Shown here in pieces: positions 1 through 32,058 of a DNA stretch of 32,058 nt. Source of the DNA: an uncultured Paracoccaceae bacterium (GTDB lineage: Bacteria; Pseudomonadota; Alphaproteobacteria; Rhodobacterales; Rhodobacteraceae); contig CANMPL010000020.1 of assembly GCA_947499715.1 (NCBI GenBank), positions 1 to 32,058 of the forward strand, read 5' to 3'. Numbering within the stretch: position 1 is the first letter of the stretch; the number at the start of each line of letters is the position of its first letter. The position numbers and the translations under genes are program-made. Under the pieces are notes generated by a model. The model searched no databases. It saw nothing but the letters and a program-made list of their open reading frames with translations, and was not told where the DNA came from.

Positions 1-39
1 TGGAAAAGCCCTGTCGCCTTCGAGCGAAAGGTGGCCTAA
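1..39 (+). CDS. IS3-family transposase, C-terminal tail (partial)
   Basis: Twelve codons and a TAA stop in frame 1 give WKSPVAFERKVA, a recognisable tail of integrase-type OrfB transposases. The rest of the gene, including the DDE catalytic residues, lies outside the window. Confidence is limited by the shortness of the match. Confidence 0.45.
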   Translation, partial: WKSPVAFERKVA

Positions 40-77
40 ACGAGCACTTGGGGCGGCACGAAACCGTGACAGGTCCA
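1..77 (+). mobile_element. Right end of an IS3-type insertion sequence (partial)
   Basis: The first 39 bases read in frame as WKSPVAFERKVA followed by TAA. This resembles the C-terminal tail of IS3-family OrfB transposases, which often end in a KSPVAFE-type motif. About 40 bases of non-coding sequence follow, ending in a stretch (positions 61-77) that looks like the outer terminal repeat of such elements (..CAGGTCCA). The element continues to the left of the window, so its full length, its other end and any target duplication cannot be seen. The assignment rests on short motifs only. The position next to a broken kinase gene (193-1083) fits local decay around an insertion. Confidence 0.5.
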
Positions 78-192
78 GACTGTTTACTTGGTTGTCGTTT
101 GCGACGTCGCTGCTGGTAGACCCCACGGCACGAGACGGGACAAACCTTCAATCAAAAGTGGGCGTGGCAACAAATCTTATCCCAAGCTTGGG

Positions 193-1083
193 TTAGCTGG
201 GTAGTATGGCACCTCTTGCGCCGATCACTTTGATTGCCAGATTATGTGCCGAGACGGCTGCCTTTCTTACATCTCCTGTCTGGAGACACACACTGAGAAA
301 GCTGCCGTTGAAGGCGTCGCCGGCCCCTGTAGTATCCACGACATTGGAAACTCCCGATGTAAATGGCCCTTAGGGACACCCCTTTGGGCACAACAATTCG
401 GGGCCATCTGCGCCACGTTTTAATTCGCAAACCTGCATATCATACCCCGCAAGTCTTGCTCGCGCCGCATCTGCGGTTTCGCCAAACAGGGCAAGTTCGT
501 CGTCAATCGATGGGAACCCCAGATCTGTCAGAGCCCAGGCCTGTGCAATACAATCGCGGGCTACATCGGCGTTTTCCCAAAGGCTGGGGCGGTAGTTGCT
601 GTCAAATGCCACTTTGGTACCGGCCAAACGTGCTTTGCTGATCGCGTCCAAAAAACCGGCACGTGACTGAGGGCTGAGGATCGCCAACGTTATCGCTGAA
701 AACACGATCACATCGACACCATTCAACATGCTGAAATCGAGCGCGTCGTCGGAGCCAAACATCTGACGCGCGGCCGAGTTTTCGCGCCAATATGTGAAAC
801 TGCGCTCGCCTGCGTCATCGACGGTAATCGCATACAAGCCGACCCCGCGTGTGGCATGTCGTGTAACGCGGTCGCAATCGATGCGTTGGTCCTGACTAAA
901 TTCAACAATCCGATCAGACATTGCATCCATCCCAACGCCTGAGCCGAGCATGACGTTCGCCAAGCTTCCCAAACTACGTTTCAAATAGATTGCGGTGCTC
1001 AACACATCTCCGGCGACACCAACTAAGGCATTGCCTGAGTTTCGGTCTGAGGCCAGTTCGATCATCGCTTCACCGACGCGCGT
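193..1083 (-). pseudogene. PfkB-family 2-keto-3-deoxygluconate-type kinase, broken
   Basis: The family phosphorylates 2-keto-3-deoxy sugar acids with ATP. The reading frame opens with GEAMIELA, the N-terminal signature of KDG kinases, and runs to a TAA at 370-372 that leaves 231 codons from the ATG at 1065. The same frame continues uninterrupted beyond that stop for 58 more codons and carries the indispensable C-terminal motif DTTGAGDAF (GAGD at 316-327, with the catalytic Asp), ending at TAA 193-195. With the stop read through, the length is about 296 residues, normal for the family. The expected start position (1081-1083) is ACG instead of ATG, 6 nt after an AAGG ribosome site; the first ATG is 6 codons further in. 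Two lesions point to a pseudogene. A sequencing error, stop readthrough or ACG initiation cannot be excluded. It is the last gene of the operon, 23 nt after the CoA-transferase stop. Confidence 0.8.
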
Positions 1084-1106
1084 AAGTCACCTTGGGGCTG
1101 CGTCCT

Positions 1107-2264
1107 TCACAACTTAAACTCCGCACGGATTGCAGCGGAATCAGCACCAATTTTCGGGGCGGCCGCTGTGGATGATGCGCGGGCACCGTTTATTCTTAGA
1201 GGGGATCGGGTCAGGCGCAGCGGCCTGCCCATGGCGTTTTCGACACTTTGCAGCATGTCCAGATTTAGGAACGCTTCCTCGTTTAGGAATTCAGCCCAAT
1301 CCAGCACCTTCGAGCACCAAATGTCATGTGGTTGTAGGATTGCCAACCAGTGTTCAGTGTTTTCCATCACCAGTTTGCCTGCAATCAGGCGCTTGATCTC
1401 GTCGCGATCCTTGAACCATGTGTCTGGCCGATCTGCGTAGGCTTTCAGATCGACAATTTCCAGCAAATCGGCCAAGTGATCGATCGGCGTCATCGCGATG
1501 GCCAGATAACCATTGGCGGTCGGATAAACGCCATAGGGCGCCGAGAGGCCAACATGGGCAGATCGAAATTTGGACCTCTGTGGCGGGCGGCCACCATCAT
1601 TCAGATGAGTTGCAAGAACTTCAAATTGGAAATCCACCATACTTTCGAGAAGGCTGGTTTCCACATGGCTCCCTTGCCCGCTGATCCCCTTGCGAACAAG
1701 TCCAGCCAAAACGCCCTGACAGATGTTTGCACCTGCGAACATGTCAGCCACCGCCAGACCAAAGGGCACCGGCCCGTCGTCAGAATGTCCGTTCAGCCAC
1801 ATGACTCCCGACCGCGCCTGGGCTAACAGGTCTTGCCCCGGAAACTTAACCCAGGGGCCGTCCGGGCCATAGCCAGAGACTGAGCCGTAAACGATATGTG
1901 GTGCGAATTCGTTCACCTGGTCATAACCGAGCCCAAGCCGTTCGATCACACCGGGGCGGAAGTTCTGGATCAACACGTCCGCCTTGGCGATCAGCACCTT
2001 TAGGGCCGTCATGTCGTTTGGGTCCTTCAGGTTCAAGGCCAGACTTTCCTTGCCTCTGTTGATTGCATGGAAAATGGTGCTGTCTCCATCAACCATTGTG
2101 TCGGACAGATAAAGACTGCGGGACAGATCGCCGCCATCGGGGCGTTCGATCTTGATGACACGCGCGCCTAGATCCTGAAGGCGCAAGGATGCATAGGGAC
2201 CGGCCAGGAACTGCGACAAATCCAGGACCAAAATACCTTCAAGCGGCAGGTGGGTCGTCGTCAT
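1107..2264 (-). CDS. CaiB/BaiF family (class III) CoA-transferase, copy 1
   Basis: A protein of 385 residues, typical for class III CoA-transferases, which move CoA between carboxylic acids through an aspartyl-CoA anhydride. The N-terminal LDLSQFLAGPYAS and VIKIERPDGGD motifs and the NRGKESLALNLKD and NFRPGV motifs are family hallmarks. The catalytic Asp is probably D174 in AVADMFAG. The start ATG lies 2 nt after the stop of the mutarotase gene, so it is tightly coupled. It is clearly paralogous to the CoA-transferase at 8754-9938 in the same operon. The substrate cannot be read from the sequence. The context (sugar importer, dehydrogenase, lactonase) suggests a sugar-derived organic acid, while CaiB-type carnitine or racemase roles are less likely here. 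Confidence 0.9.
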   Translation of the reverse strand: MTTTHLPLEGILVLDLSQFLAGPYASLRLQDLGARVIKIERPDGGDLSRSLYLSDTMVDGDSTIFHAINRGKESLALNLKDPNDMTALKVLIAKADVLIQNFRPGVIERLGLGYDQVNEFAPHIVYGSVSGYGPDGPWVKFPGQDLLAQARSGVMWLNGHSDDGPVPFGLAVADMFAGANICQGVLAGLVRKGISGQGSHVETSLLESMVDFQFEVLATHLNDGGRPPQRSKFRSAHVGLSAPYGVYPTANGYLAIAMTPIDHLADLLEIVDLKAYADRPDTWFKDRDEIKRLIAGKLVMENTEHWLAILQPHDIWCSKVLDWAEFLNEEAFLNLDMLQSVENAMGRPLRLTRSPLRINGARASSTAAAPKIGADSAAIRAEFKL

Positions 2265-2266
2265 GT

Positions 2267-2599
2267 TCAGCCTTCCGCCAAGAAAATTCGGTCCATACCA
2301 GCCCAGAATTCACCATCTTTACGAGATGCCAAGGGCGCCATCATCGGCATACACAACGCCCACCACTCCTGCGTCTTTGCGTGCTCTGCCATAAGGGCCA
2401 TATCGGCGTCGTGATTTGAGCCATGATATTCATAGTATGCGAACATCAGGTGATCTGGTTCATGCAGGAAGATCGAATAATTGCGGATGTTACAATCGTG
2501 AATTCTGTCCAGCACTTCGGGCCAGACGTCAGCATGGACACGTTTGTATTCGGCCATAAACTCAGGTTTGACTTTGATGGCAAATCCCATGCGTTCCAT
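2267..2599 (-). CDS. L-rhamnose mutarotase family protein (RhaM-like)
   Basis: A protein of 110 residues, close to the 104 of E. coli RhaM. It has the family pattern of an N-terminal MGFAIKVKPE strand, YKRVHADVWPEV with the probable catalytic His at residue 22 (same position as in RhaM), NYSIFL, and a C-terminal EWW followed by a short tail. The family is a small alpha+beta barrel that interconverts alpha and beta anomers of L-sugars; members act on L-rhamnose or L-fucose, so the sugar is not fixed by sequence. The gene lies 1 nt after the end of the oxidoreductase gene and 2 nt before the CoA-transferase gene. A mutarotase beside a sugar dehydrogenase fits an oxidative (lactone) pathway, since such dehydrogenases act on one anomer. 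Confidence 0.85.
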   Translation of the reverse strand: MERMGFAIKVKPEFMAEYKRVHADVWPEVLDRIHDCNIRNYSIFLHEPDHLMFAYYEYHGSNHDADMALMAEHAKTQEWWALCMPMMAPLASRKDGEFWAGMDRIFLAEG

Positions 2600-2600
2600 G

Positions 2601-3665
2601 TTATGCCCCCCTCTGCGGTAAAGATTTTATAGGTTCAAACGGGCGTGATGCCGAAGCATAGCAGGCCTCGACGATTGCCATCGTGACCCACGCACTGTCC
2701 ACCGAGGTCATCAGAGTATCGTCCTCGCCCGACACAAAGCGCTGCATGTTATTCATGACCAGTTCGAATGCATCGGGGAACCAGTGACCTTGTAGCGGCA
2801 CCAGCGTCATAGTCGCGCCACGCGAGCCCATCCAAAGCTCATCAGGTTCACCACGCGGATAATCCAGCAGCACGCCCAGTTTGACCACAGCTGCACCCTT
2901 GTCCCCTTCAAAGCGGATTGAACTATCCTGATGTGAACGCCCAAAATCGTGGTGATGGTTGATCGACAATGTCACCCGCAGGTCATCGTCATATTCAAGG
3001 ATTGCCGATGTGCGGGTATCCGTCAGCTTGGACCCCGGATAGGAGTAGCTGCGCGCGACCACCCCTTTAGGCGTGCCGACCAGACTTTGAATAAGATCAA
3101 TGTAGTGGATCGAATGCGAGACGATCTCGACCCGGGGATCCTGTTCCAGCGTCGGAAACAGATGCCAAGGGGTCACTAAATTGAGATGCACCTCAATCTC
3201 GGTCATCTGGCCAAAGAAGCCTTTTGTCATCGCATCCCGTATCGCCAGCATCATCGGTGCATAGCGCAGCTGGAAATTGACGGCGGCAGTCAGGTTTTTG
3301 CGCCGGCAGATAGCTAAGATGTCATCCGCCACGGCCAGATCGACACCCATGGGTTTCTGAATGAGAACCGGCGCGCCGTCGGGCAGAATGTTCAGCATGT
3401 CGACATGCACATGGTGGCTGCTGGCCAGGTCAAAAACCACGCCGTCTTGGGCGGCCACCTCATCAAGGTTATCAAACACGCGCGGGATGTCGAATTGATC
3501 CGCCACGGCGCGGGCACGATCGCGGTTGCGGTTCCATATGCCGGCAACTTCGTAACCAGCCCGACGATAGGCGGGCATATGGCTATCAACCACAATTCCC
3601 CCAGCTCCGATGATGACAATCGGGCGCGGGGCGCTCGGTTTTGGCCAAGTTTGGTTGAACGCCAT
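2601..3665 (-). CDS. Gfo/Idh/MocA family sugar dehydrogenase
   Basis: A protein of 354 residues. The N-terminal Rossmann fold has IVIIGAGGIVVDSHMPAYRR (about residues 16-35), followed by GIWNRNRDRA and the conserved IQKPMGVDL segment (the EKP-type motif, here QKP, with the catalytic Lys). The C-terminal half is the usual open alpha/beta domain. The family oxidises sugars, inositols or sugar acids with NAD(P). The start at 3665 is chosen because AAAGGAAA lies just before this ATG; an upstream ATG at 3710 has no such site. It sits between iclR and the mutarotase gene. Likely role (inference): oxidation of the imported sugar at C1 to a lactone, the substrate of the amidohydrolase at 11656-12561. 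Confidence 0.85.
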   Translation of the reverse strand: MAFNQTWPKPSAPRPIVIIGAGGIVVDSHMPAYRRAGYEVAGIWNRNRDRARAVADQFDIPRVFDNLDEVAAQDGVVFDLASSHHVHVDMLNILPDGAPVLIQKPMGVDLAVADDILAICRRKNLTAAVNFQLRYAPMMLAIRDAMTKGFFGQMTEIEVHLNLVTPWHLFPTLEQDPRVEIVSHSIHYIDLIQSLVGTPKGVVARSYSYPGSKLTDTRTSAILEYDDDLRVTLSINHHHDFGRSHQDSSIRFEGDKGAAVVKLGVLLDYPRGEPDELWMGSRGATMTLVPLQGHWFPDAFELVMNNMQRFVSGEDDTLMTSVDSAWVTMAIVEACYASASRPFEPIKSLPQRGA

Positions 3666-3693
3666 CGTCTTTCCTTTTGGGATATTTCGCCAG

Positions 3694-4479
3694 TCAGCCG
3701 ACGCCGACAAGCTGGGTTATTGTCTCGCCCGCCAGCGTGACCGCTTCGCGGATCACCTCGGGATCGGGGCCATGGGCGCTTTGCAATGTAGCCACAATCA
3801 GCGCCGCTTTGATCGCTGACTGGGGGGATCCGACCAAAACACCGACATCCAGTCCACCAACAAACCGCTCACCATGAGCAATTTCATAGCCGCGGTCCTG
3901 CACAGACTTTATACGGATCAGGAATGTGTCCTGCACATCCTGCGGCAGTTTGGCAAACTCAGTGTAATTGCGCAGGTAGTCGTCACGTTCTGATTGCTCC
4001 ATTGATGCCAGAATGATCCGTCCCGACGTCGTGGCAATCGCTGAATGGCGCGAGCCAACTTCGACTGACAAGCGCAGTGGTTTGGGGCTTTCGTGCTGCG
4101 CCAGAACAACGATCTCGCCCTCACGCAACATGGTCAGGTGGCAGGTCTCTCCGACTTCTTCTGAGAGGTTGCGCATCACCGGCAAGGCGACACGCAGCAG
4201 CTCTTCGTATGGAGAATGCATACGGCTAAGCTCAAACAGCTTGAGTGTCAGACGATACTGCCCCGCCTGCGTGCGGCGGATATAACCACGGGTTTCCAGC
4301 GCAGAAAGGATGCGAAAGATTTCGCTGGCACTGCGCCCAAGGGCACGCCCGATTTCAGCCTGCGACATGGACATCGCATTTTCACTCAGCAGCTCGATCA
4401 CATCCAACGCCTTATCCAGCGCAGGCACAGAGTATTTTTGGCCAGGCTTCTTTTCCGTGGATGTATCTTCTACCGTCAT
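3694..4479 (-). CDS. IclR family transcriptional regulator
   Basis: A 261-residue protein. The N-terminal winged helix (about residues 15-75) contains SQAEIGRALGRSASEIFRIL and LETRGYIRR, and the C-terminal half is an IclR effector-binding domain (GETCHLTMLREGEIVVLA, then SRHSAIATTSGRIILA). The chosen ATG at 4479 has GGGA 6 nt upstream; alternatives at 4485 and 4518 exist, and a longer frame to 4674 would overlap the permease gene by over 100 bp. IclR proteins usually control adjacent operons for aromatic or sugar-acid use, often responding to a pathway intermediate. Here the gene lies inside the operon it probably controls, so autoregulation is likely. The paired 15-bp boxes at 9973 and 10075 are its best candidate operators. 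Confidence 0.9.
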   Translation of the reverse strand: MTVEDTSTEKKPGQKYSVPALDKALDVIELLSENAMSMSQAEIGRALGRSASEIFRILSALETRGYIRRTQAGQYRLTLKLFELSRMHSPYEELLRVALPVMRNLSEEVGETCHLTMLREGEIVVLAQHESPKPLRLSVEVGSRHSAIATTSGRIILASMEQSERDDYLRNYTEFAKLPQDVQDTFLIRIKSVQDRGYEIAHGERFVGGLDVGVLVGSPQSAIKAALIVATLQSAHGPDPEVIREAVTLAGETITQLVGVG

Positions 4480-4552
4480 AATCATTCCCAATTTCTCGCC
4501 CCGGGCACCCAAGGACATCTGGACCCTACCAAGCGGCGCGGCGCGGATGCTT

Positions 4553-5704
4553 TTAGGCCATAGCTTTTTTGCGCCGCGATCCGCCAACCGTATAGATCGC
4601 TGCAGCGGCGACAACCACGGTACCCTCGATGACACCCTGATAGTTTGCACCAAGATTGAGGATATTGAAGCCATTGGTCAGGGTAAACAGCAACAACGCT
4701 CCGACCAGCGTCTTGATCACGCTACCGGCCCCACCAAACAATGACGTTCCTCCAAGAATGGCGGCTGCAATGACCGTCAGTTCAGCGCCCTGAAGTGCCG
4801 TCGGGTTCACCGCACCCAACCGGGATCCGAACAGGATGCCCGCAAACCCCGCTGTCGCACTGGACAAAACAAAGCCCGCCATCTTGTAGACGCCGACATT
4901 CACGCCCGAGAGGCGCGCAGCAATTGGATTGCCCCCCGTTGCATAGACCCGCCGCCCGATGGTCGTGTAGCTAAGGACACCCCACACGATCGCCGTATAG
5001 ATTGCAGTGTAAATCACAGGTTTGGCCACGCCGAGCTCAGCCCCACCCCAAAACGCGGTCAATAGCATCGCGGCGCCTGCAACAATCGCACCCGGGACGC
5101 CCACATCGACGTGGGTACCGGTGCGTCGCGCGCGCAGCAATCGCACACCAAACCACACGATCAGCAGAATCCCAGCCACAATCAGTAGCATTTGGATTGG
5201 TACTCTTCCGCCCTCGAAAGCGACCATTTGGGCTTTGGCTTCCGGTGTGGATACGATCAACGAGCGGCCATTGGTCAGGATCAGCACCAGACCACGGATC
5301 CCGGTGAGCGTGCCAAGGGTCACAATGAAGGCGTTGATTCCAAGCAGTTGCACAATTGCGCCGTTGAGGGCACCTACCATGCCACAGGCAACCAAGGCGA
5401 TGATCGCAGCCGCCCCGAAGCCCATCGGCCCAGCAAGTGCGACGGATATTGCGGCACCAAGCGCAGCAACCGAACCGACTGACAGATCGAAGTTGCCGGT
5501 GATCAAGACGACCGTCATCGCAACACCCATCAATGCAATCATCGAGCTTTGATAGAGGATATTGGTGATGTTGACCGGACTGAAATAGGGCGGACGGCCA
5601 GAAAGGCTCGTCACCACACCAAGGGTGATCATCAACAAAATCAGCGCATAATATACGCCAGCTTCGCGCAGGCCAAAATGGCGTTTCCAATCGGACTTAA
5701 GCAT
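4553..5704 (-). CDS. Sugar ABC transporter permease (RbsC/BPD_transp_2 type)
   Basis: A 383-residue integral membrane protein with about 9-10 hydrophobic segments. It carries motifs of the ribose/xylose permease family: NILYQSSMIALMGVAMTVVLITG, GNFDLSVGSV, GINAFIVTLGTLTGIRGLV, YTTIGRRVYATGGNPIAARLSG (the EAA-like coupling loop) and AAILGGTSLFGGAGS. The start at 5704 is preceded by AGAAGG and overlaps the stop of the ATPase gene (5697-5699), which gives translational coupling. The tail is lysine/arginine rich (GGSRRKKAMA). It forms the channel of the importer with the ATPase (5697-7259) and the binding protein (7266-8228). The substrate is probably a monosaccharide. Confidence 0.92.
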   Translation of the reverse strand: MLKSDWKRHFGLREAGVYYALILLMITLGVVTSLSGRPPYFSPVNITNILYQSSMIALMGVAMTVVLITGNFDLSVGSVAALGAAISVALAGPMGFGAAAIIALVACGMVGALNGAIVQLLGINAFIVTLGTLTGIRGLVLILTNGRSLIVSTPEAKAQMVAFEGGRVPIQMLLIVAGILLIVWFGVRLLRARRTGTHVDVGVPGAIVAGAAMLLTAFWGGAELGVAKPVIYTAIYTAIVWGVLSYTTIGRRVYATGGNPIAARLSGVNVGVYKMAGFVLSSATAGFAGILFGSRLGAVNPTALQGAELTVIAAAILGGTSLFGGAGSVIKTLVGALLLFTLTNGFNILNLGANYQGVIEGTVVVAAAAIYTVGGSRRKKAMA

Positions 5705-7259
5705 TTTGGATACCTTCTTTTTGTGGCGCTTTGGCCATGTCAGTTGCGCTGATACCCGAGGCAAGGAGGATCAGAGTCTGATCGTCGACATCCTTTGAAT
5801 CGCGCTCGGCCACCACGGCCCCGTCGCGCATCACAAGAATGCGATCCGAGACAGCCAGTATTTCTTCGAATTCGGATGAGATGATGATGATGGCGACACC
5901 GTCGGCAGCCAGCTTGCGCACAAGCGCAAGAATGTCTGCCTTGGCCCCCACGTCGATCCCCGCCGTAGGCTCGTCAAGTATGATGAGCTTTGCATCCCCA
6001 AACAACCAGCGCGACACCGTAACTTTCTGGGCATTGCCGCCCGAAAGTTCGGTTACAAATGTTTCCGCGCTGTCCGTTTTGATTTTAAGGGTTTCGATCG
6101 CACGTTCGGCCCACTCCATCTCAACATCGCGCTGCAAAAAGATCCCGTGTTTTGCAGTCTTGTCCAGATAGGGGAGCGAGTTGTTTTTCCAGATTTCAAA
6201 CACAGGCACGATGGCCTGCTGATCGCGATCTTCGGGAACCAAAGCCATGCCGGCCTTAACCGATTGGCTTGGCGAGCGTCCCATGGTTTGCCCGTTCATG
6301 ACAACCTTGCCAGAGGCGTGTTTGTCCGAGCCGAAGATCGCGTGCACCAACTCGCTTCGACCAGATCCAAGAAGTCCGGCGATGCCCACAACTTCGCCCG
6401 CGCGCAGTGTCAGGTTCGTCGGCAACAACCCTTCGGGTGACGCAATATCAGTGCATTCCAGAACAACCTCATCGCGGATTGTCCCGCGTACATTGCGGAG
6501 ATGTTCCAGCGTGCCGACGGTTCTTCCCGCGATGGCATTGGCAATATCTGCCTCGGCCACTTCTGCGGTGACAGCATACATGACTGTTTTGCCATCGCGC
6601 AGGACGGTGACTTCATCCGTCAGGGCCACAATCTCATCCAGAAAATGCGACACAAAGATTATGCCCTTGCCCTGACCGGCAAGCTTTCGAACCGTTGAAT
6701 AAACGATTTCGCGCTCTTCTTTGGCCAAGGAGGCCGTTGGCTCATCCATGACGATCAGATCAGCGCCATAGCTAAGCGCCTGAAGGATGCAAACCATTTG
6801 CCGAGCGCCGATGGATAAATCATTAACCAGATCATTGGGATTAATATGATATCCAACTTCGTCGCAGATTTCGGCAAAGCGGATTTGATCGGACGGGTCG
6901 CGTCGCCACCCCCGCTCTTTCCACAGAAATACATTCTCAAGCACTGACAGGGTCGGCACCAGGGGGATGTTTTGGTGGATCGTCGCGATGCCAGATTTAT
7001 TGGCCTCTAGCGGTGAATTGAAAGCAACCTCTTGTCCTTTCCAAACCTGTTTGCCGCCTGTGGCGGGATAGGTCGCGGACAAGATTTTGATCAGAGTGGA
7101 TTTCCCGGCGCCATTCGCGCCGAGAAGTCCGTGAACCGACCCTGCATAAGCCGCGAAATCCACACCCCGAAGGGCAACCGTTCCGTTCGGAAAGGTCTTT
7201 TGAATTCCTGTTAGGCTTAACAGGGGCTGTTCACCTTTGTGATGTGGTGATTGGCTCAT
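5697..7259 (-). CDS. Sugar ABC transporter ATP-binding protein (RbsA/MglA type, double domain)
   Basis: A 520-residue protein with two nucleotide-binding domains, as in RbsA, MglA and AraG. Domain 1 has Walker A GANGAGKST (residues 47-55), the signature LSIGARQ and Walker B LIVMDEPTAS. Domain 2 (from about residue 265) has the degenerate Walker A GLLGSGRSE that is normal for this family, a full signature LSGGNAQK and Walker B LIILDEPTAG. It powers uptake by the cognate permease and binding protein. The gene starts 6 nt after the binding-protein stop and its stop overlaps the permease start. Confidence 0.93.
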   Translation of the reverse strand: MSQSPHHKGEQPLLSLTGIQKTFPNGTVALRGVDFAAYAGSVHGLLGANGAGKSTLIKILSATYPATGGKQVWKGQEVAFNSPLEANKSGIATIHQNIPLVPTLSVLENVFLWKERGWRRDPSDQIRFAEICDEVGYHINPNDLVNDLSIGARQMVCILQALSYGADLIVMDEPTASLAKEEREIVYSTVRKLAGQGKGIIFVSHFLDEIVALTDEVTVLRDGKTVMYAVTAEVAEADIANAIAGRTVGTLEHLRNVRGTIRDEVVLECTDIASPEGLLPTNLTLRAGEVVGIAGLLGSGRSELVHAIFGSDKHASGKVVMNGQTMGRSPSQSVKAGMALVPEDRDQQAIVPVFEIWKNNSLPYLDKTAKHGIFLQRDVEMEWAERAIETLKIKTDSAETFVTELSGGNAQKVTVSRWLFGDAKLIILDEPTAGIDVGAKADILALVRKLAADGVAIIIISSEFEEILAVSDRILVMRDGAVVAERDSKDVDDQTLILLASGISATDMAKAPQKEGIQNA

Positions 7260-7265
7260 GCCGAA

Positions 7266-8228
7266 TTACCATTGACCCACACATTCATCGACGTTGTCGA
7301 TGCTCACACCCGGAGTTGGATAGGTGATGAACTCAGCGTCGTGGGGCGTGCCGTTGTTGACATCATAAAGAATCTGGAACGAAATCCGGCCAATTTCTTC
7401 TGGTTTGTAGCAAACGGTCCCGTCTACGCTGCCGTCTTGGATCGCGGCGATCGCCAGTTTCGAACCACCGAAGCCAACAAGAAGCGCATCGGATCCAGCT
7501 GAGGCCACAGCACGTGCACAGCCTACAACCATGTCGTCAGCCTGGTTAAAGAACAGGTCGATGTCAGGATTGGAGGCCAGGATGTTCTGACACGCAGCCT
7601 CGCCCTTTTCAGCAGTCCAGTCACCGGGCTGTGCAGCCACGATTGTATACGCCTGACCAGCTTCGGCCATTCCAGCTTCAAAACCTTCGGTGCGTTGCTG
7701 AACTTCTGCATAGCCAGCAGCACCTTCGATAATCGCGATTTGCGCGTTCTCGGTACCTGCCAAAAGACGTGCGGCCAGCAGACCAACTTCACGACCAGCA
7801 GCGACTTCCTGTTGGGTCACCAATGCCGAAAGGCTCTCGTAGACATCATCAATGGGGCGCGTTGCAGGGTCGCCAATCATCGAAGCGGATGCAACTACTG
7901 CGACGCCAGCAGCAGCCGCCTTGTCAGCCCAAGCGGCAGCGACCGCCGAGTCGTTCGGCATAATTGCGATACCTTGAACACCCTGCGCCAGCAGGTCATC
8001 AATGTCGTTGGTTTGCTTCAAGATGTCGCCTTGTCCGTCAAGAACGATGGCCTCGGCACCGACTTCGGTCGCCGCATCCTCAAAGCCCTTTGCGACAGCC
8101 GCCGCAAAAGGAAAGCTCAAGCCGTTACTTGAGTAGCCGTAAGGCCCGGTGTTCTCTGCCAAGGCAGTTGAACCCAGGGTCATGCTCAGGGCCGAAGCGC
8201 TGGCAAGAAGTTTGATCGTCGATTTCAT
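7266..8228 (-). CDS. Periplasmic sugar-binding protein of the ABC importer (RbsB-like)
   Basis: A 320-residue protein. The start at 8228 is preceded by a strong GGAGGA site, and the ATG opens a typical signal peptide (KSTIKLLASASALSMTLGS, probable cleavage after TALA). The mature part is a type 1 periplasmic binding protein of the Peripla_BP_4 family, with SFPFAAAVAKGFEDAA near the N-terminus, DILKQTNDIDDLLAQGVQGI and IMPNDSAVAAAWADKA, and LFFNQADDMVVGCARA in the second lobe. It delivers sugar to the permease/ATPase pair encoded just downstream. The 73-bp gap to the upstream MaoC gene carries a 14-bp palindrome (8267-8280), perhaps an internal regulatory or processing site. Confidence 0.92.
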   Translation of the reverse strand: MKSTIKLLASASALSMTLGSTALAENTGPYGYSSNGLSFPFAAAVAKGFEDAATEVGAEAIVLDGQGDILKQTNDIDDLLAQGVQGIAIMPNDSAVAAAWADKAAAAGVAVVASASMIGDPATRPIDDVYESLSALVTQQEVAAGREVGLLAARLLAGTENAQIAIIEGAAGYAEVQQRTEGFEAGMAEAGQAYTIVAAQPGDWTAEKGEAACQNILASNPDIDLFFNQADDMVVGCARAVASAGSDALLVGFGGSKLAIAAIQDGSVDGTVCYKPEEIGRISFQILYDVNNGTPHDAEFITYPTPGVSIDNVDECVGQW

Positions 8229-8266
8229 CTTGGTCCTCCCAATGATGTTAGTAGCTCGCTTGCTAT

Positions 8267-8280
8267 GGTGCATCTGCACC
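8267..8280. promoter_or_regulatory. Palindrome in front of the sugar-binding-protein gene
   Basis: GGTGCA-TC-TGCACC is a perfect 6+6 inverted repeat in the only sizeable gap of the operon, 39 nt upstream of the binding-protein ATG. A weaker inverted repeat (TAGC..GCTA, 8252-8265) lies beside it. It could be a repressor site for an internal promoter or an mRNA hairpin that raises binding-protein expression. No run of T follows, so it is not an intrinsic terminator. Confidence 0.4.
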
Positions 8281-8301
8281 GGGTTTGCCTTTCCTCGCAG
8301 T

Positions 8302-8754
8302 TCAGCCCAAAGGCTTCTTGCGTTCCACGAGGTAAAGGTGGTCACAGACCAGAACGACTTGATTGTTCTGGTTGGTGATTTCGATGGCTTCATGGACAAA
8401 TCCATGAGTGGCCCTTTTTGGGTGATCTCGCTTTTGCGTTATCTCGGCTTTGACGCTGATCGTGTCACCGATGTGCACAGGACGAATGAACCGCAGCTTG
8501 TCATAGCCGTATGACAAGGCATGTGGGTTGATAGTGGACGCGGTCAGGCCGATGCCGACAGAAAACACCAGTGTGCCGTGGGCGATACGCCGTTTGAAAT
8601 CCTGCGTCGCGCACCATTCTTTGTCCATGTGATGCGGAAAGAAATCGCCTGTATGCCCCGCGTGAAGCACAATGTCCGCCTCAGTGATCGTGCGTCCAAA
8701 GGTCCGCCGGGAATATCCGATTTCGTAATCTTCGAAAAATTCTTCGACAATCAT
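8302..8754 (-). CDS. MaoC family hydratase/dehydratase
   Basis: A 150-residue single hot-dog domain protein. It carries the hydratase-2 motif with catalytic Asp and His, [18 protein letters not shown] (about residues 28-45), followed by [15 protein letters not shown]. Single-domain MaoC proteins hydrate or dehydrate enoyl-CoA or branched hydroxyacyl-CoA esters such as mesaconyl-CoA. The ATG at 8754 overlaps the TGA of the upstream CoA-transferase (8754-8756) and has AAGGAG 7 nt upstream, so the two are translationally coupled. The coupling suggests that the hydratase acts on the CoA ester made by that transferase. No matching lyase or thioesterase gene is seen in the window. Confidence 0.88.
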
Positions 8755-9938
8755 CACGCCGCTCCTTCTGCATTTGGGTTCAGATCAGCCAGAACGTGAT
8801 CCGTATCCGCACCAAGTGCGGGCGCGCCGACGGGATTTGACAGTACGTTTCCATCAATCCGGATTGGGCAGGTTGTGGTTTCAAATGAGGTTCCGGTTGT
8901 GTTGGTGACCAACTGCACCACATCAAGAGATTGCAACGCACCTGACCGCTCAAGCGCTGGCCAATCAAGAATTTCGGCGCACCAAACACCTGCGGGTTCC
9001 AACAGGTTCATCCATTGACCGGTTGACCCCGTCGCAAGATGATGTCGCAGCACAGCCTTGATCTCATCTCGTTTCGAGTACGCCTCAGAAGGCTCACTCA
9101 ATGCGGCCAACCGGTCCAGGGAGAAAACAGCGCCCAATCGCGCAATCGGCGTCATCGCAATCGCGATGTAGCCGTCTTGTGTCTTGTAGATACCGTAGGG
9201 CGCAGTCGCATGTACGTTCGCCCCGCTGATCGCGCTGCGCACTGGCTGCACATGCCCGTCATTCAGGTAGCTGCTGAATTGTTCAAACTGCAAATCCATT
9301 GCCGACGCCAAGAGGCTAACTTCGACCAGTGCCCCTTGCCCGGTGCGTGACTGACGCAGCAATGCAGCCAATATGCCCTGAACAAGATGGTTTCCCGCCG
9401 CAATGTCGGTGATTGAAACGCCCATTGGCGTCGGGTCATCATCCGTGTTTCCGGTCAACCAAACCATGCCGGAGCGCGCCTGGACCAACAGATCCTGCCC
9501 CGGTAAATCCCGCCAGGGCCCTTCGGTGCCATAGCCCGAAACGACACCGTAAATGATGCGCTCGTTTAAGGATTGAACCTGTTCAAATCCAAGCCCGATG
9601 CGGTCCATCACGCCAGGGCGGAAGTTGTGAATCATCACGTCAGCCGTCGCGATCAACGCTTTTACGGCCTCAAGGTCGGTCGCATCTTTAAGATCGACCG
9701 CAACCGACTTTTTGCCACGATTGATAATGTGGAACAGCAAGCTGTCCTCACCGACCCATTGGTTTGCGACAGCCAGACCACGGCACTGATCACCCCCCTG
9801 TGGGCGCTCGACCTTGATGACCTCGGCCCCCAGATCCGCGAGGCGCGTCGCGCAAACAGGACCCGCGAGGAACTGCGAGAAATCCAATACCCGCATGCCA
9901 GCAAGCGGCATTTTCAAATGCGTCTGGTCCGCTGCCAT
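8754..9938 (-). CDS. CaiB/BaiF family (class III) CoA-transferase, copy 2
   Basis: A protein of 394 residues and the first gene of the long minus-strand operon. It has [45 protein letters not shown] and [13 protein letters not shown], with the probable catalytic Asp at residue 178 (SITDIAAG). The start is well supported by AAGGAGG 6 nt before the ATG. It is paralogous to the CoA-transferase at 1107-2264 along its whole length, so the pair could be two subunits of one enzyme or two enzymes of successive steps. Its promoter region holds one of the two identical 15-bp boxes (9973-9987). It is coupled to maoC downstream. Confidence 0.9.
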
Positions 9939-9972
9939 GTGATTCCTCCTTGTGTTGATGGACGAGAAAACA

Positions 9973-9987
9973 TTTTATATATGAGAA
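9973..9987. promoter_or_regulatory. Putative operator box 1 (minus-strand operon)
   Basis: TTTTATATATGAGAA occurs here and again, identically and in the same orientation, at 10075-10089. The context ATTTTATATATGAGAAAT is an imperfect 18-bp palindrome (12 of 18 positions match the reverse complement), as expected for a dimeric repressor. It lies 35 bp upstream of the CoA-transferase ATG, where a core promoter or its operator would sit. The IclR regulator encoded in the operon is the obvious candidate ligand (inference). Confidence 0.6.
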
Positions 9988-10074
9988 ATCAAGAAGTATT
10001 TTTGCCGCACTGCGGCATAAGAATTGCTATGAGTTGAGGAATTTGGAAATGACTCCAATAAATTTGAGAACTAG

Positions 10075-10089
10075 TTTTATATATGAGAA
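10075..10089. promoter_or_regulatory. Putative operator box 2 (plus-strand operon)
   Basis: This is the second exact copy of the 15-bp box, 102 bp from the first, and it ends 46 bp before the ATG at 10136. With box 1 it places one site in front of each of two divergent transcription units, which is a common arrangement for joint control by one regulator. Confidence 0.6.
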
Positions 10090-10135
10090 TACTATACAAG
10101 ACCCCTGAACCACCGTGAAGGAGCCGCCCATCAAT

Positions 10136-10549
10136 ATGAAAACTCATATGAAAGTGGTTGGTATGACCTCGGATCATCCACGCGCTTATGACCGCCTCGT
10201 CGCTGCATCCGCCACTGATGAAGGCCAAACCGGTGTTGCAATCGATTGGGAAAAACGCAGCTTGAAGGACTTCGCAGATGTCCCGATCAGCACATTGGCA
10301 AAGGCCTACGACCTGATCATTCTTGATCGTCCCCATGTCGGACAGATTGCTAAAAGCGGGTGCTTGCGCCCCCGCCCACGATGGCAACTGCTCTTTCGCT
10401 GGGTGGATCAGCTGACCCGCATTGATTTGCCCGTTTTTGTAGGGATCGGAGCCTGTCGCGCGATCCCCGGAGGCGCCGCAATTGGTGTGTCGGCGCTGCA
10501 CTCCCAGTCGATGACGGCTACTCAATTGGTTTCAAAGGAATTATCATGA
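10136..10549 (+). pseudogene. Solute-binding-protein-like gene, truncated (N-terminal part only)
   Basis: From the ATG at 10136 (AAGGAG 12 nt upstream) the frame gives 137 residues. About the first 80 match the N-terminal lobe of family 1 extracellular solute-binding proteins in a pattern I recognise: TSDHPRAYDRLVAASA, IDWEKRSLKDFAD and YDLIILDRPHVGQIAKSGCL. These proteins are normally near 400 residues. After GCL the frame turns into an Arg/Pro-rich tail unlike the family, so an internal deletion or frameshift is likely. No signal peptide precedes the domain. The stop TGA overlaps the ATG of the next gene (ATGA), so coupling to the dehydrogenase survives. A functional short protein cannot be excluded. 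An upstream GTG at 10115 in the same frame lacks a ribosome site. Confidence 0.6.
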
Positions 10550-11565
10550 CCCACTTCGCCACCGTCCTGAGCGCGGCAATGACTGTAGAGACTATTGATC
10601 GCAACCTGACTGACGCTGTGCCAAAGGGTCATGTGCGCCTTGCCCTCGCCACGGCGAGTCTTTGCGGCACCGATCTGCACTATTATCGCCATTTCTCGAA
10701 CGCCGGGTTCAATATGCAGCGGGCTGTCACCCTAGGCCACGAAGCTTGTGCATATGTTGTCGATGCCAACGGCAGTACCCTGACGGCAGGGAAGCTGGTC
10801 GCGCTGAACCCAATCATCAATTGTGGCACCTGTGAGAATTGCAGTGCTGGCCTTGAAAACCACTGTTCCAATAAGAAATTCCCCGGCTCGGCAACCACCG
10901 TTCCCCATATCGACGGCTTTTTTCAGGCCGCTTTCGACTTCCCCGCGACATGTTGTTATCCTGTGCCCGACGGCACCAACCCCGAGCATCTGACCTTTGC
11001 TGAACCTCTCGCCTGTTCAATGCATTCTGTCACCATGACCGGCGCCAAACAGGGGGATCGCATCCTGATAACCGGATGTGGGCCGATGGGTCTGTTGGCC
11101 GTGGTCGCCGCGAAAGCCAAGGGGATCGACGTTCATGTCACCGATGTGCGTGGCGGACCGGTGGACCTCGCGGTTCAGATCGGGGCCAGTCGCGGATTCG
11201 TTGCCGGGCAACATGACCCAGACAACGACAGTTATGATGCGGTGATAGAAGCCAGCGGATCGCCCCATGCCTTTAACACCGCGCTGGATACCGTGAAGCG
11301 ACGCGGCAAGGTTTCAATCCTTTCGAACATTCAGCTTTCTGATGTGCCAGTGAACCTGCATAAGATCATGCTCAAAGAAGTGGCCGTGACCGGCTCATTC
11401 CAATTCAACGCGGAATTCAAGCAAGCGCTCGACCTGATTACGTCCGGCCAACAGGAATTTGAACAACTGATTGCTGCACGCTTTTCCCTCGCAGACACGC
11501 GTGCCGCACTGGACTACATGTTGGCTGGCAAAGCGGCGGGTAAGATCTTGATCAAACCCGCGTAG
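10546..11565 (+). CDS. Zinc-dependent alcohol dehydrogenase, L-idonate 5-dehydrogenase-like
   Basis: A 339-residue MDR-superfamily protein. Catalytic zinc ligands are C40 (SLCGTDLHYY), H65-E66 (LGHEACAYV) and E153 (FAEPLA). Structural zinc is held by C93, C96, C99 and C107. The NAD-binding motif is GCGPMG at 177-182. Spacing and motifs (GTDLHYY, NPIINCGTCENC, FPGSAT, PHIDGFF) follow E. coli IdnD, which oxidises L-idonate to 5-ketogluconate, so a sugar-acid or polyol substrate is likely. AAGGA lies 6 nt before the ATG, which overlaps the stop of the truncated upstream gene. In this cluster it probably oxidises a secondary alcohol of the aldonate. Exact specificity is unknown. Confidence 0.87.
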   Translation: MTHFATVLSAAMTVETIDRNLTDAVPKGHVRLALATASLCGTDLHYYRHFSNAGFNMQRAVTLGHEACAYVVDANGSTLTAGKLVALNPIINCGTCENCSAGLENHCSNKKFPGSATTVPHIDGFFQAAFDFPATCCYPVPDGTNPEHLTFAEPLACSMHSVTMTGAKQGDRILITGCGPMGLLAVVAAKAKGIDVHVTDVRGGPVDLAVQIGASRGFVAGQHDPDNDSYDAVIEASGSPHAFNTALDTVKRRGKVSILSNIQLSDVPVNLHKIMLKEVAVTGSFQFNAEFKQALDLITSGQQEFEQLIAARFSLADTRAALDYMLAGKAAGKILIKPA

Positions 11566-11655
11566 ATGGATCAAGCGATGCCCAGAATATCCCGGGCAAA
11601 GACCCGGTGAACAAGCTGGGCGCACTTTGTCTGATACTGACGGAAGGATAGACCA

Positions 11656-12561
11656 ATGTTGCCGCCAATCGTCGATAGTCATGTTCATTGGCGCGATCCA
11701 CGAAAGAACCCCTATGAGGCTTTGTCAGATGCCGTGGCAGAAGACGGCACACGCACAGCGGCTCAGGCGCAAACCTATCTACCGGCCGACTATTTGGCCG
11801 ATGCCGGGGAATACGAGATAGCGGGCGTCGTCCATATTGAAGCCGAATGGGACAAGACTGACCCCGTTGGCGAAACGCGCTGGCTGCACGATTTGGTGCA
11901 GAACAACGGCACCAATGGGCTGCCTGTCGTTATCGTTGGATACTGCGATCTATCACGCGATGACGCGGATCAAATACTTGCGGCTCATGCGGCCTTTCCG
12001 CTTACCCGGGGTATCCGGCATATTCTGAACAGGGTCGATGGTATGCCTTCATTGTGTTGGGCTGAGCGAGAATTTCTGGCTGAGACCGCGTGGCGGCGCA
12101 ACTATGCTCTGCTGGCAAAACATGGGCTGGATTTTGATTTGATGTGTTTTGCCCACCAACTGGCGCCATTTGCACAATTGGCGGCAAGCCATCCAAACAT
12201 TCCCGTGCATCTCGAACACGCTGCCCTACCTTGGGATCATAGCCCTGAAGGGCGCACGACTTGGCGTGAAGGGATGCGTGCACTCGCGGCGTTGCCCCAT
12301 GCCGATGTGAAAATATCGGGCCTGGGCAACACCATTCCTAATTGGAACGAGGATACCATCCGCGATTATGTGCTGGAGACGATCAGTATCTTCGGCGTTG
12401 AGCGTGTGAGCTTTGCCTCGAACTTCCCGACTGATCAACAGTTCAGCAATATGGCGAAGATTTGGGGGGCCTTTAACAGAATAACTTCAGATTTCACCGA
12501 TTGCGAACGCACAGCAATGTTTGGTGCCAACGCTTTAAGGACCTATCGCTTCGCTCCGTAG
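11656..12561 (+). CDS. Amidohydrolase family 2, sugar-lactonase-like
   Basis: A 301-residue TIM-barrel protein of the COG3618 type, which includes L-fuconolactonase and L-rhamnonolactonase. It opens with the metal-site motif VDSHVHW (His 9 and 11). Further marks are GIRHILNR (about 120), PNIPVHLEHAALPW (about 180-195), VKISGLGN and the late Asp motif SFASNFPTD (about 255). GGAAGGA lies 8 nt before the ATG. It follows the dehydrogenase gene after 90 bp. Likely role: opening of the 1,4- or 1,5-lactone made by the Gfo/Idh/MocA dehydrogenase of the divergent operon. It is the last gene of the plus-strand unit, and no intrinsic terminator is evident after it. Confidence 0.85.
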   Translation: MLPPIVDSHVHWRDPRKNPYEALSDAVAEDGTRTAAQAQTYLPADYLADAGEYEIAGVVHIEAEWDKTDPVGETRWLHDLVQNNGTNGLPVVIVGYCDLSRDDADQILAAHAAFPLTRGIRHILNRVDGMPSLCWAEREFLAETAWRRNYALLAKHGLDFDLMCFAHQLAPFAQLAASHPNIPVHLEHAALPWDHSPEGRTTWREGMRALAALPHADVKISGLGNTIPNWNEDTIRDYVLETISIFGVERVSFASNFPTDQQFSNMAKIWGAFNRITSDFTDCERTAMFGANALRTYRFAP

Positions 12562-13034
12562 CAATGGTCAGGTCTGATGCTTGCTAGTTAAGTCAACGGT
12601 AGAGGTGTCTTCGAGGCACTCAAAAGCAATCTAGGTTACATTCGGTAGTTAACGATGATCTGCGTTTGTACAGACCACTATCCATATTTACGTCTTACAA
12701 ATGCTGTATTCGCAATGGGCTTTGATTGGCAGAAGCAGACCTTGGTACTGGCGCCGCGGATGTCCGCTTCGTCCGCGGAGTCGACATCGAGCGCCCGATT
12801 TATCTCGCAGGCGCAGCTAATGTCCGCAATTTGGGCTGCAACCGCAGCATCTCGAAAGAAGGGCGAAGGTCCGGTTAGGGCCGAAAGCGCACATGAAGCT
12901 TGAAGTGACCAGGTCCCGTGAGGCCTCGCGCTAGAACTGCGCCCTTCCACAGCCTGAATGCGACACATGATGGTCTAAATCACACCTATGTGTCCCAAAA
13001 TCCAGAACTATGTGTCGTCTCACAAATTGAAAAT
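12562..13034. other. Gene-poor spacer between sugar cluster and tRNA-Arg
   Basis: No convincing gene is seen in these 473 bp. Short frames on both strands (for example 12678-12968 on the minus strand) lack ribosome sites and known motifs. The 3' part carries the 9-mer CTATGTGTC twice (12986-12994 and 13008-13016) and the reverse complement CGACACAT at 12961-12968. These lie directly downstream of the tRNA-Arg 3' end, a common place for integration scars, but no integrase gene is visible. Confidence 0.5.
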
Positions 13035-13111
13035 TGGCGGACTGGGGAGGATTCGAACCCCCGACCCCTTGATTCGTAGTCAAGTACTCTATCCAACTGA
13101 GCTACCAATCC
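13035..13111 (-). tRNA. tRNA-Arg (anticodon ACG)
   Basis: The minus strand folds as a 77-nt tRNA with CCA encoded. The acceptor GGATTGG pairs with CCAGTCC, the D arm is GCTCAGTTGGATAGAG(T), the anticodon arm is TTGA-CTACGAA-TCAA with anticodon ACG, and the T arm is GGGGG-TTCGAAT-CCTCC. Discriminator G and CCA end at 13035. ACG, edited to ICG in bacteria, reads CGU/CGC/CGA arginine codons. It stands alone at the border between the sugar cluster and the conserved core. Confidence 0.95.
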
Positions 13112-13165
13112 GCGTAACGGGGGATTTAGACCCGCATCCCCGGCGATGCAAGTCCCATTTGCGGA

Positions 13166-14563
13166 TTATTCCGCTGCGGGTGCCAGGGTCATGTCTGCCT
13201 TGGGCAATTGGATCGCAAAAGTCGTGCCGGTGTCATCGGTGCGTTGCAGCTCGAGCCGTCCACCGTGGCCGCGCACCAGATCAGCGGCAATCACCAGGCC
13301 CAGACCCGATCCGCCCTTGCGCACACCGCCCTGAAATGGCTGGAACAGATGTTCGCGCGCCCGCGCGGGCAGGCCGGGGCCGGTGTCCGTCACCGTGACC
13401 CACCATGCGCCGTCATCCTCAAATCCCTTGATGCAGATCTCACCGGGTTTGCCGGTCGCCATGATCGCCTGACGCGCATTGCGCACAAGATTGAATATCG
13501 CGCGGAAAAGCTGCTCTCCGTCGGCGCGCAGGGTCATCGAGGCCGGGATATCCTCGGCGAAGGACAGCGGGTGATCGGCAGCCGCCAGACGCTCACTATC
13601 AATGACGTCATTGACGATCTGCGACAGGTTCACGCGGGTCAGTGCGGGGGCCGGTTCATCCACCTTGCCAAAGGCCAGCGTCGTTTCGCACAGGTTCACC
13701 GCGCGGGTGATCGACCCCACCAGCTTGGGCGCCATACGTTTGACCAGCGGATCCTCTGAACTTTCGATCCGGTCGGTAAACAACTGTGCAGAGGTCAGGA
13801 TATTACGCAGATCATGGCTCACCTTGGCCACGGCACCACCCAATTGCGCGAGCCTATCCTTTTGCTTGAGCGATCCGGTCAACTGCGTCTGCATCAATTG
13901 CAACGCCTCTTCTGCGTCGCGCAATTCGCGCACGCCTGCACCGGGTTCAATGATCCGGCGCGCATCCTCGGGGGCGGCGGCATAGCGCTGCATGGATCCG
14001 ACCACACCCTTGATCGGGCGCACCAGAAAAATCTGCACCGCCACAAACAACAGCCCCGCCGTGATGACCGAGATGATGGCCGACAGAATCAGAACATTCC
14101 GCCCATACTCCCACATCGCCTCCTGAAGCGGGTATTGCATCATCGTGACCTCGATCAGCAGCCCGCCATCCTGCACCGGGTTGCCGATCACCCGGATCAC
14201 CCGGTCTTCGCCATCCCAAATGGTGCGCATCGCGTCCATGATCAGCGTCATGCTGGTGGGGTCGCGCATATCGTAGGTCTGGAAAATCGGCGATGGGATG
14301 GGCGAGGATAGCGCGAGCTGCCGGATCTCATCGCGGCGCAGGACCACGTTAAACACACCGGCATTCTTCAAAAGCTCGGCTTCCAACGCGGGGGAGATCA
14401 TATCGTCCGCCTCCAGCGCCAGGGACGCAATCTGCGCTCGTTCCAGTCGCGCCAGCAGGTAATCCTGCCGAAACCGCGCGACAGAGGGCACAAAGATCAA
14501 CACCTCCGCCAGCATCACAAAGATGACGGTCAGGATCAGAAATCGACCTGAAAGGGTGTTCAT
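13166..14563 (-). CDS. Membrane sensor histidine kinase
   Basis: A 465-residue protein. Membrane segments lie at about residues 8-28 and 157-181 and flank a periplasmic sensor region of about 125 residues. A HAMP-like linker (VRPIKGVVGSM) follows. The phosphoacceptor is His250 in KVSHDLRNIL, and the ATPase domain has the N box NLVRNARQA (358-366), the G1 box DTGPGLP and the G2 box GGSGLGL (417-423). No response regulator is adjacent, so it is an orphan kinase or is paired with a distant partner. It lies 15 nt after the oxidoreductase gene and is probably co-transcribed with it and the TVP38 gene. The signal is unknown. Confidence 0.9.
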   Translation of the reverse strand: MNTLSGRFLILTVIFVMLAEVLIFVPSVARFRQDYLLARLERAQIASLALEADDMISPALEAELLKNAGVFNVVLRRDEIRQLALSSPIPSPIFQTYDMRDPTSMTLIMDAMRTIWDGEDRVIRVIGNPVQDGGLLIEVTMMQYPLQEAMWEYGRNVLILSAIISVITAGLLFVAVQIFLVRPIKGVVGSMQRYAAAPEDARRIIEPGAGVRELRDAEEALQLMQTQLTGSLKQKDRLAQLGGAVAKVSHDLRNILTSAQLFTDRIESSEDPLVKRMAPKLVGSITRAVNLCETTLAFGKVDEPAPALTRVNLSQIVNDVIDSERLAAADHPLSFAEDIPASMTLRADGEQLFRAIFNLVRNARQAIMATGKPGEICIKGFEDDGAWWVTVTDTGPGLPARAREHLFQPFQGGVRKGGSGLGLVIAADLVRGHGGRLELQRTDDTGTTFAIQLPKADMTLAPAAE

Positions 14564-14578
14564 TGTTTCGCTCGTTCC

Positions 14579-15997
14579 TTACGGGATCCAGCGCTGGACG
14601 AAACCGACCACACGCTTGACCTTGTCGCTTTCAAACAGTCTGGGGCTAAAGTAAGCACCCGCCGCCCTTTTGTTAACCTCACTGATTGTGGGGTAAGGTA
14701 GCACGGTATTGGCAATTGCTGACATCTTCATGTTGTTGGCAATCGCCATCGCCCACATGCCGATCAATTCGCCTGCTGTGTGTCCGACAATCGAGGCCCC
14801 AACAGGCCGCCCGCGCACCACCATCACCTTGATCAGCCCCTTATTCTTGCGCTCTGCAATCAGGCGGTCGTTATGGTGGAAATCAAAGCGCACCACCTCG
14901 AGCCCACCGCCGTATTTCGCCTTGGCCTGCGCCTCTGTCAGGCCAACTTGCGCCAGTTCGGGGTCGGTGTAAGTGGCCCAGGGGATATGGCTGGTCTTTT
15001 GCTTGGAGGGCAGGCCAAACAAGAGTGACCGGATCAAAACGCCTGCGTGATAGCCTGCCACATGGGTAAATTGCAGCCCACCGGCCACGTCACCCGCGGC
15101 ATAGACGCGTTTGTTGGTCACAGACCGCAAATTGTCGCCGACCTTCAGCCCGCGCCGGTCATGGGCGATGCCGCCTGCGTCCAGATCAAGCTTGTCGATA
15201 TTCACCTTGCGCCCCACTGCCATCAACAGATGTGAGCCGGTAAAATCACCTTTCGGCGTATGCACCGTGATCTGATCGCCTGCGCCGCTGATCTTTTCGG
15301 CCTGTGCGCCCTCGACAATCTCTATGCCTTCCGCGCGCAGGTTTTCCAGCACAATCGCGGCCATCTCTGGGTCATCATTGCCCATCGCCTTGGCGCCTTC
15401 GATCACCGTGACCTTTGACCCCAGCCGCACATGCGCCTGCGCCATCTCCATGCCAATCGGGCCGCCGCCCACAACGATCAGATGATCGGGCCGCTCACGC
15501 AGGTCAAAGATATCCTCGTTGGTATAAACCCTCACGTCCTCAATGCCGGGGATCGGCGGCACAAACGGGCCAGAGCCGGTCGAGACGACAAAGCGCCGCG
15601 CCTCGATGATCGTGTCGCCTGCCTGCACCTCGGTCTTTGAGATAAAGCGACCGAATTCCTCGATCACCTGCACGCCAAGACCTTCGAACCGCTCAACGCT
15701 GTCGACCGGGGCGATGGTGGCGATGACGTCGTGCACATGGTCCTTGGCGGCGGCGTAATCCACCTTTGGCACCGCATCCGCCACGCCGAATTTCGCGCTG
15801 TGGCTCATGGCGTGGGCCTGTTTAGCGCTTGCAATCAGCGCCTTGGACGGCACACAGCCATAGTTCAGGCAATCACCGCCCATCTTGTGGCCTTCCAGCA
15901 GGACCACCTTGGCCCCCATCTGCACAGCACCCGCCGCGACGGACAACCCGCCAGAGCCGCCGCCGATAACGCAAAGATCTGTCTTGATCCGGTTCAT
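14579..15997 (-). CDS. FAD-dependent pyridine nucleotide-disulfide oxidoreductase (Lpd/MerA-like)
   Basis: A 472-residue protein. The FAD site is DLCVIGGGSGGLSVAAGA, the redox disulfide is C43/C48 in GGDCLNYGCVPSKAL, and the NAD site is VVGGGPIGMEMAQ. The C-terminal dimerisation domain ends PYPTISEVNKRA. Dihydrolipoyl dehydrogenases have an HPTxSE catalytic His here, but this protein has Tyr (about residue 435) in that place, closer to mercuric-reductase-like relatives. It is therefore unlikely to be the E3 subunit of the 2-oxoacid dehydrogenases. It follows the TVP38-family gene by 3 nt, an association also known from other bacteria. The substrate is unknown. Confidence 0.88.
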   Translation of the reverse strand: MNRIKTDLCVIGGGSGGLSVAAGAVQMGAKVVLLEGHKMGGDCLNYGCVPSKALIASAKQAHAMSHSAKFGVADAVPKVDYAAAKDHVHDVIATIAPVDSVERFEGLGVQVIEEFGRFISKTEVQAGDTIIEARRFVVSTGSGPFVPPIPGIEDVRVYTNEDIFDLRERPDHLIVVGGGPIGMEMAQAHVRLGSKVTVIEGAKAMGNDDPEMAAIVLENLRAEGIEIVEGAQAEKISGAGDQITVHTPKGDFTGSHLLMAVGRKVNIDKLDLDAGGIAHDRRGLKVGDNLRSVTNKRVYAAGDVAGGLQFTHVAGYHAGVLIRSLLFGLPSKQKTSHIPWATYTDPELAQVGLTEAQAKAKYGGGLEVVRFDFHHNDRLIAERKNKGLIKVMVVRGRPVGASIVGHTAGELIGMWAMAIANNMKMSAIANTVLPYPTISEVNKRAAGAYFSPRLFESDKVKRVVGFVQRWIP

Positions 15998-16000
15998 AAC

Positions 16001-16750
16001 TTACAGACCTTTCTTGCCGCGCAGGGCTTTGATGACGATAGGAAGGGCGGCCAGCACACACAGGCCAATGATGGGCAACAGGATCGCGGGCTCAAAGATA
16101 ATGCCCAGATTTGGGCTTTCGCCGCGGGCAAACACCTCGCCCAGCCCCGCGCCGACAGAGGTATAGACCACCGTGCCGGGGATAATGCCAAGGAACGTTG
16201 AGATCACAAAGCGGATCAGCGGCACGCCGACCAGCGCCGGCACAAGGTTGGCGACAAAGAACGGCACCGCAGGCACAAGGCGGATCAGGAACAGCGCCTC
16301 CCACTGGTTGTCGTCGATGGCGGTCTTGATCTTCTTCACCGCCCCGCCAGAGCTGTCCATTTTCGCCGATAGCTTTTCGCCCAAGCCCCAGCGGGCCGCC
16401 AGAAAGATCGCCGTGGCCCCAATGGTCGCCCCGGTGATGTTGAAAAGCGCACCGGGGAAGGTCGCGAACAAAAAGCCACCCGTCAATGTGGCGATGGTCG
16501 CCCCCGGCAAGGAAAAGGCAACGATCGTGATATAGGCCGCGATAAAAACCAGAACCGTCAGGACGTAGTTGTTGTCCCGAAACGCCAGCAGCGCCTCTCT
16601 GTTGTCGCGCAAGGCATCAAAGGTCAGATAATCGCGCAGGAAGAACGCGCCCAACAGGGCCGCAACTGCGATCACAATCAGCGGCAAGCGGCGCAGCATG
16701 GGGTTTTGGGCGGGGGCATCGGACATGGACATGGCTTTCTCACGGATCAT
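16001..16750 (-). CDS. TVP38/TMEM64 (DedA-like) family membrane protein
   Basis: A protein of 249 residues with about six hydrophobic segments. It carries the family core: FSLPGATIATLTGGFLF, an amphipathic re-entrant region, ITGATIGATAIFLAARWGLG, and LRL-type FLIRLVPAVPFFVANLVPALVGVP, with the functional Arg/Pro pattern of the VTT domain. Bacterial members influence membrane lipid or proton-motive-force homeostasis, and a specific substrate is not established. Starts at 16750, 16732 and 16726 are possible; none has a strong ribosome site (GAGAAAG precedes 16732). It heads a three-gene unit with the oxidoreductase and the sensor kinase, divergent from rpmH. Confidence 0.85.
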   Translation of the reverse strand: MIREKAMSMSDAPAQNPMLRRLPLIVIAVAALLGAFFLRDYLTFDALRDNREALLAFRDNNYVLTVLVFIAAYITIVAFSLPGATIATLTGGFLFATFPGALFNITGATIGATAIFLAARWGLGEKLSAKMDSSGGAVKKIKTAIDDNQWEALFLIRLVPAVPFFVANLVPALVGVPLIRFVISTFLGIIPGTVVYTSVGAGLGEVFARGESPNLGIIFEPAILLPIIGLCVLAALPIVIKALRGKKGL

Positions 16751-16911
16751 GGTCTTGGTTGCACCCTAGATGGACAATGCAGCGCTTTGCGCATAGGGCG
16801 ATCACGCGCGCTTGATGGCAAAGCCCACACCACAAGGGCTGCGATCACAAACTGTAACATTTCACATGCGCAGAAAGTCTGAATTGTTGCAGAAACCCCG
16901 CCTCCGGGGCG

Positions 16912-16940
16912 TTGACAGGGCAAGGTCCGCCCCTTAAACG
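16912..16940 (+). promoter_or_regulatory. Predicted promoter of the rpmH-rnpA-yidD unit
   Basis: A perfect -35 hexamer TTGACA (16912-16917), a 17-nt spacer and TAAACG (16935-16940) as a weak -10, about 68 bp before the rpmH ATG. A CCCCG/CGGGG hairpin sits just upstream. A consensus -35 with a poor -10 is common in this group for strongly expressed genes. Confidence 0.45.
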
Positions 16941-17007
16941 GCAGATCTGAATTGCCTTTGGGCCTCGAATCTATCTCAGGTTCGGCCCCTTTAACCGGAG
17001 AGACGCC

Positions 17008-17142
17008 ATGAAGCGGACATTCCAACCATCGAACCGCGTGCGCAAGAACCGCCACGGCTTCCGTGCACGCATGGCCACCAAGGCCGGTCGCAAGATCCTC
17101 AACAACCGCCGTGCCAAGGGCCGCGCCAAGCTGAGCGCATAA
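17008..17142 (+). CDS. rpmH: 50S ribosomal protein L34
   Basis: A 44-residue protein starting [18 protein letters not shown] and ending [10 protein letters not shown], a full match to the short, Arg/Lys-rich L34 family. CCGGAGAG lies 6 nt before the ATG. It binds 23S rRNA in the large subunit. The order rpmH-rnpA-yidD is widespread in bacteria, and rnpA begins 14 nt after the rpmH stop. Confidence 0.98.
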
Positions 17143-17156
17143 GCGCCGCTGATCCG

Positions 17157-17546
17157 ATGACAGATTTGGAACCGCCGGTGGACCAAAAGGGTGGACCACC
17201 GGCGGTTTCCGTTTGTCTGGAGGTTCTCAAGAAACGCGCCGACTTTGTCGCCGCCTCCAAGGCCCGCCGTCAGGGCACGCCCGGCATCCACCTGCAAGCG
17301 CGCGCCCGCGACGATGATGACGGCCTGATCCGCGTCGGCTTCACCTGCTCCAAGAAAGTCGGCAACGCCGTGGCCCGCAATCGCGCTAAGCGCCGGTTGC
17401 GCGAAGTGGCCCGTGCGGTGCTGCCCACCCATGGCCGTGCAGGCTGGGACTATGTGCTTGTGGGCCGGGCAGAGGTGACAGCCACCCTGCCCCTGCCACA
17501 GCTTCAGTCCGACCTGATCCGCGCCTTGGCCAAGGTTCACGCATGA
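17157..17546 (+). CDS. rnpA: Ribonuclease P protein component
   Basis: A 129-residue protein with the diagnostic RNR motif VGNAVARNRAKRRLRE (about residues 70-85), preceded by FTCSKKVG. It binds the RNase P RNA and assists maturation of tRNA 5' ends. It follows rpmH by 14 nt, and its stop overlaps the start of yidD by 4 nt (ATGA). An N-terminal extension of about 20 residues before LEVLKKRADF is usual in this bacterial group. Confidence 0.97.
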   Translation: MTDLEPPVDQKGGPPAVSVCLEVLKKRADFVAASKARRQGTPGIHLQARARDDDDGLIRVGFTCSKKVGNAVARNRAKRRLREVARAVLPTHGRAGWDYVLVGRAEVTATLPLPQLQSDLIRALAKVHA

Positions 17547-17764
17547 CGCCGCTGGCCCGCATCGTCGCGCTGCCGGTCCGCGCCTACCGTCTGCTGTTCT
17601 CTCCTTGGGTTGGCCACGGCTGCCGCTATCAGCCTACATGCTCTGCCTATACGCTTGAGGCGCTGGAAAAGCATGGCGGCATCAAAGGCGCATGGCTGGC
17701 CGCCCGCCGCATCGGCCGCTGCCACCCCTGGGGCGGGTCAGGCATTGATAACGTCCCCGACTAG
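17543..17764 (+). CDS. yidD: Membrane protein insertion efficiency factor YidD
   Basis: A 73-residue protein with the compact family signature YRLLFSPWVGHGCRYQPTCS (three conserved Cys with the one in RCHPWGGSG) and an N-terminal amphipathic helix. YidD associates with the inner membrane and helps Sec/YidC-dependent insertion. It overlaps rnpA by 4 nt. Its TAG stop lies in CTAG (17761-17764), which also supplies the TAG stop of the converging hydrolase gene. Confidence 0.96.
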   Translation: MTPLARIVALPVRAYRLLFSPWVGHGCRYQPTCSAYTLEALEKHGGIKGAWLAARRIGRCHPWGGSGIDNVPD

Positions 17765-18723
17765 GTGATGAAGACAGATTCGTTGGGATCCTTCATCAGC
17801 GCCAGCCCGCCATCACTCGCCCGCCTTCGCCCTGGGATCGCCGCGCGGTCCAATTCTCCGTTCAGGGTCAGCATCAAATCCTGATAAAAGCGGTCGTCGT
17901 CAAAATACCAGCTATGCGACCCCATCGCGCCACTTTGGACATGCTGGCTGAAATATTGCCCGCAATACAGGTTCACCGTCTTCTCTGACCGCGCCGCTGG
18001 CAGACCAACCCGGCCCAACCGCCGCGACGCGCCAATCCGTTTGGTGCTCGAGATCGACAGCACCTCGTCATAGGGGCTGTAGTAATTGGTCAACCGCGCC
18101 AGATGCCGCAACAGCGACCGCGATTCTGAATCGCCCTTTTCCATTGAAGAGGCAGAGATATCCGCCGCAACAAAAGCCACCTGACTGACAGTCCAGTTCT
18201 TCTGGCTGATCGCGTGCTGCCCATCGGCAAAATCAAACGCCTCGCGCACCACATAACACCCCATCGAATGGGCCACGATGCTCAGGTCAATCTTGCAATC
18301 GGGTTCCTGCCGCTTGGCAAATTCGGTCAGCCCGCTTTCCATCAGAAAACTCGCAGCCCAGCGCGCATCTTTGCGGTCATTCAGATAGCCGACAACCGTT
18401 CCGTCACTGGGCCAGTCAAAACTGACACATAGCCCCTTGAACCCCTGCTTGCGCAAATTGGCCGACACCCTGCGATGATGGGCCAGCATTTCCTTGGCAT
18501 TCACATTATAGCCATGCACCAGCATGATCACATGCCCGCGGTCCGGGTCATGCGACGTCATCGCCTCTGCTGTTGCCCGCCGAAACCAGCTATCCACCGA
18601 TTTGATCTGATGCACCAAGGCCGGCACATGATCTTCCGGCGGGATCGCCAGATATTTGACGCTGCCTTGTTTGAAGCCCAAAAGCCCGTTTTCGGCACGC
18701 CGCGTGGAAAGAATATAATCCAT
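17761..18723 (-). CDS. Alpha/beta hydrolase of the DUF900 family
   Basis: A 320-residue protein without a signal peptide. It has the oxyanion-hole motif MLVHGYNVN (His70-Gly71), FDWPSDG, the nucleophile elbow VAHSMGCYVVR (Ser153) and a late region with QSGAMGSHSWYFDD that probably holds the catalytic His. The family is widespread and mostly uncharacterised, probably esterase-like. It converges on yidD with overlapping stop codons. It is followed upstream by a lipoprotein gene on the same strand, 57 bp away. Confidence 0.82.
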   Translation of the reverse strand: MDYILSTRRAENGLLGFKQGSVKYLAIPPEDHVPALVHQIKSVDSWFRRATAEAMTSHDPDRGHVIMLVHGYNVNAKEMLAHHRRVSANLRKQGFKGLCVSFDWPSDGTVVGYLNDRKDARWAASFLMESGLTEFAKRQEPDCKIDLSIVAHSMGCYVVREAFDFADGQHAISQKNWTVSQVAFVAADISASSMEKGDSESRSLLRHLARLTNYYSPYDEVLSISSTKRIGASRRLGRVGLPAARSEKTVNLYCGQYFSQHVQSGAMGSHSWYFDDDRFYQDLMLTLNGELDRAAIPGRRRASDGGLALMKDPNESVFIT

Positions 18724-18780
18724 GAAATGTCCTCTCTAAAATAAGGACAAGCGTGGCATGATGCCGATCTTCAAGTCAAA

Positions 18781-19320
18781 TTACCGACGCTCAAAATTGA
18801 TAATCACATCCCCGATATCCACCCCGAACCGCTTCACATAAGCGCGGTTCAACAGCCGGTCGTCCGCCAGCAACCACATCCAGTCATCAAAGGTCACCCG
18901 CAACGTCTCGACCGAACCATCCGCCGCAGGCACTGGCAGATCAATTTCGTATTGCCAGTTGAACCTGTTGTCCTGCTCCACCCCCTTCGCGGTGCCAATC
19001 ACACCGGGTGCGGTGCCTTCCCATGTGTCCGGCCCGGTCTTCACCAGCGTCCAGACCCGCTGTTCAACGGCGCCGTCTTCATAAACGAAATCCTCGACCA
19101 GCCGCAGGCGCGTCCCATCCCAATCACCATTGATCGTCACCACAAAGCTGCGCCGCACCGTGCCAAAGATGTCCTGAAACTGCCCATAGGCGACCAATTC
19201 GCCGTCAAAGAATTCTTCAAGGTTCAGCTTGCGATCAGGATCAAGGCTCGCGTCGTCAAACGACGGCTTGCCGGTGCAGGCGGCCAGCAGGGTCAGGCAT
19301 AGGGCAAGGGTCAGGCGCAT
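18781..19320 (-). CDS. DUF3833 family lipoprotein
   Basis: A 179-residue protein with a short signal peptide ending in the lipobox LLAAC (Cys15), so it is lipid-anchored. The body has the DUF3833 pattern LNLEEFFDGELVAYGQFQD, GDWDGTRLRLVEDFVYEDG, FNWQYEIDLPV and FDDWMWLLADDRLLNRAYV. The family is a lipocalin-like beta structure of unknown function found in Gram-negative bacteria. It is divergent from ttcA, with a 92-bp intergenic region. Confidence 0.85.
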   Translation of the reverse strand: MRLTLALCLTLLAACTGKPSFDDASLDPDRKLNLEEFFDGELVAYGQFQDIFGTVRRSFVVTINGDWDGTRLRLVEDFVYEDGAVEQRVWTLVKTGPDTWEGTAPGVIGTAKGVEQDNRFNWQYEIDLPVPAADGSVETLRVTFDDWMWLLADDRLLNRAYVKRFGVDIGDVIINFERR

Positions 19321-19412
19321 ATCATTCCTCCGGTTGCCTCCGGACCTAGCGCCCGCACCGCAGAGGTCAAAACCGCTTTGAATGTGCGACGCACCGGGGT
19401 AAGACGCGGCTC

Positions 19413-20258
19413 ATGTTAGATGATGCCGACGATATCCACCCGCTGTTCTACGGTGCCCCCAAAACCACCGAGTTCAAGAAGCTGCGCAAACGCATTGTCG
19501 CCAATGTGCGCGAGGCGATTGAACAATATGGCATGATCGAACGGGACACAAAGTGGCTCGTTTGCCTGTCGGGCGGCAAGGACAGCTACACCCTTCTGGC
19601 GATCCTTTATGAACTCAAGTGGCGCGGGCTTTTGCCGGTGGAACTGATTGCCTGCAACCTCGATCAGGGCCAGCCCGGCTTTCCCGCCACCGTCCTGCCA
19701 GAGTTTCTGGAAAAAATGGGCGTCCCGCACCGGATCGAATATCAGGACACCTATTCCATCGTCATGGACAAGGTGCCAGAAGGCCGGACGTTCTGCGCGT
19801 TATGCTCGCGGTTGCGCCGCGGCAACCTTTACCGGATCGCCCGCGAGGAAGGCTGCTCTGCCGTGGTGCTGGGCCATCACCGCGACGACATCTTAGAGAC
19901 CTTCTTCATGAACCTCTTCCACGGTGGCCGCCTTGCGACGATGCCGCCGAAACTGGTCAACGAAGAAGGCGACCTGTTCCTCTATCGCCCGCTCGCCCAT
20001 GTGGCAGAGGTCGATTGCGAGAAATTCGCCGCCGCCATGAACTACCCGATTATTCCTTGCGATCTTTGCGGTTCTCAAGACGGATTGCAGCGCCAGCAGG
20101 TCAAGGCGATCCTCGACGGCTGGGAGAAAAACAGCCCCGGACGGCGGCAAGTCATGTTCCGCAGCCTGATGAATGCGCGCCCCTCTCACCTTCTGGACCC
20201 CAAGCTCTTTGATTTTCAGGGCCTGACCCTATCTGAGAAAGAGCCCGAAAGCCCTTGA
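19413..20258 (+). CDS. ttcA: tRNA 2-thiocytidine(32) synthetase TtcA
   Basis: A 281-residue protein. The PP-loop motif SGGKDS at 53-58 activates C32 of tRNA with ATP. The paired cysteines C128/C131 ([11 protein letters not shown]) hold the iron-sulfur cluster and the sulfur. A third region, [14 protein letters not shown] (C216/C219), is the usual C-terminal signature. [17 protein letters not shown] is the family core. It thiolates cytidine 32 in several tRNAs, including tRNA-Arg species. The start at 19413 has no strong ribosome site but fits the family N-terminus. Confidence 0.95.
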
Positions 20259-20272
20259 CCTTTGGGGCTATC

Positions 20273-20296
20273 GGGTTGAAGAAACCCCACGTTTTT
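20273..20296 (+). terminator. Weak hairpin with T-run between ttcA and yidC
   Basis: GGGTT-GAAGA-AACCC (20273-20287) is followed by CACG and five T (20292-20296). The stem is only 5 bp and the T run starts late, so termination would be partial at best. It is listed because it sits exactly between two genes of different function. Confidence 0.3.
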
Positions 20297-20321
20297 AGGG
20301 ACAGATGGGCGGCCGCATTCG

Positions 20322-22139
20322 ATGGAAGAGCAAAATAGAAACCTGATCCTCGCCACCGTGCTGAGCTTTCTGGTTATTGTGATCTGGTTCTGGCTTTTCC
20401 CGCCAGAAGAAATCACCCCACCCGTGGAAGAGGTTGCCGCCGAACAATCCGAATTGGGCGTGCCAACGGTTGAGGCAACGACCGCCACCGCCACAGAAAC
20501 CGCCCCCGCGCAGCCCGCAGTGGTCGATGCCCCGCGCGTCGCCATTGAAACCCCACAGTTTGCGGGCACCATTTCGCTGCAAGGTGGCCGGATCGACCAG
20601 CTTTCGCTGACCCAATACAACGAAACCCTCGCCGAAGGTTCGCCCACGGTGACGCTGCTCAAGCCCGAGGGCGAGGCGAGCGCACATTACAGCACCTTTG
20701 GCTGGGCGGGCGTTGAAGGCATCGACGCCGTGCCGGGGCCGGAAACCATCTGGACCCTTGAAAGCGGCGACACGCTGACGCCTGAAACCCCGGTCACGTT
20801 GGCATGGGACAATGGCGCGGGCCAAATCTTCCGCACCGAAATTTCGGTCGACGAAGACTTCATGTTCGCCTTTGCCCAATCGGTCGAAAATACCGGCCCC
20901 GACGCCATCAGCCTGCGGCCCTATGGCCTGATCCGCCGCCACGGCGAACCGCAGGACCTCAAGAACTTCTTCATCCTGCAAGAAGGCCCCTTGCAGATGT
21001 CCGACGGCGTGCTGGAATCCTATGACTATGACGACATCGTCGATTTCCGCGTCAACGAAATCGAACGTGTGCCTGCCGAACGGGTTGAAACCACCTCTGA
21101 AAGCTGGCTCGGCTTTACCGACCACTATTGGCAGACGATCCTGATCCCCGATCAGGCGACGCCATTCCGGTCAGTGCAGAAATACTTCCCCAGCCGCGAT
21201 ATCTATCAGGCAGAGGCTGTGATGCCTGTGCAAACCGTCGCCGCCGGGGCCTCTGCCACCGTGACGACACAGCTTTTCGCCGGTGCGAAAGAATGGGAAG
21301 CCATCCGCAACTATGAACGCGAAGGCGTCGTGCGGTTCCTTGATAGCATCGACTGGGGCTGGTTCTTCTTCCTGACCAAGCCGATCTTCTGGCTGCTGCA
21401 CACGCTCAATATCTACATCGGCAACATGGGTTGGTCGATCATCGCCCTGACCATCATCATCAAGGCGCTTGTGCTGCCCTTGGCCTATAAGTCCTACGTC
21501 AGCATGGCCAAGATGAAAGAGCTTCAGCCAGAGATGGAGAAGCTGAAAGAAAGCGCTGGCGAAGATAAGCAGAAGATGCAGCAGGGCATGATGAAGCTCT
21601 ATAAAGACAACAAGGTGAACCCCGCCTCTGGCTGTCTGCCGATCCTGCTGCAAATCCCGATTTTCTTCAGCCTTTACAAGGTGATCTTTGTCACGATCGA
21701 GTTGCGCCACGCCGCATGGTTCGGCTGGATCAAGGATCTGTCCGCCCCTGATCCGTCGTCGATCTTCAACCTCTTTGGCCTGCTGCCGTGGGGCGCGCCC
21801 GATCCCAATTCGATCGTTGCTTTGCTCTTTATCGGGATCCTGCCAATCATCCTTGGCATCTCGATGTGGCTCCAGCAAAAGCTGAATCCATCGCCCACTG
21901 ATCCGACGCAAAAGATGATCTTTGCCTGGATGCCCTGGGTCTTCATGTTCATGCTGGGCAGCTTTGCTTCGGGCCTCGTGGTCTACTGGATTGCCAACAA
22001 CACGATCACCTTTATCCAGCAATATACGATCATGCGGATGAACGGCGCGAAGCCGGACATCTTTGGCAACATCCGGGAATCGTTCAAGAAAGAGCCAAAA
22101 CCCGCCAACGACGCCAAAGCACCAAAGGGCAAAAAGTGA
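20322..22139 (+). CDS. yidC: Membrane protein insertase YidC
   Basis: A 605-residue protein, normal for Gram-negative YidC. Membrane segment 1 lies at residues 7-26 (ILATVLSFLVIVIWFWLF). A large periplasmic P1 beta-sandwich domain follows to about residue 330. The conserved five-helix core begins at FLTKPIFWLL and includes GNMGWSIIALTIIIKALVLP, the coiled-coil cytoplasmic loop KMKELQPEMEKLKE and NPASGCLPILLQIPIFFSLY. The C-terminus is basic (DAKAPKGKK). It inserts inner-membrane proteins alone or with SecYEG. The stop overlaps the start of the MOSC gene. Confidence 0.98.
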   Translation: MEEQNRNLILATVLSFLVIVIWFWLFPPEEITPPVEEVAAEQSELGVPTVEATTATATETAPAQPAVVDAPRVAIETPQFAGTISLQGGRIDQLSLTQYNETLAEGSPTVTLLKPEGEASAHYSTFGWAGVEGIDAVPGPETIWTLESGDTLTPETPVTLAWDNGAGQIFRTEISVDEDFMFAFAQSVENTGPDAISLRPYGLIRRHGEPQDLKNFFILQEGPLQMSDGVLESYDYDDIVDFRVNEIERVPAERVETTSESWLGFTDHYWQTILIPDQATPFRSVQKYFPSRDIYQAEAVMPVQTVAAGASATVTTQLFAGAKEWEAIRNYEREGVVRFLDSIDWGWFFFLTKPIFWLLHTLNIYIGNMGWSIIALTIIIKALVLPLAYKSYVSMAKMKELQPEMEKLKESAGEDKQKMQQGMMKLYKDNKVNPASGCLPILLQIPIFFSLYKVIFVTIELRHAAWFGWIKDLSAPDPSSIFNLFGLLPWGAPDPNSIVALLFIGILPIILGISMWLQQKLNPSPTDPTQKMIFAWMPWVFMFMLGSFASGLVVYWIANNTITFIQQYTIMRMNGAKPDIFGNIRESFKKEPKPANDAKAPKGKK

Positions 22140-22885
22140 TCACCGTCGCCAACCTCTGGCGGCACCCGATCAAAAGTCATGGGCGCGAGCCGCTTGATGC
22201 GGTGACGCTCGTGGCGGGCCAATCCATGCCGTGGGACCGCCACTGGGCCGTGACCCATGATCTGACAAAGCACGACGGCAGCGACTGGTCGTCCTGCCGC
22301 AACTTCATGATCGGTGCCCGCACCCCGCAACTGGCAGGGATCTGGGCAAAGCTGCACGAAGACAGCGGTGCGGTTGAACTGCGTCACGCAGATCTTGGAG
22401 AGATCACCTTTCGCCCTGACAGCGAAGCGGGTGCTGTGCAATTCATGAACTGGGTCGAACCCCTGACCCGCGCCAGTAGCGTCAAACCTGCTGCAATCGT
22501 CAAATCCGGCGGCCGGGGCATGACCGATACGCCCTTTGCCTCAATCTCGATCATGAACCACGCCAGCCACGCTGCCGTGGCGGCCGTCACCGGCGACGAT
22601 CTGGAAGTTGAACGCTGGCGCGGCAACATCTGGCTGGAGGGTCTCGCCCCTTGGGCCGAATTCGACTGGGTCGGGCATCAGGTGCAAATCGGCGAAGCCC
22701 GCCTTGCGATCCGCGACCGGGTCGAGCGCTGTTTGCACACCGCGGCGAACCCTGTGACCGGGACCCGCGATGTGGACACTTTGGGTGCGCTTAACGGCAC
22801 CTTTGGCCATCAGGACTTTGGCATCTATGCTGAGGTCGTGACCGGTGGGCGCGTGGCCCTTGGCGATGACGTAAAGGTGCTGTGA
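22136..22885 (+). CDS. MOSC domain protein
   Basis: A 249-residue protein with a beta-strand-rich MOSC fold. It has the N-terminal MOSC_N-like start VANLWRHPIKSHGREPL, DRHWAVTHD, the central FASISIMNHAS, WRGNIWLEGLAPW, and the conserved Cys in RVERCLHTAANP, which in the superfamily handles sulfur or the molybdenum cofactor. The start is GTG (22136) overlapping the yidC TGA, with AAAGGG 6 nt upstream. The position between yidC and engB is a conserved arrangement in this bacterial group. The substrate is not known; relatives reduce N-hydroxylated compounds. Confidence 0.88.
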   Translation: MITVANLWRHPIKSHGREPLDAVTLVAGQSMPWDRHWAVTHDLTKHDGSDWSSCRNFMIGARTPQLAGIWAKLHEDSGAVELRHADLGEITFRPDSEAGAVQFMNWVEPLTRASSVKPAAIVKSGGRGMTDTPFASISIMNHASHAAVAAVTGDDLEVERWRGNIWLEGLAPWAEFDWVGHQVQIGEARLAIRDRVERCLHTAANPVTGTRDVDTLGALNGTFGHQDFGIYAEVVTGGRVALGDDVKVL

Positions 22886-23535
22886 TGGAACTGCGTTTCC
22901 CTGAGATTGAGACCCCCGATGACGCCCTGCTTGAAAAGGGGCGGCTGTTGTTTGCCGGCGAGACAGAGTTCCTTAAGGGCGTCGTCGCCATGGACGGCCT
23001 GCCCCCCGCCGACCGGGTCGAGGTTTGCTTTGCTGGCCGCTCCAACGTCGGAAAATCCAGCCTGATCAACGCGCTAACAGGTCGCAAGGGCCTTGCGCGG
23101 GCGTCCAACACGCCGGGCCGCACGCAAGAGATTAACTTTTTCACCGCAGGCGACATCTATGTCGTCGATCTGCCGGGCTATGGCTTTGCCAACGCGCCCG
23201 TCGCGGTGGTGGAAAAGTGGCAGCGCCTGTTGAAACAATACCTGTCGGGTCGCCAGACCCTGCGCCGGGTCTTTGTGCTGATTGATGCGCGCCATGGTGC
23301 CAAGGCCGTGGACGAGGAAATCATGTCGGTGCTCGACCGCTCTGCCGTGACATTTCAGGTGGTGATGACCAAGACCGACAAGGTCAAAGGGGCCGCACTT
23401 GATGACGCCCTGAACCGCACCCGCGCCGCATTGGCAAAACACCCCGCCGCCTTCCCAGAGCTGATCCTGACCAGCTCTGAAAAGGGCGAAGGGATTGCCA
23501 ACCTGCGCGCCGTGATCGCGGGCATCGAAGCATGA
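22885..23535 (+). CDS. engB: Ribosome biogenesis GTP-binding protein YihA/YsxC (EngB)
   Basis: A 216-residue TRAFAC-class GTPase. G1 is [10 protein letters not shown] (51-60), the G2 threonine is in TPGRTQ (80), G3 is DLPGYG (95-100), G4 is TKTDK and G5 is TSSEKG. It is needed for late assembly of the 50S subunit. The ATG at 22885 overlaps the MOSC stop (TGATG) and has AAAGG upstream. The gene runs into argB with overlapping stop and start codons. Confidence 0.96.
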
Positions 23536-23546
23536 GGACACAAGAC

Positions 23547-24407
23547 ATGAACCGCGACTGGATCGCCACCGCCCGCACTCTGTCAGAGGCTTTGCCCTAT
23601 CTTCAGCGCTATTCCGGCGCCGTCGTGGTGGTGAAATTCGGCGGCAACGCCATGGGCGACGCCAAGGCCATGGCCGAATTTGCCCGCGACATCGTGTTGA
23701 TGCGGCAGGTCGGCATGAACCCCGTTGTGGTGCACGGCGGCGGGCCGATGATCAACGAAATGCTTGATAAGCTTGGCATAAAATCCGAATTTATCCGCGG
23801 CAAGCGCGTCACCGATCAAGCCACCGTCGAGGTGGTCGAGATGGTTTTGACCGGTCTTGTCAACAAGCGCATCGTGCAGGCCATCATGGATGAAGGTGGC
23901 CGCGCGGTGGGGCTTTCTGGCAAGGACGATGACCTGATCGTGGCCGAGGCGGACGACCCCGAACTGGGCTTTGTCGGCCGCCCGATTGAAATGAACGTGC
24001 AGGTCCTGCGCGACCTTTACAACGCTGGCATCATCCCCGTCGTGGCCCCCGTCGCCACTGGCATGGACCCGCTCGAGACGTTCAACGTCAACGGCGACAC
24101 CGCCGCAGGGGCCATCGCCGGGGCGCTTAAGGCGGACCGTTTGCTACTGCTGACGGATGTGGAAGGCGTAAAAGACGACACCGGCGAAGTTGTCACCCAA
24201 CTTAGCCCCGAACAGGTCCGCGATCTGACCGAAAAAGGCGTCATCGCAGGCGGCATGATCCCCAAGACAGAAACCGCGCTGGCCGCCATCGACAAGGGTG
24301 TCCGCGCGGTGGTTATTCTCGATGGCCGGATCCCGAACGCCTGCCTGATCGAGCTGTTTACCGAACATGGCGCGGGGTCGATTATCCGCAACGCCAAGAC
24401 AGGTTAA
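23547..24407 (+). CDS. argB: Acetylglutamate kinase
   Basis: A 286-residue amino-acid-kinase-fold enzyme that phosphorylates N-acetyl-L-glutamate in arginine synthesis. Motifs are VVKFGGNAM near the N-terminus, [13 protein letters not shown] (substrate loop), [30 protein letters not shown] and [14 protein letters not shown]. The ATG at 23547 is preferred because GAGG lies 9 nt upstream; an ATG at 23532 in the same frame overlaps the engB stop and would add five residues. The N-terminal arginine-sensing helix of hexameric enzymes is present in part ([14 protein letters not shown]). Confidence 0.96.
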
Positions 24408-24433
24408 CATGGCACCGCACGCCCAAATCGGGG

Positions 24434-24473
24434 ATGCACATTGCATGCACAGACCATGCACATGTCATACACA
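24434..24473. repeat. Four tandem 11-bp repeats (ATGCACA iterons)
   Basis: ATGCACA occurs at 24434, 24445 and 24456, and ATACACA at 24467, each followed by a variable 4-nt spacer (TTGC, GACC, TGTC). The period is exactly 11 bp, so all copies face one side of the helix. The array lies in the argB-ferredoxin intergenic region, about 90 bp before the ferredoxin-like gene, and looks like a multimeric protein-binding site. Confidence 0.6.
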
Positions 24474-24491
24474 AACCGGGCGCATCAAATC

Positions 24492-24512
24492 CTTAACGCC
24501 GTTAAGTAACGG
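24492..24512. promoter_or_regulatory. Two overlapping palindromes
   Basis: CTTAACG-C-CGTTAAG (24492-24506) and CCGTTA-AG-TAACGG (24499-24512) share the central CCGTTAAG. Only one hairpin could form at a time in RNA. As DNA it resembles an operator 50-70 bp before the ferredoxin-like gene. Confidence 0.4.
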
Positions 24513-24563
24513 TCCGCGCGATGCTTTTTGCGGCACCTTTGCCCATCTGATGGGCATATTCCC

Positions 24564-25199
24564 ATGACCGACATGGCAAAGCTTGATGCCGCGTTAACCC
24601 CTTTGGGGCTGCGTGCGTTGGGTCATTTTGCGACGACCTCGGCAGACCCCGGCGCTGGCAAGACCCTCGTTCTGATCGGCCCCGATGAGCCGCATTTCTG
24701 GCCGCATTTCAGCCGCGCGCCAGAGATGTCGGACGGTCAGCCCGACCCGATGGACCGCTGGTCCAAACGGGTGCTGGACGATGTCGCAAAGCAGGTCGGA
24801 GGTGAGGCGTTCTTTCCCTTCGGCGGCGCGCCATATCAGCCGTTCTACACATGGGCGCAGCGCAGCGGGCAGTGCTGGCCATCGCCGATCAACTTTCTGG
24901 TGCATGCAAAGGCGGGGCTTTTTGTGTCCTTCCGTGGTGCGATTGTTCTTCCCACCGCATCCGCGGCCATGCCCGCGCCGCCAAAGCCTTGCGATACCTG
25001 TGCTGCCCCATGCCTAAGTGCCTGTCCCGTAAAGGCTTTTGCGGATGGCTATGACGTCGCCGCCTGCAAGGCGCATGTCGCCTCAGCGGCCGGAACCGAC
25101 TGCCGGGACAATGGATGCCTTGCCAGACGGGCCTGTCCGGTGGGACAAGGGTTGCGGCTGCCCGCGCAGGCCGCCTTTCACATGGAGGCCTTCTTGTGA
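24564..25199 (+). CDS. Ferredoxin-like protein with two Cys clusters
   Basis: A protein of 211 residues from the ATG at 24564 (MTDMAKLD); a longer frame to 24528 has no better ribosome site. The C-terminal third carries CDTCAAPCLSACPVKAF and CRDNGCLARRACPVG, eight cysteines in two CxxCxxxC(x)3CP-like groups, which suggests one or two [4Fe-4S] clusters. The arrangement resembles the ferredoxin part of epoxyqueuosine reductase (QueG), but the corrinoid domain of QueG is missing. The N-terminal part has a conserved-looking GPDEPHFWPHF and GGAPYQPFYTWAQRSG. The function is unknown. The stop overlaps the GTG start of the phosphatase gene. Confidence 0.82.
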   Translation: MTDMAKLDAALTPLGLRALGHFATTSADPGAGKTLVLIGPDEPHFWPHFSRAPEMSDGQPDPMDRWSKRVLDDVAKQVGGEAFFPFGGAPYQPFYTWAQRSGQCWPSPINFLVHAKAGLFVSFRGAIVLPTASAAMPAPPKPCDTCAAPCLSACPVKAFADGYDVAACKAHVASAAGTDCRDNGCLARRACPVGQGLRLPAQAAFHMEAFL

Positions 25200-25687
25200 C
25201 CCGGTTGATCCTGATCCGTCATGCAAAATCCGGCTGGGATGACCCCATGGCCGACGACCACGACCGCACCCTGACGGCGCGTGGCCGCAAGGCTGCAACG
25301 GCCATTGGGGAATGGCTGCTGGAAAAGGGTTATGTGCCTGATATTGTTATCAGTTCTGACGCCGCGCGCACGCGGGAAACCGCGCAATACCTGCTGGCCG
25401 CCTTTGACGTACCACCGCCGGTGCAATTTGCCCCGATGCTCTATCACGCCAGTCCTGACACCGTGCTGGACTTTGCAACCCGCCCGTCAGAACCCACAAT
25501 CGCCATCATCGGCCACAACCCCGGCATCGGCATGGCGGCCCATGCGCTCGTGCGCCAAAAGCCCGCCCACCGCCGGTTCAGTGACTACCCGACCTGCGCC
25601 ACGACGGTGATTGATTTTACAGGAAAAATCGCGCTGGGAGCCGGTGATTTGGTCGATTTCATCGTGCCGCGCGATTTGGTGGACTAA
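25196..25687 (+). CDS. Histidine phosphatase family protein (SixA-like)
   Basis: A 163-residue protein starting at GTG 25196, with GGAGG 7 nt upstream and GTGA overlapping the ferredoxin stop. The phosphohistidine motif is LIRHAKSGW (His near residue 8), followed by HDRTLTARGRKAA, SSDAARTRETAQ and the second catalytic His in IIGHNPGIG. Length and motifs match SixA-type phosphatases that remove phosphate from His-containing phosphotransfer proteins; other small-molecule phosphatase roles are possible. Confidence 0.9.
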   Translation: MTRLILIRHAKSGWDDPMADDHDRTLTARGRKAATAIGEWLLEKGYVPDIVISSDAARTRETAQYLLAAFDVPPPVQFAPMLYHASPDTVLDFATRPSEPTIAIIGHNPGIGMAAHALVRQKPAHRRFSDYPTCATTVIDFTGKIALGAGDLVDFIVPRDLVD

Positions 25688-26276
25688 ACGGCCATTGGGC
25701 CAGACGGCGCGCCGTTTGATTACGATTGCCCGCGCGGCGGGCTGTCTGACCTCAAACCCGACCGCGCCCAGATTGCGAACCATCCCTTCTGCTGTCTTGG
25801 CGTTGGGACGCCCAAGCATAGGTTTTTTGGTCAAACCGTCGTCCCCGGCCTTTTAGGCATGTTCTAAACCGAGTTGGGCGCGCTTTTTGATTGCTTTGGT
25901 TGCAGCAATACTCTTGGCCCCAGCCTGCTAGTTCAGCAGTAGCGATGTTGGCCGAGGTTCAGCGCGGAAATCTGCAATGCCTTGAAATGTTTGCACATAA
26001 TTGTTAGTCTTATGCGCAATTCCAGGGGCAAAACCAAAACTTTTATCGACCAAAATCGGCACCATTAGACCCATCCACAGTCGTCGGTTCTGATTTGCCC
26101 TTCGATAAAAGTAAGGTCACCGCTCTTGATGCGAACGTGGCCCTTTCTTGCCGTTAGACGCCATCCGTCATGCGGTGCAGCTCGCCGAATGTGCCTTTCG
26201 GCGAGCCCGTGAAGAGTAGGCGTCGAGGTCGGCAGAACGGGCAAATCTTCCTAGACGGTGTGGTGGGCGCTGAGGA
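25688..26276. other. Spacer without recognised genes
   Basis: The first 180 bp (25688-25867) continue the phosphatase frame for 59 codons after its stop and look coding-like in composition, possibly a gene remnant, but match no family I know. On the minus strand a 45-codon frame (MVPILVDKSFGFAP..) with no ribosome site and a 60-codon frame without a start codon are present and could be decayed coding sequence. An 11-bp inverted repeat lies at 26039-26049/26102-26112, and a 9-bp perfect hairpin lies at 26181-26205 without a T run. Confidence 0.5.
26039..26112. repeat. 74-bp unit with 11-bp perfect terminal inverted repeats
   Basis: ACTTTTATCGA (26039-26049) and TCGATAAAAGT (26102-26112) are exact reverse complements. 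The similarity continues inward with gaps (AAATC and ACC in both arms). It could be a MITE-like remnant or a pair of binding sites. No clear target duplication flanks it. Confidence 0.45.
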
Positions 26277-27032
26277 CTACATCATCAGCGCCTTTTTCAC
26301 CTTTGCGGCTTTGCCTTCATACTGAGAGACGTCCACCCCCCGCTCAGACAGTGCCTCGGAAAGTTCGGCATCGCTCAGCGCCTCGATTGCTTGTTCCGTC
26401 ATCTTCATGAAGTTGATCTTTCGCTTGTAAGGCGGGTTTGTCGCGCCAAAGAAGCTGCGGTTCTCGAATGCGAAATCGTCGGCGTATTTGTCCATGAAGA
26501 AAGACAAGAACGTATTGATACTCGCGCGGATCCGCGGGTCCCCCTCCTTGAGGTGCGATGATGCATCCAGTGTCTCCAGCATGAGTTTTGACCAGAGTGC
26601 GGCCCCTTTATCGTTCATAAGCTGCATTGCGTTGTGCGTATGATGAAAGTTCAGCCGGAACTCCGCGCCGTGATAATATGGCCCGCCGCCCATCACGTCG
26701 ATCCACATCGAAGCTTGCGTGTTGATGTGATGGTTGATGCCACCAACGCGCTCAAAAACGGACCTGAACCAGTCGTCCTGTTCGAACACACGGCGGTAGA
26801 AGCTCTGGACAATCTCCACGATCGGGTCCTGACCAAGCACCGAGTACAATTGCCAAAATTGGATTGGCTTTGACCCATCGCGTGGTGCTGTCAGAGACAG
26901 AATGTCAGCCATGCGATTGGCCTGCGTTGGCAATAGGTTCTTGTCCATCGCAGCTTGGATATAATCGCGTTGGATCTTTTCGGTCATATAACCGGGCCGC
27001 GTCGGAAACTTAGGAAGGTCAACATGTGCCAT
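26277..27032 (-). CDS. Truncated-haemoglobin-like protein with C-terminal SAP-like segment
   Basis: A 251-residue protein. Residues about 55-170 follow the truncated-globin pattern: IVEIVQSFYRRVFEQDDWF (B-C helices), GGINHHINTQASMWIDVMGGG (E helix and the GGP turn), RLNFHHTHNAM with the probable haem-binding proximal His, and a final helix LWSKLMLETLDA. The N-terminal 50 residues and C-terminal 80 are extra. The last 35 (LSDAELSEALSERGVDVSQY) resemble a SAP-type helix-turn-helix, which is unusual for a globin. The ribosome site is weak. It lies 245 bp downstream of the aldolase gene. A ligand or redox sensing role is possible, and the haem-binding claim needs alignment. Confidence 0.7.
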   Translation of the reverse strand: MAHVDLPKFPTRPGYMTEKIQRDYIQAAMDKNLLPTQANRMADILSLTAPRDGSKPIQFWQLYSVLGQDPIVEIVQSFYRRVFEQDDWFRSVFERVGGINHHINTQASMWIDVMGGGPYYHGAEFRLNFHHTHNAMQLMNDKGAALWSKLMLETLDASSHLKEGDPRIRASINTFLSFFMDKYADDFAFENRSFFGATNPPYKRKINFMKMTEQAIEALSDAELSEALSERGVDVSQYEGKAAKVKKALMM

Positions 27033-27078
27033 GGTGTGCTTTCAGGGAATGTCTCACCCGCATTGATTTCGGATTAAG

Positions 27079-27097
27079 CTGCGTCGATGCGACGTAG
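27079..27097. promoter_or_regulatory. Near-perfect palindrome upstream of the globin gene
   Basis: CTGCGTCG-ATG-CGACGTAG has seven of eight arm positions complementary. It lies 46 bp upstream of the globin ATG on its promoter side, in the 245-bp gap behind the aldolase gene, and is a candidate operator. Confidence 0.35.
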
Positions 27098-27277
27098 GGT
27101 GCTGGACCGATGACTTATGAAGGGCACCCAAGGCATTCAACCCTCGGGGCTTTTATCCGGGCAGTGGGTTGAAGTCGGCAATGTTTTTGAGAAAGGACAA
27201 AACTGCTTGCGCGGGCCCGCGACCAAGGCTGCACCACGGCATTCACTTGTGACGTTTGGTGTTGGACCGTAACGGGG

Positions 27278-28315
27278 TTAGTAGATGTTGCGTGCCATGT
27301 CGGCCAGCGGGCGGGCGACGATCTTTGAGGCGCGGGAGGCGGACCCAAAGGCAATATACCGTTCCTCGCACACCTGCCTCATTGCATCGATCCCCGCCGC
27401 CAGGTACTTTCGTGGGTCAAACTCTGCCGGTGCATTTTGAAGACACTGTCTGATCGATCCCGTCAAAGCCAACCTTAGGTCGGTGTCGACGTTCACTTTG
27501 CGAACACCGTAACGAATGCCAAGCAGGATCTCTTCAACCGGTACGCCCCAGGTCGGTGAGATTTCGCCACCATGCGCGTTGACGAGGTCTTGAAGATCTT
27601 GCGGCACGGACGACGCACCGTGCATGACCAACGGAACATTTGGGATCCTGTCATGGATCTTTCGCAATTGGTCGATGGCCAAAATCTCGCCGTCAGGTTT
27701 TCTTGTGAATTTGTAGGCCCCATGTGAGGTGCCAATCGCCACCGCCAGCGCATCAACACCGGTTTGATCGACAAAGTCGCAGGCTTCTTGCGGGTCGGTC
27801 AAGAGCATATCTTTGGACAATTCACCCTCAAACCCGTGCCCATCTTCGGCCTCTCCACGCCCGGTTTCCAAGCTGCCAAGGTGACCGATTTCGCCTTCAA
27901 CTGACACACCAACGAGGTGCGCCATTTCGACGACTTTCGATGTTACGGCCACGTTCTGTTCAAACGTCGTCGGGACCGAACCGCTTTCGTCCAGCGAGCC
28001 ATCCATCATGACCGAACTGAACCCATTGGCGATTGCGGACATACAGGTTGCCGGGGAGTTACCGTGATCTTGGTGCATGCAGATGGGAATATGCGGGTAA
28101 AGTTCAATCGCGGCTTTGATAAGGTGAGAGAGGACAATATCGCTGGCAAACGCCCTTGCACCACGGCTGGCCTGCATGATGACGGGGCTATCAACCGCAT
28201 CAGCGGCGCCCATGATTGCCAGCATTTGTTCCATGTTGTTCACGTTAAATGCAGGAATGGCGTAGCAATGGAGACAGGCGTCATCCATCAGCTGCCTGAG
28301 CGAAATCAAAGCCAC
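27278..28315 (-). CDS. Class II fructose-1,6-bisphosphate aldolase (Calvin-cycle subtype)
   Basis: A 345-residue zinc-dependent aldolase that joins DHAP and glyceraldehyde-3-phosphate. Zinc and active-site motifs are CMHQDHGNSP, VEGEIGHLGS, GTSHGAYKF and VMHGASSVP. The insert EAEDGHGFEG and the length follow the long CbbA/Fba subtype of autotrophs. The start is GTG at 28315 with AAAGG 7 nt upstream. It follows the bisphosphatase gene by 12 nt and catalyses the preceding step, so the two act in series. RuBisCO and phosphoribulokinase genes are not in the window. Confidence 0.93.
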   Translation of the reverse strand: MALISLRQLMDDACLHCYAIPAFNVNNMEQMLAIMGAADAVDSPVIMQASRGARAFASDIVLSHLIKAAIELYPHIPICMHQDHGNSPATCMSAIANGFSSVMMDGSLDESGSVPTTFEQNVAVTSKVVEMAHLVGVSVEGEIGHLGSLETGRGEAEDGHGFEGELSKDMLLTDPQEACDFVDQTGVDALAVAIGTSHGAYKFTRKPDGEILAIDQLRKIHDRIPNVPLVMHGASSVPQDLQDLVNAHGGEISPTWGVPVEEILLGIRYGVRKVNVDTDLRLALTGSIRQCLQNAPAEFDPRKYLAAGIDAMRQVCEERYIAFGSASRASKIVARPLADMARNIY

Positions 28316-28327
28316 ATTCAGACCTTT

Positions 28328-29296
28328 CTAATTACAAGTGACCAAGGCGTCGAAAAAGTCGACCTCGTGTCGTGCGCCCAGAATGACGGACGTCCGCTGA
28401 TGAGCGTCTTCGGCGTCGATATCCAACAGATCCGATTGTCCGTTTGACGCCCGGCCACCCGCCGCCTCGGCGATCATCGCCATCGGGAAAGCTTCGTAAA
28501 GCAATCGCAGTTTGCCGCCCTGCGCTTGGTTTTCGGCATCAACTGGATACAAGAAGACCCCACCGCGGGTGAGTATTCGATGCACGTCGGCGATCATGGA
28601 TGCTGTCCAACGCATATTGAAGGCTTTGCCTCTGGGGCCCGCGGGTCCGGTGATGCAGCCTTCGACGTAGGTCGACACCCGCGCATCCCAATGGCGCGAC
28701 CGCGACCCGTTGATAGCGAATTCGCAGGCCTCGGCAGGAATGCGCATATCAGGGTGCGTCAACACATAGTCCTCACCGGTAACGTCCAATGTGAAACCAA
28801 CGACCTGCATCCCAAATGTCAAAACCAACATCGTTGAAGGCCCATAGATCGCATAACCGGCGCACTTGAGGGACCGGCCATCGGGCAAGGGACCAAGATC
28901 ATCGGCCAAACGTGATACACAAAAAATGGAGCCGACTGACAAATTGACGTCCAGATTTGAGGATCCATCAAGCGGATCATAAGCAACGATGAAATCGCCG
29001 CTCTGCCCCGGTTTGAGGTTTGTGATTTCCTCAACCTCTTCTGAAACCAGAACGGACACCTTGGCACTTTGAGCGCAGGACGCCCGAAAAATGTCATCAG
29101 CAATCAGATCGATCGGTTTTTGCACCTCACCCTGTGGATTGACCGAGTCCGCCTGACCTTGATTTCCATCCAACGCGGCATCCCGCACCACCTGCGCTAT
29201 TTTCCAACAGGCGCTCGCGATGCGATCAACAAGGTCAATAAGATCCAGGTCGCTTACCTCGGCTTCAAGGTAAGCGCCTAACGTCATCCCTGCCAT
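28328..29296 (-). CDS. Class I fructose-1,6-bisphosphatase
   Basis: A 322-residue protein with metal-site motifs VLVSEEVEEI and YDPLDGSSNLDVNLSVGSIF, and the sugar-phosphate loops YGPSTMLVLTFG and NMRWTASMIADVHR. It releases phosphate from fructose-1,6-bisphosphate to give fructose-6-phosphate. The start at 29296 lies 5 nt after the stop of the dihydroxyacetone kinase gene; an ATG at 29287 is a possible alternative. It belongs to the same operon as the aldolase. Confidence 0.94.
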   Translation of the reverse strand: MAGMTLGAYLEAEVSDLDLIDLVDRIASACWKIAQVVRDAALDGNQGQADSVNPQGEVQKPIDLIADDIFRASCAQSAKVSVLVSEEVEEITNLKPGQSGDFIVAYDPLDGSSNLDVNLSVGSIFCVSRLADDLGPLPDGRSLKCAGYAIYGPSTMLVLTFGMQVVGFTLDVTGEDYVLTHPDMRIPAEACEFAINGSRSRHWDARVSTYVEGCITGPAGPRGKAFNMRWTASMIADVHRILTRGGVFLYPVDAENQAQGGKLRLLYEAFPMAMIAEAAGGRASNGQSDLLDIDAEDAHQRTSVILGARHEVDFFDALVTCN

Positions 29297-29301
29297 ATCG
29301 G

Positions 29302-30921
29302 TCAGCGCGCGAGGTGTTCGAACAAGCGCGCCACCGCTTCCGCCCCCGGATCGACGTGCCCATCCAGTTGCTCTGCGTTGATATAGCTTGCACGACCTGC
29401 TTTGGCCGACGTCAGTGTGGCAGTGTAATCCGCGCCTTTGCGCGCAGCGACCGCGGCAGAGGTCGTCCCGTCATTCAACGCGTCCAAGGCTGGTAACAAT
29501 GCATCGACCATCGTCCGATCCCCAGGATTTGCGCCGCCAATCTGACGCATCCTATCAAGCCCGGTGCGCAGCGCATCTTTCATCGGCAAGCCGGATGACG
29601 AGGCATCGCCAGCGGCTGCAAAAAAGATCGCAAGCAAGACGCCCGAAGAACCACCCATGGTTTGGCTTAGCTCCAACCCGATCGCGCGATAAAGCTGCGT
29701 GTGATCAGCCAAAGGCAGCGTGTCCATCGCGTCGATCAGCGCCCGTGACGCCCCTGCCAGAGTCGACCCCGTATCACCGTCACCAGATTTCGCGTCCAAA
29801 GTATTCAAGTCCGCCTCGGCATCGATCAGCACCCGACAACATCCCGTCAGGAACGCCTTTGTCGCATCATGCGCCGAAGCCGGTGCGCGGATCGGCGATA
29901 GCCCATCAGGCAGCGGCAAAACCACGGGTTCACTTACCGTATTGATACCCGGCCAAGCAGGTGCATCGACAGATTGGGCCAAGAGTTCCTCATCGCCATT
30001 TGCAAGTTCCAGCAACGAGATCGAGAATCCGTGCATATCCAGTGCTGTCATCATGGCATCGGGCCCAACGACATGACGAATGTGAGGCCCCAAATCAGAC
30101 TTTAGCAAGCTGTTGGTCAGGATCGACATTTCGAGGCAAGATGCACCGCCCAGGTTGTTGACCAACGCCACGTGCGGCGTCTTTGGCATGCCTTCGACCA
30201 GTTTCTCTGCAATCTTGGAAATTGCGTCAACCGCGCCATTGGATGCAACCTGTTCGACACCAGCTTCGCCGTGGATCCCGAGGCCCAGCTCCGCCATGCC
30301 ATGCGGGATGCGGTCTTCCTTAAGAGAGCCTGGCACGGTGCAGGTATCAAGGGACATCCCGATCGAGCGGGTCGACTTGATAACGCGCTCTGCCGCGAGA
30401 GCACATGCCTCAAGATTGGCACCGTTCTCGGCCATTGCGCCCGCAATCTTGTGCACGAACAATGTCCCAGCAACGCCACGCGCTTGCGGCAGATCTGGCA
30501 AGGCGACATCGTCGTCCACAATGACCATATTGACCTTATGTCCGAAAGCCCGCGCGCGTTCCGCTGCGAGGCCAAAGTTTAGCCGGTCACCTGTATAATT
30601 TTTGACAATCAACAAGCAACCGGCCGGGCCGGTAACGGCGAGGATGCCGGCCAACACTGCGTCAACAGACGGAGACGCGAACACATCGCCACAAACCGCC
30701 GCTGTCAACATTCCCTTACCCACAAATCCTGCATGTGCAGGTTCGTGCCCTGAACCGCCCCCGGAGACCAATGCAACCTTGGACTTGTCCCAATCTGACC
30801 GAACAACAACCCGGATGTGGGGATAGCCATCAAGGCGCGTCAGCTTGCCCCCGGACGCCAAGATCGTGCCGTCGATCGCATCGGTGACCATGTCTTCTTT
30901 TTGATTGATGAAATGCTGCAA
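29302..30921 (-). CDS. Fused dihydroxyacetone kinase (DhaK-DhaL, ATP-dependent type)
   Basis: A 539-residue protein. The start is TTG at 30921, with GGGGAGAG 5 nt upstream and the family N-terminus INQKEDMVTDAIDG straight after it; an ATG further upstream would run into the ATPase gene. The DhaK domain has VALVSGGGSGHEPAHAGFVG and the substrate-binding His (about 217) in ELGLGIHGEAG. The DhaL domain (from about residue 340) has the Mg/ATP loop DAKSGDGDTGSTLAG and QTMGGSSG. The fused form uses ATP rather than the phosphotransferase system. It makes DHAP, the substrate of the aldolase two genes downstream. Confidence 0.93.
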   Translation of the reverse strand: MQHFINQKEDMVTDAIDGTILASGGKLTRLDGYPHIRVVVRSDWDKSKVALVSGGGSGHEPAHAGFVGKGMLTAAVCGDVFASPSVDAVLAGILAVTGPAGCLLIVKNYTGDRLNFGLAAERARAFGHKVNMVIVDDDVALPDLPQARGVAGTLFVHKIAGAMAENGANLEACALAAERVIKSTRSIGMSLDTCTVPGSLKEDRIPHGMAELGLGIHGEAGVEQVASNGAVDAISKIAEKLVEGMPKTPHVALVNNLGGASCLEMSILTNSLLKSDLGPHIRHVVGPDAMMTALDMHGFSISLLELANGDEELLAQSVDAPAWPGINTVSEPVVLPLPDGLSPIRAPASAHDATKAFLTGCCRVLIDAEADLNTLDAKSGDGDTGSTLAGASRALIDAMDTLPLADHTQLYRAIGLELSQTMGGSSGVLLAIFFAAAGDASSSGLPMKDALRTGLDRMRQIGGANPGDRTMVDALLPALDALNDGTTSAAVAARKGADYTATLTSAKAGRASYINAEQLDGHVDPGAEAVARLFEHLAR

Positions 30922-30934
30922 GTGTTCTCTCCCC

Positions 30935-31930
30935 TTAAGCGACACGAGCGCCAGAGGCGTCGAAGTAATATGGATTATTCGGGCGGATTCTGACGATATC
31001 GCCGCCATTCAGGTTCGTATGCGCGTCCGTCACTGTGACGATCTCGTGGTCTTTGAAAACCAGATGTAGCCGCGTTTGATCGCCCAAACGCTCAACCCGG
31101 GTGACCATGCTGTCTTCCCCTTCTCCTTGAACGATGTGTTCAGGCCGCAAACCGATGCTTTGCGCACCCTTGGGGGCACCGCCAAACACATCAGCCGGAA
31201 GGACATTGATCCGCGGTTGGCCCAAACGGCTTGCCGCGTAAACGCTCACAGGGTTTTCATAGATCTCGCGTGGTGTGCCGAACTGCACAAGCCTACCCTG
31301 ATCAAGCACGCCGACATGCGTTGCCATGGTCATTGCTTCGATCTGGTCATGGGTGACATAAAGCAACGTCGCGCCCGAGTTGGCCTGGATACCCTTCAAT
31401 TCCACGCGCAAGTCAGACCGCAATTTTGCGTCCAAAGAGCTGAGCGGCTCATCCATGAGATAGACTGAAGGCTGGCGCACAAGCGCACGGCCAATTGAGA
31501 CCCGCTGCATTTCACCGCCCGACAATGCCGTGGCTTTGTTATCCAGTTTGTGACTGATCTGAAGGACTTCGGCCACCTCGCCAACCTTCTTGATGATCTC
31601 GGCTTGGGGCGTTTGCAGGATCGGTGATTTCAGCGGAAACTCCAGATTCTGGCGCACCGTCAAATGCGGATAGAGCGAGTATTGCTGGAAAACCATCGCC
31701 ACATCCCGTTGCGCCGGTGTCAGCCCGGCCATATCGCGACCGCCAATCATGACATTGCCCGCATCGGGCTTGTCCAAACCAGACACCATGCGCAGCGTCG
31801 TCGTCTTGCCTGCGCCCGTCGGGCCCAACAAGACGACAAACGATCCATCTGGAACAGTCATCGTGACATTGTCCAATGCGACGTCTTCTCCGAAGGATTT
31901 ACTGATCCCTGACAGTGAAACCTCAGCCAT
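30935..31930 (-). CDS. ABC transporter ATP-binding protein (MalK/UgpC type)
   Basis: A 331-residue protein from the ATG at 31930 (GAGGGGG 9 nt upstream). Walker A is GPTGAGKTT (36-44), the Q loop FQQYSLYPHL, the signature LSGGEMQRVSIGRA, Walker B VYLMDEPLSSLD and the H loop YVTHDQIEAM. A C-terminal TOBE-type regulatory region follows (PRINVLPADVF, SIGLRPEHI). Such ATPases serve importers of sugars, polyols or glycerol phosphate and need two permeases and a binding protein, none of which is next to it here. They may have been upstream, where an IS-like end now lies 50 bp away. Confidence 0.92.
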   Translation of the reverse strand: MAEVSLSGISKSFGEDVALDNVTMTVPDGSFVVLLGPTGAGKTTTLRMVSGLDKPDAGNVMIGGRDMAGLTPAQRDVAMVFQQYSLYPHLTVRQNLEFPLKSPILQTPQAEIIKKVGEVAEVLQISHKLDNKATALSGGEMQRVSIGRALVRQPSVYLMDEPLSSLDAKLRSDLRVELKGIQANSGATLLYVTHDQIEAMTMATHVGVLDQGRLVQFGTPREIYENPVSVYAASRLGQPRINVLPADVFGGAPKGAQSIGLRPEHIVQGEGEDSMVTRVERLGDQTRLHLVFKDHEIVTVTDAHTNLNGGDIVRIRPNNPYYFDASGARVA

Positions 31931-31981
31931 GACTAAGAACCCCCTCGTTGGCTTCGCTTGCGAGCGCGTTGCCATTCTTTG

Positions 31982-32058
31982 TGACCTGCTCCCCTGAATT
32001 GTCCGGTGTTTAGAGTTAGCCTGTTCTCCAACTGAGGAGACAGATGATGAAGAGAAGC
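31982..32058 (+). mobile_element. Left end of an IS3-type insertion sequence (partial)
   Basis: From 31982 the sequence TGACCTGCTCCCCTGAATTG looks like the terminal repeat of an IS3-family element. A GAGGAG ribosome site and ATGATGAAGAGAAGC follow, which translate as MMKRS, a common beginning of IS3-type OrfA transposases (MKRSxFTxEQI). The window ends there, so this is based on a short stretch. If correct, the insertion lies about 50 bp upstream of the ATPase ATG and has separated it from its original upstream genes. Confidence 0.5.
32044..32058 (+). CDS. IS3-family OrfA transposase, first codons (partial)
   Basis: Five codons (MMKRS) follow GAGGAG at a good distance and are cut by the window end. 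They fit the usual start of OrfA helix-turn-helix transposase subunits, but the identification depends on the sequence beyond the window. Confidence 0.35.

Follow-up and report, generated by a model that had tools for sequence, protein, structure and literature searches.

The window, that is, the whole 32 kb contig (32,058 nucleotides), ends about 190 bases beyond the last piece of a kinase gene and carries next to that end the cluster listed in Table 1. All genes named by the initial annotation, which had placed two CaiB-type CoA-transferases and a MaoC-type hydratase in an operon with a sugar importer, a RhaM-type mutarotase and a Gfo dehydrogenase, were found where it had put them. The reading frames of CaiB1 and the hydratase overlap (GCGTGATG), which is consistent with the translational coupling suggested there, and the final kinase gene is indeed broken. 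The RbsB/A/C-type importer genes form a block at 4553-8234 on the minus strand. That annotation had not mentioned the IclR regulator or the two relics, one of them of F03, a partner of CaiB.

Table 1. Genes and gene remnants of the cluster, by position in the window
Feature	Position	Strand	Family evidence and remarks
PfkB/KdgK-type kinase	193..1086	-	reading frame broken near 369/370
CaiB2, second class III CoA-transferase	1107..2264	-	PF02515, 322 bits
RhaM-family mutarotase	2267..2599	-	PF05336, 110 bits
Gfo/Idh/MocA dehydrogenase	2601..3710	-	PF01408; start probably 3665
IclR-family regulator	3694..4674	-	PF01614/PF09339; start uncertain
RbsC-type permease	4553..5704	-	start set by eye
RbsA-type ATPase	5697..7259	-	
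RbsB-type sugar-binding protein	7266..8234	-	PF13407, 150 bits
MaoC-type hydratase, MaoA group	8302..8757	-	PF01575, 78 bits
CaiB1, class III CoA-transferase	8754..9938	-	PF02515, 336 bits
F03 relic	10151..10499	+	pieces 10151-10383 and 10424-10499; F03 model, 99 bits
Relic of SDR dehydrogenase 3' end	10491..10545	+	DNA match to locus L148 from 7444
IdnD-like zinc dehydrogenase	10546..11565	+	PF08240/PF00107
Lactonase-like amidohydrolase	11656..12561	+	PF04909, 106 bits

The two CaiB copies are 47% identical and both align an Asp with Asp169 of E. coli CaiB, which we take to be the catalytic residue; neither matched an NCBIfam equivalog model at or above its cutoff. A solved homologue of the MaoC-type protein is 4ffu (194 bits). 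Specific NCBIfam models scored well below their cutoffs for the mutarotase (RhaM/YiiL, 55 bits against 99.6), the IdnD-like protein (L-idonate 5-dehydrogenase, 198 against 469) and the amidohydrolase (L-fucono-lactonase, 82 against 400), and comparison of Gfo with solved structures (best score 47 bits) gave no substrate assignment. The window Gfo is 47-54% identical to the Gfo proteins of related clusters, in which the IclR family also recurs.

F03, present in the window as a relic only, is predicted to adopt a sugar-binding-protein fold (pLDDT 92.6; TM 0.86 to 1eu8 and 7yzs), and public records label it an extracellular or ABC-transporter solute-binding protein. It has the fold of a solute-binding protein without an evident export signal: among the 87 of 90 entries considered for this feature (the other three lack the conserved N-terminal motif), 31 have an in-frame stop fewer than 20 residues upstream of that motif, none of the ten highest-scoring of the remainder in a hydropathy scan showed a clear signal peptide, and the annotated start lies at most six codons from the matched start in 9/9 annotated records. 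This distinguishes F03, for which CaiB is moreover a fixed neighbour, from ABC sugar solute-binding proteins of the LpqY, SmoF and MalE type, with which it shares the fold.

Class-level genome sampling proved poor for F03, recovering it from six of 289 genomes with an alignment query and from the same six of 385 with another. The F03 set comprised 132 entries, the window relic included; merging at 97% identity reduced it to 117, from which 27 with short flanks, among them the window, L148 and L192, were removed, leaving 90 with at least 3.5 kb on both sides (L090 counted twice, its F03 being split). The module occurs in marine Alphaproteobacteria, including Pelagibacteraceae, as well as Rhodobacteraceae, rhizobia, Vibrionaceae, Bacteroidota and Streptomyces. 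CaiB lies near F03 in 80/90 entries, counts on which a chance neighbourhood of CaiB, hydratase and F03 was rejected, and in 76 of these 80 it is the same-strand neighbour of F03. The ten entries lacking CaiB (seven without and three with MaoC) imply that F03 does not depend on the transferase in every case.

A hydratase of either fold accompanies CaiB in 76 of the 80 CaiB-positive entries: MaoC only in 63, crotonase only in 11 and both in two, with neither in four, one of which (L198) has a MaoC about 13 kb away. The crotonases of the two loci with both folds (L077 and L117), only 29-40% identical to those of other clusters, are probably bystanders. Cluster crotonases fall into three groups, with identities of 67-75%, 60-77% and 72-78% inside and 30-47% between groups, and related CaiB proteins (60-64% identical) are partnered by a crotonase in group B and by MaoC in Streptomyces L153. 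Since MaoC and crotonase are non-homologous, this swap points to a hydration or dehydration step at the level of a CoA ester. The catalytic positions are conserved throughout: the CaiB Asp in 121/121 aligned sequences (both window copies included), the Asp-x4-His dyad of MaoA in 94/94 aligned family members, and the crotonase Glu pair in 12/12 aligned (ten cluster sequences plus the probable bystanders of L077 and L117; the L205 and L208 crotonases were excluded for ORF length). KdgK and IdnD matched in only 1/80 and 4/80 CaiB-positive entries, respectively, so the exact gene set of the window is rare.

The carnitine system of E. coli, in which CoA is recycled between product and substrate while a 3-hydroxy acid loses water, likewise combines a class III CoA-transferase bearing the catalytic Asp (CaiB) with a crotonase bearing both catalytic Glu (CaiD). 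However, E. coli CaiB is only 23-28% identical to 11 module CaiB proteins, and, unlike CaiB/CaiD, the module lies beside sugar importers and sugar dehydrogenases, includes F03 and mostly employs MaoC rather than crotonase. The oxidative L-fucose/L-rhamnose pathway with a diketo-acid hydrolase resembles the window at family level, in a RhaM-type mutarotase, a dehydrogenase and a lactonase-like amidohydrolase that stay below the NCBIfam equivalog cutoffs, and shares MR_MLE/FucD, SDR and FAH genes with the window's relatives, whereas in the window itself no dehydratase was found and FAH is absent; CaiB, MaoC and F03 are not known to be part of this pathway. The L-glucose pathway of Paracoccus, which runs through a Gfo-type dehydrogenase, a lactonase, a 5-dehydrogenase, an SDR and a KDG kinase, appears to resemble the gene sets of the window and L148, and again we know of no CaiB, MaoC or F03 in it. 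The Weimberg-type lower pathway employs a 2-keto-3-deoxypentonate dehydratase and an aldehyde dehydrogenase; related FAH-fold and NADP-type aldehyde dehydrogenase genes occur in L203 and Streptomyces L153, but there they stand beside CaiB, F03 and a hydratase, and no pentonate dehydratase was found.

We propose, with a probability of about 0.5, that a core of F03, CaiB and a hydratase (MaoC or crotonase) carries out a CoA-recycling dehydration of sugar acids in the manner of CaiB/CaiD, alongside Gfo-, SDR- or IdnD-type dehydrogenases, the lactonase-like protein and the sugar importer. Briefly, the sugar would be oxidized to a lactone and opened to the aldonate, which F03 would bind inside the cell for CaiB, and CaiB would load CoA onto it. 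MaoC or crotonase would then eliminate the 3-hydroxyl of the aldonyl-CoA, yielding after tautomerization 2-keto-3-deoxyaldonyl-CoA, from which CaiB would hand CoA to the next aldonate, as CaiB and CaiD do with carnitine. The free 2-keto-3-deoxy acid would pass to KdgK or to KDA-dehydratase-like and aldehyde dehydrogenase enzymes. The sequences show which families are present, that key residues are conserved, that the genes co-occur, that the hydratase is swapped and that the window copy decays; every reaction, the identity of the substrate and what F03 does are what we infer. To the wider view that F03-CaiB-hydratase constitutes a phylum-crossing class of CoA-ester sugar-acid dehydratases, in which hydratases of two unrelated folds have been recruited repeatedly and F03 is a solute-binding protein that became an intracellular substrate-presenting subunit, we give slightly less than even odds.

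The sugar-acid dehydratases known to us are members of the enolase, IlvD/Edd, UxaA, UxuA and DHDPS-type families. In agreement with the initial annotation, which saw no such enzyme in the cluster, searches of the 32 kb contig for MR_MLE, UxaA-type, IlvD/Edd and UxuA homologues found none; as it ends beside the kinase, a dehydratase gene may lie beyond it. An aldonate dehydratase adjacent in related clusters, which the same annotation had named as refuting its reading, does occur in most MaoC-type relatives: MR_MLE is present in 14 of the 17 first relatives and a classical dehydratase in 45/50 MaoC-type loci with long flanks. In loci of marine uncultured Alphaproteobacteria the module is flanked by FucD-, SDR- and FAH-group genes. 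The solved structures nearest to MR_MLE, 3,6-anhydro-galactonate cycloisomerase and, among others, talarate/galactarate dehydratase, gave no substrate assignment either. The CoA module is thus not simply a replacement everywhere; where a dehydratase shares the locus, the CoA step would be unneeded for that reaction or would act on another acid. Consequently the earlier reading that the sugar acid is activated as a CoA ester, favoured by the conserved CaiB-hydratase pairing and the MaoC/crotonase swap, is only partly supported.

These counts favour an alternative in which CaiB, MaoC and F03 process a different pathway acid or a second substrate that is imported, with MR_MLE, FucD or UxaA-type enzymes handling the aldonate and the window's own dehydratase located elsewhere in the genome or past the contig end. 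The host genome outside the window does contain seven MR_MLE and three IlvD-type matches (none to UxaA-type), but its best MR_MLE scores 314 bits compared with 640-728 for cluster members. This alternative also fits poorly with the five remaining long-flank MaoC-type loci, two of them from Bacteroidota, and with the 11 crotonase-only loci, in none of which was MR_MLE, UxaA, IlvD/Edd or UxuA found over 10.5 kb or as far as the locus extends, although an ORF common to L200 and L207, located between SDR and malK and without a Pfam name, could be a dehydratase. Two Bacteroidota plasmids carry F03, two CaiB, a solute-binding protein, Gfo and MaoC and no dehydratase in the 25 kb examined. Two crotonase-only loci, L200 (SGL-family lactonase, F03, CaiB and KdgK-type kinase) and L203 (CaiB, F03, crotonase, NADP-type aldehyde dehydrogenase and a FAH-fold protein matching KDA dehydratase 2q18 at 65.5 bits), combine sugar-oxidizing genes with predicted users of 2-keto-3-deoxy acids, and no dehydratase was found in either. 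Action on another acid appears unlikely, if far from implausible. The module might instead be an epimerase, in which the sugar acid is dehydrated on CoA and rehydrated with the opposite configuration for a common dehydratase. This would account for the coexistence of module and dehydratase in most MaoC-type clusters and draws on the frequent pairing of MaoA with MaoB (54 entries), in which Val replaces the catalytic His in 87/87 sequences; it leaves unexplained the loci with KdgK or KDA-dehydratase-like genes in which no dehydratase was found, and we regard it as improbable.

Decay of the window raises another alternative, namely that CaiB and MaoC are bystanders with classic acyl-CoA substrates in a dying, functionless remnant. 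The larger N-terminal part of the kinase (1086-370, KdgK model positions 10-230 of 303) and its GAGD motif (369-193) lie in different frames, and F03 and SDR are both relics, the former with a DNA match to the intact F03 of L148, a near relative (genome G609) in which the SDR is intact too. Because these genes are broken as well, and because the intact relative L200 keeps a KdgK-type kinase directly after CaiB, the kinase break is better read as decay, and the initial view that it reflects loss of a dispensable keto-deoxy-acid branch was rejected. Also in favour of a remnant, Gfo was found at E<=1e-60 in the host's own genome and in 0/5 other genomes of the genus (1/6). The RbsB-type protein as bait matched in 5/394 genomes including its own, of which only G609, whose counterpart is 90% identical, is a true relative of the window; L149-L151 have a similar importer and no CaiB or MaoC match in the stretches examined. 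Bystander status nevertheless fits badly with the co-occurrence across the family. The CaiB1, MaoC, importer and IdnD frames are open, with dN of 0.07-0.21 against dS above 1.3 relative to L148, values at which dS (not computable for the amidohydrolase) is saturated and recent relaxation is not judgeable, and on contig C23 there is a second cluster whose F03, SDR and crotonase frames are open. A functionless remnant seems the least probable account; the window locus is best explained as the degenerating copy of a conserved module that probably handles sugar acids.

The F03-CaiB-hydratase gene set is apparently undescribed yet widespread in bacteria; no description was found in the open-access literature, an absence that carries little weight. 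For annotation, the extracellular or transporter names now given to F03 call for correction. Growth of a marine Roseobacter group on L-fucose has been reported (PMC9426536). If the proposed dehydration is true, passage through CoA esters would add a new kind of chemistry to carbohydrate catabolism, and F03 would have the first intracellular role known to us for an ABC-type sugar-binding protein fold together with a CoA-transferase. A function could then also be assigned to a gene set conserved in marine Alphaproteobacteria, possible consumers of fucose-like sugars.

The gene set described in the initial annotation, with class III CoA-transferases (CaiB1 and CaiB2) and a MaoC-type hydratase but without a sugar-acid dehydratase, was borne out: the genes are in place, and the contig yielded no MR_MLE, UxaA-type, IlvD/Edd, or UxuA homologue. 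Elsewhere in the same genome (4.0 Mb, 44 contigs, of which the window is the complete contig C20 of 32,058 bases) there are three IlvD-type and seven MR_MLE matches, the best of the latter scoring 314 bits to the cluster-type MR_MLE model and cluster members 640-728. The kinase reading frame is broken, with the contig end about 190 bases past its last piece, and between CaiB1 and IdnD lie the remains of two genes, an SDR and F03, a solute-binding-fold gene. Because both are intact in L148 (genome G609), the nearest relative, with importer proteins 87-90% identical, the window copy of the cluster is decaying and hence a poor representative.

Location and gene content of the window features and of loci gathered for comparison (L-numbers)
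Feature	Position	Orientation	Content
Window, main run		minus strand	CaiB1-MaoC-RbsB-RbsA-RbsC-IclR-Gfo-RhaM-CaiB2-kinase
Window, second arm		divergent from main run	IdnD-amidohydrolase
Window, MaoC	8302-8757		
Window, F03 relic	10151-10383 and 10424-10499		match to F03 of L148
Window, SDR relic	10491-10545		match to end of SDR gene of L148
Window, second sugar-type group	27278-32056		opposite contig end; class II aldolase-like, fructose-bisphosphatase-like, and dihydroxyacetone-kinase-like ORFs (named by eye); ABC ATPase near contig end (malK-type model)
L148		divergent arms	PERM-ATP-SBP-MaoC-CaiB1; F03-SDR-IdnD-amidohydrolase
L039 (own genome, contig C23)	395-17873	divergent arms	CaiB-CaiB-IclR-crotonase-TRAP; F03-SDR-IdnD; further, GMC-type oxidoreductase (named by eye), Rbs-like genes, aldehyde dehydrogenase
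L099-L127 (minus L100, L103, L117, L126)		mixed strands	Gfo, RhaM, importer, RraA, MaoA, MaoB, F03, CaiB, MR_MLE, FucD-, SDR-, FAH-, LldD-like
L200			SDR, SGL-family lactonase, F03, CaiB, crotonase, KdgK-type kinase
L200, ORF shared with L207	6052-7233	between SDR and malK	
L207, ORF shared with L200	~12396-13478	between SDR and malK	
L203			Gfo, SDR, DUF4432 protein, CaiB, F03, crotonase, FAH-fold protein, NADP-type aldehyde dehydrogenase

Counting the own genome, the window MaoC was found in 18 of 248 family genomes (E ≤ 1e-30) and F03 in 31 of 295 (E ≤ 1e-40). An F03 relative is encoded in at least 573 of 595 candidate stretches of a named genome collection, from which the best 80 F03-bearing stretches were taken for analysis. 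Named sources of F03 include Rhodobacteraceae, Hoeflea, Roseibium, Maritalea, Vibrio, Photobacterium, and many uncultured Alphaproteobacteria, as well as a Phycisphaerae bin with no CaiB match and plasmids of rhizobia, Rufibacter, Persicobacter, and Streptomyces. Merging at 97% identity reduced 132 F03 entries to 117 (L090 being counted twice, with its F03 split). Requiring flanks of 3.5 kb or more on both sides left 90, and the window, L148, and L192 are among the 27 excluded.

At about 375 residues, F03 matches SBP_bac_8/SBP_bac_1 and yields a high-confidence structure model (pLDDT 92.6, matched part only) resembling the sugar-binding proteins LpqY (7ape), MalE3 (6dtq), 1eu8, and SmoF (7yzs), with TM scores to the query of 0.83, 0.82, 0.86, and 0.86, respectively. 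In 31 of 87 scorable members a stop codon lies in frame fewer than 20 residues ahead of the conserved N-terminal motif, and in 9/9 annotated records the annotated start falls within six codons of the matched one; F03 is thus most likely a relative of transport proteins that stays inside the cell. No ABC permease was annotated or profile-matched in 25 kb of two Bacteroidota clusters, for which the PLSDB tables are incomplete. The role of the family is wider, since some sugar-type loci (L154, L201, L202, L206, and L209) encode an F03-type protein but lack CaiB. Such a CaiB-less protein adjoins two mannonate dehydratases in Microvirga.

CaiB lies within 10.5 kb of F03 in 80 of the 90 entries, leaving 10 without it; in 76 of these 80 it is the immediate same-strand neighbour of F03. 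The accompanying hydratase is MaoC only in 63, crotonase only in 11, both in two, and neither in four (L139, L156, L195, and L198), the last figure being an upper bound because the L198 cluster does carry a MaoC, some 13 kb off. Cluster crotonases divide into three groups that share 30-47% identity with one another and are mostly no closer to each other than to E. coli CaiD (31-38%); those of the two loci with both hydratases are unrelated to them. Among related CaiB proteins (60-64% identical), those of L155, L203-L205, and L210 are paired with a crotonase, that of the Streptomyces locus L153 with MaoC. The second cluster of the own genome, L039, where the F03 frame is open, carries a CaiB pair with crotonase in place of MaoC. 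As MaoC and crotonase have different folds and share enoyl-CoA hydration, their exchange points to a CoA-ester step. Activation of a sugar acid as a CoA ester with dehydration at that level, as initially proposed, thereby gains real comparative support from the CaiB association and the hydratase swap, but remains an unproven proposal. No published description of the F03/CaiB/hydratase set was found in the open-access literature searched.

The catalytic residues are retained throughout: the CaiB Asp in 121/121, the MaoC Asp and His in 94/94, and the crotonase Glu pair in 12/12 aligned sequences (10 cluster crotonases and two bystanders, with L205 and L208 omitted for ORF length). MaoB, a second MaoC-type protein of about 195 aa (the C01 group, present in L029, L034, L048, and others), keeps the Asp in 86/87 with one gap; because Val replaces the catalytic His in 87/87, it may lack activity and pair with MaoA, the group of the window MaoC, in an asymmetric hydratase. 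Among solved structures, the window MaoC has a close relative in PDB 4ffu (194 bits, labelled oxidase), which may be useful for docking.

Whether the CoA route replaces the dehydratase depends on the part of the family considered. Among CaiB-positive loci with long flanks (8.6 kb or more left, 7.8 kb or more right), a classical dehydratase is present in 45 of 50 MaoC-type versus none of nine crotonase-type loci (Fisher p = 1.6e-7, the loci not being independent); simple replacement, as first envisaged, applies to only part of the family. Screening the 11 crotonase-only loci over 10.5 kb, or as far as the locus extends, for the classical sugar-acid dehydratase families gave no match, and no MR_MLE above 60 bits. 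In two of these loci the missing piece is the aldonate dehydratase: L200, with its kinase at 256 bits against a cutoff of 400, and L203, whose FAH-fold protein is related to 9kkt (394 bits) and to the KDA dehydratase 2q18 (65.5 bits), whose aldehyde dehydrogenase scores 852 bits to 3v4c, and whose DUF4432 protein is of a kind annotated in L155 as aldose 1-epimerase family. The main gap in this argument is the ORF shared by L200 and L207 (47% identical), the L200 copy of which has no Pfam match at E ≤ 1e-8. A Persicobacter set close to that of the window (F03, two CaiB, Gfo, IdnD-like, SDR, MaoC, and a lactonase-family protein) adjoins alpha-L-fucosidase and sulfatase genes. The exact gene set of the window is rare, since among the 80 CaiB-positive entries KdgK is matched in one and IdnD in four.

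In marine Alphaproteobacteria, the module of F03, CaiB, and hydratase stands beside MR_MLE, FucD-, SDR-, and FAH-group genes and an LldD-like gene (named by eye), and so looks to accompany a whole fucose/rhamnose-type pathway. L099-L127 (apart from L100, L103, L117, and L126), from uncultured marine Alphaproteobacteria/Pelagibacteraceae, share a strongly conserved block of about 16 neighbouring genes; bin L120 is named Pelagibacteraceae, and similar uncultured bins are read here as SAR11. In these organisms, the module must serve another substrate, a parallel route, or an epimerase role.
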